Assembly (NCBI RefSeq): GCF_001517585.1 | Contig: NZ_FBYC01000001.1 | Span: 310,001-374,000, forward strand | Direction of reading: 5' to 3' | Length of the DNA stretch: 64,000 nt | Source: Roseibaca calidilacus | GTDB lineage: Bacteria; Pseudomonadota; Alphaproteobacteria; Rhodobacterales; Rhodobacteraceae | Shown: positions 1 to 64,000 of the stretch, in pieces | How positions within the stretch are numbered: the stretch's first letter is position 1 | Layout: each line of letters opens with the position of its first letter | Notes under the pieces: generated by a model | Told to the model about the DNA's origin: nothing | What the model saw: the letters and a program-made list of their open reading frames with translations, nothing else | The model's database searches: none | Program-made: the position numbers and the translations under genes

Positions 1-12
1 AAGAGTTAGCGG

Positions 13-756
13 ATGGGATGGCGGCTGGCGCATATCTTCCGCCATCCCATAAAGGCGCATGGGCGGGAGGGGTTGGACGCGGTGGACCTGACAGAGGGCC
101 GCTGCTTGCCCATGGACCGGCATTGGGCGGTCGCGCATGACGCGGCCATGCTGATGCCGGGCTGGAACCCGTGCACGAATTTCACGCGCGGGGCCAAGAC
201 CTCTGCGCTACAAGCGATCAACGCGGCTTGGGACGGGGCGCGCCTGACGCTGACCCATCCTAACCTTGCACCGCTGAGCTTTGACCCCGAAACGCCAGAA
301 GGCGAGGCCGCGTTCCTTGCTTGGGTGCGCCCGCTGCATGATAGCAGTCGCGCCGGCCCTGCCAAACTGGTCAAGGCCGGGCGCGGGATGACGGATACCG
401 ATTTCGAATCCGTTTCAATCCTGAACCTTGCGTCCAATGCCGCTTTGGGAGCGCAGATCGGGGCAGACCTTGGGCTGGACCGCTGGCGCGCGAACCTGTG
501 GCTGGACGGGATGGACGCTTGGGCCGAATGCGACCTTATTGGCCGCGAATTGACCATCGGGGCCGCGCGTCTGCGTGTGGTGGAACCCATCGGCCGTTGT
601 CGCGCCACGATGGTGGATTGTGCCACTGGGCAAATAGACCATGACACGCTGAAAGCCCTGCGCACCGCGCGCGGCGACACCAATTTCGGCGTTTATGCGA
701 CCGTCATCCAATCCGGCCCCATTCGTGCGGGCGATAGCGTGGAGATTGCCGCATGA
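13..756 (+). CDS. MOSC domain-containing protein
   Basis: Protein of 247 residues resembling the MOSC family (related to the C-terminal domain of molybdenum cofactor sulfurase), thought to handle sulfur or cofactor transfer through a conserved cysteine. The N-terminal third (HPIKAHGREGLDAVDL near residue 11) matches the beta-barrel lead-in of these proteins, and the C-terminal part has the GRCRAT segment with Cys196 followed by an acidic stretch and the GVYATV strand typical of MOSC domains. An in-frame stop at 7-9 makes the ATG at 13 the earliest start. The stop overlaps the start of engB by four bases, so the two are probably co-transcribed. The substrate cannot be told from sequence. Confidence 0.8.
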   Translation: MGWRLAHIFRHPIKAHGREGLDAVDLTEGRCLPMDRHWAVAHDAAMLMPGWNPCTNFTRGAKTSALQAINAAWDGARLTLTHPNLAPLSFDPETPEGEAAFLAWVRPLHDSSRAGPAKLVKAGRGMTDTDFESVSILNLASNAALGAQIGADLGLDRWRANLWLDGMDAWAECDLIGRELTIGAARLRVVEPIGRCRATMVDCATGQIDHDTLKALRTARGDTNFGVYATVIQSGPIRAGDSVEIAA

Positions 757-1406
757 CCGCGCTGCCCTTCCCCTTGGCCCCAGAGGCCGATGCCCAAAGC
801 CTTGAACAAGGGCGCAAGCTGCTGACCGGGCAGGTGGAATTCCTGAAAGGCGTGGTCGCCATGGACGGGCTGCCCCCGGATGACCGGCTGGAAGTGTGCT
901 TCGCCGGGCGCTCGAACGTGGGCAAGTCCAGCCTTATCAATGCGCTGACCGGGCGGCGGGCCATTGCGCGCACCTCGAACACGCCGGGGCGCACGCAGGA
1001 AATCAACTTCTTCACCGCGGGCGACAGCCATTACCTTGTGGACCTGCCGGGTTACGGTTTCGCCAAAGCGCCCATCCCGGTTGTGGAAAAATGGCAGCGC
1101 CTGCTAAAAGCATACCTGTCGGGCCGCGCCACGCTGCGCCGTGCATTCTTGCTGGTTGACATGCGCCATGGCGTGAAAGACGTGGATGCAGAGATCATGC
1201 GCATGCTCGACAGTGCCGCCGTGACCTTTCAGGTGGTGCTGACCAAGGCCGACAAGATCGGCACCGCCGCGCGCGATAAAACGCTGGCCCAAGTGCGAGA
1301 GAAACTTGCCAAACACCCTGCCGCCTATCCGGAACTTGTCGTAACCTCGTCCGAGACTGGCGACGGCATTGCAAATCTGCGCGCCATTATCGCTGGTCTG
1401 ACTTGA
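753..1406 (+). CDS. engB: Ribosome biogenesis GTPase EngB/YsxC
   Basis: GTPase of the TrmE-Era-EngA-YihA-Septin group that assists assembly of the large ribosomal subunit in the cytoplasm. The G1 P-loop GRSNVGKSS lies at residues 52-60, the switch II DLPG at 97-100 and the G4 motif TKAD at 164-167. The length of 217 residues is normal. The ATG overlaps the upstream MOSC stop as ATGA, and the downstream argB ATG begins on the last base of the engB stop codon, which suggests translational coupling through the three genes. Confidence 0.95.
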
Positions 1407-2296
1407 TGAAGAAGCAAAAGCCCATGTCCCAAGATTGGTTTGCCACCGCTCGCACCCTGTCAGAGGCTTTGCCCTATCTGCAACGCTATGCGGGGGCGAT
1501 TGTGGTCATCAAGTTTGGTGGCCACGCCATGGGCGACACTGATGAAATGGCCAGCTTTGCCCGCGATATCGTGCTGATGCGCCAAGTGGGGGTGAACCCT
1601 GTCATCGTGCATGGCGGTGGCCCGATGATTAACGAAATGCTGGGCAAGTTGAACATCCAGTCCGATTTTGTGCGCGGCAAACGCGTGACCGATGCCGCGA
1701 CCATGGAAGTGGTCGAAATGGTGCTGTCGGGGATGGTCAACAAGCGCATCGTGCAGGCCATTCAGGACGAAGGCGGGCGCGCGGTGGGCTTGTCGGGCAA
1801 GGATGGCGGCATGATTACATGCGAGGCCGACGACCCCGAACTGGGCCTTGTGGGCCGCCCGGTCGAGATTGACACAGACTTGCTGCACCACCTGTTCACG
1901 GGCGGGTTCATTCCGGTAATTGCCCCCTTGGGCATGGGCCAAGAGGGCGAGACTTACAACATCAACGGCGACACTGTCGCAGGCACGATCGCCGCCGCGT
2001 TGAAGGCCGACCGGCTGTTGTTGCTGACCGACACTGCCGGGGTGAAGGATGCCAATGGCGATGTCGTCACGCAGCTTTCGCCCGCGCATGTGCGCGCACT
2101 GACCGATCAAGGTGTGATCGCGGGGGGCATGATTCCGAAAACCGAAACCGCGCTGACGGCAATTGCAGGCGGTGTGCGCGCGGCAGTTATCATGGATGGG
2201 CGCGCGCCGAATGCCTGCTTGCTGGAATTGTTCACCGACCATGGTGCGGGCAGCATTATCCGCGACAGCGATCCGCTAATCCAACCCATGGCCTGA
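1406..2296 (+). CDS. argB: Acetylglutamate kinase
   Basis: Phosphorylates N-acetyl-L-glutamate in the second step of arginine biosynthesis. The amino-acid kinase fold is clear: KFGGHAMGD near residue 36, the glycine-rich HGGGP near 69-73, NGDT and the C-terminal GGMIPK motif. The reading frame also has a TTG one codon earlier, but the ATG at 1406, sharing a base with the engB stop, is the simplest start; an internal ATG at 1424 before SQDW is an alternative. argG is in the same window at 38.6 kb but not linked. Confidence 0.95.
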
Positions 2297-2298
2297 CC

Positions 2299-2946
2299 AT
2301 GGGCGGGCTGGCCCGGATGGAGCAGGCCGCCCAAGCGCAAGCTTTGCGTGTTGCGGGGCTGGTGCCCGAAGGCCGTGCCCCCATGCCCGACGGGCTACGC
2401 AGCATCGTGCTGCTGGCCCCGGATGAACCCGCTTTCTGGCCCCGATTCACCCAAAGCCCGGAATATCGCGATGGCGCGCCCGACCCGATGGACCGCTGGT
2501 CCATGCGCGTGATTGGCGCTTTGGCCGAGGAGTTGGGCGCGCAGGCGCTGTTCCCGTTCGGCACGCAACCGCCGCACCCGTTCTACACATGGGCGCTGGC
2601 ATCGGGCCGCGTGTGGTCCTCGCCCGTGCAATTCTTGGTGGGGGCAGATGCGGGGCTATGGGCGTCCTATCGCGGGGCCCTGGGCTTGGCAGAGGCATTG
2701 GCGCCTTTGCCCGAGGCCGCGAAACCTTGCGACGCCTGCGCGCAGCCCTGTGCGACCGCTTGCCCTGTGGCCGCGCTGACCCCGGCAGGATATGACCTTG
2801 CAGCCTGTCATGCCTTTCTGGACACGCCCGCCGGGCAAGATTGCATGACCACAGGTTGCGCCGTGCGCCGTGTCTGCCCGGTGTCGCAGGCGCTTGGCCG
2901 CGACCCGGCCCAATCCGCTTTTCATATGAGGCATTTCCATCGATGA
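2299..2946 (+). CDS. Ferredoxin-like Fe-S cluster protein
   Basis: Protein of 215 residues with a cysteine-rich C-terminal third. C144-x2-C147-x3-C151-x3-C155-P is a good [4Fe-4S] signature and a second group (C170, C182, C187, C193 followed by P) could bind another cluster. The arrangement resembles the ferredoxin-type tail of epoxyqueuosine reductase, but the N-terminal two thirds does not show the QueG catalytic region to my eye. It starts two bases after argB and overlaps the next gene by four bases, so it is in the operon. The redox partner is unknown. Confidence 0.6.
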   Translation: MGGLARMEQAAQAQALRVAGLVPEGRAPMPDGLRSIVLLAPDEPAFWPRFTQSPEYRDGAPDPMDRWSMRVIGALAEELGAQALFPFGTQPPHPFYTWALASGRVWSSPVQFLVGADAGLWASYRGALGLAEALAPLPEAAKPCDACAQPCATACPVAALTPAGYDLAACHAFLDTPAGQDCMTTGCAVRRVCPVSQALGRDPAQSAFHMRHFHR

Positions 2947-3446
2947 CCCTGCGCCTGATCCTGAGCCGCCACGCCAAATCCGACTGGGACAATCCGCTCG
3001 ACAGCGATCACACCCGCCCGCTCAGTGCGCGCGGGCTGGATGCCGCGCCGCGCATCGGGCGTTGGCTGGCGGAAACGGGGTATCTGCCGGGGCAGGCGCT
3101 GGTGTCGGACGCCATGCGCACCCGCCAGACATGGGACCTGATCGCGCAGGAACTGCCCAACGCCCCGGCCGCAGCTTTTGACAATTTCCTGTATCTGGCG
3201 GGGCCGGACGTGCTGATGGGGCGTTTGCGGCAGGCCAGTGCGCCTTGCGTTATCGTGATTGCGCATAACCCCGGTATTGCCGAATTTGCGCATCGGCTGC
3301 TTGCCGTCCCGATGGCGCATCCCGGCTTCAACGGGTTTCCGACCTGCGCCACGCTGGTGGCCGAGTTCTATGCCCCTGACTGGGCGCAGCTGGAGTTTGG
3401 CACCGGGCGCGGCGTGGATTTCACTGTTCCGCGCGACCTGCTTTAG
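2943..3446 (+). CDS. SixA-like histidine phosphatase family protein
   Basis: Member of the phosphoglycerate-mutase-like (histidine phosphatase) superfamily of 167 residues. The catalytic RHAKSDW motif sits at residues 9-15 and the second histidine is in IAHNPGI near residue 100. RHxKS rather than RHGxT is typical of the SixA phosphohistidine phosphatase branch, which removes phosphate from Hpt domains. I chose the ATG at 2943, which overlaps the preceding stop as ATGA and directly precedes the phosphatase beta strand, instead of the upstream in-frame start at 2841. Whether its target is the Hpt protein at 36.4 kb is pure speculation. Confidence 0.85.
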   Translation: MTLRLILSRHAKSDWDNPLDSDHTRPLSARGLDAAPRIGRWLAETGYLPGQALVSDAMRTRQTWDLIAQELPNAPAAAFDNFLYLAGPDVLMGRLRQASAPCVIVIAHNPGIAEFAHRLLAVPMAHPGFNGFPTCATLVAEFYAPDWAQLEFGTGRGVDFTVPRDLL

Positions 3447-4018
3447 CGGCGGCGCATGACCGCCATCTGGCTTGGCCCGCCAAGCATGGGGTGTTGCCCG
3501 CCCAGATCGGCGAATGTCACGTCATAGCCATGGGCTGCTGCCATGCGCCCGGCCCAAGTGCGAAACTTTGCGCGCGGCCATTCGAATTTGTGGTCCGGGT
3601 GGCGGAACCTGTGGGCGGGCACGCCCAAAAGCGGGTTGAATTCGGCATTGGGCGTGGTCACGACAATTTTGGCGGGGCGCAGGGTGCGGCACACCGCGCG
3701 TTCCAGCTTTGACAGGTGGGATGGGTCCAGATGTTCGATCACCTCGACCAATGCCGCACAGTCGAACCCAGCCAAATCGGCCGGCGGATCCAATACAGAG
3801 GCCAGCCGCAATTCAGCCCCGTTCAGCCGTTGGCGCAGCCGCGCAAGCGAGCCGTGACAGGTATCGCAGCCCACCAGCCGCGACAGGCCCGGCATAGCCG
3901 CCAGCCGCAGCATCAGCTCTCCATCGCCGCAGCCAAGGTCAAGAACTGTGGTGGGTTGGTCGCGCGTAACCTCTGATACGACTGCCGCCAGGCGTTCTTG
4001 GTGCAGGACGGTTGTCAT
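3443..4018 (-). CDS. Stand-alone Hen1-type RNA 2'-O-methyltransferase domain
   Basis: SAM-dependent methyltransferase of 191 residues. Motif I is DLGCGDGE (27-34). The distinctive part is VEVIEH (E92, E95, H96), then TPNAEFN near 122 and the segment with RHPDHKFEW, whose H143 would be the fourth metal ligand. E-x2-E-H plus a downstream H is the Mn-binding set of Hen1, which methylates the 3' terminal ribose 2'-OH of RNA in bacterial Pnkp/Hen1 RNA repair and of plant small RNAs. Bacterial Hen1 usually carries an extra N-terminal ligase-activating domain; here only the catalytic domain is present and no Pnkp gene is nearby. It lies downstream of hsp20 and DUF1150 on the same strand and overlaps the convergent SixA-like gene by four bases. 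An ordinary class I methyltransferase with chance similarity is the alternative. Confidence 0.75.
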   Translation of the reverse strand: MTTVLHQERLAAVVSEVTRDQPTTVLDLGCGDGELMLRLAAMPGLSRLVGCDTCHGSLARLRQRLNGAELRLASVLDPPADLAGFDCAALVEVIEHLDPSHLSKLERAVCRTLRPAKIVVTTPNAEFNPLLGVPAHRFRHPDHKFEWPRAKFRTWAGRMAAAHGYDVTFADLGGQHPMLGGPSQMAVMRRR

Positions 4019-4107
4019 CTGGCCGGGTCACGCTTTGGCAAAGGTTCGTTGAAAGTGCCGCGCGTGGCCGGTCGAAACAGGCCCATCACGGCAAGGTCAA
4101 CACGCGA

Positions 4108-4332
4108 TCAATGCACGCTGACGGGTTCGAAATCGTTCTGGCGGGCCATGACGAATGCCATGGTGCGGTTCGACACCAACGCCAGTTGGTCGCCCTCTTC
4201 ATGGTGGATCGCATAAATCTCTGTCACGCCGCCAAGCTGGTTGCGGATGTCGTCGGGCAGGTCAGCGACCTGCACGGGCCGGACATAGGCAATGGGCCGC
4301 GTGCTGTGCAGATTCGGGAATTTGGTGTTCAT
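4108..4332 (-). CDS. DUF1150 family protein
   Basis: Small protein of 74 residues (begins MNTKFPNLH) with the compact pattern YVRPVQVADLPDD, YAIHHEEGDQLALV and AFVMARQNDF characteristic of DUF1150. This family is commonly encoded beside small heat-shock proteins in alphaproteobacteria, as here, where it follows hsp20 by 13 bases. Function unknown. The frame opens earlier at 4392, but that would overlap hsp20 and the extra residues look non-homologous. Confidence 0.85.
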   Translation of the reverse strand: MNTKFPNLHSTRPIAYVRPVQVADLPDDIRNQLGGVTEIYAIHHEEGDQLALVSNRTMAFVMARQNDFEPVSVH

Positions 4333-4345
4333 CTGTGTCTCCCTC

Positions 4346-4762
4346 TTACTTGCGGTCGATGCGGATGGTCTGGACGGTTTCTTCCGGTTCAAGGCGTTTC
4401 AGGTCGATATGCAGCAACCCGTCGGACAGCTGCGCGCGCGCCACGTCCACGCCATCGCCCAAGGCAAAGACGCGCTGAAACTGGCGTGCCGCGATGCCCC
4501 GGTGCAGGAAAACGCGGTCCTCGGTCCCGGCATCACATTGCTGGCCGCGCACGACAAGCTGTCGGCCTTCCAGCGTGATCGACAGGTCATCCTCTCCGAA
4601 CCCGGCCAGCGCAAGGGTAATGCGGAAACTGTGCTCGCCCGTCACCTCTATGTTGAAGGGCGGATACCCGTCTGCACTGCTGCGTGCGGTTCGTTCCACC
4701 AGCCGTTCCAATTGGTCAAACCCCAGCAAAAGCGGGTGCGAGGGAAAGGTGAGCTTGCTCAT
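4346..4762 (-). CDS. Hsp20/alpha-crystallin family small heat-shock protein
   Basis: ATP-independent holdase of 138 residues. The alpha-crystallin domain runs from about residue 35 (PPFNIEVTGEHSFRITLALAGF) to about 125, with the G-x-L-like strand in LSDGLLHIDL. The N-terminal FPSHPLLLGFDQLERLVERT resembles IbpA-type proteins. It heads a minus-strand cluster with DUF1150 and the Hen1-like methyltransferase; a heat-shock-type promoter candidate lies at 4829-4857. Confidence 0.93.
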   Translation of the reverse strand: MSKLTFPSHPLLLGFDQLERLVERTARSSADGYPPFNIEVTGEHSFRITLALAGFGEDDLSITLEGRQLVVRGQQCDAGTEDRVFLHRGIAARQFQRVFALGDGVDVARAQLSDGLLHIDLKRLEPEETVQTIRIDRK

Positions 4763-4828
4763 CAGCGATGTCCTTGTGCAAAAAGCGACGGTGCCGCGGG
4801 TCCCGATTTCGGCAACCCGTTGCTAAAG

Positions 4829-4857
4829 ATATGGGGGTAGGGGCTTTATTCTGCAAG
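4829..4857 (-). promoter_or_regulatory. Candidate RpoH (sigma-32) promoter of hsp20
   Basis: On the minus strand CTTGCAG (4857-4851) is followed after 14 bases by CCCCATAT (4836-4829). Alphaproteobacterial heat-shock promoters have a CTTG-type -35 and a C-rich CCCAT or CYTAT -10 element, so this fits. It would leave a 5' leader of about 60 bases before the hsp20 ATG, which includes an imperfect CGGGT/ACCCG hairpin at about 4797-4819. No transcript data support it. Confidence 0.5.
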
Positions 4858-4928
4858 CTTGGCCAACAGGGGCTTTTGTCACAGCGGGTTCCGGGCTAGG
4901 CTAAGAAAAAACAACGGTAGTCCCGGAC

Positions 4929-5147
4929 ATGAACGCCCCCCATGAACTGAGCCATGAAGAGGTGTTGCGCCTGAAACTGGAAGTTTTTAAGCGCAAACAC
5001 CGCGATCTGGATGAGGCGATTGCCGCGCTTCAGGCGCAGGGGCCGAATACGGCCTTGACGGTGCAGCGTTTCAAAAAGGAAAAACTGATCCTGAAGGACG
5101 AAATCGCCCGGATTGAGGACGAACTGACGCCCGACATTATCGCCTGA
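4929..5147 (+). CDS. YdcH/DUF465 family protein
   Basis: Short, charged, largely helical protein of 72 residues. The pattern LRLKLEVFKRKHRDLDEAI then QRFKKEKLILKDEIARIEDEL matches the DUF465 family, predicted to form a two-helix antiparallel coiled coil. Role unknown. It is followed by purE after a 60-base gap, which may or may not be an operon. Confidence 0.88.
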   Translation: MNAPHELSHEEVLRLKLEVFKRKHRDLDEAIAALQAQGPNTALTVQRFKKEKLILKDEIARIEDELTPDIIA

Positions 5148-5207
5148 GGCAATTGCGCCTGTGGGGCGGCCTTGTATAAGGCGACAAGAAGCGTGACGGG
5201 GGTGCAG

Positions 5208-5690
5208 ATGGCGCAAGTGCAAGTCGGGATCATCATGGGCAGCCAGTCGGATTGGCCGACCATGCGCGAGGCGGCCGCAATTCTGGATGAGTTGGGCGTG
5301 GCCTATGAAACGCGCATCGTGTCAGCCCATCGCACGCCGGACCGCTTGTGGGAGTATGGGCGCGCAGCGGTGTCGCGCGGGTTGCAGGTGATTATCGCAG
5401 GTGCGGGCGGGGCGGCGCATCTGCCCGGCATGATGGCGTCGAAAACCCGTGTGCCAGTGATCGGTGTGCCGGTGCAGACACGGGCGCTGGCCGGGGTCGA
5501 TAGCCTGTATTCCATCGTGCAGATGCCGCGTGGCTACCCGGTGGCGACCATGGCCATTGGCGGCGCGGCCAATGCCGGGCTGATGGCAGCGGGCATTTTG
5601 GCATTGCAGGATGCCGCGCTGGCTGACCGCTTGGATGCGTGGCGCGCCGCATTGTCCGAGTCCATCCCAGAGGTGCCCACGGATGACTGA
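5208..5690 (+). CDS. purE: 5-(carboxyamino)imidazole ribonucleotide mutase
   Basis: Class I PurE of 160 residues, converting N5-CAIR to CAIR in purine synthesis. Diagnostic motifs are [10 protein letters not shown] near the N-terminus, SAHRTPDR near residue 43 and [11 protein letters not shown] near 70. The start at 5208 gives MAQVQVGI directly before the first Rossmann strand; an earlier in-frame start at 5172 adds twelve unlikely residues. The stop lies inside the start of purK (8-base overlap), the usual purEK operon. Confidence 0.95.
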
Positions 5691-6756
5691 TATTCTGCCG
5701 CAAGGCGCAACCATCGGTATTCTGGGCGGCGGCCAGTTGGGGCGCATGTTGTCGGTGGCGGCCAGCCGATTGGGCTATCGCTGCCATGTGTATGATCCCG
5801 GCGCAAATCCGCCGGCGGGCGATGTCTGCGCGCAGGTCACGACCGCGCCATGGGATGATGCCGCGGCGCTTCGGGCCTTCGCGGCCTCTGTCGATGTCAT
5901 CACCTTCGAGTTCGAGAATATCCCAACCGCCACCTTGGACCTGCTGGAAGCGGCCAAGCCCATTCGTCCGGACCGCCGCGCGCTGTCCGTGTCGCAAGAT
6001 CGGCTGACGGAAAAGCAATTCCTGCGCGATCTGGGCCTGATGACCGCGCCGTTCCTGCCAGTGTCGGATGCGGCCAGCCTGACAGATGCGGTGGCGCAGA
6101 TCGGCACACCTGCGATCCTGAAAACCCGCCGCATGGGCTATGATGGCAAAGGGCAAGCGCGGATCATGTCCGCCGCGGATGCGCCGAATGCGCTGGCCGA
6201 AGTGGTCGGGGCAGAGGCGATCCTTGAAGGGTTCGTCCATTTCAGCCACGAAGTGTCGGTCATTGCCGCGCGCGGTCTGGATGGCCAAGTTGCGGCCTAT
6301 GATCCGGGCGAAAACCTGCATCAAGATGGTATCTTGCGCCAGACAACAGTCCCCGCGCGGCTGTCCGGATCGCAACGCGCCGATGCGGTGCTGCTGGCGG
6401 GGCGCATCCTGAACGCGCTTGATTATGTCGGCGTGATGGGGGTTGAGCTGTTCGTGACCCCGCAAGGGCTGGTGGTGAATGAAATCGCGCCGCGCGTGCA
6501 TAATTCCGGCCATTGGACGCAGAATGGTTGCACCGTGGACCAGTTCGAACAGCATATCCGCGCGATCACCGGCCTGCCCTTGGGGGATGCAGGGCGCCAT
6601 GCCGATGTGGTTATGGAAAACCTGATCGGTGACGACATGGACCGCGTGCCAGAGCTGCTGGCCGCGCGTGATGTGGCGCTGCACCTGTATGGCAAGACGG
6701 AACGCCGCGCCGGGCGCAAGATGGGGCATGCAAACCGGGTTGTGGGCCGCGGCTAA
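5683..6756 (+). CDS. purK: 5-(carboxyamino)imidazole ribonucleotide synthase
   Basis: ATP-grasp enzyme of 357 residues that carboxylates AIR to N5-CAIR with ATP and bicarbonate, feeding PurE. The N-terminal [11 protein letters not shown] motif, [12 protein letters not shown] near residue 145 and the metal-binding GVMGVELF and [13 protein letters not shown] segments are clear. The start at 5683 overlaps purE, which suggests translational coupling. It ends 27 bases before the convergent ParA-like gene. Confidence 0.96.
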
Positions 6757-6783
6757 GTTTGCCGATTTGCGGATGCCGCTGTG

Positions 6784-7425
6784 TCAGCCCGCATCCAGCG
6801 TGCGCGTGATTTCGGCCAACAGGGCTTCCAACTCTGTGCGCAAGGCGGGGTTCGCGGCACCTTCGGCGGCACCCAAGCCTTCACCAAGGCTGGCCGCATA
6901 GGCCACGCGGTTGGCGATCTGCGTTTCGGCAAGATCGGCGGCCAGCCCTTTGGCGGCTTCCGAAATTTCTGCGCCCAGCTTGGTGCCCGCGCGCGCGCGA
7001 TTCAGCACCAGCAGCACCTCGCGCCCCTCGCGGCGGGCCAGATCCAATACGCCATCGGTGGCCCAAAGGTCGACATGGCTGGACGCGATGGGCACCAGCA
7101 CCAGATCAGCCGCGCGCAAAGCCGGGCGCAAATCGCTATCGGCCTTGGGCGGCGTGTCGATGATAACGAAATCCGCCATGTCGCGCAGCTTGCCAACCTC
7201 GTAGCCCACCCCCCAAGCAGAGGATGTCGAGAACTCCATGCCATTTGCGCGACCCGCCTCGTGACGGGTCATGAACCAACGTCCCAAAGACCCTTGCGGA
7301 TCGGTGTCCAGAAACGCAACCGAATGCCCGGCGCGGACCAACATGACCCCAAGGTTAACCGCAAGCGTGGTCTTGCCGGATCCGCCTTTTTGCTGCGCGA
7401 CGGTGATAACCTTGCCTTTGGCCAT
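6784..7425 (-). CDS. Orphan ParA/MinD-type ATPase
   Basis: Deviant Walker A ATPase of 213 residues. KGGSGKTT at 13-20, DTDPQGS near 41 and the Walker B-like FVIIDTPPKAD near 88 define the ParA superfamily. ParA proteins position DNA, protein arrays or division machinery on the nucleoid or membrane. No ParB-like gene is adjacent, so it is an orphan; MipZ, PpfA-like cargo ATPases and plasmid-type ParA are all possible. The start MAKGKVITV is chosen because it precedes the first strand; the frame also opens at 7500 inside the Lrp gene tail. Confidence 0.85.
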   Translation of the reverse strand: MAKGKVITVAQQKGGSGKTTLAVNLGVMLVRAGHSVAFLDTDPQGSLGRWFMTRHEAGRANGMEFSTSSAWGVGYEVGKLRDMADFVIIDTPPKADSDLRPALRAADLVLVPIASSHVDLWATDGVLDLARREGREVLLVLNRARAGTKLGAEISEAAKGLAADLAETQIANRVAYAASLGEGLGAAEGAANPALRTELEALLAEITRTLDAG

Positions 7426-7486
7426 GGTTTGCTCCTTTTGCTGCGGCGCAGCATAACGGATTTGTAACGCCATTGCACGCGCTATC

Positions 7487-7939
7487 TCAGGCGCGGTCAT
7501 CCTTGGGCGAGCCCATGACCACCATCGTCGTCAGTGTGTTCAGATACGGGAACGCACCAAGATATTCTGTATGGAAATGCTTGTAGGCGGGAAGGTCGCG
7601 CGCTTCGACCCGCAGCAGATATTCGACCGTCCCGGTAATGTTGTGACATTCGCGCACTTGCGGGGCGGCGCGCATCAGCCGCTCGAATTCTGCCTGCGCG
7701 GCTTTGGTGTGCTGCGACAAGCCCACGGTCACATAGGCAACAAAGCCGGTCCCGGTTTTCGCCGGGTCCACCACCGCGCGGTAGCCGGTTATGATGCCCC
7801 GGCGCTCCATATCCTGCACGCGGCGCAAACAAGCAGAGGGCGACAGGCCCACGCGGTCCGCCAGTTCCAGATTCGGGATGCGCCCCTCGCGTTGCAAGAT
7901 GCGCAATATATGGTGGGATTTCTCGTCCAGATCGCTCAT
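7487..7939 (-). CDS. Lrp/AsnC family transcriptional regulator
   Basis: Regulator of 150 residues with an N-terminal winged helix-turn-helix (LQREGRIPNLELADRVGLSPSACLRRV, residues about 13-41) and a C-terminal RAM/AsnC ligand-binding domain (GFVAYVTVGL onward, with the CHNITGTVEYLL segment). Such proteins sense amino acids and often control a divergently transcribed exporter. Here it is divergent from a LysE-type exporter 102 bases away, so local regulation of that gene is the natural guess. ATG at 7939 is the first start compatible with the family; the frame extends upstream through non-homologous sequence. Confidence 0.92.
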   Translation of the reverse strand: MSDLDEKSHHILRILQREGRIPNLELADRVGLSPSACLRRVQDMERRGIITGYRAVVDPAKTGTGFVAYVTVGLSQHTKAAQAEFERLMRAAPQVRECHNITGTVEYLLRVEARDLPAYKHFHTEYLGAFPYLNTLTTMVVMGSPKDDRA

Positions 7940-7942
7940 CAA

Positions 7943-8029
7943 TTGCAAAAATACCGCAACCAGCACAAATATTGCAACCAGAATGCAGCGTAGCGGCGCT
8001 AGATTGCGCGAACGCGCCAAACTGCGCAA
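7943..8029. promoter_or_regulatory. Candidate Lrp-type operator between regulator and LysE exporter
   Basis: The 102-base divergent region contains TTGC-N9-GCAA (7943-7959) and TTGCGC-N14-GCGCAA (8004-8029), with more TTGC half-sites between. Repeated dyads of this kind are typical of Lrp/AsnC binding regions, but the consensus of this particular regulator is unknown. Confidence 0.4.
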
Positions 8030-8041
8030 AAAGAGCCCCAA

Positions 8042-8638
8042 ATGACGTTCGAGATATTCGCAGCCCTTCTGACCTTCGCTTTCGTTACCGCCGTCACACC
8101 GGGGCCGAATAACGTTATGCTTATGGCCTCTGGCGTCAATTTCGGCTTTCGCCGCACCATTCCGCATATGGCGGGCGTGGCCTTGGGGCATGCTTTCATG
8201 GTGTTTCTGGTCGGCGTCGGGCTGATGGGCGCGTTTATCAGCTACCCGCCCTTGCAGATGGCGCTCAAGGTTGTCTCTGCGCTATACATGCTGTGGCTGG
8301 CATGGAAAATCGCAACCGCCGTACCGCCTTCGGGCGCCAAGGCCGAAGGTAACCCCCTGACCTTTTTGCAAGCCGCCGCGTTCCAATGGGTAAACCCCAA
8401 GGCTTGGATCATATCATTGGCGGCGGTGGCGATCTATGCCCCCGATCAGCAATTCGGCGCAGTGGCTTGGGTGGCTTTGGGGTTCCTGAGCGTTGGCTGG
8501 CTGACAACCGTCATCTGGACCGCTGTCGGGGTTAGCCTGCGCCGTCTGCTGACCCGCCCAAGCTGGCTGCGCCTGTTTAACTACACGATGGCGGCGTTGC
8601 TTCTGGCCTCGCTTTACCCGGTTCTGTTTCAGGGCTGA
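8042..8638 (+). CDS. LysE family amino-acid exporter
   Basis: Inner-membrane protein of 198 residues with about six hydrophobic segments. The N-terminal LLTFAFVTAVTPGPNNVML followed by GFRRTIPHMAGVALGH is the signature of the LysE/RhtB superfamily, which exports amino acids or related metabolites. WVNPKAW near residue 118 is also typical. Divergent from an Lrp/AsnC regulator. The exported compound cannot be inferred. Confidence 0.92.
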   Translation: MTFEIFAALLTFAFVTAVTPGPNNVMLMASGVNFGFRRTIPHMAGVALGHAFMVFLVGVGLMGAFISYPPLQMALKVVSALYMLWLAWKIATAVPPSGAKAEGNPLTFLQAAAFQWVNPKAWIISLAAVAIYAPDQQFGAVAWVALGFLSVGWLTTVIWTAVGVSLRRLLTRPSWLRLFNYTMAALLLASLYPVLFQG

Positions 8639-8730
8639 AAGGCTTGCGTGGACCAAGACGCGCGGCTAGTCTTTGCCCCGGACCCGTCAGGGCCCCACGA
8701 AAAACACACACATATCCTTGGGAGGATACC

Positions 8731-9690
8731 ATGACATTCAAGGCAACGGCCCTCGTGGCCGCAGCGGCGCTTATGGCGGCACCGGTCGCGGCGCAGGAAC
8801 TGTCTATCGCAACAGGCGGCACGGGCGGGGTGTATTTCCCCTATGGTGGCGGTCTGGCAGAGGTGATCTCGAACCATATCGATGGGGCATCCGCCAGCGC
8901 CGAAGTGACAGGGGCATCGGTCGAAAACGTGGCGCTGATCGCGCGCGGCGACAGCGACATTGCCATCGCATTGGCCGATACCGTTTATGGCGCCTATAAT
9001 GGCACCGGTGCATTCGAAGGCCGTCAGGTCGGCGAATTGCGCGCTTTGGCCTCTATCTATCCCAACGCGGTGCAGATCGTGACATTGGCAGATAGCGGTA
9101 TTTCCAGCTTGGATGACCTGCGCGGCAAGCGCGTGTCCGTCGGCGCACCGGGGTCAGGCACCGAAGTCAGCGCGCAGACATTGCTGGAAGCCAATGGCAT
9201 CACCTATGATGACTTCGACGAACAGCGCCTGAACTTCAACGAAACCGCTGACGCGCTGCGCGATGGTGACATTGACGCAGGTTTCTGGAGCGTGGGCCCG
9301 CCCACCTCGTCCATCCTGAACCTTGCGACCACGCGCGACATTACGCTTGTCCCGCTGTCCAGCGACCAGATTGCCGCCGCGATCGAGGTTGAGGCGACCT
9401 TCGCCCCCTACACGCTGCGCGAAGGTTTGTATGACGGCGTGGATATGGCGGTTGCGACCATTTCCACCCCGAATGTGCTGATCGTTCACGCCGATATGGA
9501 CGAGGAACTGGCCTATAACATCACCAAGGCGATGTATGAAAACGTGGAAGAGCTGATCGCCATTCACCCGGCCGCGAATGACACCACGTTGGAGTTCTCT
9601 GTCGCGGCAACGCCCATCCCCTTCCACCCCGGCGCGCTGCGCTATCTGGAAGAAGTGGGTGCGGATGTGCAGGATCGTCAGCGTCCGTGA
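8731..9690 (+). CDS. TAXI family TRAP transporter solute-binding protein
   Basis: Periplasmic binding protein of 319 residues with a Sec signal peptide (TALVAAAALMAAPVAAQ, cleavage near residue 21). ELSIATGGTGGVYFPYGGGLAEVI is the hallmark opening of the TAXI subfamily, and GKRVSVGAPGSGTE near residue 133 and FWSVGPPTSS support it. A strong ribosome site (GGAGGAT, 8721-8727) precedes ATG 8731. The stop overlaps the GTG of the DUF1850 gene, and the fused permease follows, giving a three-gene TRAP cassette. TAXI substrates are mostly unknown, with glutamate-like acids among those studied. Confidence 0.93.
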   Translation: MTFKATALVAAAALMAAPVAAQELSIATGGTGGVYFPYGGGLAEVISNHIDGASASAEVTGASVENVALIARGDSDIAIALADTVYGAYNGTGAFEGRQVGELRALASIYPNAVQIVTLADSGISSLDDLRGKRVSVGAPGSGTEVSAQTLLEANGITYDDFDEQRLNFNETADALRDGDIDAGFWSVGPPTSSILNLATTRDITLVPLSSDQIAAAIEVEATFAPYTLREGLYDGVDMAVATISTPNVLIVHADMDEELAYNITKAMYENVEELIAIHPAANDTTLEFSVAATPIPFHPGALRYLEEVGADVQDRQRP

Positions 9691-10148
9691 CGGTTTGGGC
9701 AATCGGGCGGCCAGTTTTGGCCGCCCTTTTCATGGCCTTGCCAGCCCATGCGAGCGATGCGCTGCAAGCCGTCACGCAAGACGGGCATATTGTGGCCGAA
9801 TTGCCCTTTGACGGGGGTGAAATTTGCCTGACATGGGCGCATTCCGTTAGCGGCGGGGCTGTGGCCGATTGCTTTGCCGCGCGCGATGGGCGGTTGGTTC
9901 TGGTCGGCAGCTTCCTGCATGACTACGCCGCCGGGTTGGGAGAGGTCGCAAACCGTGGCCGGGTCATTCCGGCAGAGGGTGGCGGCTACTGGATTGTCGA
10001 GATTGATGAACCTATGCCCCCCGACGGTCTGCCCTTGCGCGTTGGTCCTGCCCGGGTTGGCCACAAACTGACTGGCGCGGCGGGCGTGATCGACCTGTCG
10101 GCCATTGCAGAAAATACACGTGTAACCTTGCGGGTTCGTCCCGAATAA
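9687..10148 (+). CDS. DUF1850 domain-containing protein of the TAXI-TRAP cassette
   Basis: Exported protein of 153 residues with a signal peptide (RPVLAALFMALPAHA, cleavage near residue 23). The body (ICLTWAHSVSGG near residue 47, later VGHKLTGAAGVIDLS) matches DUF1850, a small family found between TAXI binding proteins and TRAP permeases. The GTG at 9687 overlaps the upstream stop; a later ATG at 9732 would leave too short a signal peptide. The DNA encoding GRPVLAALF is itself a perfect terminator-like hairpin, described separately. Function unknown. Confidence 0.8.
   Translation: MTVWAIGRPVLAALFMALPAHASDALQAVTQDGHIVAELPFDGGEICLTWAHSVSGGAVADCFAARDGRLVLVGSFLHDYAAGLGEVANRGRVIPAEGGGYWIVEIDEPMPPDGLPLRVGPARVGHKLTGAAGVIDLSAIAENTRVTLRVRPE
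9705..9730 (+). terminator. Terminator-like hairpin inside the DUF1850 signal-peptide coding region
   Basis: GGGCGGCCA (9705-9713), loop GTTT, TGGCCGCCC (9718-9726), then TTTT. The nine-base perfect stem and T-run make a convincing intrinsic terminator sitting 15 bases after the binding-protein stop codon. It would cut most transcripts after the binding protein gene, giving more binding protein than permease. The T-run is only four long, so termination may be partial. Confidence 0.65.
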
Positions 10149-10167
10149 CCAAAGCGGAACCGTTCAG

Positions 10168-12198
10168 ATGTCGCAAGCAGACCTGCAAGATGTGATCCCC
10201 GAATCGATGCGTTCGGCCGACGCGATTCAGCCGCGCTACGTTCTGTGGGCAATCACGCTGACCGGCGTCGCCTTGTCGCTGTTCCAGCTATACACCGCGG
10301 GCATCGAACCGCTGGGGCTGTTTTACCAACGAACGGCGCATCTGGGCTTTATCCTGTTCTTGGCGTTCCTGTTATTCCCGCTGACCGGCCAGTCACGCCG
10401 CCGCACATGGTGGGCATGGGGCATTGATGCGGTGTTTCTGGCCGCGTCGTTCCTGAGCGGGTTCTACATCATCTGGTATCTGGATGACATCATTGCGCGG
10501 GCAGGCTGGTGGTCGCAAGCCGATATCATTGTCGGGGTCATCTGCGTCATCGCCGTGCTAGAGGCCAGCCGCCGTGTCGTGGGGCTTGGCCTGACCATCA
10601 TCGGGCTGGTCGCAATCCTTTATGCGCTGGCAGGCTCTCGCGGGGCGCTGCCTTGGCTGGGCGACATGATGCCGGGCATCCTGTCGCATCGCGGCGCCAG
10701 CCTAGACCGCTTGGTGGGTCAGCTTTACCTCGGTCAGGAAGGCATTTTCGGGCTGCCCTTGGGTGTGGCCGCGACCTATGTTTTCATGTTCGTGTTGTTC
10801 GGCGCGTTCTTGGAAAAGACCGGCGCGGGCAAGTTCTTCATCGACCTTGCCTTTGCCGCAACCGGGCGCAAGGCGGGCGGTCCGGCCAAGGCCGCCGTGA
10901 TCGCCAGCGCCGGGATGGGGTCCATCTCTGGCTCTGCGATTGCCAATGTGGTCACGACCGGGGCCTTCACCATTCCGCTGATGAAGAAACTTGGCTACCG
11001 CCCCGCGCAGGCGGGGGGCGTCGAGGCTGCGGCCTCTACTGGCGGGCAAATCACGCCACCCTTGATGGGGGCAGGGGCCTTTCTGATCTCGGAATACACC
11101 CAGATTCCTTATGTCGATATTGTTCTGGTCTCTATCTTCCCGGCGATCCTGTATCTTGGGACCGTCTACCTGTTCGTGCATCTTGTTGCCATGAAGCAGG
11201 GCATGAAGGGTCTGCCCGCGTCGGAATTGCCGGTGGTGCGGCAGGTGCTGGCGGCAGGTTGGCAATTCATCGTGCCGCTGATTTTGCTGATCGTGCTGCT
11301 GGTCAACAGCATCTCGCCCATGCGGGTGGGGTTCTGGGCGATCATTTCGGTCATCGCCATGGCGGGCCTTCGCGGCGCTTGGGCGCTTTATGCCGATGGG
11401 CCAATGACCGGCGCGCGCATCCGCGAGTCTGTCATGCGGGGCATTCGCATGGTCTTTGAATCGCTGGAACTGGGCGCGCGCAATGCCGTGGCGGTGTCCA
11501 TTGCCTGCGCGGTGGCAGGCATCATCGTGGGTGTTGTGGGCCTGACCGGGTTGGGGCTGAAATTCAGCTCCATGATGATCTCGCTCTCGGGCGGCAATAT
11601 CGTGATTGCTTTGGGGCTGGTGCTGATCGCCTCACTGATCCTTGGCTTGGGCCTGCCCGTCACGGCCAGCTATATCGTGCTGATCGTGCTGGTCGGCCCG
11701 GCGCTGAACACCGAATTCGGCATTCCGCTTCTGATCGCGCATCTGGTCGTGTTCTGGTATTCCCAAGACAGCAATGTCACGCCCCCGGTGGCGCTGGCAG
11801 GCTTTGCGGGCGCGGCGATTGCCGGGGCCAAGCCCATGGAAACCAGCTTGCAAGCATGGAAATACGCCAAAGGGCTGTATCTGATCCCGGCTTTCATGGT
11901 GTTCAATCCAGAATTGATCCTTGGCGGGCCAGTGCCCTATGTCATCTGGATCGGCTTTAGCGCGGCGCTGGGGTTGGTTGCCTTTGCCGCCGCGATCGAG
12001 GGGTATCTGTTCGCGTCCATGAAAGCGTGGATGCGTCTGGCGCTGGTGCCGCCGATCATTGCCCTGTTCTGGCCCAGCTTTGCGGCGGAACTGGTCGGCG
12101 CGGCGGCTATTCTCGGGCTTCTGGGAATGAACTGGATGGCAGGGCGTCAGGACAGGACAGTTCTTGCGCCAGAAACCGCTCGAACGCGTCCAGATTGA
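10168..12198 (+). CDS. TRAP transporter fused permease (4TM/12TM)
   Basis: Integral membrane protein of 676 residues, the size of fused DctQ-DctM TRAP permeases found with TAXI binding proteins. The N-terminal part (residues 25-125) has about four hydrophobic segments; the rest is the large subunit with GSISGSAIANVVTTGAFTIPLMKKLGY near residue 250 and AAASTGGQITPPLMGAGAF near 290, both typical. It probably uses the sodium gradient. The last 92 bases overlap the 3' end of the convergent ArsR-type gene. Confidence 0.95.
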   Translation: MSQADLQDVIPESMRSADAIQPRYVLWAITLTGVALSLFQLYTAGIEPLGLFYQRTAHLGFILFLAFLLFPLTGQSRRRTWWAWGIDAVFLAASFLSGFYIIWYLDDIIARAGWWSQADIIVGVICVIAVLEASRRVVGLGLTIIGLVAILYALAGSRGALPWLGDMMPGILSHRGASLDRLVGQLYLGQEGIFGLPLGVAATYVFMFVLFGAFLEKTGAGKFFIDLAFAATGRKAGGPAKAAVIASAGMGSISGSAIANVVTTGAFTIPLMKKLGYRPAQAGGVEAAASTGGQITPPLMGAGAFLISEYTQIPYVDIVLVSIFPAILYLGTVYLFVHLVAMKQGMKGLPASELPVVRQVLAAGWQFIVPLILLIVLLVNSISPMRVGFWAIISVIAMAGLRGAWALYADGPMTGARIRESVMRGIRMVFESLELGARNAVAVSIACAVAGIIVGVVGLTGLGLKFSSMMISLSGGNIVIALGLVLIASLILGLGLPVTASYIVLIVLVGPALNTEFGIPLLIAHLVVFWYSQDSNVTPPVALAGFAGAAIAGAKPMETSLQAWKYAKGLYLIPAFMVFNPELILGGPVPYVIWIGFSAALGLVAFAAAIEGYLFASMKAWMRLALVPPIIALFWPSFAAELVGAAAILGLLGMNWMAGRQDRTVLAPETARTRPD

Positions 12199-12484
12199 CG
12201 GCATCATATTGGCCGAAAGCCTGCATCCAGACCGATGCCTCGCGCAGGGCGTCGGGCTCCAGTTTGCACCATTTCACCCGGCCACGCTTTTCTTGGCTTA
12301 TCAGCCCCGCATTGGCGAGGATAACCAGATGCTTGGACACGGCGGCCAGCGACATCTCGAACGGGTCGGCGACATCGGTCACGGCCATGTCGTCTTCCAA
12401 AAGCATGGCCAGAATGGCGCGCCGCGTGGGGTCGGCCAGCGCGGTAAAGACCAGATCAAGCGAGGGGGCGGGCGAAGTATCCAT
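12107..12484 (-). CDS. ArsR family winged-helix regulator
   Basis: Regulator of 125 residues. LDLVFTALADPTRRAILAMLL is the classic ArsR opening and AVTDVADPFEMSLAAVSKHLVIL the recognition helix region (about residues 33-57). The metal-site cysteine box is absent, so it is likely one of the non-metal ArsR proteins, which often sit with SRPBCC or other detoxification genes; none is adjacent here. Its tail overlaps the end of the TRAP permease gene by 92 bases. ATG 12484 is preferred over an upstream in-frame start at 12511. Confidence 0.88.
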   Translation of the reverse strand: MDTSPAPSLDLVFTALADPTRRAILAMLLEDDMAVTDVADPFEMSLAAVSKHLVILANAGLISQEKRGRVKWCKLEPDALREASVWMQAFGQYDAVNLDAFERFLAQELSCPDALPSSSFPEARE

Positions 12485-12514
12485 GGCCCTATCTTTCGTG
12501 TGTGGGCGCAAAGG

Positions 12515-12530
12515 TCAACTGAATGGTTGA
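12515..12530. promoter_or_regulatory. Candidate operator of the ArsR-type regulator
   Basis: TCAAC-N6-GTTGA (12515-12530) is a perfect dyad 31 bases upstream of the regulator ATG. ArsR proteins of this kind often repress their own gene through such a dyad. Confidence 0.45.
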
Positions 12531-12641
12531 ATATGCTGCATGTGCACAACCTGCCTATCGCGCCCAAGCAATAATTTGGCTCGATAAAAAAAATCAATAT
12601 TATCAATAATTTGCGGAAAATTCTGCGCCGCGTTTGCTTTC

Positions 12642-12670
12642 TTGACTCTGGCGTCCCCTCTGCATAGCTT
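12642..12670 (+). promoter_or_regulatory. Sigma-70 type promoter of the atp (Fo) operon
   Basis: TTGACT (12642-12647), a 17-base spacer and TAGCTT (12665-12670), 28 bases before the atpI ATG at 12698. An A/T-rich run (about 12574-12612) lies upstream and could be an UP-like element. Spacing and -35 are good; the -10 is weaker. Confidence 0.6.
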
Positions 12671-12697
12671 GCGCGCAACTCAAGGCCGGGAGAGGGC

Positions 12698-13036
12698 ATG
12701 ACCGATAGCGACGAGCGTGAGCGCCTGAAGGCACTCGAAGCACGCATCTCGCAGGTTCGGGCCAAGCATGACCCTAAACCGGTTGCGCAGGATCATCATT
12801 CCATGGCCCAAGTGGGCTGGCGCATGGTGATCGAACTTGTCACCGGCCTTTTTCTTGGGGCCGGCATCGGATACGGGCTGGACTGGCTGTTTGATACCAT
12901 GCCGCTCTTTCTGGTGGTGTTTACAATACTGGGCTTCGCCGCCGGCGTGCAGACAATGCTGCGCTCGGCACGCGAACTGGCCGTGACGACCGATCAATCG
13001 ACCCCGCCACAAGCGGGCGACCAGAAGAAGGACTAG
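12698..13036 (+). CDS. atpI: ATP synthase protein I (AtpI)
   Basis: Small membrane protein of 112 residues with a charged N-terminal helix (residues 1-35), two hydrophobic segments (about 44-66 and 70-90) and an acidic tail. In alphaproteobacteria AtpI heads the Fo operon and helps assembly of the c-ring. [22 protein letters not shown] is typical of the family. atpB starts four bases downstream. Confidence 0.9.
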
Positions 13037-13040
13037 ACCT

Positions 13041-13784
13041 GTGGCAGAAGAAAGTGGCGGCCTTGTCATCAAGCCCATGGACCAGTTTCGGGTCGAAGCG
13101 CTCTTTGGGGGCGATATTGCGTGGTACACGCCGACCAATGTCACCTTGTGGATGGCGCTGACCGTTTTGGCTGCCACGGCGCTGATGGTGTTCGGTGCCC
13201 GCGGTCGCGCGCTGGTGCCCAGCCGCGCACAATCCGCCGCAGAGATGACCTATGGTTTCATATACAAGATGGTCGAGGATGTCGCTGGCCATGATGCCGT
13301 GCGCTTCTTTCCCTATATCTTCACGCTGTTCATGTTCGTTCTGTTCGCGAACCTTCTGGGCCTGATCCCCTTTGCCTTTACCACCACCTCGCATATTGCG
13401 GTTACGGCGGTTTTGGCCTTCGCGGTGTTCTTTACGGTCACGGCGCTGGGCTTCATCTTGCACGGCACCAAGTTTCTGAAACTGTTCTGGGTTGACAGCG
13501 CGCCCTTGGCGCTGCGTCCTGTGCTGGCGCTGATCGAGGTGATTTCCTACTGCGTGCGCCCAGTCAGCCATTCCATTCGTCTTGCCGGTGCGATGATGGC
13601 CGGGCACGCCGTGGCCAAGGTGTTTGCAAGCTTTGCAGCCGCGCTTGGCGCTTTCTTCTTCGTTCCGATCTTGGCCGTGACCGCGCTTTACGCGCTGGAA
13701 CTGCTTGTGGCCGTCATTCAGGCCTATGTCTTCACCATTCTGACCTGCGTCTATCTGAAAGACGCATTGCATCCTGCGCATTAG
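13041..13784 (+). CDS. atpB: F1Fo ATP synthase subunit a
   Basis: Membrane subunit of 247 residues that forms the proton half-channels with the c-ring. The essential arginine is in [16 protein letters not shown] near residue 178, in the position of the family motif SLRLFGNMxAGH, though the following residues (LAGA rather than LFGN) are a variant. [19 protein letters not shown] near residue 110 is canonical. It uses a GTG start at 13041, four bases after atpI. Confidence 0.96.
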
Positions 13785-13843
13785 GCGCGGCGCTCGGGTC
13801 CGGATAATCCATCTTGCCAATTCCAACTCAAGGAGAAACGACT

Positions 13844-14080
13844 ATGGAAGGCGATATCGCAGAAATGGGTAAATACATCGGTGTTGGTCTGACCGCCATT
13901 GGTATGGGCGGCGCCGCAATCGGTGTGGGCAACATTGCAGGCAACTTCCTGTCGGGTGCTCTGCGCAACCCGTCGGCTGCTGCTGGTCAGACCGCTATGC
14001 TCTTCATCGGCATCGCGTTTGCAGAAGCTCTGGGGATCTTCTCGTTCCTCGTCGCTCTGCTGCTGATGTTCGCTGTCTAA
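13844..14080 (+). CDS. atpE: F1Fo ATP synthase subunit c
   Basis: Two-helix proteolipid of 78 residues that forms the rotor ring. [13 protein letters not shown] is the glycine-rich first helix and the ion-binding glutamate is in AFAEALGIF near residue 62. The lack of the Gln and Ser/Thr ligands seen in sodium-type rings suggests proton coupling. A ribosome site AAGGAGAA precedes ATG 13844; an in-frame upstream start at 13814 would add ten non-family residues. Confidence 0.97.
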
Positions 14081-14155
14081 GCACATCCCGACGTATCCTT
14101 ACGGCTGGCGGGGCGCGCGCGTCCTGCCGGTGTTTTCCGGGGTTAGGGGGATGAT

Positions 14156-14674
14156 ATGGCAGAGACTGCTGCTTCGGGGCCGGGTATGCCCCAACTGGAT
14201 ATAACCACCTTCTCGAACCAGATCTTTTGGCTGGTCGTGGCTTTGGTGGTTCTGTATTACGTCATGTCCCGCGTGGCGCTGCCGCGTGTGGCCTCGGTTC
14301 TGGCCGATCGTCGTGGTGCCATTACCGCAGACATTGCCGCCGCCGAGGAATACAAGCAAAAAGCACTGGATGCCGAGGAAGCCTTCAAAAAGGCTGAAGC
14401 GGATGCACGCGCGGAAGCGCAGCGCATTGTCGAGGCCGCCAAGGCAGAAATGCAAGAAGCCTTGAACGCCCAGATCGCCAAGGCAGATGCAGAGATTGCT
14501 GCGAAATCCGCCGAGTCTGAAAAGCGTATCCGCGACATTACCGCCAACGCGGTAGAGATGGTGGGCGACGTTTCGAATGACGTGACCAAGGATATTGTTG
14601 CGGCGTTCGATATGAAGGCAGATGCACGCAGCGTGACTGCGGCCGTCAAAGCCCAGATGAAGGGGAATGCATGA
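14156..14674 (+). CDS. atpG': F1Fo ATP synthase subunit b'
   Basis: Peripheral stalk subunit of 172 residues. A short N-terminal lead with MPQLDITTFSNQIFWLVVALVVLYYVM forms the single membrane helix (about residues 18-40), followed by a long Ala/Glu/Lys-rich coiled coil to about residue 155. Photosynthetic and alphaproteobacterial synthases use a b/b' heterodimer, which fits the second b-type gene overlapping downstream. The symbol for this subunit varies between genomes. Confidence 0.93.
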   Translation: MAETAASGPGMPQLDITTFSNQIFWLVVALVVLYYVMSRVALPRVASVLADRRGAITADIAAAEEYKQKALDAEEAFKKAEADARAEAQRIVEAAKAEMQEALNAQIAKADAEIAAKSAESEKRIRDITANAVEMVGDVSNDVTKDIVAAFDMKADARSVTAAVKAQMKGNA

Positions 14675-15234
14675 TGTTGCGTCTTGCCGCCATTGCCATG
14701 CTGCTGGCCAGCCCCGCGCTTGCTGCGGTCGAAGGCAAGCCCTTCTTCTCGCTGTATAATACCGACCTGATTGTCCTTGCGGCCTTTACCGTTTTCATCG
14801 GTATTTTGATCTATGCGAAGGTGCCCGGCAAGCTGGGCGATTTGCTGGACCAACGGTCTGCTACGATCAAGGCAGAGCTTGAAGAAGCCCGCCGCCTGCG
14901 TGAAGAAGCGCTGGAACTGCATGCCTCTTTCGAGCGCAAGCAGGCCGAGGTCAAGGCAGAGGCCGCGCGCATTGTGGAAAAGGCGAAAGCCGATGCGCAG
15001 CTTGCCGCAGAGCAAACCAAGGCAGAGATCGAGGCGTCAATTACGCGCCGCCTGAAAGCTGCAGAGGATCAGATCGCCTCTGCCGAAGCGGGTGCGATCC
15101 GTCAGGTGCGGGACAAGGCAACTGAAGTGGCGATTGCCGCTGCCGGAACCGTCATCGCCAAGAACATGGATGATGCACGCAGCGACGCGCTGATTGCCGA
15201 TGCGATCAAGGCTGTGAACGAACGCCTGCACTAA
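14671..15234 (+). CDS. atpF: F1Fo ATP synthase subunit b
   Basis: Second peripheral stalk subunit of 187 residues. It begins with a signal-like hydrophobic stretch (LAAIAMLLASPALAA), then the membrane segment around residues 26-50 (LYNTDLIVLAAFTVFIGILIYAKVPGKL), then a long coiled coil rich in Ala and Glu. The ATG overlaps the b' stop as ATGA. A strong terminator follows at 15256-15285, so the Fo operon ends here and the F1 genes must be elsewhere, as is normal in this class. Confidence 0.94.
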   Translation: MMLRLAAIAMLLASPALAAVEGKPFFSLYNTDLIVLAAFTVFIGILIYAKVPGKLGDLLDQRSATIKAELEEARRLREEALELHASFERKQAEVKAEAARIVEKAKADAQLAAEQTKAEIEASITRRLKAAEDQIASAEAGAIRQVRDKATEVAIAAAGTVIAKNMDDARSDALIADAIKAVNERLH

Positions 15235-15255
15235 CTGGCGCAGCCCAAGAACAGC

Positions 15256-15285
15256 AAAAAACCCGGCTGCAAGGCCGGGTTTTTT
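15256..15285. terminator. Bidirectional terminator between atpF and the GntR gene
   Basis: Perfect 12-base inverted repeat: AAAAAACCCGGC (15256-15267), six-base loop, GCCGGGTTTTTT (15274-15285). It has a T-run in both directions and serves the Fo operon on the plus strand and the FCD regulator on the minus strand, whose stop codon (15285-15287) touches its last base. Confidence 0.9.
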
Positions 15286-16055
15286 CATAAGCTTTCTTGT
15301 GAGTGTTCGTAACGCAGTCGCGCAATGGCTTCGTTATGCTCGCTGCGTTTGAAGTCGTTCATGATCCTCTCGACAAAATCCAGATGCGCCGTGGCTGCCG
15401 CATGGGCCGCAACAGGGTCGCGGGCCTGAATGGCCGCGTTGATTGCCTTGTGCTGGGCCAGCAGGTCGCTGCGGGTGGCGCGCTGGCGAAAGATCATCTG
15501 GCGATTATAGAAAACACCTTTATGCAACAGGTCGAACATGGCGCGCATCATGTGCAGCATGATGATGTTATGCGACGCTTCCACGATTGACAGGTGAAAT
15601 TCGGCGTCAAGCTGCGCTTCCTCGGTCGGATCACGTTTCTGATGCGCGGCTTCCATGCGCTGGTAGAGGGTGTTGATAACCGCCAAATCCGTATCCGACC
15701 CAAGCCGCGCGGCCCTCTCTGCCGACATTGCCTCCATGTCGCGGCGAAAGCTGATGTAATCGAACAATGCTTCATCATGTTCGGCAAACAAGCGCACCAA
15801 CGAATCCGAAAATGCGCTGTCCAGCAATTCGGCTACGAACACGCCGGCCCCGGCGCGGCTTTCCAGCAACCCGCGGTCCTGCAATTCCGCCAAAGCGTCG
15901 CGCAGGCTGGGACGGGACACGCCCAACCGTTCGGCCAGAACACGCTCTGCGGGCAACCGCTCGCCCGGGCGCAGGACACCGCGCAACAAAAGCAGTTCAA
16001 TCTGCCGCACGACCGATTGTGACAGCTTTTCGGGCTGGATGCGCTGAAATGGCAA
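15285..16055 (-). CDS. FadR/GntR family regulator with FCD domain (PdhR-like)
   Basis: Regulator of 256 residues. The winged helix at residues 8-75 has LPAERVLAERLGVSRPSLRDALAEL, and the C-terminal FCD domain (about 90-230) carries the metal/acid-binding pattern DAEFHLSIVEASHN with later histidines in AQHKAINAAI and AAATAHLDFV. The subfamily includes PdhR, LldR and GlcC, sensors of pyruvate, lactate or glycolate. A very good ribosome site (TAAGGAGG on the minus strand) precedes the start. No catabolic gene is adjacent, so the target is open. Confidence 0.9.
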   Translation of the reverse strand: MPFQRIQPEKLSQSVVRQIELLLLRGVLRPGERLPAERVLAERLGVSRPSLRDALAELQDRGLLESRAGAGVFVAELLDSAFSDSLVRLFAEHDEALFDYISFRRDMEAMSAERAARLGSDTDLAVINTLYQRMEAAHQKRDPTEEAQLDAEFHLSIVEASHNIIMLHMMRAMFDLLHKGVFYNRQMIFRQRATRSDLLAQHKAINAAIQARDPVAAHAAATAHLDFVERIMNDFKRSEHNEAIARLRYEHSQESL

Positions 16056-16126
16056 GTTTCCTCCTTACCCCATCTATGCGGGGTTTTGGTAAAAAGATAT
16101 GACCGAATATCGCCCGCCGCAATCAA

Positions 16127-16153
16127 AAAGGCTGACCGCAAGGATCAGCCTTT
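16127..16153 (-). terminator. Terminator of the OmpA-family lipoprotein gene
   Basis: On the minus strand AAAGGCTGA, a nine-base loop and TCAGCCTTT followed by TT and an A/T-rich tail, 22 bases after the stop codon of the OmpA-like gene. Confidence 0.75.
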
Positions 16154-16175
16154 CGTGGCAAGCTACAGGTATCGC

Positions 16176-16814
16176 CTAGCTAGGCTGATACGGTCGGACG
16201 TAAATTTCAACCCGGCGGTTCTGCTGCCGCCCCGATGCGGTGCCATTATCGGCGACCGGCTGGGTCAGCCCGCGCCCTTCGGCGCGCACGCGCGAAGCAG
16301 CGACACCATTGTTGAACAACACCTGCGCCACGCTGGCCGCGCGCCGTTCCGACAGCCCCTGATTATAGCTGGCCGACCCGGTATTGTCGGTATGGCCCAC
16401 CACACGCACATCGCTGCGCGGGTAGTCCACAAGGTTATTGGCAATCACGCGCAGGTCGCTTTGCAGATCGGGGCGCACGGTGGCGCTGTCGGTCGCAAAC
16501 AGCAGGTCTTGCGGCAGGGTCAGGATCAGTTCCTGCCCGGTATTCTCGATATTCACGTCACCGCCCAGTTGGCGGCGCAGCTCTGCGGCCTGACGGTCCA
16601 GCCGTTGGCCAATCAGCGCACCGCCTGTGCCCCCGATCAGGGCGCCGGCCAAGGCCCGGTCGCCGCCGCCATCACCCGTCGCGGCACCTACGACGGCACC
16701 AACGGCCGCCCCGGTCAATGCGCCCGTAAATGTGCGGTTTTGCGGGTTATTGGGGTCGGGGGCGCAGGCACTTAGGGCCAGAACCGAAATTGCAAAAGGG
16801 GCGACGAGTCTCAT
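16176..16814 (-). CDS. OmpA family outer-membrane lipoprotein (YiaD-like)
   Basis: Protein of 212 residues with a lipoprotein signal (lipobox LSAC, Cys16). A glycine-zipper region (about residues 29-68, FTGALTGAAVGAVVGAATG and ALAGALIGGTGGALIG) is followed by the OmpA peptidoglycan-binding domain (about 95-205) with DVRVVGHTDNTGS, SERRAASVAQVL and NRRVEIYV. This is the YiaD/glycine-zipper type that links the outer membrane to peptidoglycan. Monocistronic, with its own terminator. Confidence 0.92.
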   Translation of the reverse strand: MRLVAPFAISVLALSACAPDPNNPQNRTFTGALTGAAVGAVVGAATGDGGGDRALAGALIGGTGGALIGQRLDRQAAELRRQLGGDVNIENTGQELILTLPQDLLFATDSATVRPDLQSDLRVIANNLVDYPRSDVRVVGHTDNTGSASYNQGLSERRAASVAQVLFNNGVAASRVRAEGRGLTQPVADNGTASGRQQNRRVEIYVRPYQPS

Positions 16815-16900
16815 GACACTCTCCTACTAACTGCCCGCGTGATACCATATTCTGGGCGCACCCACCATTGCGGCGCGCGCCGATACGCGGGGATTTGCCA

Positions 16901-17740
16901 TCACGCTTGCGCGACAGCATCGGCCTGCGCGGCTTCCCAGCCCAGCATGGCGCGTTTGCGCGTCAGCCCCCAATGATACCCGCCAAGTGCTCCGCTGCCT
17001 TGCAGCACGCGGTGGCAGGGAATGACAAAACCCAGCGGGTTGCGCCCCACCGCCGTGCCCACCGCGCGCGCGGCACGTTCCGAACAGACGGTTTTTGCGA
17101 CCTCGCCATAGCTGGTGACATGACCGGGCGGCACCTGCAACAAGGCTTCCCAGACCTTTATCTGAAAGGGCGTGCCGATCATGTGCAATTGCGCCGTTCC
17201 TTTGCGGGCAAAGGCCACATCAACATGTGGCGCGGCTGCCGCCGGATCGGCCCTATAGCGCGCTTTTGGCCAGCGTCGGGTCATGTCAGCCAGGGCCGAC
17301 ATGTCGTCGCAGTTTTCGGCAAAGGCCAGCCCGCACAGGCCGCGATCCGTTGCAAGCCCCAAGGCCGGTCCGAAGGGGCTGTCGAACCAGCCATAGTGTA
17401 TCTCCAGACCCTCGCCGCGCTTGGCATAATCACCGGGGGTCATTCCTTCCCAGCGCAGGAACAGATCATGCAGCCGCGCTTGCCCGGACAGGCCAAGCTG
17501 CAAGGCGGTGTCGAACGTCGAAAACCGCGCCGCAAGCAACTGCCGTGCATGGCCCAGCGTCAGGTATTGCTGGTAGCGTTTGGGCGAAACCCCGGCCCAA
17601 GCACTGAACACCCGCTGAAAATGCGCGGCGCTCAGGCCAAGCTCTGCTGCCAGATCGTCCAGACTGCGCGCGGTGCCGCCCGGCGCGTCAATCAGCGCAA
17701 TCGCCCGCGCGATCAGCTTGTAATGATAACTTTGGTCCAT
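16901..17740 (-). CDS. AraC-type HTH / methylated-DNA-cysteine methyltransferase fusion (Ada-like)
   Basis: Protein of 279 residues joining an AraC helix-turn-helix (about residues 28-108, with LAAELGLSAAHFQRVFSAWAG) to an O6-alkylguanine DNA alkyltransferase domain (about 190-270). The acceptor is Cys242 in VIPCHRV, and GTPFQIKVWEAL and VTSYGEVA are conserved. The N-terminal zinc domain of E. coli Ada is missing, so it cannot sense methylphosphotriesters the same way; many alphaproteobacteria carry this two-domain form. It is divergent from an MFS gene. Confidence 0.92.
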   Translation of the reverse strand: MDQSYHYKLIARAIALIDAPGGTARSLDDLAAELGLSAAHFQRVFSAWAGVSPKRYQQYLTLGHARQLLAARFSTFDTALQLGLSGQARLHDLFLRWEGMTPGDYAKRGEGLEIHYGWFDSPFGPALGLATDRGLCGLAFAENCDDMSALADMTRRWPKARYRADPAAAAPHVDVAFARKGTAQLHMIGTPFQIKVWEALLQVPPGHVTSYGEVAKTVCSERAARAVGTAVGRNPLGFVIPCHRVLQGSGALGGYHWGLTRKRAMLGWEAAQADAVAQA

Positions 17741-17866
17741 GGCGTGCCTTTCCTTGCCCAAGCCATAGCGCGCGCTGGAAAAATCTGCACCCCGAAAGCT
17801 GCGCATTGCACGTGCTTCACAAGTTCACTACAGCTTGCCGCAACCATGTGAGGAGGAGGGCCCCGC

Positions 17867-19030
17867 GTGAAACTTGGACTTGCCTGTCTTGTGCTGGGCT
17901 ATCTGCTCAGCCAGTTCTATCGTGCGTTTCTGGCGGTTCTGGCCGGACCTTTGACGCAGGATCTGGCTGTGACCCCCGATGATCTGGCGCTGTCCTCTGG
18001 TCTGTGGTTCTTGGTCTTTGCCGCAGCGCAGATTCCGCTGGGCATGGCGCTGGACCAGATTGGTCCGCGCCGCACGACCGCGCTGATGCTGGGGCTTGGC
18101 GGGACCGGGGGCGCGGCCCTATTCGCCTTGGCGCAAAATGCCACGCATATCCATCTGGCGATGATGCTGCTGGGCGTGGGCTGCGCGCCGGTGCTGATGG
18201 CGTCCTATTACATCTTTGCGCGCAGCTTTGCCCCGGCGGTCTTTGCCACGCTGGCGGGGGCGGTCATTGGCCTTGGGTCACTGGGCAATATTCTGGGCGC
18301 ATGGCCCTTGGCTTGGGCATCAGAGGTCTATGGCTGGCGCATGGCGCTGTGGGTCATGGCGGGGATCACGGCCTTGGTTGCCACGGTCTTGTGGGTGGTC
18401 ATCCCCGACCCGCCCCGCGCCGAAGCGCCCCAAGGCACCAAAGCCCGCCTGCGCGACGTGCTGCGCATTCGTGCGCTGTGGTGGATGATGCCGCTTTTGT
18501 TCGTCAATTACGCGCCAGCGGCAGGGCTGCGCGGGTTGTGGGTTGGTCCCTATATGACCGATACTTTCGGGGCCGATGCCAATCTTGTCGGGCAGGCAAC
18601 GCTGGTCATGGCGTTTGCCATGATCGCAGGCAATTTTGCCTATGGCCCGCTGGACCGGCTGTTTGGCACGCGCAAATGGGTTATACTTGGTGGCAACTTG
18701 TTGGGGGCGGCGGCACTTGCAGTGCTGGCCATCGCGCCTGCCCTTGGGTTCTGGCCCAGTGCCATGTTGCTGGCGGCGGTGGGGTTCTTTGGCGCGTCTT
18801 TTCCCATGCTCATGGCGCATGGCCGCAGCTTCATCCCCGCGCATCTGACGGGGCGGGGGGTGACGCTGATAAACCTGTTCTCCATTGGCGGGGTCGGGTT
18901 GTTGCAGGTGGCCAGCGGGCATCTGCACCGAATGGGCGACGGGTCTTACAGCTTGCTGTTCGGGTTCTTCGCGCTGCTGCTTTTGGCGGGCTGCGCGGTC
19001 TACTTGTTCGCCACGGACCGGACGGATTAA
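17867..19030 (+). CDS. MFS transporter
   Basis: Major facilitator of 387 residues with about twelve hydrophobic segments. [19 protein letters not shown] around residue 60 is the inter-helix 2-3 loop motif, and [19 protein letters not shown] in the second half is its counterpart. A strong ribosome site (AGGAGGAGGG) precedes the GTG at 17867. The last four bases overlap the convergent fmt gene. Substrate unknown; the nearest relatives I recall are nitrate/nitrite or uncharacterised carriers, which is not enough for a call. Confidence 0.85.
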
Positions 19031-19932
19031 CCGCCCAGAACCGTGCCCGGCGCAAAGCGGTGACCGTTCAGGAAGGCTTCGGCGTCGCTCGCGCGCTTGC
19101 CTTCGCGCTGTACGGTCAATACTTGCACGGCCCCGGTGCCGCAGGCAATGGTCAACCCGTCCAGCACTTCGCCGGGCGCGCCATTGCCCGCGACAGCGCG
19201 GGCATCCAGCAGCTTCAGCCGCCCCGCTGGGCTGTCGCACCACGCGCCCGGAAAGGGAGAGAGCGCCCTGATCTGCCGCGCCACACCCTCTGCGGGCTGC
19301 GCCCAGTCAATCCGCGCTTCGGATTTGTCGATTTTCTCGGCATAGGTCACGCCGACCGTGGGTTGTGGGTGCGGCACAAGGCTATTCAACTGCGACAGCG
19401 CCTGCATGATCAACCGCGCGCCCATGTCGGACAGGCGGTCATGCAGGCGCGCGGTGGTGTCGCGCTCAGTAATTGGTGTGGCCTCGCGCAGCAGAACGGG
19501 GCCAGTATCCAGCCCCGCGTCCATCTGCATGATGCATACACCCGTTTCCGCGTCCCCTGCCATGATCGCGCGGTGAATGGGGGCAGCCCCTCGCCAGCGC
19601 GGCAAAAGGCTGGCATGGATATTCAGACAGCCAAAGCGCGGCGCATCCAGCACCGCTTGCGGCAGGATCAGCCCATAGGCCACAACCACAGCGACATCGG
19701 CATTCAGCGCTGCGAACGCGGCCTGCGCCTCGGCCTCTTTCAGGCTGACCGGGTGGCGCACCAGTAGCCCCAGCGCTTCGGCGCGCGCCTGCACTGGCGA
19801 CGGGCGGTCCTTCTTGCCACGACCAGCGGGGCGGGGCGGCTGGGTATAGACGCAGCCCACCTCATGCGCAGCATGGATGGCATCCAGCGCGGGAACCGAG
19901 AAATCCGGCGTACCCATGAAGACAACTCGCAT
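19027..19932 (-). CDS. fmt: Methionyl-tRNA formyltransferase
   Basis: Formylates initiator Met-t[20 protein letters not shown] opens the enzyme, VVAYGLILP near residue 87 and the catalytic [21 protein letters not shown] near 104-126 are diagnostic, with the C-terminal OB-like domain after about residue 205. ATG 19932 (MRVVFMG) is preferred over one five codons upstream. Follows two deformylase-family genes on the same strand. Confidence 0.97.
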
Positions 19933-19970
19933 CGCATCCCCCTTCATCTTGCCAAAATACTCCGGGGAGC

Positions 19971-19990
19971 GTGAGGGGCTGGCCCCTCAC
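19971..19990 (-). other. Hairpin between the deformylase-like gene and fmt
   Basis: GTGAGGGGC / GCCCCTCAC is a nine-base inverted repeat with a two-base centre, in the 73-base gap between genes. There is no T-run on either side, so it may be a processing or attenuating structure or a small repeat instead of a terminator. Confidence 0.4.
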
Positions 19991-20005
19991 TGGCACCACG
20001 GCAGC

Positions 20006-20500
20006 TTAACGCTGTTTCCCCGCGCGGCGCAGCAACATGTCGCGCTTTACCCGGCTAAGTCGGTCGAAGAACATGCGCCCGTCCAGATGGTCGATCTGGT
20101 GTTGCACGCTGGTCGCCCATAGCCCGACCATCTCGCGCTCTTCCAGCGCACCGGCCTCATTCAGAAACCGGACTGTGACGGCGCGGGGCCGCTCGACCCG
20201 CGCATGCACGCCGGGCAGGTTTGGGCTGGCTTCGTCATGCGCGCGCAGCACGGCGCTTGCGTGCAGAATCTCTGGGTTCGCCATGCGTAAGGCCTGACCG
20301 CGTGCTTCGGACGCGTCCACCACCGCCAGCCGCAGCCCCACGCCAATTTGCGGCGCGGCAAGGCCCACCCCCGGCATGGCTTCCATCGTGTCGATCATAT
20401 CGTCCCAGATGGTGCGAATCTCATCCGTGATCGCATCTACCGGGGCGGCCTTGCGGCGCAGCACCGGGTCGGGCCAAGGCAGGCAACGGCGAACCGTCAC
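20006..20500 (-). CDS. Deformylase-family protein lacking catalytic residues
   Basis: Protein of 164 residues clearly homologous to peptide deformylase: GVGLAAPQ is intact at 44-51 and the fold motifs follow in order. The other two active-site motifs are altered. The EGCLS loop, which supplies a metal-binding cysteine, is replaced by EASPNLPG (90-97) with Ser or Pro in its place, and HExxH is HQIDH (134-138), so the catalytic Glu is Gln. It should be inactive or have another role. It starts four bases inside the stop of the normal def gene. Similar degenerate copies next to def and fmt are known in relatives, to my memory. Confidence 0.88.
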   Translation of the reverse strand: MTVRRCLPWPDPVLRRKAAPVDAITDEIRTIWDDMIDTMEAMPGVGLAAPQIGVGLRLAVVDASEARGQALRMANPEILHASAVLRAHDEASPNLPGVHARVERPRAVTVRFLNEAGALEEREMVGLWATSVQHQIDHLDGRMFFDRLSRVKRDMLLRRAGKQR

Positions 20501-21018
20501 GCGCGGGCCTTTTCGCGCTTTAGCTTGACCATTTTGCGGGTAATCATCTGCCGCTTGATCGCACCCAGATGGTCGATGAACAGCTTGCCGTTCAGATGGT
20601 CCAACTCATGCTGCGCGCAGGTGGCCCATAGCCCGTCGAACTCAACCTCGTGCAGTTTGCCATCCAGCCCCAGCCAGCGCATTGTCACCAGCTTAGGACG
20701 GGTGACTTCGCCATATTGCTCTGGAATGGACAGGCAGCCTTCCTCGTAGGTGTTCATCTCGTCCGACTTGGCGATGATCTCGGGGTTGATCAACACCATC
20801 GGGTGCTTTTCGGCATCGTCCTCTTTCGCGCAATCCATGACGAAAATACGCTTCAAGACCCCGATTTGGGGGGCAGCCAGGCCCACGCCCGGCGCGTCAT
20901 ACATCGTTTCCAGCATATCCTCGGCCAGTTTGCCGATATCGGCAGTCACCTCGGACACCGGGTCGCACAGCTTTTTCAGCCGCGGGTCGGGATGGATCAG
21001 GATGGGTCGAATGCTCAT
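20497..21018 (-). CDS. def: Peptide deformylase
   Basis: Active-type PDF of 173 residues that removes the formyl group from nascent proteins. All three motifs are present: GVGLAAPQ near residue 44, EEGCLS near 92 and HELDH near 137. ATG 21018 gives MSIRPILIHPDPRL, the usual opening; the frame extends upstream to 21054 without homology. It heads the def, def-like, fmt cluster. Confidence 0.96.
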   Translation of the reverse strand: MSIRPILIHPDPRLKKLCDPVSEVTADIGKLAEDMLETMYDAPGVGLAAPQIGVLKRIFVMDCAKEDDAEKHPMVLINPEIIAKSDEMNTYEEGCLSIPEQYGEVTRPKLVTMRWLGLDGKLHEVEFDGLWATCAQHELDHLNGKLFIDHLGAIKRQMITRKMVKLKREKARA

Positions 21019-21068
21019 GGAAAGGGATTTATCGCGCGCGGGCGGGCGGGGCAAGGGTTTGGCTGCGT

Positions 21069-21123
21069 GTAACCTTGACGTTACCTGTCGAATCGCCCTA
21101 TGTTACCTTTAGGTTACTTAAAC
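21069..21123. promoter_or_regulatory. Four phased 11-bp repeats overlapping a sigma-70 promoter
   Basis: The stretch divides into five 11-base units: GTAACCTTGAC (21069), GTTACCTGTCG (21080), an unrelated unit (21091), GTTACCTTTAG (21102) and GTTACTTAAAC (21113). Each conserved unit starts with GTWAC, so the sites lie on one face of the helix. They cover TTGACG (21075-21080), an 18-base spacer and TATGTT (21099-21104), a promoter pointing to the membrane-protein gene at 21138. The XRE regulator two genes on is the likeliest binder; another regulator is possible. Confidence 0.6.
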
Positions 21124-21137
21124 GCGGAGGAAAACGC

Positions 21138-21545
21138 ATGTCCCGGAATCCTGTCGCCTTTGTCCGAATGCTGACCATGGCCAGCGCGGTGGTGCTGATC
21201 GTTGTCTCGCTTGCCGCCATCTTCGCCGGCGTCGGCCCATCGGGGCAGACTTGGGCATGGATCATCGGGGGCACGATGTTCGCGCTGTCTGTCTTGTCCT
21301 TGGTCGTGAACATGGCTTTCCCGGGCCAATCTGACTGCGCATGGGATGAGATGAACCTCGCGGCGCATCGCGCCAGCCTTGTCTTTGGCTATTGGGCCGC
21401 GCTTGCCGCTTTCCTGCTGATGCTAAGCCTTGTCCTGACAGGGTGGCTAGAGGCGCAGGCCGCGTTCTACTGGATGGGGCCGGTTCTAGGCATTGCGCCC
21501 GCGCTGCATTTCCTAGCGTCCATCCTGCGTGGCCGCGCAGATTGA
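21138..21545 (+). CDS. Four-helix membrane protein of unknown function
   Basis: Protein of 135 residues with about four hydrophobic segments (near residues 8-30, 36-57, 78-99 and 104-128) and short loops. I do not recognise a family with certainty. A small multi-pass membrane protein followed by a short XRE regulator is a recurring pairing (the DUF2178-like type), and that is what is seen here. It has a good ribosome site (GGAGG) and sits behind the 11-bp repeat promoter. Confidence 0.75.
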   Translation: MSRNPVAFVRMLTMASAVVLIVVSLAAIFAGVGPSGQTWAWIIGGTMFALSVLSLVVNMAFPGQSDCAWDEMNLAAHRASLVFGYWAALAAFLLMLSLVLTGWLEAQAAFYWMGPVLGIAPALHFLASILRGRAD

Positions 21546-21677
21546 GCCGCCCGCTTTGGAACAGTGGGAAAATGGTCCTGATCCGCAGCTTCTGCCATAT
21601 CGAAGCCAGAGGATTTGCAGTGGCGCCGCACCAAGCGGCGTATCACATGGTCATGTGGTGACAGGGACGCGGTGCCG

Positions 21678-21923
21678 ATGAGTGACGACGCGCTTTATAA
21701 CCGCCTGAAAGTGCTGCGCGCACAGCGCGGGCTGACGCAGGGCGAACTGGCCCTTGCCGTGGGCGTCAGCCGCAAGACGATCAATACCGTTGAAAACCGG
21801 GTGTTCATCCCCTCGACCATTCTGGCGTTGAAATTGGCGCGGGCACTGGACTGCCCCGTGTCAGAGCTTTTCGCGCTTGACCCTTTCGGGCCGCCCAAGG
21901 ACAGTGCCGAAAACGGAGGGTAA
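21678..21923 (+). CDS. Short XRE family (Cro/CI-type) regulator
   Basis: Single-domain HTH protein of 81 residues: LKVLRAQRGLTQGELALAVGVSRKTINTVENRVFIPSTILALKLARAL covers the whole XRE fold. YozG-like regulators of this size often control a neighbouring membrane protein. The gap from the membrane-protein gene is 132 bases and includes a CACAT-N4-ATGTG dyad (21644-21657). The following MalY gene starts three bases after its stop, so these two are co-transcribed. The frame opens at 21615, but residues before MSDDAL do not fit the family. Confidence 0.9.
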   Translation: MSDDALYNRLKVLRAQRGLTQGELALAVGVSRKTINTVENRVFIPSTILALKLARALDCPVSELFALDPFGPPKDSAENGG

Positions 21924-21926
21924 TCC

Positions 21927-23099
21927 ATGACTTTCGACGAGATCATCGACCGGCGCGGCACGCATTGTTCCAAATGGGATATGATGCAGCCGCTTTACGG
22001 CGTGTCCCCGGATGACGGCTTGGCGATGTGGGTCGCGGATATGGATTTCCGCCCGCCCCAAGCGGTGCAAGACGTGCTGCAAGCCATGCTGGACCACGGG
22101 GTCTATGGCTATTACGGCGATGACAGCGCTTACCGGTCCGCGATCTGCTGGTGGATGGAGCACCGCCATGGCTGGCAGGTGGACCCTGCGCATATCTCGA
22201 CCACGCATGGGTTGGTCAATGCGGTGGGTCTGTGCCTGCACACATGGACCGCACCGGGCGATGGGGTGATGCTGTTCACGCCGGTGTATCACGCCTTCGC
22301 GCGGGTCATCCATGCAGCCGGGCGGCGGGTTGTCGAATGCCCCATGGCCGAAGCTGACGGGCTGTACCAGATGGATATGGACGCCGCCGAGGCGCTGGTC
22401 GATGACAGCACCCGCATGGTCATCCTATGCTCGCCGCATAACCCCGGTGGGCGGGTCTGGTCGGTGGAAGAACTGCGCGCGGTGGCCGCGTTTTGCGCGC
22501 GGCATGATCTGCTTCTGATCTCGGACGAGATTCATCATGATCTGGTCATGCCCGGCCATACGCACACGGTCATGCCCTTGGCCGCGCCAGAGCATATGGA
22601 CCGGGTGGTTATGCTGACCGCCCCGTCCAAGACATTCAACATTGCAGGCACGCATTGCGGGCAGGTCATTATCCCCGATGACCGGTTGCGCGCGCAATTC
22701 GCCGCCACGCTTGGCGCTATGGGCATTTCTGGCAACAGCTTTGGCTTTCATGCCGTGACCGCCGCCTATTCGCCGCAAGGGGCGCAATGGGTCGATGCGC
22801 TGGTCGCCTATCTGGATGAAAATCGCCGCCTGTTCGACGCGGGCGTGAACGCCATTCCCGGTCTGCGGTCCATGCCGTTGCAATCGACCTACCTAGCTTG
22901 GGTGGATTTTTCCGGCACAGGCATGGACATGGCAGAGTTCACAACACGGGTGGAACGCGACGCGAAGATCGTCGCCAACCATGGGCCGACATTCGGCACC
23001 GGTGGCGCGAATTACCTGCGCTTCAACCTTGGCGCGCCGCGTTCGGTGATGACCGATGCCGTGGCGCGGCTGCAACGCGCCTTTGGCGATCTGCAATGA
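21927..23099 (+). CDS. MalY/PatB family pyridoxal-phosphate C-S lyase
   Basis: Fold-type I PLP enzyme of 390 residues. It has the opening RRGTHCSKWD, WVADMDFRPP, the CSPHNPGGRVW segment, SDEIHHDL near residue 197 and the PLP lysine in TAPSKTFNIAG near 231. The PatB branch cleaves cystathionine or cysteine conjugates giving homocysteine or a thiol, pyruvate and ammonia. Tightly coupled to the XRE gene upstream. Confidence 0.92.
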   Translation: MTFDEIIDRRGTHCSKWDMMQPLYGVSPDDGLAMWVADMDFRPPQAVQDVLQAMLDHGVYGYYGDDSAYRSAICWWMEHRHGWQVDPAHISTTHGLVNAVGLCLHTWTAPGDGVMLFTPVYHAFARVIHAAGRRVVECPMAEADGLYQMDMDAAEALVDDSTRMVILCSPHNPGGRVWSVEELRAVAAFCARHDLLLISDEIHHDLVMPGHTHTVMPLAAPEHMDRVVMLTAPSKTFNIAGTHCGQVIIPDDRLRAQFAATLGAMGISGNSFGFHAVTAAYSPQGAQWVDALVAYLDENRRLFDAGVNAIPGLRSMPLQSTYLAWVDFSGTGMDMAEFTTRVERDAKIVANHGPTFGTGGANYLRFNLGAPRSVMTDAVARLQRAFGDLQ

Positions 23100-23103
23100 A
23101 ACG

Positions 23104-23117
23104 GGGCCGCAAGGCCC
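23104..23117. terminator. GNRA-loop hairpin between convergent genes
   Basis: GGGCC-GCAA-GGCCC, a five-base stem with a stable tetraloop, in the 31-base gap between the MalY-type gene and the MBL gene. There is no T-run, so its terminator role is doubtful. Confidence 0.3.
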
Positions 23118-23130
23118 GGCCTCAGTCACC

Positions 23131-24057
23131 TTACCCCATCAACTGACCCGATTCCGGCACCCAACGGAATTCGGCACCGTCGCGGCCAGCATCCACATAC
23201 CCCACAGCCGGAAAGGGCATGTGATAGCCGATGGCCGGAACCCGGTCGGCGGCGATCATACCCAGCACGCGGCGGCGGCTTTCGGCGGCCTGCGCCTTGT
23301 CGGCGTCAAAGCGCACTTCCCAATCGGGGCGCGCCAGCGACCAGACGGGGTGGTTGGCAAGGTCCGCGAAAATGACCAGCCCCGCCCCGTCGCTGTCCAG
23401 CCGGTAAACCATATGCCCCGGCGTGTGCCCAAAGGCCGCCATACCGGTAATGCCCGTCACCACGTCATCGCCATCGCCGATGAAGGTCATCATCTCGGCC
23501 ATGGGGCGCACATTGGCGTCAAAGCCTTCGTTGCCCGCGGCGGCCCAATGGTCGAATTCCGCCTGCCCGGTGACGTAGCGCGCATTGGGGAAGGTCGCGG
23601 CCCCATCTGTCATCATGCCGCCAATGTGGTCGCCATGCATATGCGTCAGCACCACGATGTCGATCTGGTCGGGCGTGTAGCCCGCACTTGCCAGCGCTTC
23701 GGTCATTGCAGGACCGTTCAGGCCGGTGTCGAACAGCACCAGTTGGGACCCGGTATTGACCACGGTGGGCGTGAAGAAGAACTGCGACACATCCGTAGAC
23801 AGGAAATTCGCGCGGCTGACCTCGGCAAATTCCTCTGCCGAGGCGTCCATCCCGAAAATCCCTTGCGGGTTTTCGCGCGGGGTGGTGCCGGCCAGAATGG
23901 TGGTCACCTCGAACCCGCCGATCATGAAGCGGCGGTGGCGTGCAAAACTTGCGCCCATCATCGGGGCTTCGGCAAGCGCGGCGCGAGGGGCGGCCAAGCC
24001 GGCCAAGGGCAGCGCGGCCCCTGCGGCCATAAGGGTGCGGCGGGTAAGCTTTGTCAT
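23131..24057 (-). CDS. MBL-fold metallo-hydrolase with Tat-like signal
   Basis: Protein of 308 residues with a twin-arginine-like leader (TRRTLMAAGAALPLAGLAAPRAALA, cleavage near residue 29). The metallo-beta-lactamase fold shows LTHMHGDHIGG near residue 142 with the HxHxDH ligands, followed by a distant His in AFGHTPGHMVYRL. The pattern is that of the lactonase/arylsulfatase-like group but the substrate is unknown. Divergent from the PaiB-type gene. Confidence 0.88.
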   Translation of the reverse strand: MTKLTRRTLMAAGAALPLAGLAAPRAALAEAPMMGASFARHRRFMIGGFEVTTILAGTTPRENPQGIFGMDASAEEFAEVSRANFLSTDVSQFFFTPTVVNTGSQLVLFDTGLNGPAMTEALASAGYTPDQIDIVVLTHMHGDHIGGMMTDGAATFPNARYVTGQAEFDHWAAAGNEGFDANVRPMAEMMTFIGDGDDVVTGITGMAAFGHTPGHMVYRLDSDGAGLVIFADLANHPVWSLARPDWEVRFDADKAQAAESRRRVLGMIAADRVPAIGYHMPFPAVGYVDAGRDGAEFRWVPESGQLMG

Positions 24058-24222
24058 GTCGTCTCCTCCAAAGGTGGGTAGCTTTGCGCCAAGACATAAC
24101 GCCGCATGGCAAAAGTCCTGTCACGCTCGCGTGATGCGTTGGTCGCGCCAAGAGCCTGAAGTTTCCGGCTTACGGGGCATGGGCGCGGGTGCTATGCAAA
24201 ACCGCACAGCAAGGGGGACCGC

Positions 24223-24855
24223 ATGTTCCAGCCGCAGATGTTTCACGAAACCCGGCCAGAGGTGATGCATGACCTGATGCGCGCGCACCCGTTCGCGGCG
24301 TTGGTCACAGATGCTTTGGGCCAGATCACCGCCGATCATGTGCCTTTGGTGCTGCATCCCAAGGCAGGCGAGTATGGCGCGCTGCATGGTCATATCGCCC
24401 ATGGCAACCCGTTATTTCGTATTACGACCGGGCCAATTTCGGCAATGGCAATCTTTCAGGGGCCGCAGGGCTATGTCACGCCGTCTTGGTATCCGTCCAA
24501 GCGCGAACACGGCAAGGTGGTGCCAACATGGAACTACGTCATCGTCCATGCGCGCGGCATCTTGCGGTTCCAACAAGACCCGGATTGGCTGATGCAGCAT
24601 TTGCACGACCTGACACACGCCCATGAAAGCCATCGTCCGGTGCCGTGGCAGGTCTCTGATGCGCCGGCAGAGTTCATGCAGCGGCAATTGCGCGGGCTGG
24701 TCGGGTTCGAGTTGACGATCACAGAGCTGTCGGGCGTCTGGAAGGTTAGCCAGAACAAGACAGAGGCAGACCTTGCAGGCGTGCGCGACGGGCTAAATGC
24801 CGAAGGGCGGGCCGACCTGTCGCAACTTGTGGCCGACCGCGCGCGCGACCAGTGA
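24223..24855 (+). CDS. PaiB family FMN-binding protein
   Basis: Protein of 210 residues. [38 protein letters not shown] near residue 64 and the [27 protein letters not shown] segment near 85-115 are the signature of the PaiB family, named as a transcriptional regulator of sporulation genes in Bacillus but looking like a flavin-binding split-barrel protein. Its role in alphaproteobacteria is unclear. pdxJ follows 13 bases after its stop. Confidence 0.9.
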
Positions 24856-24868
24856 AAGGGACTACGCC

Positions 24869-25627
24869 ATGCCAACCTTGCTGTCCGTCAACCTGAACGT
24901 GGCCGCTTTGCTGCGCAACCGGCGCGATCACCCATGGCCCAGCGTTGTGGGTTTGGGCCGCATCGCGCTGGCCGCCGGGGCGGCAGGGCTGACCGTGCAT
25001 CCCCGCCCGGACGAACGCCACACCCGCGCGAGCGACGTGCAGGATCTGCGCGCATTGATCGACAGCGAATTCCCCGACCGCGAATTGAACGTTGAAGGCT
25101 ACCCCGACGCCCGGTTTCTGGACCTTGCCGCCACCGTGCGCGCGGAGCAGGTTACGCTTGTGCCTGACGACCCCGCGCAGGCAACCAGCGACCACGGCTG
25201 GGATTTTGCCAAGGATGGCGTTTGGCTAGCCGATATTGTGGGCGGACTGAAGGCACGCCGCCAACGCGTGTCGCTGTTTGCCGACCCCGATGCCCGCCAG
25301 ATGGAAGCTGCCGCCGCGACCGGAACCCACCGGGTAGAGCTTTACACCGGCCCATACGGTGCTGCGCATTCCGACCCGGCGGCGTGTGAGCGCGCCCTGA
25401 CCGATCTGGCCCAAGCCGCAACTGAAGCCACGCTGCTGGGCTTGGCGGTCAATGCGGGCCATGATCTGACGGTGCCGAATTTGGCTGTCTTAGTGGCGCA
25501 TGTGCCGCAGATTGCAGAGGTCTCTATCGGACATGCGCTGTTTTGTGATGCGCTGACCTATGGGATGGACGCCACCGTGCGGCGCTATCTTGCGGCCTGC
25601 AACGGCACAGCGCCCGATCAAACCTAG
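24869..25627 (+). CDS. pdxJ: Pyridoxine 5'-phosphate synthase, divergent
   Basis: TIM-barrel enzyme of 252 residues that condenses 1-deoxyxylulose 5-phosphate with aminoacetone phosphate in vitamin B6 synthesis. [13 protein letters not shown] near residue 39, [16 protein letters not shown] and [11 protein letters not shown] are all PdxJ motifs. The loop usually written GHGLNYHNV reads GHDLTVPNL, and the segment after the IGHA motif is also unusual, so this may be a diverged paralogue. The start at 24869 follows a weak ribosome site; the frame opens earlier inside the PaiB gene. Confidence 0.85.
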
Positions 25628-25713
25628 CGCCTGCACAAGGCCTGCGCATTCGTGCAGGTTGGCCTCGGCCTCTTTGCGCCTTAGCTGTCAGGAAGCAGGA
25701 AAAGGAGGAAGTA

Positions 25714-26694
25714 ATGGGCGTTCTGATCGACGGCAAATGGTCCGACCAATGGTATGACACCAGCAAAACTGGGGGCGCGTTCCAGCGCGACACGTCGCGG
25801 TTTCGCAACTGGATCACGCCCGATGGCAGCGCCGGGCCCAGTTGCGCGGGTGGCTTCAAGGCCGAAGCCGGGCGCTACCATCTATATGTGTCCTATGCCT
25901 GCCCATGGGCGCACCGGGCGCTGATCTTTCGTGCGTTGAAGGGGCTGGAAGGGCTGATCGACGTTTCCGCCGTGCACCCCGACATGCTGCAAGACGGATG
26001 GAGCTTTGCCACGGATTTCCCCGGCGCGACGGGCGACCGGCTGTTTGGCAGCACCCATATCCGCGACATTTACATTCGCGCCGACCCCAAGGTGTCGGGC
26101 CGTGCGACGGTGCCGGTGCTGTGGGACAAGGCGCAGGGCAAGATCGTGTCCAATGAGAGCGCCGAGATCATCCGCATGTTCAACAGCGCGTTCGACGACC
26201 TGACCGGGAACACGGAGGATTATTACCCCGAAGCCCTGCGCGCCGAGATCGACGCGGTCAATGACCGGGTCTACAACACGCTGAACAACGGCGTTTACAA
26301 ATCCGGTTTTGCCAGCACCCAAGCGGCCTATGACGACGCGGTCTACCCGCTATTCGACACGCTCGACTGGTTGGACGCGCGACTGTCGCGCCAACGCTAC
26401 CTTGCGGGCGACCAACTGACAGAGGCGGATTGGCGGCTGTTCACCACACTTGTGCGCTTCGATCTGGTCTATCACACGCATTTCAAATGCAACCGCGCGC
26501 GGATCGTGGATTACCCAAACCTGTGGGCCTATACGCGCGAGCTATACCAGCACCCCGGCGTGGCAGATACGGTGCATTTCGACCATATCGTGCGACACTA
26601 CCATTACAGCCATGACACGATCAATCCGCACCGGATTATCCCGATCAACCCGCGCCCGGATTTTACCGCACCGCACGGGCGGGGGACGGTCTAG
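25714..26694 (+). CDS. Glutathionyl-hydroquinone reductase (Xi-class GST)
   Basis: Protein of 326 residues of the YqjG/ECM4 type. Opening with GVLIDGKWSDQWYD, it carries the catalytic cysteine motif SYACPWAHRALI near residue 63, IVSNESAEIIRM, and the C-terminal helical domain with RYLAGDQLTEADWRLFTTLVRFD. These enzymes reduce glutathionyl-quinones. A strong ribosome site (AAAAGGAGGAAG) precedes ATG 25714. The last 32 bases overlap the convergent L,D-transpeptidase gene. Confidence 0.93.
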   Translation: MGVLIDGKWSDQWYDTSKTGGAFQRDTSRFRNWITPDGSAGPSCAGGFKAEAGRYHLYVSYACPWAHRALIFRALKGLEGLIDVSAVHPDMLQDGWSFATDFPGATGDRLFGSTHIRDIYIRADPKVSGRATVPVLWDKAQGKIVSNESAEIIRMFNSAFDDLTGNTEDYYPEALRAEIDAVNDRVYNTLNNGVYKSGFASTQAAYDDAVYPLFDTLDWLDARLSRQRYLAGDQLTEADWRLFTTLVRFDLVYHTHFKCNRARIVDYPNLWAYTRELYQHPGVADTVHFDHIVRHYHYSHDTINPHRIIPINPRPDFTAPHGRGTV

Positions 26695-27316
26695 GACGAG
26701 GCGTATCTGGACCGGGCGTCAGCACCAACAGACCCGTGACCGGCGCCGCCGCAAGGCGAGGTCCGCTTGCCGCCATCGCCGGCGCGCTCATACCGCTGCG
26801 TTCCAGCTCTTGCTGTTTCGACGCAAAAATCGTGATGGGCGTGCCGTTGCGCACCATAGCGTAGATGTCTTCCATCTGTCGGTCGGTCACGGCAATGCAG
26901 CCGTTTGTCCAGTCGCCCCGCGCCCGCTGGTAGCGCGGCCCGCGCCCGTGGATGAAGATGTCACCTCCCGGCTCCCAGCCATTCGCCGCGGCATGGGCGC
27001 GGTCGGCTTCGTTCGGGTAGTCAAGCCCGATGGACAGATGAAAGGCGCTGTTGGGGTTGCGCCGGTCAATGATGTAATCGCCTTCCGGCGTGCGGCGGTC
27101 GCCCTCGCGCTCTTTATGGCCGAAGGGCTGGCCGCCAAGCTGCACCCGGTAGCTGCGCAGGACCGTGCCGAAATGCAGCAAGTCCATCTGGCGTTCGGCC
27201 TTGTAGACGACAACGCGGGTCACTTCGGGGCCGTCATAGGTCCGAAACTTCGTTGGCGCGCAGGCCGTCAGCAGGGCCAGAAACGCCACGGGCAGGAACA
27301 GGCGGAAAAGCTGCAT
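26663..27316 (-). CDS. L,D-transpeptidase family lipoprotein (YkuD)
   Basis: Lipoprotein of 217 residues (lipobox LTAC, Cys19). The YkuD catalytic region is IFIHGRG followed by DWTNGCIAVTDRQMEDIY, giving the His and Cys of the L,D-transpeptidase site near residues 123 and 139. RTPEGDYIIDRRNPNS is the usual upstream strand. Likely acts on peptidoglycan cross-links or anchors proteins. The tail after about residue 175 is Pro/Ala-rich and low in complexity; its coding end overlaps the GST gene. Confidence 0.9.
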   Translation of the reverse strand: MQLFRLFLPVAFLALLTACAPTKFRTYDGPEVTRVVVYKAERQMDLLHFGTVLRSYRVQLGGQPFGHKEREGDRRTPEGDYIIDRRNPNSAFHLSIGLDYPNEADRAHAAANGWEPGGDIFIHGRGPRYQRARGDWTNGCIAVTDRQMEDIYAMVRNGTPITIFASKQQELERSGMSAPAMAASGPRLAAAPVTGLLVLTPGPDTPRPRPSPARAVR

Positions 27317-27393
27317 CGAGGCCTCTGGGGTTTTTTGACAACTATGCCCGAACCCGCGCGGTCTGCCAAGCTGGCGCGGTGTTCACACACGCG

Positions 27394-28170
27394 TCATCCG
27401 TCGCGCTCTGCCAGCTTCTTCTCGATTTCGCGCAGGCGGGTCAGCACCTCGTCGCGGTATTCGTCGGTGGCCTTGTTGCTTTCGGCGGCATGGGCGTCTT
27501 GCATCGAATTCACAATCAGGCCGACCAGCAGGTTTACCACGGCGAATGTTGTGACCATGATGAAGGGCACGAAGAACAGCCATGCATAGGGGTATACTTC
27601 CATAACCGGGCGCACGATTCCCATTGACCAGCTTTCCAGCGTCATGATCTGGAACAGCGAATAGGCCGACGATCCCAGATCGCCGAACCATTGCGGGAAG
27701 CTGTTTTGGAACAGCTTGGTGGCCATGACCGAGCCGATGTAAAAGATCATGCCCATCAGCAAAAACACCGACCCCATGCCGGGCAGCGCTGTGATGAACC
27801 CTTCCACCACGCGCCGCAGGCTGGGGCTGACCGACACCACCCGCAGCAGTCGCAAGATCCTTAGCGCCCGCAGCACGCTGAAGCCTTGGGTCGCGGGCAT
27901 TAGGGCAATGCCGATGATGATGAAATCGAAGATATTCCAGCCCGAACGCCAGAATTGCCAGCGATGGGCGTATAGCTTTAGCGCCAGTTCCACCACGAAA
28001 ATGCCAAGGCAGATCTTGTCCAGCGTCAGGATGACCGGACCGATGGCATCCATCAGCGGGCGCGACGTTTCCATGCCCAGCAACACGGCATTGAACAGGA
28101 TCACCCCGATGACCCCATTGCGCACCCAATTTTGGTCCAGAAATGCGGCGATGCTTGCGCGGCTGAACAT
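27394..28170 (-). CDS. Bacterial voltage-gated sodium channel (NaChBac/NavAb family)
   Basis: Single-domain channel subunit of 258 residues. Six transmembrane segments are visible. S4 has R101, R104, R107 and R110 in LRALRILRLLR, and the selectivity filter is TLESWSM (177-183), the same as in NavAb. S6 ends near residue 222 and the tail (about 225-258) is a coiled coil expected to hold the tetramer. The pore lies between S5 and S6. It is at the 3' end of a minus-strand run of unrelated housekeeping genes. Such channels in marine and alkaliphilic bacteria link sodium entry to motility and pH balance. Confidence 0.94.
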   Translation of the reverse strand: MFSRASIAAFLDQNWVRNGVIGVILFNAVLLGMETSRPLMDAIGPVILTLDKICLGIFVVELALKLYAHRWQFWRSGWNIFDFIIIGIALMPATQGFSVLRALRILRLLRVVSVSPSLRRVVEGFITALPGMGSVFLLMGMIFYIGSVMATKLFQNSFPQWFGDLGSSAYSLFQIMTLESWSMGIVRPVMEVYPYAWLFFVPFIMVTTFAVVNLLVGLIVNSMQDAHAAESNKATDEYRDEVLTRLREIEKKLAERDG

Positions 28171-28206
28171 GATATATCCCCGAAGAATGATTTCCGCGCA
28201 GATATG

Positions 28207-29418
28207 TTACCTTGCGAAGGCGGCTGCAAGCTCCACATGCGGGCTGAAGCGGAATTGATCGACCATCTGCACCCATTGCAGGCGATAACCCGCATCACAC
28301 AGGATTTTCGCGTCGCGCGCGAAGGTAACCGGGTTGCACGATACCGCCGCAATACGCGGCACAGCACTTGCCGCCAGCGCGCGCGCCTGCGCTTCGGCCC
28401 CGGCACGGGGCGGGTCGATGACAACAGCGTCAAAGCGGGCAAGGTCTTCGGGCAAAAGCGGGTTGCGGAACAGGTCGCGGGTTTCATGGCTCAGGCGTTT
28501 TAGCCCGGTCGCATGCCGCCAACCGTGGTCAAGCGCGGCCAGCATGTCGGCCATGCTTTCGACCGCATGTATTTCCGCGCGTTCGGCCAAGGGCAGGGCA
28601 AAGGTGCCGCAGCCCGCGAACAGGTCGGCCACGCGCGGCGCATCGCCCACGGCCTTCGCCACGGCCGCTTGCAGCGCCGCTTGCGCATCGGCGGTGGCTT
28701 GCAGGAACGCGCCGGGCGGCGGAGTGACATGCGCGCGCCCAAAGCTGTGGACAGGCGGCGCGGCTTGGGCGATCACCTCGCCATCCCATGCCAGCCGGGC
28801 CAGCCCGTTTGCGCCGGCCCATTGCCCCAGCGTGGCTTGCAGCGGCCCGTCCAGCGGTTTGCCGCCTGTCACCGCCAGATCAAGCCCCACATTGGACAGG
28901 GTCAGCGACAGCGCCATCTCGCCCTTGCGCGATCCGGCCAGCGTGACCAGCTCTTCCAGCAGCGGCAAAGCGGCGGTCAGCTCGGGCCGCAGGATCAGGC
29001 AGTCGGGAACGGCTGTCACCGTATCCGATGCCCGCGCATGGAACCCCACCAAGGCCCCTTTTTTCAGTCGTCGGCCCGAAAACGCCGCCCGCCGCCGCGT
29101 GCCGAGCGGCGAGATATGAGCCGCGCGGAACGGCGCGTCCAACCCCTGCGCGGCCAAAGCCTGCCGGATCACGCCCTCTTTCCACTCGGTCACGAACCCC
29201 TCGCGGGCATGCTGCAACGCGCAGCCGCCGCAGGCCTTGTAATGCGGGCAGGGTGCGGCGATGCGCTCTGGCGAAGGCGTCAGAATGCGCGGGGCCGCGA
29301 TGCGGCCATGCGTGACCTCGCCTTCCACCACCTCGCCCGGCAGGGCGCGCGGCACGAAAACTGGGCCATCGGCCACCCCGTCGCCATGGTGGCCAAGCCT
29401 AAGAATGGTCAGCCCCAT
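28207..29418 (-). CDS. RlmD/RumA-like rRNA uracil-C5 methyltransferase
   Basis: Class I SAM-dependent 23S rRNA or tRNA methyltransferase of 403 residues. An N-terminal TRAM-like region precedes an Fe-S cysteine set (C57, C63, C66 in CPHYKACGGC and a Cys in VPDCLILRP near 139). The SAM motif is VADLFAGCGTFALPLA near residue 265, and the catalytic cysteine lies in VSCNPVTFARD near 366. The exact target base cannot be told. Closely follows the ABC exporter gene. Confidence 0.9.
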   Translation of the reverse strand: MGLTILRLGHHGDGVADGPVFVPRALPGEVVEGEVTHGRIAAPRILTPSPERIAAPCPHYKACGGCALQHAREGFVTEWKEGVIRQALAAQGLDAPFRAAHISPLGTRRRAAFSGRRLKKGALVGFHARASDTVTAVPDCLILRPELTAALPLLEELVTLAGSRKGEMALSLTLSNVGLDLAVTGGKPLDGPLQATLGQWAGANGLARLAWDGEVIAQAAPPVHSFGRAHVTPPPGAFLQATADAQAALQAAVAKAVGDAPRVADLFAGCGTFALPLAERAEIHAVESMADMLAALDHGWRHATGLKRLSHETRDLFRNPLLPEDLARFDAVVIDPPRAGAEAQARALAASAVPRIAAVSCNPVTFARDAKILCDAGYRLQWVQMVDQFRFSPHVELAAAFAR

Positions 29419-29427
29419 AGCGCGGCC

Positions 29428-31308
29428 TTATGCGATTTCAGATGTCTCATCCGTGCCCAGAAACCCGCCCGATTGCCGTGCCCAGAAGCGCGCATAGGTG
29501 CCGCCCTTGGCCAAAAGCTGTTCATGGGTTCCTTGCTCAAGGATGCGGCCCGCGTCAAGCACGACAATCCGGTCCAGTTGGGCGATGGTCGATAGACGGT
29601 GCGCAATGGCCAGCACGGTTTTACCCTGCATCAGCGGTTGCAACGCGTCTTGCACAGCGGCTTCAACCTCTGAATCCAGCGCGGATGTCGCCTCGTCCAG
29701 CACCAGAATGGGCGCGTTTTTCAGAAAGGCGCGCGCCAGCGCAATGCGCTGGCGTTGTCCGCCCGACAGGCGCACGCCGCGTTCGCCCAGTTGCGCATCA
29801 TAACCGCGGCGGCCTTCGTGGTCCTGCAAATCCTTGATGAAATCATGCGCTTCGGCCGCTTTGGCGGCGGCCTCAATCTCTGCCCGTGTGGCATCGGGGC
29901 GGCCATAGCGGATGTTTTCCAGCGCCGAACGGTTGAACATGGCCGTTTCCTGCGTGACCATGGCAATGTTGCGGCGCAGGCTTTCTTGCGTGATCTGGCG
30001 AATATCGCGCCCGTCCAGCGTGATGCGCCCGGCTTCCACATCATACAGCCGCAGCAAAAGCGCCACGAGGGTCGATTTCCCGGCACCCGACGCGCCGACG
30101 ATCCCGATCTTCTCGCCCTTGGCAACCGCCAAGCTCAGCCCGTCCACCCCGCCTGCATCGCGCCCGTAAGCAAAGCCCACATCTTCGAAGGCGACGGCCC
30201 CTTCGGCGCGACCAATCTCGACCGCGCCCTTGGCATCGGTCAGGTCTGGGCATGGGGTTAGGGTGCGCATCCCGTCCTCTATTTCGCCAATGTTCGAATA
30301 GATCGCCATCAGCACGAAACTGACCCAGCCTGTCATCTGCGCAATGCGAATGGCCACGGCGCCTGCGGCGGCAATATCGCCGGTGCTGGCCATGCCCGCC
30401 GACCACAGCCACAATGTGCCGCCAATCAGCAGCACCGGCAAAATGCCCGCGACCAGCATCAGGCCAAAACGGAACCACACCTGCACTTCGCCAAATTCGA
30501 CAGAGCGGTCACGGAACACGCTCATGGCGTTCAGCGCCGCGCGGTCCTCGAAATCGGCATGGGCAAACAGCTTGACCGTCTTGATGTTGCTGATCGTGTC
30601 CACCACCTGCCCGCTAACCTTGGCACGGGCACCCGCGCGCTTGCCAGAGCGTTCGCGCACTTGCGGCAGAAAATACCGGATCAACCACAGATACCCCACC
30701 AGCCAAACCGCCAGCACCAGTGCCATGCGCGGGTCGATGGTAAACAACAGCACGACCGACCCGATGATAGAAGACAGCGCGAAAGCCATGGTATTGATGG
30801 TTTCATTGGCCACATCGGTCAGCGCGCGGGCGGTCTGCACCTGCTTTTGCGCAATGCGACCGGCGAAATCATTGTCGAAGAATGTCACGGGCTGGCCCAG
30901 CGTCCAGCGGTTCAGCCGCGATTGCACCAGAACAAAGATATTGGGCTGCACCACGATGCTATTGGCCGCCGAGGATATGCCAAAGGCCAGCGGGCGCACC
31001 ACCATGAAAAACACCACGAATCCGGTGATCAACCAGCCATGCGCAGCGATGAAACCCTGCGCGCCGGTGCCTACCGCCGCGTCAATGATCTGGCCCAAAA
31101 GCAGCGCCGAGATCACTTCGGTCGTGCCCACAATGGCGGAAATGACCGTGGCCAGTGCCAAGACCGGCCAAGACCCTTTGACCGACCACAGCATGAAGCG
31201 CAAAAGGCTTTGCGGCGGCGGCCCATCGGCATGGGCAAAGCCGTCGATCAACCCCGCCAGCCGAAAGGCAAGGGTCGGTTTTTGGGTGGGGTCTGTCTTT
31301 TGCAACAT
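29428..31308 (-). CDS. ABC transporter, fused permease and ATP-binding protein
   Basis: Half-transporter of 626 residues with about six membrane segments (residues 45-330) and a C-terminal ATPase. Walker A is GASGAGKST near 418, the signature LSGGQRQRIALARA near 523 and Walker B ILVLDEATSALD near 543. The MsbA/HlyB-like arrangement implies an exporter, probably of lipids or peptides. It lies 49 bases downstream of cca. Confidence 0.93.
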   Translation of the reverse strand: MLQKTDPTQKPTLAFRLAGLIDGFAHADGPPPQSLLRFMLWSVKGSWPVLALATVISAIVGTTEVISALLLGQIIDAAVGTGAQGFIAAHGWLITGFVVFFMVVRPLAFGISSAANSIVVQPNIFVLVQSRLNRWTLGQPVTFFDNDFAGRIAQKQVQTARALTDVANETINTMAFALSSIIGSVVLLFTIDPRMALVLAVWLVGYLWLIRYFLPQVRERSGKRAGARAKVSGQVVDTISNIKTVKLFAHADFEDRAALNAMSVFRDRSVEFGEVQVWFRFGLMLVAGILPVLLIGGTLWLWSAGMASTGDIAAAGAVAIRIAQMTGWVSFVLMAIYSNIGEIEDGMRTLTPCPDLTDAKGAVEIGRAEGAVAFEDVGFAYGRDAGGVDGLSLAVAKGEKIGIVGASGAGKSTLVALLLRLYDVEAGRITLDGRDIRQITQESLRRNIAMVTQETAMFNRSALENIRYGRPDATRAEIEAAAKAAEAHDFIKDLQDHEGRRGYDAQLGERGVRLSGGQRQRIALARAFLKNAPILVLDEATSALDSEVEAAVQDALQPLMQGKTVLAIAHRLSTIAQLDRIVVLDAGRILEQGTHEQLLAKGGTYARFWARQSGGFLGTDETSEIA

Positions 31309-31357
31309 GGCCTATCCTTTGGGACAGGACATAGGGCGTTTGTCGCGCCCGCGCCAG

Positions 31358-32491
31358 TCAGCCCAGCAGATCGTCGCGCGTGGCGCGGAAATCCGACGTG
31401 ATCCAGCGCGCTTCCAAGGCCTTCAGTCTTTGTCCCAAGGCTGCGCCGTCCAGCCCCGGCAGGTCTGCTGCGCGGATCGGGAAGCGCGCGGATGCGCCGC
31501 GCGCGATCTCTGCCTGCCAATCGGGGGGCAGGGGGCTTTCAAAGGTTGCAGCACGCGCCAGCACGGCATCCGTGCCCAGTTCCGCGCCCAAGCGGTAGCC
31601 CAGAAGGGCCGGTGCGGTCATGTCGCCCAACGCGCCGCGCAGGCAGGTCAGGTCACGCGCTTCAGCCTTGGTCAGGCGCAGCGCGCTGGTCTCTCCGCCC
31701 AGCACGGCCAGACGCCGCAGCCAGCGCGGCGGCACGCCCGCGTCCAAATGCACCAACGGGGCCAAGCCGCGCGGGTCTGCCCCTGGCAGCACGCGCACCA
31801 ACACACTGGCATGATGCATTGCCGCGACCGAAGGGCTGGGGTCGTGCGCAGACAGCAATTTGCGCAACTCGCCCGTGACCCGTTCGGCGGATAGCCGCGC
31901 CAGCCCCTCGGCCCCATCGGCGCAGGCCGCCAGCCCGTCCGGGTCCAGCCCGTGATCGGGGTCGCCATATTGCGCGTGAAAGCGAAAGAACCGCAGGATG
32001 CGCAGGTAATCCTCGGCAATGCGCTGGGCCGGGTCGCCCACGAAGCGCAGCCGCCGCGCGCGCAGGTCGTCCATACCGCCCAGCGGGTCCAGCACATGCC
32101 CCGCCGCATCGGCATAAAGCGAGTTCATCGTGAAATCGCGGCGCGCCGCGTCGTCCTCCATCCGGTCGGAAAAGGCCACCTCGGCATGCCGCCCATCGGT
32201 TGCCACGTCGCGGCGGAAGGTTGTGACCTCGAATCCTTCGCCGTCCACCACCAGCGTGACCGTGCCATGCGCCAGCCCCGTGGGCACGGCGCGCAGGTTT
32301 GCTGCTTCGGCCAAGGCGATGACCTGTTGGGGCCGCGCCGATGTGGCGATGTCCACATCCGTCACGACCTCGCCCAGTGCGGCATTGCGCACGCAGCCGC
32401 CCACCGCATAGGCCGCATGGCCCGCGCCGGTCAGCAAGCCCAGCACTTTTTGCGTGCGGTCGTTTTCCAGCCAGTCGCCGCTTACGCGCAT
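31358..32491 (-). CDS. cca: CCA-adding enzyme / tRNA nucleotidyltransferase
   Basis: Class II nucleotidyltransferase of 377 residues. AAYAVGGCVRNAALGEVVTDVDIAT near residue 25 carries the GG and DxD motifs, RRDFTMNSLYAD and the RRLRFVGDPAQRIAEDYLRILRFFRFHAQYG segment near 145-170 are standard. It may repair or complete tRNA 3' CCA ends. ATG 32491 (MRVSGDWL) overlaps the stop of the upstream Nudix gene by ten bases; the frame opens earlier without homology. Confidence 0.95.
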   Translation of the reverse strand: MRVSGDWLENDRTQKVLGLLTGAGHAAYAVGGCVRNAALGEVVTDVDIATSARPQQVIALAEAANLRAVPTGLAHGTVTLVVDGEGFEVTTFRRDVATDGRHAEVAFSDRMEDDAARRDFTMNSLYADAAGHVLDPLGGMDDLRARRLRFVGDPAQRIAEDYLRILRFFRFHAQYGDPDHGLDPDGLAACADGAEGLARLSAERVTGELRKLLSAHDPSPSVAAMHHASVLVRVLPGADPRGLAPLVHLDAGVPPRWLRRLAVLGGETSALRLTKAEARDLTCLRGALGDMTAPALLGYRLGAELGTDAVLARAATFESPLPPDWQAEIARGASARFPIRAADLPGLDGAALGQRLKALEARWITSDFRATRDDLLG

Positions 32492-33066
32492 CGTGCCATC
32501 CGTTCTGCCAAGCCCCGCAGAATACGCGCGCTGGCCCCCCATATATAATATGGCCCCCATGGCACGGCATAGAAATGCCGCCATTGCCCGCGCCAGATGC
32601 GCCGTTCGATCACATAACAGGCCGGGTCGATGACATGCGCCAAGGGCGTGCGGAACACCTCTGCCACCTCGCCCGGTTCGGGGCGCGGGGTAAAGGCCCC
32701 GTCCAGCCGCGCCACGAAAGGCGTGACCAGAAAACCGGTGACGGTTTCATGCGTGGGCAGCGTGCCAAGGATGCGCACCTGTCCTGCATCTAGCCCGATT
32801 TCTTCGCGCGCCTCGCGCAGCGCGGTGGTGGCCAGATCGGGGTCGGTCGCGTCTTGCCGCCCGCCGGGAAAGGCGATCTGGCCGGGATGGTGGCGCAGAT
32901 GCGAGGCGCGCTTGGTCAAGATAACGCCGCCCGCATCATCTACCGCGATCAGCACGGCAGCGGGGCGCAGCTTGCGCGCTGGTCCCTGCCTGAGCGCCGG
33001 GTTCAGGTCGAAATCGCTCGACGCATTCGCAGGCAGGGCCAGCGCCGCGCGCAGGCGATCATCCAT
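32482..33066 (-). CDS. CoA pyrophosphatase (Nudix, NudL-like)
   Basis: Nudix protein of 194 residues. The box is GGRQDATDPDLATTALREAREEIGL near residue 72, preceded by ASHLRHHPGQIAFPG, the CoA pyrophosphatase signature. Start MDDRLRAAL at 33066 overlaps the hslO stop region by eight bases. The order hslO, nudL, cca suggests one transcription unit. Confidence 0.92.
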   Translation of the reverse strand: MDDRLRAALALPANASSDFDLNPALRQGPARKLRPAAVLIAVDDAGGVILTKRASHLRHHPGQIAFPGGRQDATDPDLATTALREAREEIGLDAGQVRILGTLPTHETVTGFLVTPFVARLDGAFTPRPEPGEVAEVFRTPLAHVIDPACYVIERRIWRGQWRHFYAVPWGPYYIWGASARILRGLAERMARCA

Positions 33067-34000
33067 CCTTGCCCTCGAAGCCCAGCGTTGCCGGGTCCAT
33101 GACATAATGCGCGCCGCAGAACTGGCAGTCGGCGGTGACTTTGCCGTCCTCGGTGGTCATGGTGGCAATGTCCTTGGCCGAATAGATGGACAGCGTGCTG
33201 CGGACCTTATCCTCGGAACAGGAGCAGCCGAAATGCACCGGTTGCGGGTCGTAGACGCGGGGCGCTTCCTCGTGGAATAGGCGGGCCAGCAATTCGGGCG
33301 GGCCGACATGCGGGCCGATCAATTCCAGCTCTTCAACCGTGTCCAACAGCATGTTGGCGCGGGTCCAATTCTCTGCCTGCTCGGCTGTGTCGCGCTTGGG
33401 CGCTTCCGAATTGCCGGGCATGTGCTGCAACATCACGCCCCCTGCGCGCCAAGCTTGCGCCTGACCGGGCAGGGTGGCGCGCCCAAAGGACAGCGCAAAG
33501 CGGGTGGGCAACTGTTCGGATTGCGCGAAATAGGTTTCTGCGCAGGCGCTTAGCGATTGCCCGGCCAAAGGTGTAATGCCCTGATACGGCGTCATATCCG
33601 GCCCTTGGTCAATCAGTATAGCGAAATACCCCTGACCGATCTGGGTATAGGGATTGGTGTTTTCCGCCAGCCGGTCACCGTCGAAGCTGGCATAAGCGCG
33701 AATGCGCGCGGGCGCGCCCTCTTCTTCGGGGGCGTAATAATCGGTTGCGATCAGCCGCAGCGGGCCGTCGCCGCGAATCTGCAAGGACAGTTTCCAGCGC
33801 AGTTTGATGGTCTGGCCGATCATCGCGGTCAGCAACGTGGCCTCGGCCACCAAGGCTTCGACAAGCGGCGGATAATTGTGTTTTTCCAACACCTTTTCCA
33901 GCGCGCCATCCAGCCGCGCCACGCGGCCGCGAATGTCGCTATTGTCCAGTTGGAACGGCAGAACCGTGTCGTCCCAGGCGATTTGTTCGCCAATGCTCAT
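33059..34000 (-). CDS. hslO: Hsp33 redox-regulated chaperone
   Basis: Chaperone of 313 residues activated by disulfide stress. The C-terminal zinc switch is GCSCSED and CQFCGAHY, giving the CxC and CxxC motif pairs. ETYFAQSEQLPT near residue 150 and the N-terminal fold are typical. Start MSIGEQIAWDD at 34000 chosen because the earlier in-frame start at 34066 lies in unrelated sequence. Confidence 0.95.
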   Translation of the reverse strand: MSIGEQIAWDDTVLPFQLDNSDIRGRVARLDGALEKVLEKHNYPPLVEALVAEATLLTAMIGQTIKLRWKLSLQIRGDGPLRLIATDYYAPEEEGAPARIRAYASFDGDRLAENTNPYTQIGQGYFAILIDQGPDMTPYQGITPLAGQSLSACAETYFAQSEQLPTRFALSFGRATLPGQAQAWRAGGVMLQHMPGNSEAPKRDTAEQAENWTRANMLLDTVEELELIGPHVGPPELLARLFHEEAPRVYDPQPVHFGCSCSEDKVRSTLSIYSAKDIATMTTEDGKVTADCQFCGAHYVMDPATLGFEGKDG

Positions 34001-34082
34001 GATGTATTTCCTTGCTGGTGCTGCGCGCGGCGCGCGCCTAGGCTTGCCCCCACATATAGGAATCACGACCGGAGGGCCAAGG

Positions 34083-34517
34083 ATGATCCGCAGATTCGGA
34101 GAGGCGCGCGTGGATGGGCAACGCTACACCCGCCGCCACGGGGCCTATGCTATTGTCCTAAGCGGGGATTCGGTGCTGCTGACGCATCAGGCTTGGCCGG
34201 ATGACGAATGGCAACTGCCGGGCGGCGGAATTGACGCGGGCGAAAGCGCGCTGCAAGCCCTGCGCCGCGAGGTGCTGGAGGAAACCGGCTGGCGCGTGCG
34301 CCCCGTGCGGCGGCTGGGTGCGTTCCGGCGGTTTTGCTACATGCCGGACTATGCGCTGTGGGCCGAAAAACTGTGCACGATTTACATAGCACAGCCCGTG
34401 CGGCCCGTCGCGCTGCCGTCAGAGCCGGGCCATTCCGCGCATTGGTGCCCGGTGGCCAAGGCCGTGACCTTGCTTGGCAATGATGGCGACCGCGCCTTTT
34501 TGGCGGCCCTGCTGTAA
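34083..34517 (+). CDS. Nudix hydrolase
   Basis: Protein of 144 residues with a Nudix box GGGIDAGESALQALRREVLEETGW near residue 48. Its substrate cannot be read from the sequence. The start ATG at 34083 (MIRRFGEARVDG) follows a ribosome site GGAGGGCC; the frame opens earlier on the opposite side of the hslO start. The stop codon overlaps the GNAT start by one base. Confidence 0.88.
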   Translation: MIRRFGEARVDGQRYTRRHGAYAIVLSGDSVLLTHQAWPDDEWQLPGGGIDAGESALQALRREVLEETGWRVRPVRRLGAFRRFCYMPDYALWAEKLCTIYIAQPVRPVALPSEPGHSAHWCPVAKAVTLLGNDGDRAFLAALL

Positions 34518-34969
34518 TGATTCGACCCGCCATCTTGGCCGATGCCCAGACGATCCGCGCCTGCTCTCGCGCGGCTTTCGCGCGCTATGTTGGGCGGATG
34601 GGGCGCGAACCAGCGCCCATGCAGACCGATCCGGCAGCGGCGATCGTGGCTGCCGAGGCCTATGTCGCCACCGGCCCCGATGGGCGCATTCTTGGCCACG
34701 TCATCTGCCGCCATGCCGGGGGTGACATGGTGCTCGACACGCTGGCGGTCTGGCCCGACGACGCGGGGCGCGGCGTGGGCAAACGCCTTGTTGCGCATGT
34801 AGAGGCACTGGCTCGGCAACAGGGGCTGGACGCTGTAACGCTTTACACCAATGCGGCGATGACGGAAAATCTGCCTTTCTACGAAAGCCTTGGCTACACG
34901 CGCATTGCTCGCCAGATGCAGGACGGATTCGACCGGGTTTTCTTTCGCAAATCCTTGAGCGCGGGGTAA
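34517..34969 (+). CDS. GNAT family N-acetyltransferase
   Basis: Acetyltransferase of 150 residues. The acetyl-CoA loop is DDAGRGVGKRLVAHVEALARQQG near residue 81 (R/Q-x2-G-x-G/A), and a typical end motif YESLGYTRI is near residue 122. It shares an A with the Nudix stop (TAATG). Substrate unknown. Confidence 0.9.
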   Translation: MIRPAILADAQTIRACSRAAFARYVGRMGREPAPMQTDPAAAIVAAEAYVATGPDGRILGHVICRHAGGDMVLDTLAVWPDDAGRGVGKRLVAHVEALARQQGLDAVTLYTNAAMTENLPFYESLGYTRIARQMQDGFDRVFFRKSLSAG

Positions 34970-34970
34970 G

Positions 34971-36299
34971 CTAGCTGTCTGCCGGCTGCTCAGGGTAATA
35001 GCTGTGCGCGTTGGGGCAGACGGTTTTATAGGCGCTGAACTCCAGCAAGGCGCCGGAAACGTCATCGCTGAATTCATCGCGCCCGGACCACAGCGCCAGT
35101 TCCCATTTCAGGGCGTCCAGCAGGGACAGCCCGCGCTGGTCGGCCAGTTTGGTGAACAGCTCGCGCAGGCCATTTTCGCCGAATTCGTTGTCATCTTGAT
35201 CCGCGCATTCGGTAATCCCGTCAGAATACAAGAACAGCCGATCGCCGGGCCGCAATTCTGCTTCGAAACTGGTATAGGTCGCGCCGTCGATCAGGCCGAT
35301 GGGAAGCCCACCCTCGCCAATAAATTCGATCGTGCCGTCCTGCCGCTGAATGACCGGGTGCGGATGGCCCGCCTGCACTATAACCAGCCGCCCGGTGGTC
35401 AGGTCCAGATCGGCATAGGCCACGGTCAGATAGGCTTCGGTGTCGATTTCTTGCAACATCAGGCTGTTCATGCGCGCAGCGACATCATGCGGGGCGACCG
35501 CTTCCATTTGGCCGGTCGTGAAATTGCGGGTCAGCGCGATATTCTGTGACTGCGCACCGCCGAACATGCCGCCAATCCGCGCGCCCAGCAGGGCAGCGGC
35601 CACGCCATGGCCCGACACATCCAGCGAATAGATGCCGATTCGCTGCGCATTGATCGGGAATGTGCCGACCATATCGCCGCCCACATGGCCGGATGAATGC
35701 AACATCAGCGACAATTGGCTGCCCCCGAAGTCGTGGAACCGGTCGCGGATCATAGATTGTTGCAGCTTGCGCGCTTCCATCAGGTCGCGATCCACCGCAT
35801 CGTACAAGGCCTGAAGTTTGCGCAGCGCGGCCTGCAATTCTTCATTGCGGGCTTTGACCTGCCGTTCCATTGCCAGCAAACGTTCGCCTGCAAAGATCCG
35901 CGCGCGCAATTCCGATGTGCCAACGGGTTTCGACAAAAAGTCATCCGCGCCAACGTTCAACCCTTCGGCGACCGCGTTCTTTTCGTTATTGGAGGTCAGC
36001 AGAATGAAATAGGAATAACTTTCGTGATCGAGCGCACGAAAGGCGCGGCAAAAATCCAGCCCGTTCATGCCCGGCATCATCCAGTCGGACAGAATCAGAT
36101 CGAAGCGGTTGGTCTGGCAGAGTTGTAGCGCCGTGTCGCCTGACGCGGCCTGTGTGACCTGATACCCCCAGCGTTCAAGGTTCTTGGCCAATACAAGCCG
36201 TTGGGCCGCACTATCATCAACCACCAGCGCCTGTTTTGCGCCGATCGTCGCGGTCGCGAAGGTATCTTGTGGTGTCACACTGGTATCCACGCCAATCAT
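34971..36299 (-). CDS. Response regulator with PP2C/SpoIIE phosphatase output (RbaY/RsbU-like)
   Basis: Protein of about 442 residues. Receiver domain about residues 15-135 (phospho-acceptor Asp in DLILSDWMMPG), a coiled-coil linker to about 180, then a PP2C/SpoIIE phosphatase with VGGDMVGTFP, SLDVSGHGVAAALLGA and the C-terminal acidic DGITECADQ motif. The receiver controls dephosphorylation of an anti-anti-sigma factor in partner-switching systems. It resembles Rhodobacter RbaY, but the anti-sigma partners are not in this window. Start at 36299 is uncertain; a GTG at 36335 is also in frame. The Hpt gene is divergent. Confidence 0.85.
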   Translation of the reverse strand: MIGVDTSVTPQDTFATATIGAKQALVVDDSAAQRLVLAKNLERWGYQVTQAASGDTALQLCQTNRFDLILSDWMMPGMNGLDFCRAFRALDHESYSYFILLTSNNEKNAVAEGLNVGADDFLSKPVGTSELRARIFAGERLLAMERQVKARNEELQAALRKLQALYDAVDRDLMEARKLQQSMIRDRFHDFGGSQLSLMLHSSGHVGGDMVGTFPINAQRIGIYSLDVSGHGVAAALLGARIGGMFGGAQSQNIALTRNFTTGQMEAVAPHDVAARMNSLMLQEIDTEAYLTVAYADLDLTTGRLVIVQAGHPHPVIQRQDGTIEFIGEGGLPIGLIDGATYTSFEAELRPGDRLFLYSDGITECADQDDNEFGENGLRELFTKLADQRGLSLLDALKWELALWSGRDEFSDDVSGALLEFSAYKTVCPNAHSYYPEQPADS

Positions 36300-36442
36300 C
36301 CATAGGTTCAGAGCCGCACAGGGGTCGAGCGGCACCAGTATTGCAGCGACGAATTAACACCCGATGAAAACGCGCCGCCCTGTCCAACAAACGGTCGCGT
36401 CCTTACGAATCCTTAGGGGCTTTGTCGCAGTCTTGCAGGTGC

Positions 36443-36799
36443 ATGATGAATTGGGGGTCAGACGTGATAGATTGGTCAAGAGTATCCGAATTGCACGAAG
36501 AAGTTGGTGACGACGCCTTGGGCGAAGTGCTGGAGCTGTTCAGCTCTGAAGTGGCCGAGGGGCTGGCGCGGTTGGCGCAGGCCAACAGCGCGACGGCCAT
36601 TGCAGCAGAATTTCATTTCCTGAAGGGTGCGGCGCTTAACCTTGGGCTGGACGAGGTCGCCCAAATCTGCGCCAAGGGCGAGGAAAACGCCCGCAACGGT
36701 GTGATGACCGAAGCACAACGGCTTGCCGTCACGGAACAATTCCCGGCCTCTTGCCAAGAATTGTCTAGCCAATGGCGCGACCGGATTGGCGCGAATTAG
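36443..36799 (+). CDS. Hpt domain phosphotransfer protein
   Basis: Protein of 118 residues dominated by a histidine phosphotransfer domain. The phospho-accepting His58 is in EFHFLKGAALNLG, the canonical HxLKG sequence, flanked by helices. It is divergent from the response regulator-PP2C gene about 143 bases away and is an obvious candidate to feed phosphate to it. An ATG directly after a GCAGGT ribosome site is chosen; earlier TTG and later GTG starts are in frame. It is convergent with ilvA. Confidence 0.85.
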   Translation: MMNWGSDVIDWSRVSELHEEVGDDALGEVLELFSSEVAEGLARLAQANSATAIAAEFHFLKGAALNLGLDEVAQICAKGEENARNGVMTEAQRLAVTEQFPASCQELSSQWRDRIGAN

Positions 36800-36807
36800 G
36801 TGCCGTT

Positions 36808-38055
36808 TCAGATCACGAAATTGGCCATGATCTCGTCTTCGGTTATATCGGAATAGGCAAAGCCTGCATCGTCCAGCCGCGAAAACAGCCCGCTGAAATT
36901 GTCGGGGTTCGTGGTTTCGATCCCCAGCAAAACCGTGCCGAAATTGCGTGCGGTTTTCTTCAGGTATTCAAACCGGGCAATGTCGTCTTCCGGCCCCAGA
37001 ATGCCCAGAAAATCGCGCAGCGCGCCGGGGCGTTGGGGCAGGCGCAACAGCAGGTATTTCTTGGTGCCGGCGAATCGCATGGCGCGTTCCTTCACCTCTG
37101 GCAGGCGCTCAAAGTCGAAATTCCCGCCAGAGACGACGCATACCACCGTCTTGCCCGCGATCTGCTCGCGCAGGCTGTCCAGCACATCCAGCGACAGCGC
37201 GCCCGCCGGTTCCAGCACAAGCCCTTCCACGTTCAGCAGGTCCAACATGGTAATGCAGATGCGGTTTTCGGGCGCGATCAGCACATGGTCGGGCGCGACA
37301 TGGCGCAGCCGCGCGAAGGTGCGCGCGCCGATCCGCGCCACAGAGGCACCATCGACGAAACTGTCGATGCGCGGCAAGGTCACGGGTTCGCCCGCGCGCA
37401 AAGCCGCCTGCAAAGATGCGCCGCCCGCGGGTTCGACATAGCGCAGCGCGCAGCCGGGCGCGGTTTGGGCCAGATAGCTTGTCATCCCCGCGCTCAGGCC
37501 GCCGCCGCCCACGGGCAGCACCACCATATCGGGCGCATGGTCCATTTGGGCCAGCATTTCGACCGCCACGCTGGCTTGGCCTTCGATCACGTCCTCATCA
37601 TCGAAGGGTGACAGGAAATGCGCGCCGCGTTGCGTGCAAAACGCTTGCGCCGCCGCCAGCGACTGGTCGAACGTGTCGCCGGTCAGTTCGATCGTGACCT
37701 GCGCCCCGCCGAAACTGCGGGTTTTCATGATCTTCTGTTGCGGCGTCGTGACCGGCATGAAGATCGTGCCCTGCACCCCGAAATGACGGCAGGCAAAGGC
37801 CACGCCCTGCGCATGGTTGCCCGCACTTGCGCACACAAACGCGCGCCCCTCTGGCACCCGGTCCAACTGTTTGCGCATGGCGTTCAGGGCACCGCGAATC
37901 TTGTAGCTGCGCACGGGGCTTAGGTCTTCGCGCTTCAGCCAGATTTCGGCGCTGTATTTCTGCGACAGGTAGTCATTGCGCAGCAGCGGTGTGGGTGGAA
38001 ACAGCGCGCGCATGGGCGCGCAAGCGGCGGTCGCGCGGGCGGCAAAGTCGGTCAT
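36808..38055 (-). CDS. ilvA: Threonine ammonia-lyase
   Basis: PLP enzyme of 415 residues starting isoleucine synthesis. The PLP lysine is in SYKIRGA near residue 52, SAGNHAQGVAFACR is near residue 78, and the glycine-rich phosphate loop VGGGGLSAG is near 180. The C-terminal part from about residue 330 (KYLLLRLPQRPGALRDFL) is an ACT-like regulatory domain. Four-base overlap with the upstream thioesterase gene. Confidence 0.93.
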   Translation of the reverse strand: MTDFAARATAACAPMRALFPPTPLLRNDYLSQKYSAEIWLKREDLSPVRSYKIRGALNAMRKQLDRVPEGRAFVCASAGNHAQGVAFACRHFGVQGTIFMPVTTPQQKIMKTRSFGGAQVTIELTGDTFDQSLAAAQAFCTQRGAHFLSPFDDEDVIEGQASVAVEMLAQMDHAPDMVVLPVGGGGLSAGMTSYLAQTAPGCALRYVEPAGGASLQAALRAGEPVTLPRIDSFVDGASVARIGARTFARLRHVAPDHVLIAPENRICITMLDLLNVEGLVLEPAGALSLDVLDSLREQIAGKTVVCVVSGGNFDFERLPEVKERAMRFAGTKKYLLLRLPQRPGALRDFLGILGPEDDIARFEYLKKTARNFGTVLLGIETTNPDNFSGLFSRLDDAGFAYSDITEDEIMANFVI

Positions 38056-38465
38056 ACCAGCGCGGTCTCCAGCTTGCGGCGCACCGTGTCCGGCATGGCG
38101 GTGGACCCGCGCGTGGCGGGGTCGAAAAACACCTCGACCACTTCATAAGTGGCGTGCAGCGCGCCGGTATCGGCATGGCGCATCTCGAACAGGAAGGTGC
38201 AGCTTTTCGTGCCGATCTTGGTGACCACCCCGGTAATCACGATCAGGTCACCGGCCTGCAATTCGGCCACGAACCGCGTGCAGGCCTGCGCAGTCACGGT
38301 ATGCACGCCGTGCTCGGCCAGCATATCACGGTAGGCCAGCCCCAGCCGGGTCCACATATGGTAGCAGGCATCGTCGAAAAATGGCGCGTAATGGCGCACG
38401 TTCATATGCCCGAAATGGTCGTGGTGCCACGGGTGGATCACCCCGCGCAAAAGCTCTGGCGCCAT
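38052..38465 (-). CDS. Hotdog-fold acyl-CoA thioesterase
   Basis: Protein of 137 residues with the 4HBT pattern: PWHHDHFGHMNVRHYAPFFDDACYHMW in the N-terminal helix region and FFDPATRGSTAMPD near the end. HDHFGHMNV carries the Asp/His of the acyl-CoA thioesterase active site. The start MAPELLRG at 38465 is preferred over an upstream in-frame one because the extra residues show no similarity. Coupled to ilvA; substrate unknown. Confidence 0.85.
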   Translation of the reverse strand: MAPELLRGVIHPWHHDHFGHMNVRHYAPFFDDACYHMWTRLGLAYRDMLAEHGVHTVTAQACTRFVAELQAGDLIVITGVVTKIGTKSCTFLFEMRHADTGALHATYEVVEVFFDPATRGSTAMPDTVRRKLETALV

Positions 38466-38601
38466 GTCGCCCCCTTTGTCGTTCAAACCCTTGGCATAGC
38501 ATATCCGGGCGCGGTGCAAACCCCGTGCGGCCTCTTGCAGCAGGGGCGCAAAGCCAATAGACCGCTTGCCAACCGCGATCCTTGCAATGTTCGGAGCCAC
38601 C

Positions 38602-39834
38602 ATGCCCAGCCATGCCCCCAAGAAAGTCGTGCTCGCCTATTCCGGCGGGTTGGATACGTCCATCATCCTGAAATGGCTGCAAACCGAATACGGGTGCGAG
38701 GTCGTGACCTTCACCGCCGATTTGGGGCAGGGAGAAGAGTTGGACCCCGCCCGCAAGAAAGCCGAACTTTTGGGCATCGCGCCCGAAAACATCTACATTG
38801 AAGATCTGCGCGAAGAATTCGTGCGCGATTTCGTCTTCCCCATGTTCCGCGCAAACGCGGTCTATGAGGGGCTGTATCTGCTCGGCACCTCTATCGCGCG
38901 CCCGCTCATTTCCAAGCGGCTGGTCGAGATCGCGGCCCAGACCGGGGCCGATGCCGTGGCCCATGGGGCGACCGGCAAGGGCAATGACCAGGTCCGGTTC
39001 GAACTGTCCGCCTATGCGCTGAACCCCGATATCAAGGTCATCGCACCGTGGCGGGAATGGGATCTGACCTCGCGCACCAAGCTCTTGGAATTCGCCGAAG
39101 CGCACCAGATCCCGATCGCCAAGGACAAGCGCGGCGAAGCGCCGTTCTCGGTCGATGCGAACCTGCTGCACACCTCGTCTGAAGGCAAGGTGCTGGAAGA
39201 CCCGGCAGAGGACGCGCCCGATTACGTCTACCAGCGTACGGTCGCGCCAGAGGCCGCGCCCGATACGCCCGAATACGTGGAAATCAGCTTCGAGCGTGGC
39301 GACGCCACCGCCATCAATGGCGAGGCGCTCTCGCCCGCGACCATTCTGACCAAGCTGAACGAGCTGGGCGGCAAGCACGGCATCGGGCGGCTGGATTTCG
39401 TGGAAAACCGTTTCGTCGGCATGAAATCGCGCGGAATCTATGAAACGCCGGGCGGCACGTTGCTTCTGGAAGCGCATCGCGGGATCGAACAGATCACGCT
39501 GGATTCCGGCGCGGGCCATCTGAAAGACAGCCTCATGCCACGCTATGCCGAACTGATCTACAACGGCTTCTGGTTCTCGCCCGAGCGCGAGATGTTGCAG
39601 GCACTTATCGACAAAAGCCAGGAACATGTCACCGGAACGGTGCGCCTGAAACTTTACAAAGGGTCGGTGCGCTGCGTGGGCCGTTGGTCGGACCATTCGC
39701 TTTACTCCGAAGCCCATGTCACGTTTGAAGACGACGCGGGCGCCTATGACCAGAAAGATGCCGCAGGCTTCATTCAGTTGAACGCGCTGCGCCTGAAACT
39801 GCTGGCCGCGCGCGACCGGCGGTTGCGGGGCTAA
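38602..39834 (+). CDS. argG: Argininosuccinate synthase
   Basis: Joins citrulline and aspartate using [23 protein letters not shown] near residue 7 is the PP-loop, [12 protein letters not shown] near 122 and the [19 protein letters not shown] segment near 185 are standard. Length 410 residues. ATG 38602 follows the ribosome site GGAG; an earlier in-frame start at 38566 is less likely. A hairpin follows at 39864. Confidence 0.98.
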
Positions 39835-39863
39835 GCCCCGTCCTCTTGCCCCAAATGCTCTTG

Positions 39864-39887
39864 CCGGGGGCGCATTTTCGCCCCCGG
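39864..39887 (+). other. Intergenic hairpin between argG and gpmI
   Basis: CCGGGGGCG, six-base loop, CGCCCCCGG, in the 79-base gap. No T-run follows, so it may be a weak terminator, pausing or mRNA-stabilising structure. Confidence 0.45.
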
Positions 39888-39913
39888 CCCCTCTGCCAAG
39901 GAAAGGCCGCGCC

Positions 39914-41428
39914 ATGACCAAACCCGTCGTTTTGTGCATCCTTGATGGTTGGGGATTGAACGCTCAGCGCGCGGGCAATGCGGTGGCGCAGGCGAATACC
40001 CCCAATTTCGACCGCCTTATGGCAGATTGCCCCAATGCCACGCTTATCACCCACGGCCCCGATGTGGGCCTGCCGCGCGGGCAGATGGGCAATTCCGAAG
40101 TGGGGCATACCAATATCGGCGCAGGCCGCGTGGTGGCGATGGATCTGGGGCAAATTGATCTTGCCATTGAAGAGGGCAGCTTTGCCCAAAACCCAGCCTT
40201 GGGCGAGTTCATCACCAAGCTGAAAACCACCGGCGGCACGGCGCATGTGTTTGGCGTGGTGTCGGATGGCGGGGTGCACGGCCATATCACCCATATGAAA
40301 GCGGCGGTGGCCGCACTGGCAGCGGCGGGCGTGCCGGTCGCCATTCACGCCATCACCGATGGGCGCGATGTGGCGCCCAAATGCGCCGAAGCATTCTTGG
40401 CCGATCTGCAAGCCAGCCTGCCGCAAGCTGCGCGTATTGCCACCGTCATTGGCCGTTACTGGGCCATGGACCGCGACAACCGATGGGAGCGCGTGGAACG
40501 CGCGTGGCGCGCGATCACGCTGGCCGAGGGTGAACAGGTCGCCAACCCAGCGCAGGCCGTGGCGCAAGCCTATGCGCGGGGCGAAACGGATGAATTCCTA
40601 TCGCCTAGCATTATTGGCAATTACAGAGGCGCGCGCGGGGGGGACGGGGTGTTCTGCCTGAACTTCCGCGCCGACCGGGCGCGCGAAATCCTTGCGGCAC
40701 TTGGCGCGCCCAGCTTCACCGGCTTCAACCGGGGCCAGCCGCCGCATTGGGCGGCGATGTTGGGCATGGTCGATTACTCGACCGCGCATAACGCGTTTAT
40801 GACCACCGCTTACCCCAAGAACCAAGTCAAGAACGGTTTGGGCGAATGGGTGGGCGCGCATGGTTTGCGCCAGTTCCGGCTGGCCGAGACAGAGAAATAC
40901 CCCCATGTCACCTTCTTCCTGAATGGTGGCACCGAAGCGCAAGCCGAGGGCGAGGATCGCGCCATGCCCGCCAGCCCCAAGGTCGCCACTTACGATCTGC
41001 AACCCGAAATGTCGGCGGGCGAGGTGACGGATAAACTGGTTGCCGCCATCGGCGCGGGCTATGACCTGATCGTGGTCAACTATGCCAATCCCGACATGGT
41101 CGGCCATACGGGCGATCTGGAGGCCGCGAAACGCGCCTGCGAAGCGGTGGATGCGGGGCTTGGGGCGGCCCTTACGGCGCTTGACGCGGCTGGCGGTGCA
41201 ATGCTGGTCTGTGCAGACCATGGCAATTGCGAAACCATGATCGACCCAGATACCGGCGGCCCGCATACCGCGCATACGCTCAACCCGGTTCCGGTGGTGT
41301 TGGTCGGCGGGCCTGCGGGCGCGGGCCTGCGCGACGGGCGGCTGGCCGATGTCGCGCCCACCATTCTTGCCTTGTTGGGGCTGGACCAGCCATCCGAGAT
41401 GACCGGTCAAAGCCTGATCGTCCCATGA
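39914..41428 (+). CDS. gpmI: 2,3-bisphosphoglycerate-independent phosphoglycerate mutase
   Basis: Manganese-dependent alkaline-phosphatase superfamily enzyme of 504 residues that interconverts 3- and 2-phosphoglycerate. LCILDGWGLN opens it, the catalytic Ser is in GNSEVGHTNIG near residue 60, and ADHGNCETM and the HTAHTLNPVPVVLV segment near 450 hold the second metal site. Good ribosome site AAGGAAAGG. The stop overlaps the next start as ATGA. Confidence 0.97.
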   Translation: MTKPVVLCILDGWGLNAQRAGNAVAQANTPNFDRLMADCPNATLITHGPDVGLPRGQMGNSEVGHTNIGAGRVVAMDLGQIDLAIEEGSFAQNPALGEFITKLKTTGGTAHVFGVVSDGGVHGHITHMKAAVAALAAAGVPVAIHAITDGRDVAPKCAEAFLADLQASLPQAARIATVIGRYWAMDRDNRWERVERAWRAITLAEGEQVANPAQAVAQAYARGETDEFLSPSIIGNYRGARGGDGVFCLNFRADRAREILAALGAPSFTGFNRGQPPHWAAMLGMVDYSTAHNAFMTTAYPKNQVKNGLGEWVGAHGLRQFRLAETEKYPHVTFFLNGGTEAQAEGEDRAMPASPKVATYDLQPEMSAGEVTDKLVAAIGAGYDLIVVNYANPDMVGHTGDLEAAKRACEAVDAGLGAALTALDAAGGAMLVCADHGNCETMIDPDTGGPHTAHTLNPVPVVLVGGPAGAGLRDGRLADVAPTILALLGLDQPSEMTGQSLIVP

Positions 41429-42549
41429 CATTGTGGCGCGCGGCCTGTCTGGCGGTTGCGCTATATGCCACGCCCGCGTTGGCGGACCCGGCAAGCCGCG
41501 CGCTGGAAGCCGCGCGTGCGCTGGAAGCGGCAACCGAAACGCTGCAAGCCGCCACCCGCCAGAAAGACCGCATAGAGGCGCTGACCCAGACGGTGCAAGC
41601 CTACGAGGTCGGGCTGGCCGCGCTGCGCGAAGGCCTGCGCGAGGCGCAACTTGCCGAGGCCGCCCAGACACGTGCCCTGTCAGACCGCAGCGCCGATCTT
41701 AGCCGGTTGCTGGCGGTGTTGATGGGCACGGCCAGCCTTGATGACGCCACGGTGCTGGCGCATCCCGAAGGCGCGCTTGCCGCGGCGCGTGCGGGCCTGT
41801 CGCTGCGCGACGTGGCCCCGGCACTGGGGGCCGAAGTGGCCGATCTGCGCGACGCGCTGGATGACATTTCCGCCCTACGCCGTGCGCGCCAATACGGGCT
41901 TTTGGCTTTGGAGCAGGGCCTGTCGGTTGCGCAACAGGCCCGGCTGGCACTGACACAGGCGATTGCCGAACGCGGCCCGCTTCCCAAGCGCCTGTCCGAA
42001 GACCCCGACGCAATGGCCGCGCTTGCCGCCAGCGCCGCGTCACTGGATGCCTTCGCGCAGGATTTGGCGTCGCGCAGCCCGGTTTTGTCCGACAGTGCGA
42101 CGCATGCGATTCGGGGTTTTCGCAACGCCAAAGGGCGGCTGGCCATGCCGGTGCGGGGCAATGTGGCGCGCGGTTTCCAGCAGGCCGATGCGACCGGCGT
42201 AGAGCGTCCGGGGCTGGATATTGCAACGCTGCCGGGGGCGCTTGTCAGCGCGCCATGGGCGGGCACGGTGCGCTATGCGGGGCCATTGGCCGGGCGTGGT
42301 CAGGTTGTGATCCTTGAACCTGACGAGGACATCCTGCTGGTCCTTGTCGGCCTTGCAGAGCTCTTGGTCGAAACCGCCGCCATCGTGCCCAATGGCACCG
42401 CGCTGGGGATCATGCCGGGAGCAGATGACGCAAACGGCACCGGGTCAGAGGCTGGCGGTCACGGTCAAACACTCTATTTTGAGATGCGTGAGCAGGGAAA
42501 GCCCATTGACCCGGCGACATGGTTCGCATTGACTGGCGCTCGACCCTAA
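41425..42549 (+). CDS. EnvC-like murein hydrolase activator, degenerate LytM domain
   Basis: Exported protein of 374 residues with a signal peptide (LWRAACLAVALYATPALA, cleavage near residue 20). Residues about 25-235 form a long Ala-rich coiled coil, and the C-terminus (about 255-370) resembles an M23/LytM domain. The zinc ligands are missing: the HxGxD-type position reads RPGLDI and the HxH-type position reads LYFEMR. Such inactive LytM proteins act as activators of amidases, like EnvC. It is between gpmI and ctpA, the usual order in the class. Confidence 0.88.
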   Translation: MTLWRAACLAVALYATPALADPASRALEAARALEAATETLQAATRQKDRIEALTQTVQAYEVGLAALREGLREAQLAEAAQTRALSDRSADLSRLLAVLMGTASLDDATVLAHPEGALAAARAGLSLRDVAPALGAEVADLRDALDDISALRRARQYGLLALEQGLSVAQQARLALTQAIAERGPLPKRLSEDPDAMAALAASAASLDAFAQDLASRSPVLSDSATHAIRGFRNAKGRLAMPVRGNVARGFQQADATGVERPGLDIATLPGALVSAPWAGTVRYAGPLAGRGQVVILEPDEDILLVLVGLAELLVETAAIVPNGTALGIMPGADDANGTGSEAGGHGQTLYFEMREQGKPIDPATWFALTGARP

Positions 42550-42600
42550 AGCGAAATTCTTGGCCGTCCGTGACCGGGCGTGCGACGAACGGAAAGCGAG

Positions 42601-43935
42601 ATGATGACAAAATTTGCTCTGGCAAGCCTTGGCGGCGTTCTCGGCGGCGTGCTGATCGCGATGAATGTGACCGGTCCGCTGCTGGCGCAGGAACGCCAGC
42701 AGGCGCCGAATGTGTATGAACAACTGGACCTGTTCGGCAATGTCTTTGAACGTATTCGCAATGAATACGTGGAAGACGTGGACACGTCCGACCTGATCGC
42801 CGCCGCAATCAACGGTATGCTGACCTCGCTTGACCCGCATTCCAGTTATCTTCCGCCCGAGGATTTCGACGATATGCGCACCCAGACGCGCGGCTCTTTC
42901 GGAGGGTTGGGCATAGAGGTGACGCAGGAAGAGGGTTTCATCAAGGTTGTCACCCCCATGGATGACACGCCCGCCGACAAGGCCGGCGTGGAACCGGGCG
43001 ACCTGATTACGCATGTCGATGGCGAGCCGCTGCTGGGCATGACCTTGGCAGAGGCGGTCGAATTGATGCGCGGCCCCGTCGGGTCCGAGATTATCGTGAC
43101 GATTGCCCGCGAAGGGGTGTCCGAACCGTTCGACCTGTCGATCATCCGCGATACGATTCGCCTGCAAGCCGTGCGCGTGCGCACCGAGGGCGACACGGTC
43201 ATCCTGCGGCTGACCACCTTCAACGAACAGACCTTTCCCAACCTGCGCGACGGTTTGGCCGAAGCGGTCGAGGAGCTGGGCGGCATCGACGAGCTTGGCG
43301 GTGTTGTGCTGGACCTGCGCAACAATCCCGGCGGGTTGCTGACACAGGCGGTCAGCGTGTCCGATGCTTTCTTGGAGCAAGGCGAGATCGTGTCCACTCG
43401 TGGCCGTGCCGAAGGCGAAGGCGAACGCTACAATGCGCAGGCGGGTGACCTGATCGAAGGCAAGCCCATGGTGGTGCTTATCAATGGCGGTTCTGCCTCT
43501 GCGTCCGAGATTGTTGCCGGGGCGCTGCAAGACCACCGCCGCGCAATCATCGTGGGCACGCGCAGTTTCGGCAAAGGATCTGTCCAGACCGTGATGCCGC
43601 TGCGTGGCGACGGCGCGATCCGCCTGACCACCTCGCGCTATTACACCCCGTCGGGACGGTCCATTCAGGCGCTGGGCGTGTCGCCGGATATTCTTGTGGA
43701 ACAACCGTCGCGCGCCCCGATTGAAGAGGCTGAAACCCCGACGCCGAACAGCCGGTTCGAAGCCGATCTGCGCGGACGCTTGGACAATGGCGATAACCTG
43801 TCCGAGGAAGAACAGCGCCAGATGGAAGAAGAACGCGCCCGCGTCGAAGAAGTGGCGCAGTTGCGCGAAGAAGATTACCAGCTTGCCTATGCGCTGGATA
43901 TCTTGCGCGGTCTGACGGCGTTGAACGGGCGGTAA
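42601..43935 (+). CDS. ctpA: S41 family C-terminal processing protease
   Basis: Periplasmic tail-specific protease of 444 residues with an N-terminal signal or anchor (about residues 8-30). A PDZ domain spans about 90-180 ([18 protein letters not shown]). The Ser of the catalytic dyad is in GGSASASE near 310 and the Lys in [10 protein letters not shown] near 337. An acidic Glu/Arg-rich C-terminal tail follows. It lies downstream of the EnvC-like gene. Confidence 0.95.
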
Positions 43936-43939
43936 TGTC

Positions 43940-44425
43940 GTGACGCCGGAACAGGTTGCCGCCTTGCCCTACCGCCCTTGCGTGGGTGTCATGCTTATCA
44001 ACGCGCAAGGGCTGATCTTTGGGGCGCAGCGCATCGACAGCGACAGCCCGGCTTGGCAAATGCCCCAAGGCGGGATTGATCTGGGTGAGAACCCCGGTCT
44101 GGCCGCCCTGCGAGAACTGGAAGAGGAAATCTCTGTCACGCCTGATCTGGTCGGCCCTTTGGCCGAAACGCCCGATTGGCTGCATTATGACCTGCCTGCG
44201 GAATTGCTGGGCAAGGTCTGGGGTGGCAAATATCGTGGCCAGAAACAGCGCTGGTTCCTGATGCGCTATTTGGGCCGCGACGACCAGATCGACCTTGCCA
44301 CCGAACACCCGGAATTCAGCGCGTGGCGCTGGATGCAGGCAGATGAGATGCTGGCCGCCATCGTGCCCTTCAAGCGCGACATTTACGCCGCCGTCATGGA
44401 CGAATTCCGCGATTGGCTGGCCTAG
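43940..44425 (+). CDS. rppH: RNA pyrophosphohydrolase
   Basis: Nudix protein of 161 residues that removes pyrophosphate from RNA 5' ends, starting decay. [11 protein letters not shown] opens it, and [25 protein letters not shown] is the Nudix box. Starts at GTG 43940, four bases after ctpA. The TAG stop is also the first three bases of the palindromic repeat described next. Confidence 0.95.
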
Positions 44426-44516
44426 AGCATGTCGCGCAAAAGTGGTTCCCGGTTTTGCGCAAAAGACATGCGATCATAAAATGTTAGAGTGGGTCGCATG
44501 AACGCGACGCGCTCTA
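44423..44516. repeat. Palindromic intergenic repeat
   Basis: The element is bounded by TAGAGC (44423-44428) and GCTCTA (44511-44516). Inside is a stem GCATGTC then GCGCAAAA (to 44441), an 11-base loop, TTTTGCGC (44453-44460), four unpaired A, and GACATGC (44465-44471). The sequence beginning AGAGCATGTCGCGCAAAAG is, from memory, a common alphaproteobacterial palindromic element found between genes. It lies between convergent rppH and priA. Confidence 0.7.
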
Positions 44517-44523
44517 GGCACCT

Positions 44524-46716
44524 TCAGTAAAAGCTCTGCGGGTCGATATCGACCACCAGCCGCATATTGGCCCCCAGCTTGTGGGGGCGTGTCCAGTCGC
44601 GCAAGGCGGTCTGCAAGGGTGCGCCCTTGGCGGCCTTGACCAGCAGGCGCACCCTGTGTTGCCCGCGAATGCGGGCAATCGGGGCGGGGGCGGGGCCGAA
44701 GACCTGCGCATTGATCCGTCGCAAGGGCGCGTCATTCTGCGCCAGCGCGTTGCCCAGCGCGAACACCGCCTCTAGCTCTGGTCCCGACAGGATGATCCCC
44801 GCCAAACGCCCATAGGGTGGCATTCCCATGGCTTGGCGGGCGTCGGCCTCTGCCTGCCAAAAGGCTTCCTCGTCGCCCGACAGGATGGCGCGGATCACGG
44901 GGTGTTCGGGCTGGCTGGTCTGGATCAGCGCGCGGCCCGGCTTGTCGGCGCGCCCGGCGCGGCCTGCAACTTGGCGCGTCAGTTGAAACACGCGCTCCGC
45001 CGCGCGCAGGTCCGACCCCGACAGCCCCAGATCGGCGTCGATCACGCCTACCAGCGTCAGATGCGGAAAGTTATGCCCCTTTGCCACGATCTGCGTTCCG
45101 ATGATGATATCGGCCCCGCCCTGCGCAATCTCCTCTATCTGGGCTTTCAGCGCGCGGGCGGACCCGAACAGGTCCGAGGACAGCACCGCCACGCGCGCGT
45201 CGGGCCACAGCGCGCGGGCCTCTTCCTCCAGCCGTTCCACGCCGGGGCCGACGGGGGCCATGCGGTCTTCGGCGCTGCATTCGGGGCAGGTGGTGGGGAT
45301 GGGCGCGGTTGCGCCGCATTGGTGGCAAACAAGGCGCTGCAAGAAACGGTGTTCCACCATCCGCGCATCGCAATCCGTGCAGGCGATCTGGTGCCCGCAC
45401 GCGCGGCACATGGTCAGCGGCGCATAGCCGCGCCGGTTCAGGAATAACAGCGCCTGTTCGCCTGCGTTCAAACGCGCCGTAACTGCCGCTTGCAGTGTGG
45501 GCGAGATCCAGCGGTTCGTGGGCAGGTCTTGCCCCCGCAGGTCAATCGCTGCCATCTCTGGCAAGGCATTCGGGCCAAAGCGCGTGGTCAGGTCCAGCCG
45601 CGTGTATTTGCCCGCTTGCGCGTTGGCCCATGTCTCTAGGCTGGGCGTGGCCGACGCCAGCACCACTTGCGCGCCGTTCAGCGCGCCACGCAGCACCGCC
45701 ATATCACGGGCATTGTAGAACACACCCTCTTCCTGCTTGTAGGATGTGTCATGTTCCTCATCGACCACGATCAGCCCAAGGTTCTGGAAGGGCAGGAACA
45801 AAGCTGACCGCGCCCCCACCACCATTTGCGCGCAGCCTTGGCCGACCATGCGCCACAAGCGGCGGCGCTCCGCTTGGGTGACACCCGAATGCCATTCGGC
45901 GGGCTTCGCGCCAAAGCGCTTTTCGACCCGCGTCAGGAACTCTGCGGATAAGGCGATTTCGGGCAAAAGCACCAAGGCTTGCCGCCCTGCGCGCAAGGTT
46001 TCGGCCACTGCTTCCAGATAGACTTCGGTCTTGCCAGAGCCTGTCACGCCTTTCAGAAGCCATGTGCCATAGCCGCCCTGACCCTTGCGCAGGGCCTCTG
46101 CCGCGCGGGCTTGGTCGTCGGACAAAACGGGGCCGGGGCGCGCAGGGTCTAGCCGCGCGAATGGCTGGTCGCGCGGTGCTGCGCGTTCTTGCAACGCCCC
46201 CGCCGCGACCAAGCCGCGCACCACGCTTGTGCCAACCCCCGCCGCTTGCGCCAACTCGCCGGGCGACAGCCCCGCGCCGCCAAATTCATCAAGCGCGGCC
46301 ATGACGCGGGCGCGCGCATCGGTCATCCGGTCGGGCAAGCCATCGCCGCGAAACAGCAGCTTGCGCGTGACCGGACCATCGGCCAGCCCCGGCACGCGGG
46401 TGGCCAGCCGCAGCACCATGGGCAGTTGCGTCAGCGTGTAGTCCGCCAGCCGGGTCAGAAATTCGCGCAACTCTGCGCGCATGGGGGCTGCATCCAGCAC
46501 GCGGATGATCTGGCGCAGTTTCGCACGGTCGAACCGCCCTTCGGCAGGCCCCCAGACCACGCCCACCACGCGGCGCGGCCCCAGCGGCACCTGCACGAAA
46601 GCGCCCAGCCAGCAACCGCCTTCGGGCGCGCGGTAATCCAGCACCCGGCCCAAGGGTTCAGCGGTCAAAACCCCGCAGGGCATGCCTTCGTCATAGAATT
46701 CCGGGGCGTTTTGCAT
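44524..46716 (-). CDS. priA: Primosomal replication protein N' (PriA helicase)
   Basis: DNA helicase of 730 residues that restarts stalled forks. Walker A is [12 protein letters not shown] near residue 225, [13 protein letters not shown] near 319 and the zinc-finger region [17 protein letters not shown] then [19 protein letters not shown] near 436-480. The C-terminal helicase motifs include [15 protein letters not shown]. It ends 8 bases from the repeat. Confidence 0.97.
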
Positions 46717-46795
46717 CGACGTTTCGGGGTTCCTTGAGGGCTTGGCTTACGGTATGACGCCCGCAGCACAAGGTCGCAAGCCGAAGGGAGCAACC

Positions 46796-47449
46796 ATGAA
46801 ATTCTTTGTCGATACCGCCGATGTTACCGCTATCCGGGAGTTGAACGATCTGGGCATGGTGGATGGGGTTACAACCAACCCCTCTCTTATTCTGAAGTCA
46901 GGCCGCGATATCATAGAGGTTACGCGCGAGATTTGCGAGATCGTGGATGGCCCGGTGTCTGCCGAAGTGGTGGCGCTGGAGGCGGACGCCATGATCGCCG
47001 AGGGCCGCAAGCTGGCCGAGATTGCACCGAACATCACCGTCAAGCTGCCGCTGACTTGGGATGGTCTGAAAGCCTGCAAGGTGCTGTCGGGCGAAGGCAA
47101 GATGGTCAATGTCACCCTGTGTTTTTCCGCAAATCAGGCGCTTTTGGCCGCGAAGGCAGGGGCGACCTTCATTTCGCCCTTCATTGGGCGGCTGGATGAT
47201 ATGGCACTGGATGGTTGCGAGCTGATCGAGGATATCCGCACCATTTACGACAATTACGGGTTCGAGACGCAGATCCTTGCGGCGTCGATCCGCTCTGTCA
47301 ACCATGTGCTGGACGTGGCGCGCATTGGCGCAGATGTCATGACCGCCCCGCCAGAGGTGATCCGCAAACTGGCCAACCACCCGTTGACAGATGCAGGTTT
47401 GGCACAATTTATGAAAGATTGGGAAAAAACAGGTCAAAAAATCCTGTAA
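46796..47449 (+). CDS. fsa: Transaldolase/fructose-6-phosphate aldolase
   Basis: TIM-barrel enzyme of 217 residues of the small TalC/FSA group. [29 protein letters not shown] opens it, and the Schiff-base lysine is in NITVKLPLT near residue 83. Either transaldolase or fructose-6-phosphate aldolase activity is possible. Start at 46796; the earlier frame start at 46742 extends into non-homologous sequence. Confidence 0.94.
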
Positions 47450-47506
47450 GCTTTGCTATAGTCCGCCAAAGAACACGAAAAACAGCAGTTAACGGACAGG
47501 CACATC

Positions 47507-48220
47507 ATGTCATCAGCGGCCCTTGGCGCAGAGCTGGAACAGCTTCGCGCGCAAATCCTGTCGGACCCGGCCCTTATTCTGGATGACAAGGACGTTATGC
47601 GCGCCCTTGTCGCCGCTTCCGAGCGCGAGATGGGCACGAATATCGTGGACCTGCGCGGACTGGCCATGGAACGGTTGGAAGCGCGCCTTGACCGGCTGGA
47701 AGAAACCCACCGCGCGGTAATTGCGGCAGCTTATGAAAACCTGTCGGGCACCAATCAGGTGCATCGCGCCATTTTGCGCATGCTGGACCCCACCCAATTC
47801 GAGGAATTCCTGCGCAATCTTGGGTCGGATGTGGCCGAGATATTGCACGTGGATGCGATCAAACTGGTGCTGGAAAGCCCCGAAGCCGGGCCTGACCCGG
47901 CCTTGGAGCGGATTTCCGATGTGTTGGTCGTGGTCGAGCCGGGCTTCGTCGATGATTATATCAATCTTGGCCATGCGCCGACCTCGCGGCAGGTGATCTT
48001 GCGTCAGGCCGTGCCCGCGACCACCCGGCTTTATGGCCAGCGCGCCGCCGATTTGCGGTCAGAAGCCTGTTTGCGGCTGGACCTTGGCACGCAGCGCATG
48101 GGCGGGATGCTGGTCATGGGGTCAGACAACCCGCATACGTTCAAGCCGGGGCAGGGCACGGATCTGCTGTCTTTCTTCGCGGGCATCTTCGAGAGGTCGA
48201 TGCGCCGCTGGCTGGCATGA
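47507..48220 (+). CDS. DUF484 family protein
   Basis: Protein of 237 residues with an N-terminal helix rich in Glu and Leu and a GAF-like C-terminal half, LRLDLGTQRMGGMLVMGSDNPHTFKPGQGTDLLSFFAGIFERSM. This family normally sits next to xerC, whose start overlaps its stop by four bases here. Its role in recombination is not established. Confidence 0.9.
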   Translation: MSSAALGAELEQLRAQILSDPALILDDKDVMRALVAASEREMGTNIVDLRGLAMERLEARLDRLEETHRAVIAAAYENLSGTNQVHRAILRMLDPTQFEEFLRNLGSDVAEILHVDAIKLVLESPEAGPDPALERISDVLVVVEPGFVDDYINLGHAPTSRQVILRQAVPATTRLYGQRAADLRSEACLRLDLGTQRMGGMLVMGSDNPHTFKPGQGTDLLSFFAGIFERSMRRWLA

Positions 48221-49137
48221 TCGCGCCGGCGCTGGGCGACGCGCTGACGCGCTTTTTGCAGCGCAAGCAAAGCTTGGACGGGGCGTCAGCCAATACGATC
48301 GCGGCTTATGCGACCGATCTGCGCGGCTTTCTGGGGTTCATGGCGCAGCATCTGGGCGGGCTGGACAGCCCCCGCGCCTTGGGCGGTATCACGCAATCCG
48401 ACATGCGCGCTTGGATGGCGGATGCGCGCGGACAGGACTTGTCGGCACGCGCCTTGGCGAGGAAACTGTCTGCCGTGCGCGGCTTTGCGCGGTTCATCGC
48501 GGATGACACCGGCATAGACATTTCCGCCATTCTGGCCACCCGTGCGCCGAAACATGCCCGTGCATTGCCCCGGCCCTTGTCGGCCGCGGATGCCCGAGAG
48601 GTGCTGGACCGTGTTGCCTTGCAAACCTGCGCCGAATGGGCGGGACTGCGCGATATGGCCGTGGTCACGCTGCTCTATGGCTGCGGGTTGCGCGTGTCGG
48701 AAGCGCTGTCGTTGACCGGGCGCGACGCCCCCTTGCCAGAAGTGCTGCGCATCTCCGGCAAAGGCGGGCGCGAACGGTTGGTGCCGGTGCTGCCCGTGGC
48801 GCGCCGCGCCGTGGATGCCTACCTGCGCGCCTGCCCCCATGCGCAAGCCCCCGATCTGCCGTTGTTTCGTGCCATGCGCGGCGGCGCGCTGGACCGCCGC
48901 CATGTTGCCCGCGTGATGGAAGCAACCCGCCTGCAACTGGGCCTGCCCGCAAGCGCCACGCCCCATGCGTTGCGCCACTCCTTTGCCACCCATCTGCTGG
49001 CCAAGGGCGGCGATCTGCGCGCCATTCAGGAATTGCTGGGCCATGCCTCTTTGCGCTCGACCCAAGTCTACACGGCGGTTGACACGACCCGCCTGATGGA
49101 TGTTTACGAACGCGCACACCCGCGTGCGCGCGGCTAA
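48217..49137 (+). CDS. xerC: Tyrosine recombinase XerC
   Basis: Site-specific recombinase of 306 residues resolving chromosome dimers at dif. N-terminal SAM-like core-binding domain about residues 10-95; the catalytic domain carries Arg in LLYGCGLRVSEALSL, Lys in SGKGGRERLVPV, HALRHSFATHLL near 255 and the nucleophile Tyr in RSTQVYTAVD near 285. XerD is not in the window. Confidence 0.96.
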   Translation: MIAPALGDALTRFLQRKQSLDGASANTIAAYATDLRGFLGFMAQHLGGLDSPRALGGITQSDMRAWMADARGQDLSARALARKLSAVRGFARFIADDTGIDISAILATRAPKHARALPRPLSAADAREVLDRVALQTCAEWAGLRDMAVVTLLYGCGLRVSEALSLTGRDAPLPEVLRISGKGGRERLVPVLPVARRAVDAYLRACPHAQAPDLPLFRAMRGGALDRRHVARVMEATRLQLGLPASATPHALRHSFATHLLAKGGDLRAIQELLGHASLRSTQVYTAVDTTRLMDVYERAHPRARG

Positions 49138-49153
49138 CCTAAAAGGCCCGCCT

Positions 49154-49843
49154 GTGCTGCTGACCCTCAAAGCCTATTCCGTGCACTTGTTTACGGCTAC
49201 CGGCGCAGTGTTCGCCATGCTGGCGCTGCTGGAAGCCGCCAAGGGCGATTGGGCGATGATGTTCCTGTGGCTGGTCGTGGCCTTCATTGTCGATGGCATC
49301 GACGGCCCGTTGGCGCGGCGCTACCACGTCAAGAAAAACGCGCGGGTCATTGACGGCGTGCTGCTGGACCTGATTATCGACTACCTGACCTATGTCTTCA
49401 TCCCCGCTTTCGCGCTGTTCCAGTCGGACCTGTTGCCGGGCTGGACGGGCTGGGTGGCGATCATCGCGATCACCTTCACCTCGGCACTGTATTTTTCCGA
49501 CTCGCGGATGAAAACCGCCGATAACAGCTTTCAGGGCTTTCCGGGCTGCTGGAACATGGCGGCATTGGTGTTCTTCGCCGTGCAGCCCTCTGCCGGGGTG
49601 ATCCTGGCGGCGGTGGTGTTTCTGGCCGTGGCCATGTTCACGCCGCTGAAGTTTATCCACCCGGTGCGCACCGCGCGCTGGCGGGTGGTCTCGCTGCCCG
49701 TGGCGTTGGTCTGGACGGCGCTGGCAGGCTGGGCGGCTTGGGAAGGGTTCGCGCAACCAACGGCGGTCACATGGGGGCTGATCGTGACCAGCGTGTATCT
49801 GATGACCGTGGGCATCGTGCAACAACTGATCCCGCCACGCTAA
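49154..49843 (+). CDS. pcs: Phosphatidylcholine synthase
   Basis: Integral membrane CDP-alcohol phosphatidyltransferase of 229 residues that joins CDP-diacylglycerol and choline. The motif DGIDGPLARR followed by D and D near residues 51-75 (D-G-x2-A-R-x8-G-x3-D-x3-D form) and several hydrophobic helices identify it; SVHLFTATGAVFAML and DSRMKTADNSFQGFPGCWN support Pcs rather than a general PgsA/PssA. GTG 49154 is chosen because it follows AAAAGG; an ATG at 49100 overlapping xerC is possible. Confidence 0.88.
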   Translation: MLLTLKAYSVHLFTATGAVFAMLALLEAAKGDWAMMFLWLVVAFIVDGIDGPLARRYHVKKNARVIDGVLLDLIIDYLTYVFIPAFALFQSDLLPGWTGWVAIIAITFTSALYFSDSRMKTADNSFQGFPGCWNMAALVFFAVQPSAGVILAAVVFLAVAMFTPLKFIHPVRTARWRVVSLPVALVWTALAGWAAWEGFAQPTAVTWGLIVTSVYLMTVGIVQQLIPPR

Positions 49844-49912
49844 GGCCATTCGCGCTTGCAGCATACCCCGCCACGGCCCTATGGTGGCGCCACCACCAGA
49901 CAGGAGCGGCAG

Positions 49913-50788
49913 ATGGAGATCAAGACAGTCGGCATCGTGGGTGCGGGGCAAATGGGCAGCGGCATTGCGCATGTCTTTGCGCTGTCGGGGCATGATGTGC
50001 TGCTCAGCGACATGTCCGCCGATGCGCTGACAAAGGCCGTTGCGCTGATTGACCGCAACATCGACCGGCAGGTGTCGCGCGGCAAGGTTTCGGCAGAGGA
50101 TAAGGCGGCCGCGATGGCCCGCATCCGCACCACGACCAAGCTGGCCGATCTTGGCCCGACCGACCTGATTATCGAAGCCGCGACCGAACGCGAATCCGTC
50201 AAGGCCGCGATATTCGAAGACCTGCTGCCGCATATCCAGCCGCATACGATCCTGACCTCGAACACCTCGTCCATTTCCATCACGCGGCTTGCCAGCCGCA
50301 CTGACCGGCCGGAAAAGTTCATGGGCCTGCACTTCATGAACCCGGTGCCGGTGATGCAACTGGTAGAGCTGATCCGGGGCATCGCCACGGATGAGCCGAC
50401 CTATAAAACCCTGTTGGGCGTGGTCGAGAAGCTGGGCAAAACGGCGGCGAGTGCAGAGGATTTCCCGGCCTTCATCGTCAACCGCATTCTGGTGCCGATG
50501 ATAAACGAGGCGGTGTATACGCTTTACGAAGGCGTGGGGTCGGTGAAGTCGATTGACGAGTCGCTGAAACTGGGCGCGAACCACCCGATGGGGCCGCTGG
50601 AACTGGCGGATTTCATCGGGCTGGACACCTGCCTTGCCATCATGAACGTGCTGCATGACGGGTTGGCAGATACCAAGTATCGGCCTTGCCCGCTGCTGGT
50701 GAAATATGTCGAAGCGGGCTGGCTGGGGCGCAAGACGCAGCGGGGGTTCTACGACTATCGCGGCGAAACCCCGGTGCCGACCCGTTAA
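49913..50788 (+). CDS. hbd: 3-hydroxybutyryl-CoA dehydrogenase
   Basis: NAD(P)-dependent enzyme of 291 residues. GIVGAGQMGSGIAHVF near residue 7 is the Rossmann loop, SNTSSISIT and FMGLHFMNPVPVM near 110-140 hold the catalytic His, and GFYDY is the standard ending. Works in butyrate, acetoacetyl-CoA or PHB-linked metabolism. Start at 49913 follows CAGGAGCGG; the upstream frame start 49856 is rejected. Confidence 0.93.
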   Translation: MEIKTVGIVGAGQMGSGIAHVFALSGHDVLLSDMSADALTKAVALIDRNIDRQVSRGKVSAEDKAAAMARIRTTTKLADLGPTDLIIEAATERESVKAAIFEDLLPHIQPHTILTSNTSSISITRLASRTDRPEKFMGLHFMNPVPVMQLVELIRGIATDEPTYKTLLGVVEKLGKTAASAEDFPAFIVNRILVPMINEAVYTLYEGVGSVKSIDESLKLGANHPMGPLELADFIGLDTCLAIMNVLHDGLADTKYRPCPLLVKYVEAGWLGRKTQRGFYDYRGETPVPTR

Positions 50789-50793
50789 GGGGG

Positions 50794-51189
50794 TCAATAC
50801 CCCCGTTCAGCCAGCCACGCGCGCATCCATGCGATCTCGCGTTCCTGCGCCTCGATGATCTCGCGCGCAAGGTTTGCGGCGTCGGGGTCTGATCCGTGCT
50901 CCAGCACGATCTGCGCCATGGCGACCGCGCCTTCGTGATGGGGGATCATGCCGCGTATGAAATCGACATCGGCGTCGCCGGTGAAGTCTATCATCATGTC
51001 GGAATGCATGGCGTCATTCGCGGCCATATAGGCGGCGGTCGAGGGGGGCAGATCGGATGTGTCGCCATGGCCCATGGCGCTGTGGTCCATTGTGGAATGG
51101 TCCATATTGCCATGGTTCATCTGGGCATAAGCCACGCCGCCAAGGGTGAGGGCGGTGGCAATGGCGGCGATAAGGGTGGTTTTGGTCAT
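50794..51189 (-). CDS. DUF305 family periplasmic protein, Met/His-rich
   Basis: Exported protein of 131 residues with a signal peptide ([17 protein letters not shown]). Just after cleavage is a Met/His-rich stretch ([21 protein letters not shown], residues about 23-43), then the DUF305 core [32 protein letters not shown] and the Met/His leader are typical of copper-related periplasmic proteins such as CopM. No copper genes are adjacent. Confidence 0.88.
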
Positions 51190-51672
51190 GGGGGTCCTCC
51201 GGTTTGACTGTGTGAATAGCAGGTTCCAGTAGGGGGAAGGAAAGACACGTTGGCGTGAGGCATGGAGAATGTTTCACGTGAAACCTAAGCTATTGAATTT
51301 AAATGTAAATGATTTCTTTGTTGAGCGTGCGGTGGGGCAGGGTGCGTCGCGTCCCGGACGTGATCCGGGGCCTTGCCGCCCGCGCGGGTTGGCCCAGAGG
51401 CCCCGGCTCGGGGGCCGGGGCGTATGGTGCTGGAAGCCCCTGCGCCGTGCAACGTGAGGCACCAAGCGGCGCAAGCGACGTCGCGCGCGGTGGCGCAGCG
51501 CGGGGTGATCTGTGGCGCTTTATGGTGGCCATGTCCGAAAGACGGGGGATCGGCGCGCAGGTGGATGTCAAAGCGCCGCCGCTCGGGGGCGCGTCATGCC
51601 GCAGGCATGCTTTCAGCATGACGCTTGCGCGGCGGGTCTGACGGCCCTTGATTCCGCGCGCGTTGAGCGGTT
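51190..51672. other. 483-base region without a convincing gene
   Basis: Contains a parS site (51270-51285), a short A/T-rich stretch after it (about 51291-51320) and then about 330 bases of very GC-rich sequence. The latter has many short inverted repeats, including GCGTCATGC (51591-51599) with GCATGACGC (51616-51624). A short open frame at 51309-51641 is low in complexity and shows no family. Part may be degenerate intergenic repeats. Confidence 0.5.
51270..51285. promoter_or_regulatory. parS: parS centromere site for ParB
   Basis: TGTTTCACGTGAAACC, 15 of 16 bases identical to the universal parS consensus TGTTTCACGTGAAACA, with a perfect 14-base palindrome GTTTCACGTGAAAC (51271-51284). Lies in a gene-free stretch 80 bases upstream of the DUF305 gene. 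ParB binds here and spreads to organise the origin region. The parAB genes themselves are not in the window. Confidence 0.9.
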
Positions 51673-52266
51673 CTAGTAAGGCGCTTCTTCAGCGATTCTT
51701 TGTGCTATGCTTCGCATTTCTGAAATGATTGACTGACACCTGCCCTGCGTTTTAAGATAGCTCCCAGCTGTTCCAATCCTCTGAGCGCCGATAGAATCTA
51801 AGGCGCGCTTTTTAGACTGACTTGAATCGTGGGCTGCATAGTTGCGCAAAGCTAATAATTTATTCAAAGTATCTTTGTACGATGGATCTTTAAGTACAGT
51901 TGTCAAAAAATTGTTTTCACCAACGAAACGCTTGCACTTGTTGACTATTTCCTTCTGCCCCTTAAAGTCAAAGTAGCCATTTCCAATTATAAGATATTCA
52001 CAAACCTCATCTGTAAGGTTCTTAGGAAATTCAAATCCCTGATAATCTGAAAGCGCACTAGTATTCCTATTGAGACCAGCGATTAAACACTCCAAGAGCA
52101 TTTGCTCAAACTCACGGTATAACTTCATTATCGCATATTCATGCGCCCAACTTATGTGTTTATCACTAGCATTATTTGAGATCGTAAACTCAAGAAATTC
52201 GGTGATTTCAGCGCACTCAGAAATAAAGCGCTCAGCTGGTATTCTCGAACTCTTTTTTTTAGCCAT
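51673..52266 (-). CDS. AT-rich HEPN-like protein of unknown function
   Basis: Protein of 197 residues that I could not name by family. All-helical, charged, with LNKLLALRNYAAHDSSQSKKRALD near residue 135; R141-x4-H146 is the Rx4-6H signature of HEPN ribonucleases (RiboL-PSP or MAE_28990-like type). The 180 bases at 51841-52020 contain only 62 G/C by my count (34 percent), far below the neighbours, so it looks recently acquired. It starts two bases after the parE stop and is on the same strand, so it is probably transcribed with parE. No nucleotidyltransferase-type antitoxin is beside it. Confidence 0.7.
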   Translation of the reverse strand: MAKKKSSRIPAERFISECAEITEFLEFTISNNASDKHISWAHEYAIMKLYREFEQMLLECLIAGLNRNTSALSDYQGFEFPKNLTDEVCEYLIIGNGYFDFKGQKEIVNKCKRFVGENNFLTTVLKDPSYKDTLNKLLALRNYAAHDSSQSKKRALDSIGAQRIGTAGSYLKTQGRCQSIISEMRSIAQRIAEEAPY

Positions 52267-52268
52267 CT

Positions 52269-54218
52269 TTAAACATCCAACTCCTCCACAAACCGCGCGT
52301 TCTCGGAAATATACTGAAACCGCAATTCCGGCTTCTTGCCCATCAGCCGCTCGACAAGGTCCGACGTCTCGCCCGGCAGATCGTCATCCACCGACACGCG
52401 GATCAGGCGGCGTGACGCCGGGTCCATCGTTGTTTCCTTCAAATCCTTCGCGTCCATTTCGCCCAAACCCTTGAAGCGGGACACGTCGATCTTGCCTTTG
52501 CCGCCCAGCCCCTCGGCCAGAAGCCTATCCTTCTCAACCTCGTCCAAAGCGTAAACGCGCTTGGCCCCTTGGGTCAGCCGGAAGAGCGGCGGGCAGGCCA
52601 GATACAGGTGGCCCGCGTCGATCATGGGGCGCATCTGGGTGTAGAAGAAGGTCATCAGCAGCGCCGCGATATGCGCCCCGTCCACATCGGCGTCGGTCAT
52701 GATGATGATCTTGTCATAGCGCAGATCATCTAGCCTGAACTTGTTGCCCAGCCCCACGCCCATGGCCTGACACAGGTCGTTGATCTCGGCATTCGTGGTC
52801 AGCTTGTTCGACGCAGCCCCCAGCACGTTCAGGATTTTGCCGCGCAGGGGCAGCAGCGCTTGGGTTTTGCGGTCGCGGCCCATCTTGGCGGACCCGCCCG
52901 CCGAATCGCCCTCGACAATGAACAGCTCTGTCCCTTCCTTGTTGGTGGCGGAACAATCGACCAGCTTGCCGGGCAGGCGCAGCTTTTTCGTCGCGGTCTT
53001 GCGCGAGGTTTCCTTTTCCTGCCGCCGCCGCAGCCGTTCCTCTGCCCGCAGCACCAGAAAATCAAGGATCGCGCCCGCCGATTTCGGGTCTGCCGCCAGC
53101 CAGTTGTCGAAATGGTCGCGCACCGCGCCTTCGACCATGCGCGCAGCTTCGGTTGTGGCCAGCCGGTCCTTGGTCTGGCCCACGAATTCGGGTTCGCGGA
53201 TAAAGCAGGACACCAGCGCACAGCCGCCCGCCGCCATGTCCTCTCGGGTGATCTGGGCGGCTTTCTTGTTGTTGGCGAGTTCGCCGTAAGCGCGGATGCC
53301 TTTCAGCACCGCCGCCCAGAAGCCCGCCTCATGCGTGCCGCCTTCGGGGGTGGGGACGGTGTTGCAGTAGGATTGCACGAAGCCGTCGCGTGCCGGTGTC
53401 CAGTTGATGGCCCATTCAACGGAACCGGGCTGGTTGAACTTCTCCTGAAAGCTGACCTTGCCGGCGAAGGGTTTGTCGGAATAGGTGACATTGCCGGTAA
53501 GCTGTTCGTTCAGGTAATCGGCCAGCCCGCCGGGGAAGTGGAAGGTCGCTTCCATCGGGGTGTCGCCGTCGGGGATGGCCGATTTCCAGCGGATTTCCAC
53601 GCCGGAAAACAGGTAGGCCTTGGAGCGCACCATGTTCAGCAGCCGCGCGGGGCGGAATTTCAGCGCGCCAAAAATCTCTGCATCCGGGTGGAAGGTGAAG
53701 GTCGTGCCGCGCCGGTTCGGGGCGGGGCCGATCTTGGCCACCGGCCCTTGCGGAATGCCGCGCGAGAAGTCTTGCGCATAAAGCTCTCGATTGCGGGCCA
53801 CTTCCACGCGCAGCCGGTCCGACAGCGCGTTGACCACCGACGCCCCCACGCCGTGCAAGCCGCCCGATGTGGCATAGGCCTTGCCGCTGAACTTGCCGCC
53901 TGCGTGCAGGGTGCAGAGGATCACCTCTAGCGCGGATTTGTCGGGGAATTTCGGGTGCGGGTCGATGGGGATGCCGCGGCCATTGTCGCGGACGGTGATG
54001 GCGTAATCGGCGTGCAGTTCGACTTCGATGCGGTTGGCATGGCCCGCGACGGCTTCGTCCATGGAGTTGTCGAGCACTTCGGCCACCAAATGGTGCAGGG
54101 CGCGTTCATCCGTGCCGCCGATATACATGCCGGGGCGCTTGCGGACGGGTTCCAGCCCTTCCAGCACCTCGATGGACGACGCATCATAGCTGTCGGATTG
54201 CGGCAAAAGGTCGGACAT
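52269..54218 (-). CDS. parE: DNA topoisomerase IV subunit B
   Basis: ATP-driven type II topoisomerase subunit of 649 residues that decatenates chromosomes. The GHKL ATPase domain (VLDNSMDEAVAGHA, DNGRGIPIDPH, SGGLHGVGASVVNALS) is followed by the transducer and the Toprim domain with VEGDSAGGSAKMGRDRKTQALLPLRGKILNV and DADVDGAHI. Being near 650 residues instead of about 800 and reading DSYDASSIEVLEGLEPVRKRPGMYIGGTDE makes it ParE, not GyrB. Confidence 0.94.
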   Translation of the reverse strand: MSDLLPQSDSYDASSIEVLEGLEPVRKRPGMYIGGTDERALHHLVAEVLDNSMDEAVAGHANRIEVELHADYAITVRDNGRGIPIDPHPKFPDKSALEVILCTLHAGGKFSGKAYATSGGLHGVGASVVNALSDRLRVEVARNRELYAQDFSRGIPQGPVAKIGPAPNRRGTTFTFHPDAEIFGALKFRPARLLNMVRSKAYLFSGVEIRWKSAIPDGDTPMEATFHFPGGLADYLNEQLTGNVTYSDKPFAGKVSFQEKFNQPGSVEWAINWTPARDGFVQSYCNTVPTPEGGTHEAGFWAAVLKGIRAYGELANNKKAAQITREDMAAGGCALVSCFIREPEFVGQTKDRLATTEAARMVEGAVRDHFDNWLAADPKSAGAILDFLVLRAEERLRRRQEKETSRKTATKKLRLPGKLVDCSATNKEGTELFIVEGDSAGGSAKMGRDRKTQALLPLRGKILNVLGAASNKLTTNAEINDLCQAMGVGLGNKFRLDDLRYDKIIIMTDADVDGAHIAALLMTFFYTQMRPMIDAGHLYLACPPLFRLTQGAKRVYALDEVEKDRLLAEGLGGKGKIDVSRFKGLGEMDAKDLKETTMDPASRRLIRVSVDDDLPGETSDLVERLMGKKPELRFQYISENARFVEELDV

Positions 54219-54302
54219 GGGCGCGCGATTCCTGATTGGGGGAAGGACACCACCAATAGACCACCGCGCGCGGCAGGGCGCAAGGGATTGCGCCCTGTGT
54301 GG

Positions 54303-55355
54303 TTATAGGGTGAGCCAGACTTGGAACAGAAGCCCGGATGCAAACGCGCCGCCCAGCGAAATCGCGATATACAGCGCAAACACCCGCAGCTTGACCAGCG
54401 CCCAGACCGCTATCGCGGCGGGCAGCGAGGTCACGCCCCCCGCGATCAGGAACGCCATACCTGCGCCGCCCAACATGCCTTGGTCCATCAGCCCACCGAT
54501 CAGGGGCAGTGCCGCGTAACCGTTGAAATAGGCGGGCACGCCAACCAGCGTGGCAATGGCGATGGGGGTCAGGCCCGCGCCGCCCAGGGTCTGGGTCACC
54601 ATCTCGGCCGGGATATAGGCCAACATCAGGCTTTCCAGAAGGAACGCGAGCGACATCCATTTCAGCAGGAACAGGAAGGTGCGCGTGCCCTCCGTGCGGA
54701 ATTTGGTCACGCGCGCGGGGTCGGTCCAGAAGGCCCAGACAGGCGGCTTTGGGTTGCGCGCCTTGGCACCACCGCAGCCGCCATTGCCAATGCCCTCGCG
54801 CAGCGGGTCACTCAGGCCGCCCGCGCGCACGACCAAATGCACCACCGTGCCGCCCAGCACGCCCATGCCCAGCGCGATCAGGGTTTTGGCCACGGCAAAT
54901 TCCAGCCCCAGCACACCCGTGGTCAGCGCGAACATGGACGGGTCCATCAGCGGAGAGGCCAGCCAGAACGCCATGACCGGCGCCAGCGGCACGCCCATGG
55001 CCAGAAAGGCCGCGATCAGCGGGATCACCCCGCAGGAGCAAAAGGGCGACAACCCGCCCGCCAGCGCGCCCATCGCGATCATCATGGCTGGCGCGCCGGT
55101 AAACGCCTTGGCGATCAGGTTATCCGCGCCGGTTGCCCCCGCCCATGCTGCGATCAGGATGGATGCGGCCAGAAACGGGCCGACCGACAGCAGCGACGCC
55201 ACGACCTTGTCGAAGGACGGCGCAAGCTGGCCGGGGTCTAGAAGCGCGATGGCCAGAACGATCAGCGCAAAGGCCAGCCAGACCCGTTCCTTGCGCCAGA
55301 TATAGGCCCATGCGCTGGCAATTGGGCCGGGGCGGGGCAGGGATTGATCGGTCAT
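54303..55355 (-). CDS. Permease of the ArsP/DUF318 family
   Basis: Membrane protein of 350 residues with about eight hydrophobic segments. GALAGGLSPFCSCGVIPLIAAFLAMGVPLAPVMAFWLASPLMDP is the family hallmark with the CSC pair, and GVPAYFNGYAALPLIGGLMDQGM near residue 265 is its second-half counterpart. A long hydrophilic loop is near 185-220. ArsP exports organoarsenicals, and the downstream-divided ArsR-type gene supports a metalloid or organometal substrate. Confidence 0.88.
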   Translation of the reverse strand: MTDQSLPRPGPIASAWAYIWRKERVWLAFALIVLAIALLDPGQLAPSFDKVVASLLSVGPFLAASILIAAWAGATGADNLIAKAFTGAPAMMIAMGALAGGLSPFCSCGVIPLIAAFLAMGVPLAPVMAFWLASPLMDPSMFALTTGVLGLEFAVAKTLIALGMGVLGGTVVHLVVRAGGLSDPLREGIGNGGCGGAKARNPKPPVWAFWTDPARVTKFRTEGTRTFLFLLKWMSLAFLLESLMLAYIPAEMVTQTLGGAGLTPIAIATLVGVPAYFNGYAALPLIGGLMDQGMLGGAGMAFLIAGGVTSLPAAIAVWALVKLRVFALYIAISLGGAFASGLLFQVWLTL

Positions 55356-55396
55356 ATCTACATCTCCAGAAAAGTAGTTATTTAGCGTAAGCCTGT

Positions 55397-55711
55397 TCAG
55401 GCCGCATCGGTTACAGCGGGCAGGCCGGCACAGCAGTCGGTCAGCAAGAAATCGAGCACATGGCGCAGTTCATCGGTGCGGGCAGAGGTGCGCACCTCGC
55501 GGCCATGACGGGTCTGGGCGATCAGCCCGGCATCCTTCAGGCTGCGCAGATGGTGCGCCAGTGTCGAGAGCGGCATATCCAGATGCGCGGCAATTTCGCC
55601 CACCAGCAGCCCATCGGGGCCTGCGCGCACCAACAGGCGGAACACGTTTAGCCGGGCGGCGTGGCCAAGGGCGGCAAGCGCGATGGCGGCAGAATCGGGT
55701 GTAATACTCAT
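55397..55711 (-). CDS. ArsR family repressor with C-terminal Cys pair
   Basis: Regulator of 104 residues: LAALGHAARLNVFRLLVRAG and GEIAAHLDMPLSTLAHHLRSLKDAGLI are the ArsR winged helix. The C-terminus has TDCCAGL, an adjacent cysteine pair like that in the Acidithiobacillus-type arsenite sensor ArsR. The permease starts 42 bases further on, on the same strand. An ATAACCA dyad at 55721 lies upstream of its start. Confidence 0.88.
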   Translation of the reverse strand: MSITPDSAAIALAALGHAARLNVFRLLVRAGPDGLLVGEIAAHLDMPLSTLAHHLRSLKDAGLIAQTRHGREVRTSARTDELRHVLDFLLTDCCAGLPAVTDAA

Positions 55712-55720
55712 GCGTGAAAA

Positions 55721-55740
55721 ATAACCAAAATTCTGGTTAT
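55721..55740. promoter_or_regulatory. Operator dyad of the ArsR/permease cluster
   Basis: Perfect dyad ATAACCA-N6-TGGTTAT (55721-55740), ten bases upstream of the ArsR-type ATG. Suited to autorepression, released by metalloid binding. Confidence 0.65.
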
Positions 55741-55896
55741 GTAAAGGTATTCTTCATGCGTGGCCCGATCGCCCATCGATGCGCAAGAAATGCAAAGAAA
55801 CCCCCGGCCTTTGCGCAAGTTTGCGGCCATTTTGGCATTGACCCGCCCTGCATGGGCGCTTACTTTCCGCCTACGTTAAAGCAACGGATGGCGGCA

Positions 55897-55947
55897 ATGC
55901 GGAACGCACTTGTAATTGTAGTAGGAAACACGCGCATGGGCCGGTAA
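55897..55947 (+). CDS. ilv leader peptide, Leu-Val-Ile-Val-Val
   Basis: Sixteen-codon reading frame, MRNALVIVVGNTRMGR, ending TAA at 55945. The codons CTT GTA ATT GTA GTA make a run of five branched-chain residues, the product classes of the downstream pathway. Leader peptides of this kind are translated to sense charged Leu, Val or Ile tRNA. An ATG three codons earlier (55888) is an equally good start. It is followed by alternative hairpins and a terminator. Confidence 0.75.
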   Translation: MRNALVIVVGNTRMGR

Positions 55948-55974
55948 CGGACTTCCCAAATGGAACCCATGCGC
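55932..55974 (+). promoter_or_regulatory. Candidate antiterminator stem of the ilv attenuator
   Basis: GCGCATGGG (55932-55940) pairs perfectly with CCCATGCGC (55966-55974), with a smaller TTCC/GGAA stem (55953-55965) inside. The left arm falls in the last codons of the leader peptide, so a ribosome there would block it, while stalling at the Val/Ile codons would leave it free. The right arm overlaps the terminator stem by only two bases, so how far it prevents termination is unclear. Confidence 0.5.
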
Positions 55975-55999
55975 CCCCGAGAAGACCGGGGGCTTTTTT
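55973..55999 (+). terminator. ilv attenuator terminator
   Basis: GCCCCC (55973-55978), nine-base loop, GGGGGC (55988-55993), then six T. It is 54 bases upstream of the ilvB start and so would stop transcripts before the gene, which fits an attenuator. Confidence 0.8.
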
Positions 56000-56053
56000 A
56001 TTGCCGCAACCCGCGCTAAAGCGCCTTTGACATGACGGTGGATGGAGCAAGCG

Positions 56054-57808
56054 ATGACACGTCAGATGACCGGAGCCAAGATGGTGATAGAGGCCCTGAA
56101 AGATCAGGGTGTAGAGGTGGTGTTCGGCTATCCGGGTGGCGCGGTTCTGCCCATCTATGATGAGCTGTTCCAGCAAAACGATATTCGTCATATTCTGGTG
56201 CGCCACGAACAGGGGGCCATCCACGCCGCCGAGGGCTATGCGCGCTCTACCGGCAAACCGGGCGTTGTGCTGGTCACATCCGGCCCGGGTGCCACCAACA
56301 CGGTCACAGGCATTGTCGATGCGCTGATGGATTCGATCCCGATTGTGGTTCTGACGGGGCAAGTGCCCACGTTCATGATCGGGTCTGACGCGTTCCAAGA
56401 AGGTGACACCGTTGGCATTACCCGGCCCTGCACCAAGATGAACTGGCTGGTGAAGGAAACTGACAAGCTGGCGGGCACCATCCATGAGGCGTTCCATGTC
56501 GCCACATCGGGCCGCCCCGGCCCGGTGCTGGTGGATATCCCCAAAGACGTGCAGTTTGCCACCGGGGTCTACAAGGAAAAGGCCGAAACGCGCACCGCGC
56601 ATTATGCGCCGCGCACCAAGGGCGACCCCGAGATGATCGCCCGCATGGTCGAGTTGATCGAGACCGCAGAACGCCCGGTATTCTACACCGGCGGCGGGGT
56701 CATCAATTCGGGCGACCGGGCCACGGAACTGTTGCGCGCTTGGGCAGAGGCGACGGGCTTTCCTGTGACCAGCACGCTGATGGGCTTGGGCTGTTACCCC
56801 GCCAGTGGCAAGGCATGGCTGGGGATGCTGGGCATGCACGGCACCTATCAGGCCAATTGGGCGATGCATGATTGCGACCTGATGCTGAACATTGGCGCCC
56901 GGTTTGATGACCGGATCACGGGCCGGATCAACGCGTTCAGCCCCGGCTCGACCAAGGTGCATATCGACATTGACCCATCGTCCTTGAACAAGGTCATTCA
57001 CACGCATGTGCCCATTGTCGGCGACGTGGCAGAGGTGCTGGAAGAGGCGTTTGCATTGTGGAAATCGCGCGGCTCGAAGGTGAACCGCGAGGCGCTGGCC
57101 AAGTGGTGGAAGCAGATCGACGAATGGCGCGCGGTGGATTGCTTGGCCTACAAGCCCGGCGTGAACGCCATTCGCCCGCAACATGCCGTGGCCCGGCTGG
57201 AAGCGCTGACCAAGGGGATGGACCGCTACATCACCACCGAAGTGGGCCAGCACCAGATGTGGGCAGCGCAGTATCTGGGCTTTGAAGGGCCGAACCGCTG
57301 GATGACCTCTGGGGGCCTCGGGACCATGGGCTATGGCGTGCCTGCGTCCATCGGCGTGCAGATTGCGCACCCGGAGGCGTTGGTCATCAACGTGGCGGGC
57401 GAGGCAAGCTGGCTGATGAACATGCAGGAAATGGGCACGGCGGTTCAGTATCGCGCGCCGGTCAAGCAGTTCATCCTGAACAACGAACGTCTGGGCATGG
57501 TGCGCCAGTGGCAGGAACTGCTGCATGGCGAGCGCTATTCAAGTTCCTGGTCCGAAGCCCTGCCCGATTTCGTCAAGCTGGCCGATGCGTTCGGTTGCAA
57601 GGGCATTCGCTGCGACAACGAGGCCGATCTGGATGACGCGATCCGCGAGATGCTGGCCTATGACGGTCCGGTGATCTTTGATTGCATCGTGGAAAAGCAT
57701 GAAAACTGCTTCCCCATGATCCCCTCGGGCAACGCGCATAACGACATGCTGCTGGGCGATGCGGAAACCCAAGGCGTGATCGGCGCCAAGGGCGCGGTTT
57801 TGGTGTAA
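56054..57808 (+). CDS. ilvB: Acetolactate synthase large subunit
   Basis: Thiamine-diphosphate enzyme of 584 residues making acetolactate or acetohydroxybutyrate for valine, leucine and isoleucine. FGYPGGAVLPIYDEL near residue 25 and RHEQGAIHAAEGYARSTG near 48 carry the catalytic Glu; SGPGATNTVTGI and the ThDP-binding GEASWLMNMQEMGTAVQY region near 453 are standard. ATG 56054 with GGAG six bases upstream is preferred over the ATG at 56042. ilvN follows 9 bases after the stop. Confidence 0.97.
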   Translation: MTRQMTGAKMVIEALKDQGVEVVFGYPGGAVLPIYDELFQQNDIRHILVRHEQGAIHAAEGYARSTGKPGVVLVTSGPGATNTVTGIVDALMDSIPIVVLTGQVPTFMIGSDAFQEGDTVGITRPCTKMNWLVKETDKLAGTIHEAFHVATSGRPGPVLVDIPKDVQFATGVYKEKAETRTAHYAPRTKGDPEMIARMVELIETAERPVFYTGGGVINSGDRATELLRAWAEATGFPVTSTLMGLGCYPASGKAWLGMLGMHGTYQANWAMHDCDLMLNIGARFDDRITGRINAFSPGSTKVHIDIDPSSLNKVIHTHVPIVGDVAEVLEEAFALWKSRGSKVNREALAKWWKQIDEWRAVDCLAYKPGVNAIRPQHAVARLEALTKGMDRYITTEVGQHQMWAAQYLGFEGPNRWMTSGGLGTMGYGVPASIGVQIAHPEALVINVAGEASWLMNMQEMGTAVQYRAPVKQFILNNERLGMVRQWQELLHGERYSSSWSEALPDFVKLADAFGCKGIRCDNEADLDDAIREMLAYDGPVIFDCIVEKHENCFPMIPSGNAHNDMLLGDAETQGVIGAKGAVLV

Positions 57809-57817
57809 GGAAAGAAC

Positions 57818-58378
57818 ATGTCCCCCCTCAATATCCAAAAAGGCGCGTCCAAACATAGCGCCTATGACCTGCGCGACCCGAATGCGGATGTAATTGAAAC
57901 GCATACGCTGGCCGTGATTGTCGATAACGAATCCGGCGTGTTGGCGCGGGTGATCGGGCTGTTTTCGGCGCGTGGCTATAACATCGACAGCTTGACCGTG
58001 GCCGAAGTGGACCATCTGGGCCATCTGTCGCGCATCACTGTGGTCACCTCTGGCACGCCGCAGGTGATTGTCCAGATCAAGGCGCAGTTGGAACGTATGG
58101 TGGTTGTGCACCGCGTGCATGACCTGACGCTGGAAGGCCCGAATGTGCAGCGCGAATTGGCGCTGTTCAAGGTCAAGGGCAGCGGCGAGCACCGGATCGA
58201 AGCCCTGCGCCTGGCAGAGATTTTCCGCGCCAATGTGGTGGATTCCACGCTGGAATCCTTCGTGTTCGAAATGACCGGCACGCCGCAAAAGGTCGATGCT
58301 TTTGCCGAACTGATGCAGCCCTTGGGGTTGATCGAAGTGGCGCGCACCGGAGTTGCCGCTATTTCGCGCGGGGTCTGA
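57818..58378 (+). CDS. ilvN: Acetolactate synthase small subunit
   Basis: Regulatory subunit of 186 residues with an ACT domain (HTLAVIVDNESGVLARVIGLFSARGYNIDSLTVA, about residues 28-61) that binds valine, and the C-terminal region RANVVDSTLESFVFEMTG. Good ribosome site AAGGAAAGAAC. Coding for the pair with ilvB. The symbol ilvH would be equally valid. Confidence 0.96.
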   Translation: MSPLNIQKGASKHSAYDLRDPNADVIETHTLAVIVDNESGVLARVIGLFSARGYNIDSLTVAEVDHLGHLSRITVVTSGTPQVIVQIKAQLERMVVVHRVHDLTLEGPNVQRELALFKVKGSGEHRIEALRLAEIFRANVVDSTLESFVFEMTGTPQKVDAFAELMQPLGLIEVARTGVAAISRGV

Positions 58379-58386
58379 CCCACGCA

Positions 58387-58413
58387 AAAGGCCGCCCAAA
58401 CTGGGCGGCCTTT
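58387..58413. terminator. Bidirectional terminator between ilvN and the FKBP gene
   Basis: AAAGGCCGCCCA, three-base loop, TGGGCGGCCTTT: a perfect 12-base stem with short T-runs each way, in the 55-base convergent gap. Confidence 0.85.
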
Positions 58414-58433
58414 GTCACTCCGGGTCTGTGCCC

Positions 58434-58862
58434 TTAGGTGACAGAGACCAATTCAACCGCAAAGGTCAGATCCTTGCCCGCCAGCGGGTGATTGGCGTCC
58501 AGCGTGACGGTGGTGTCAGTCACTTCGGCCACCTGAACCGGAATTTGCCGACCGTCGGGCGTTTGCATGTTCAGCATGGTGCCGGGATCAAGCGGAATAT
58601 CCGCCGGGATCTGGTCGCGCGGCACATCCTGACGCGCTTCGGCCTGATAGTCGCCATAGGCTTCGGTCGCCGGGATGGTGACGGTTTTCTGTTCGCCCGT
58701 GGCCATGCCGTCGATGGCGCGGTCCAGACCGGGAATGATCTGGCCGGACCCGACGATAAATTCCAACGGGTCACGGCCTTCGGAACTGTCAAAAACAGAA
58801 CCGTCTTCCAACGTGCCGGTATAATGAATGCGAACAGTCTTGCCCGCGGTTGCGTGCGTCAT
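58434..58862 (-). CDS. FKBP-type peptidyl-prolyl isomerase (SlyD-like)
   Basis: Protein of 142 residues of the SlyD/FkpB group. VRIHYTGTLEDGSVFDSSEGRDPLEFIVGSGQIIPGLDRAIDGMATGE gives the FKBP half, and the inserted flap domain spans about residues 65-120 (YGDYQAEARQDVPRDQIP). NHPLAGKDLTFAVELVSV is the typical end. Helps folding at prolines. The frame extends beyond ATG 58862 without homology. Confidence 0.93.
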   Translation of the reverse strand: MTHATAGKTVRIHYTGTLEDGSVFDSSEGRDPLEFIVGSGQIIPGLDRAIDGMATGEQKTVTIPATEAYGDYQAEARQDVPRDQIPADIPLDPGTMLNMQTPDGRQIPVQVAEVTDTTVTLDANHPLAGKDLTFAVELVSVT

Positions 58863-59022
58863 GGGGTATCCTTCCAGATGTGGGGAGTGGGTTGGGCGAG
58901 GCGCGCAATCTCGCGCGGTAACTCTGGCCCCAATGCTGCCCGGAGTGTAAACCCCGCCGCTTTTGGGCGCTTGACCCCCCCGTTTCGGCGCGCCATACCC
59001 CCGCCGCGACAAGAGGTGCAAG

Positions 59023-59721
59023 ATGACCGAACAGGCACGCAATTTCTACGGGCGGATCAAGGGCAAGGCCCTGAAACCGGCGCAAAAACGGTATCTGGAC
59101 GAAGATCTGCCGGCACTCGAATTGCATGGCGTCAACCGCGAGGAAAACCCGGACCGCCAGACCGTGGACGCGAAGGGGTTTTTCGCCCAGCCGCGGCCCT
59201 TGTGGCTGGAAATCGGCTTTGGGGGCGGCGAACACCTTGTGTATCAGGCCAAGCGCAACCCCGAGATCGGGATCATTGGCTGCGAGCCTTATTTGAACGG
59301 CGTGGCCATGGCGCTGGGCAAGATCAAGGCGGCAGGGGTGTCGAACCTGCGCCTTTATACATGGGACGTGCGCGACCTGTTCGACGTGCTGCCCGATGCC
59401 TGCCTTGAGCGTGCCTTTCTGCTGTATCCCGACCCATGGCCCAAGGTGCGCCACCACCGCCGCCGCTTCGTGACACCCGACCACCTGCTGCCCTTGGCGC
59501 GGGTGATGGTGCCCGGCGGGATCTTGCGCGTTGCGACGGATATTGTCGACTATGTCCGCCAGACCATGGAAGAAGTGCCCCAAGCCGGGTTCGACTGCCT
59601 GTCACCGGACCCAGAGGAATGGCATATCCCATGGGAAGACTGGGTTTCGACCCGGTATGAGCAAAAAGCACTGCGCGAGGGGCGGCGCCCGCATTACCTG
59701 ACCTTCCGGCGGCAAGGCTAG
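59023..59721 (+). CDS. trmB: tRNA (guanine-N7-)-methyltransferase
   Basis: Makes m7G46 in tRNA. WLEIGFGGGEHLVYQAKRNP near residue 61 is the SAM site, and LLYPDPWPKVRHHRRRFV near 136 is the TrmB signature. Length 232 residues is normal. ATG after AAGAGGTG. Confidence 0.96.
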   Translation: MTEQARNFYGRIKGKALKPAQKRYLDEDLPALELHGVNREENPDRQTVDAKGFFAQPRPLWLEIGFGGGEHLVYQAKRNPEIGIIGCEPYLNGVAMALGKIKAAGVSNLRLYTWDVRDLFDVLPDACLERAFLLYPDPWPKVRHHRRRFVTPDHLLPLARVMVPGGILRVATDIVDYVRQTMEEVPQAGFDCLSPDPEEWHIPWEDWVSTRYEQKALREGRRPHYLTFRRQG

Positions 59722-59777
59722 GGGCGCGCGGCATATCGCGCGAAACCGGGGTTCGGTATTGCGCAACAAGATGTGCG

Positions 59778-60500
59778 CTAGGGGCTTGCCAGTTTGCGCA
59801 TTGCGCCGACAAAAGTAATGCCGTGGTCAAACTGCCCGTAGCGCAGGAATTCCAACACTTCGGCCATCACCACCGGGTTCGACATGATAAAGGTGTGGCT
59901 GGCCGCCAGCACGATATGGTCGGTCATCCCTGCCAGTTTGGTGCTTTCGACCGACACTTTGCCGTCATCCACCCCGTCAATCAGCGCAGAGGTGATGGGG
60001 TTCAGCGACAAATCCCCCGCCACGACACCCAGTTCGTAATCCGGGAAAGCGGGCAACTGGTTGGGGGTTGCGTCTTTTTGCGTGCCCAGTTCCAGCCCGG
60101 CGGGGCCGTTCAGCCATTCGAACGCGTCGATATCGGAAAGTACATCGACCAGTTCAGACCCATGGTTGGGCGGGGCCAGCATGACCACACGGCCCATCTG
60201 CGCGGGCCGGTGGCGGGCCAGCCATCCGCGCGCCAGAATCCCGCCCATGGAATGGGTCACGAAATGCACTGGCGCCGTGCCGCAGGCCGCAACGCTTTCG
60301 CCCACATGGTCCAGCAATTCGGCAATGGGTTTTGCGGTCGAAGGGTAGCCGTGGTTGACCACGGTGTAGCCGTGCAATTTCAGGGTTTCTTCCATGACCA
60401 ACATGGAATTTTCCGTCCGCGCCAGACCGTGCAGCAGCACAACGCAATCGGCCATGGCCGTTCCCGGCAGCAACAGCAGTGACAGGATAATCGCTTTCAT
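59778..60500 (-). CDS. Exported alpha/beta hydrolase, lipase-like
   Basis: Protein of 240 residues with a signal peptide ([15 protein letters not shown]). [14 protein letters not shown] near residue 20 is the oxyanion hole region, [12 protein letters not shown] near 84 holds the nucleophilic Ser, and [12 protein letters not shown] near 200 supplies the probable His. The motif set resembles the LipA/triacylglycerol lipase-like families. Substrate unknown; monocistronic. Confidence 0.88.
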
Positions 60501-60547
60501 TGCGTTTATATAGTAGGGCAGGGCACCGCTTGCCAGAGGACGCCGCC

Positions 60548-60997
60548 ATGACCTTTCCCCGCCTTGCCGTGCGCGCGCTGATTGTTCACGCGGGCCGGTT
60601 GCTGATTGTCAACGCATGGCCCGACGGCAAGAGCGACCTGTGGTGCGCGCCCGGTGGCGGGGTTGTGCGGGGCGCGTCGCTGCCCGACAACCTGAAGCGC
60701 GAGCTCTATGAGGAATGCGGGTTGCAGATTGCCGTGGGCGCGCCCTGCCTTGTGAACGAATTTCACGACCCGAAGGGCAGCTTTCATCAGGTCGACATCT
60801 ATTTTTACGCGCGCATCACCGGCGGGCAGATCGACCCGGCATGGTCCGACCCCGAAGGCGTGGTGACACAGCGCCGTTTCGTGACCGAAGCGGAACTGCG
60901 GGCCTTGCGCTTCAAGCCCGACAGCCTGCCCGACCTGGCCTTTCATGGCGGGCAGATGGCCGCGTTTTATGACCCTTTGGAACCGATCGTTCTGTAG
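60548..60997 (+). CDS. Nudix hydrolase
   Basis: Protein of 149 residues with a Nudix box [24 protein letters not shown] near residue 38 and the rest of the fold intact. The start [13 protein letters not shown] at 60548 is preferred over 60500, which lies opposite the lipase start. Substrate unknown. Confidence 0.88.
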
Positions 60998-61093
60998 GCG
61001 GCGCGCGGCGGGGTGCATTGACATTCCCCCCTTGCGTCTCACATGTAAGCGCGCATCACCGGGGTAATCCCGCAAGACAGATTTGAGGAATTC

Positions 61094-63706
61094 ATGGCCG
61101 TTGTCGTCGTCGAATCGCCTGCCAAGGCCAAGACAATCAACAAATATCTGGGCGCGGGCCATACGGTTCTGGCATCTTACGGGCATGTGCGCGACTTGCC
61201 GCCCAAGGATGGATCGGTCGACACGGATCATGATTTCGACATGAAATGGGAGGTGGCGAGCGATTCGCGCAAGCACCTGAAAGCCATTGCCGACGCGCTG
61301 AAAACCGATAACGAACTGATCCTTGCGACCGACCCCGACCGCGAGGGAGAGGCGATTTCGTGGCATCTGACCGAAGCGCTGACCAAGTCGCGCGCGTTGA
61401 AAAAGGACACGCCGGTCAAGCGCGTGGTGTTCAACGCCATCACCAAATCTGCGGTGACAGAGGCGATGAAAAACCCCCGCGACGTGGATATGCCGCTGGT
61501 GCGGGCCTATCTGGCGCGGCGGGCTTTGGATTACCTTGTGGGGTTCAACCTGTCGCCCGTGCTGTGGCGCAAACTGCCCGGCGCGAAATCGGCAGGGCGC
61601 GTGCAATCGGTCTGCCTGCGGCTGATCGTCGAGCGCGAGATGGAGATCGAGGCCTTCAACGCGCAGGAATACTGGACGGTCGAGGCCGAGTTGGCGACCC
61701 CGCGCGGCGTGCAGTTCAACGCCAAGCTGGTCAGCCTTGCGGGCAAGAAGCTGGACAAGTTCGATCTGGCCAATGCCACGCAGGCGGAAATGGCGGTTCA
61801 GGCAGTCACGTCGCGCGATCTGACGGTCACCTCTGTCGAAGCCAAACCGGCTAGCCGCAACCCGTCCGCGCCCTTTATGACCAGCACTTTGCAGCAGGAA
61901 GCCAGCCGCAAATTCGGCATGGGTGCCAAACACTGCATGAGCACGGCACAACGTCTGTATGAGGCGGGCTACATTACCTATATGCGGACCGACGGGATCG
62001 ACATGGCGCCCGAAGCCGTGATGGCGGCGCGCGATGTCATCAAGGACCGTTACGGGGCCGATTATGTCCCGAAATCGCCCCGCATGTATAAAAACAAGGC
62101 CAAGAACGCGCAGGAAGCGCATGAATGCATTCGTCCCACGGATATGGCCGTCAGCCCCGACAAGCTGCGCCTGTCCGACAGCGACCAGCGCAAGCTCTAT
62201 GACCTGATCTGGAAGCGCACCATCGCGGGCCAGATGGAAGCCGCGCGGCTGGAGCGCACGACCGTCGAAATCGGGTCCAAGGATGGGCAGGTCGGCCTGC
62301 GCGCCACAGGGCAGGTGGTGCTGTTCGACGGGTTCCTGAAGGTCTACGAGGAAGGCCGCGATGACGTGGTCGATGACGACGACAAGCGCCTGCCGCAAAT
62401 GGCCGAAGGCGACGCGATGGACAAGCGCGCCATCACGCCAGAGCAGCATTTCACCCAGCCGCCCCCGCGTTATACTGAAGCGACCTTGGTCAAGCGCATG
62501 GAAGAATTGGGCATTGGCCGCCCGTCCACCTATGCCAGCATTGTCACGACCATTCAGGACCGGGGCTATGTCATCAAGGACAAGAACCGCCTTATGCCAG
62601 AGGACAAGGGCCGCTTGGTCACGATCTTTCTGGTCAATTATTTCCGTCGCTATCTGGAATATGATTTCACCGCAGCCCTTGAAGGGCAGTTGGACGATAT
62701 CTCGGCGGGTCAAGCCGACTACAAAGAGGTATTGGACCGGTTCTGGCGTGACTTCTCGGCGGCGATTGCGGAAACCTCGGAACTGCGCATCACGGAAGTG
62801 CTGGAGAAGATCGACGAGGTTCTGGCCCCCCAGCTTTATCCCCCGCGCGAGGATGGCAGCGATCCGCGCATCTGCCCCAAATGCCGCGAGGGCCGTCTGC
62901 ACCTGAAAACCGCGCGGTCCGGTGGCGCGTTCATCGGGTGCGGCAATTACCCCGAATGCCGCTTTACCCGCCCCATCGGCGTTGTGGACGAGGCGCAGGC
63001 CGAACTGTCGGGCGATGGCAAGTTGCTGGGCCATGATGCGGGCAGCCCCATCAGCCTGCGCACCGGGCGTTTCGGCCCCTATGTGCAGCGCGGAGAGGCC
63101 ACCAAGGAAGACCCCAAACCGCCCCGCGCCTCTGTGCCCAAGGGGTGGGACGTGGACAGCATGGACCTTGAGAAGGCGCTGATGCTGTTATCCTTGCCGC
63201 GCGCGGTCGGCCCGCACCCGGAAGATGGCGTGATGGTCTGGGCCAATATCGGGCGCTATGGCCCGTATCTGAAACATGCCGAAACCACGTCGGATCGGGG
63301 TGGCACCAACGCCAACCTTGACAGCATTGATGAGGTCTGGACCGTCGGGATGAACCGCGCCGTGCAGCTTCTGGCCGAAAAGGTTGCCAGCCGTGGCGGG
63401 CGTGGTCAGGCCGCGGCGCCGCTGCGGTCCTTGGGCGCGCATCCCGCAGATGGCGAAGCCGTGGATGTGATGAAGGGCAAATACGGTCCCTATGTGAAAT
63501 GGGGCAAGATCAACGCGACCTTGCCGGACACGTTAACACCCGAAGCCGTGACCATGGATCAGGCGGTCGAATTGCTGGATGCCAAGGCCGCGACCAAAGG
63601 CAAGAAGAAGGCCCCGGCCAAGAAGGGCACCAGCAAGAAAACTGCCGCCAAAAAGCCGGCAGCCAAAAAGCCAGTTGCCAAGGCGAAGCCAAAATCAGAA
63701 GAATAA
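61094..63706 (+). CDS. topA: DNA topoisomerase I
   Basis: Type IA topoisomerase of 870 residues relaxing negative supercoils. Toprim motif VVESPAKAKTINKYLG at the N-terminus and ATDPDREGEAISWHL near 76, catalytic Tyr in YITYMRTDG near residue 296, and one zinc finger CPKCREGRLHLKTARSGGAFIGCGNYPECRF near 596-626. The C-terminal TOPRIM-like repeats follow and the last 40 residues are a Lys/Ala tail, which likely binds DNA. Confidence 0.97.
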   Translation: MAVVVVESPAKAKTINKYLGAGHTVLASYGHVRDLPPKDGSVDTDHDFDMKWEVASDSRKHLKAIADALKTDNELILATDPDREGEAISWHLTEALTKSRALKKDTPVKRVVFNAITKSAVTEAMKNPRDVDMPLVRAYLARRALDYLVGFNLSPVLWRKLPGAKSAGRVQSVCLRLIVEREMEIEAFNAQEYWTVEAELATPRGVQFNAKLVSLAGKKLDKFDLANATQAEMAVQAVTSRDLTVTSVEAKPASRNPSAPFMTSTLQQEASRKFGMGAKHCMSTAQRLYEAGYITYMRTDGIDMAPEAVMAARDVIKDRYGADYVPKSPRMYKNKAKNAQEAHECIRPTDMAVSPDKLRLSDSDQRKLYDLIWKRTIAGQMEAARLERTTVEIGSKDGQVGLRATGQVVLFDGFLKVYEEGRDDVVDDDDKRLPQMAEGDAMDKRAITPEQHFTQPPPRYTEATLVKRMEELGIGRPSTYASIVTTIQDRGYVIKDKNRLMPEDKGRLVTIFLVNYFRRYLEYDFTAALEGQLDDISAGQADYKEVLDRFWRDFSAAIAETSELRITEVLEKIDEVLAPQLYPPREDGSDPRICPKCREGRLHLKTARSGGAFIGCGNYPECRFTRPIGVVDEAQAELSGDGKLLGHDAGSPISLRTGRFGPYVQRGEATKEDPKPPRASVPKGWDVDSMDLEKALMLLSLPRAVGPHPEDGVMVWANIGRYGPYLKHAETTSDRGGTNANLDSIDEVWTVGMNRAVQLLAEKVASRGGRGQAAAPLRSLGAHPADGEAVDVMKGKYGPYVKWGKINATLPDTLTPEAVTMDQAVELLDAKAATKGKKKAPAKKGTSKKTAAKKPAAKKPVAKAKPKSEE

Positions 63707-63809
63707 AAGTTGATGTTTATGCTTGGCGCGACATGTGTCAGGCGTCACGATATTGACTCTGTGGTTCCCTCGGGCCACTGATATGGAAACAAATTCAGGG
63801 GCAAATGTC

Positions 63810-64000
63810 ATGCAAAAGATTTTCGGTTCCGCTGCCGAGGCTCTGGATGGACTTCTGTTTGACGGCATGACGATCGCCGCAGGCGGCTTTGGGTTGTGCG
63901 GCATTCCCGAATTGCTGATCGCCGCAATCCGCGAGGTCGGGACCAAGGATCTGACCATCGCGTCCAACAACGCAGGTGTGGACGGCTTCGGGTTGGGCAT
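63810..64000 (+). CDS. scoA: 3-oxoacid CoA-transferase subunit A, partial at window end
   Basis: Only the first 63 residues are present. MQKIFGSAAEALDGLLFDGMTIAAGGFGLCGIPELLIAAIREVG is the family I CoA-transferase alpha-subunit opening, including the glycine-rich GGFGLCGIPE. AGGGG at 63796 precedes ATG 63810; an in-frame ATG at 63783 is possible. It would transfer CoA from succinyl-CoA to acetoacetate. The gene runs off the window. Confidence 0.9.
   Translation, partial: MQKIFGSAAEALDGLLFDGMTIAAGGFGLCGIPELLIAAIREVGTKDLTIASNNAGVDGFGLG

Follow-up and report, generated by a model that had tools for sequence, protein, structure and literature searches.

The gene behind parE and its surroundings

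The window analysed here, a 64-kb stretch (64,000 nucleotides) of the Roseibaca calidilacus genome, contains directly behind the essential core gene parE a solitary open reading frame for a HEPN-like protein, which runs on the minus strand from an ATG to a TAG. The features of the locus are given below, where the slot denotes the place behind the parE stop codon at which foreign genes are found.

51673..52266, minus strand: solitary HEPN-like gene, 197 aa, G+C 0.40 (open reading frame, AlphaFold model, structural neighbours, homologues 34-47% identical)
51829..51846, minus strand: codons of the Rx4H motif, R141-N-Y-A-A-H146 (R141, N142, A144, A145 and H146 invariant in both alignments)
52269..54218, minus strand: parE, DNA topoisomerase IV subunit B, 649 aa, left flank of the slot (open reading frame, orthologues)
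52269..52277, minus strand: left junction, final parE codons GAT GTT plus TAA, signature of slot carriers (codon counts in carriers versus non-carriers)
51580..51661, minus strand: right flank of the slot (blastn, 96% identity to the sequence behind a different HEPN gene in the sister genome G792)
51271..51284, no strand: parS site GTTTCACGTGAAAC, an exact palindrome, about 0.4 kb from the HEPN-like gene and the sole one in the window

The original prediction described an AT-rich gene in a GC-rich neighbourhood, starting two bases past parE on the same strand and lying near a parS site, and in all these points it proved accurate. In fact the lowest 200-bp bin of the gene has a G+C of 0.36 against about 0.60-0.65 in the surroundings and about 0.62 over the genome stretch, and a maximal-segment scan (score >= 25) returned a single AT-rich segment in the window, at 51671-52327. 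Between the parE stop codon (52269-52271) and the ATG there are 2 nt (TAA-AG-ATG), and the parS sequence found no match in 100 shuffles. As for the further claim that the gene is fused onto the parE unit, the adjacency is confirmed and the two genes are probably read through together, while a fusion in the proper sense is not seen. The neighbours of the gene are parE and the gene of a secreted His/Met-rich protein, which belongs to another unit.

Two further elements lie in the vicinity. A gene for a XerC-like tyrosine recombinase (48217-49137, and the corresponding part of locus L064) lies 3 kb away from the slot, and none was seen near parE in several other slot carriers. Moreover, GC-rich intergenic repeats occupy 51300-51660 behind the slot; they were considered as mobility ends, yet similar copies are scattered in the congeners G783 and G792, and they look like ordinary intergenic repeats.

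Fold, family and relatives of the protein

The motif R141-N-Y-A-A-H146 has the Rx4H form of the Rx4-6H motif of the HEPN superfamily. R141, N142 and H146 are invariant in homologues from Alphaproteobacteria, Actinomycetota, Planctomycetota and phages, and R141 together with H146 in 10 homologue loci, which bears out the motif as originally predicted. Pfam gives only weak matches to HEPN families, the best being RiboL-PSP-HEPN (PF18735) with an E value of 0.007 and 16.7 bits, below the gathering score of 28.4; two homologues scanned against Pfam have no match at all. PADLOC, NCBIfam and PHROGs offer nothing firm for the protein, and a search by sequence found no solved relative. The AlphaFold model (pLDDT 92, pTM 0.89) is all helical with a predicted four-helix core. 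In a structural second look, HEPN or HEPN-like entries fill 17 of the 20 top rows (Z 7.7-10.0), and HEPN entries head the list with Z up to 10.0 across 128-137 residues, a modest value since the tool advises 13 for helical bundles. The top neighbours are HEPN-MNT toxins, SO_3166, YutE, AF_0298 and sacsin, with Csm6 at Z 6.6, and the expected ribonuclease-type fold is thus borne out at the level of a model. Foldseek alone gave no match at E <= 0.001, and a viral structure search returned one uncharacterised siphovirus protein with a TM of 0.60.

Motif, family matches and predicted fold therefore agree on the HEPN assignment despite the modest Z. Because it scores below Pfam's HEPN cut-offs, the protein is, as judged from sequence and model, a member of an undescribed HEPN subfamily, which has its own conserved motifs: KKS at the N terminus, FPK, C-x-Y, YFDF-x-G and ALRN-x-AAH. 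It resembles most the RiboL-PSP-HEPN and Abi2/AbiF group (Anantharaman et al. 2013, PMC3710099), whose members are likewise helical, of about 200 aa, solitary and defence-linked with an Rx4-6H motif; unlike them, it stays under the gathering score and carries the motifs just named.

The subfamily is rare and patchy. Of 394 genomes of the host family a single one contains it, if a weak distant match is set aside, and 385 genomes of the class yielded no additional member. Full-length homologues with 35% identity are present on two Streptomyces plasmids. Single-sequence scans of genome and viral contigs gave no relatives, whereas an alignment including the plasmid homologues retrieved members in an alphaproteobacterial MAG, Hyphomicrobium, Amycolatopsis, Prauserella, Actinorhabdospora and one planctomycete, as well as homologues in five IMG/VR contigs. 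With such a distribution, and no close homologue at the parE position in the family, the suspected foreign origin of the gene is supported. In the subfamily tree the window copy has a branch length of 1.64 compared with 0.03-0.82 in the other members, and because of this long branch its function may have drifted.

The position behind parE in the genus and the family

A survey of the position downstream of parE, as the original prediction had proposed, found different AT-rich genes there across the family. Within the genus, an AT-rich foreign gene starts at the parE stop codon in 10 of 26 congeners, and 7 of the 8 AT-rich segments in 99 kb begin at most 24 nt from it. In the sister species G792, whose ParE is 98% identical, the slot holds a different AT-rich gene, namely a RiboL-PSP HEPN above the Pfam cut-off, and its flanks match those of the window on both sides (blastn, genome search). 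As the flanks are the same and the genes are different, one gene has taken the place of the other. Mrr is the cargo in G791, in G785 and, to judge by its first codons, in G793; further congeners hold a TIR protein, a phosphotransferase-like gene, an SNase-like gene or membrane proteins, and in four an MT-A70 methylase and a BglII-type endonuclease of normal G+C lie behind parE. In G783 the slot is seemingly empty, but 35 nt from the 3' end of an Mrr gene persist directly behind parE, with 30 of 35 positions identical; this is a slot that lost its cargo. The remnant, within the first 41 nt after parE (L071), is in frame after the stop codon.

The same position is used in other genera. Orthologues of parE are present in 60 of 61 sampled genomes of the family, and among 60 other genera, of which 51 were scorable, 30 have an AT-rich block beginning at the parE stop codon, low-GC genomes whose AT-rich block reached the end of the stretch being left out of the counts. 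With gyrB ends and the local neighbourhood as the controls, 2 of 24 cleanly located gyrB ends have such a block against 30 of 51 at parE (p = 4e-5). The slot usually contains one foreign gene and rarely a short operon, in either orientation. Elsewhere in the family the cargo comprises RiboL-PSP HEPN, AbiU2 HEPN, DUF4145, AbiTii, DUF3800 and DUF2971 proteins and many without a Pfam match; the Pfam names over all cargo include HEPN_RiboL-PSP (G792, G065), HEPN_AbiU2, DUF4145, AbiTii, Mrr, TIR_2 and SNase. HEPN-type proteins are found in about seven slots, a number that counts DUF4145 as HEPN after PMC3710099 and includes one AbiU2 relative (L153) recognised from its likeness to L109. The label of a defence slot is not proven for all cargo, because Pfam assigns no family to roughly half of these genes. 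Among the cargo, related opposite-strand genes with the motifs NCPFD and HDLSR lie behind parE in three genera (L114, L117, L154); they have no Pfam match where scanned and may form an effector family that handles nucleotides. In two more loci behind parE, from two genera (L105, L110), the cargo is a membrane protein of about 225 aa; these two are related to each other and likewise lack a Pfam match.

The left junction leaves a trace in parE itself. The last codon is GTT in 20 of 30 carriers and in none of 21 non-carriers (p = 7e-7), and the penultimate one is GAT in 29 of 30 against 6 of 21 (p = 2e-7); in the genus, GTT or GTA ends the gene in 7 of 10 carriers and 1 of 16 others (p = 0.001), all these p values taking genomes as independent, uncorrected for shared ancestry. 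The shift in third-position G+C is limited to the last two codons. Translational coupling is an unlikely cause, for GTT or GTA is likewise the usual last codon in carriers whose cargo lies on the opposite strand. At the right boundary of the slot there is no conserved motif and no enriched k-mer, the parE end is not repeated beyond chance, and no recombinase was found to be associated with the slot. From the codon signature and the lack of a right motif or a parE repeat, we conclude that the left border is sharp and the right border variable. An integron-like cassette was also considered and rejected, as the slot is without an attC-like or enriched right boundary and without a repeat of the parE end, and the cargo occurs in both orientations.

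The 3' end of parE is thus a family-wide insertion slot with cargo turning over between close species, and it has the look of a docking site at which single genes are exchanged. Diverse genes at one flank of a core gene and turnover in close relatives are what recombinase-free core-gene hot spots (PMC5635113) display, and together with cDHS1/cDHS2 of Pseudomonas aeruginosa (PMC10250203) these share with the slot the fixed core-gene flank, the high turnover, the defence content and the lack of an obvious mobile element. In contrast to cDHS1, whose median size within a single species is 26 kb (PMC10250203), and to cDHS2, the parE slot mostly holds one gene, 0.5-1.2 kb in length, begins at the stop codon, has a nucleotide signature on the left and extends over many genera. 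A limited search of open-access text found no published description of a hot spot at parE.

How the cargo enters may be understood from these borders. Known routes include homology-facilitated illegitimate recombination as well as the gene transfer agents found in this bacterial group. Incoming DNA would anchor by homology at the parE end, while its other end would join illegitimately, and such a one-sided route seems to us the likeliest and the most economical. Rather doubtful is an undescribed sequence-specific exchange at the parE 3' end, which in all parts of the family would insert and replace genes one at a time at the stop codon, for the most part solitary defence effectors, and would leave the GAT-GTT-stop signature without a recombinase of its own.

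Possible function and rival explanations

Taking these observations together, we consider it fairly probable that the gene encodes a horizontally acquired, solitary HEPN protein of an undescribed subfamily, which acts as an effector of the abortive-infection type and sits in a swappable slot behind parE. The predicted active site, R141 and H146, lies where a core helix ends, a placement shared with other HEPN ribonucleases, and a metal-independent RNase activity is most likely. The gene would be expressed at a low level off the parE transcript and its product kept silent; once a phage is detected or a further layer of defence has been breached, the protein would cleave RNA and stop the host. 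This infection-triggered arrest, and the silence that precedes it, we infer from the predicted HEPN fold and the context of the relatives, and it is the context that favours a role in defence. The option of a domesticated regulator, which the original prediction had left standing, received no support.

The context of the homologues would also fit another reading. Hma (helicase-methylase-ATPase) is a candidate defence system (PMC8565338), and a study that states experimental support for the Hma helicase treats it as a Type-1 system related to BREX, in which HEPN proteins are auxiliary effectors (PMC12839542). In two loci (L005, L007) a homologue lies between HmaA and HmaB with HmaC (DUF499) next, the Hma operon being complete; in L006 and L008 it is about 3 kb from a helicase and a methylase, both of the Hma kind, and in L093 it directly follows a DUF499-like ATPase, named by eye. 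The gene could accordingly be an escaped auxiliary subunit of Hma that still needs such a system, or else the plasmid-borne Type-3 BREX-like operon of its own genome. The latter, identified by gene order and size, is located on the 98-kb contig C2 (at 4489-17235 of locus L156, which is C2 12000-30000) and comprises a WYL regulator, a small P-loop protein and BrxC-, PglX-, BrxHII- and PglZ-like genes in this order. However, the window copy stands alone: the HmaA, HmaB and HmaC operon is absent from the window and from the genome, which has no HmaB, and a weak HmaA match there is the helicase of the BREX-like operon. Homologues also occur alone in phages and plasmids, as beside capsid genes in a Streptomyces phage-plasmid and IMG/VR contigs (L003, L011, L012), while on one phage contig (L092) a homologue precedes a TIR/SEFIR-like gene, named by eye. 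Nor is a HEPN of this kind a regular part of Hma, for PADLOC defines the system by three genes without it, and the 1.5-kb flanks read in 12 alphaproteobacterial genomes with HmaB, among them one that begins at a contig end, contain no subfamily member; the link of the subfamily to Hma is therefore occasional. The tree does not tell which context is the older one, and altogether we hold dependence on such a system to be rather unlikely.

It is unlikely, too, that the protein works as a toxin paired with an antitoxin, as in HEPN-MNT or similar pairs, and that this antitoxin lies elsewhere or was lost. Toxins of HEPN-MNT pairs such as SO_3166/SO_3165 are the closest solved structures and have the same type of motif, but they are of about 130-145 aa without detectable sequence similarity to the 197-aa window protein. 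As originally noted, no MNT or other small partner gene stands beside the gene in the window, and neither an MNT nor a conserved antitoxin or other partner was found beside the homologues examined. Quite improbable is a non-functional passenger soon to be lost, in a slot between transcription units that merely tolerates inserts. The long branch of the window copy, its rarity in the family and the remnant of earlier cargo in G783 agree with such a passenger, but its reading frame is intact with the motif and other invariant residues retained, and neutral tolerance explains neither the sharp start at the parE stop codon and the GAT GTT signature nor the concentration of Abi, HEPN and restriction genes.

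If it is true that a universal core gene is followed by a fixed slot for one gene, the place would be a simple fishing site, and reading past parE across the family should yield many undescribed single-gene defence candidates, new HEPN subfamilies included. Moreover, the sharp left junction makes it testable how recombinase-free hot spots gain and lose genes.
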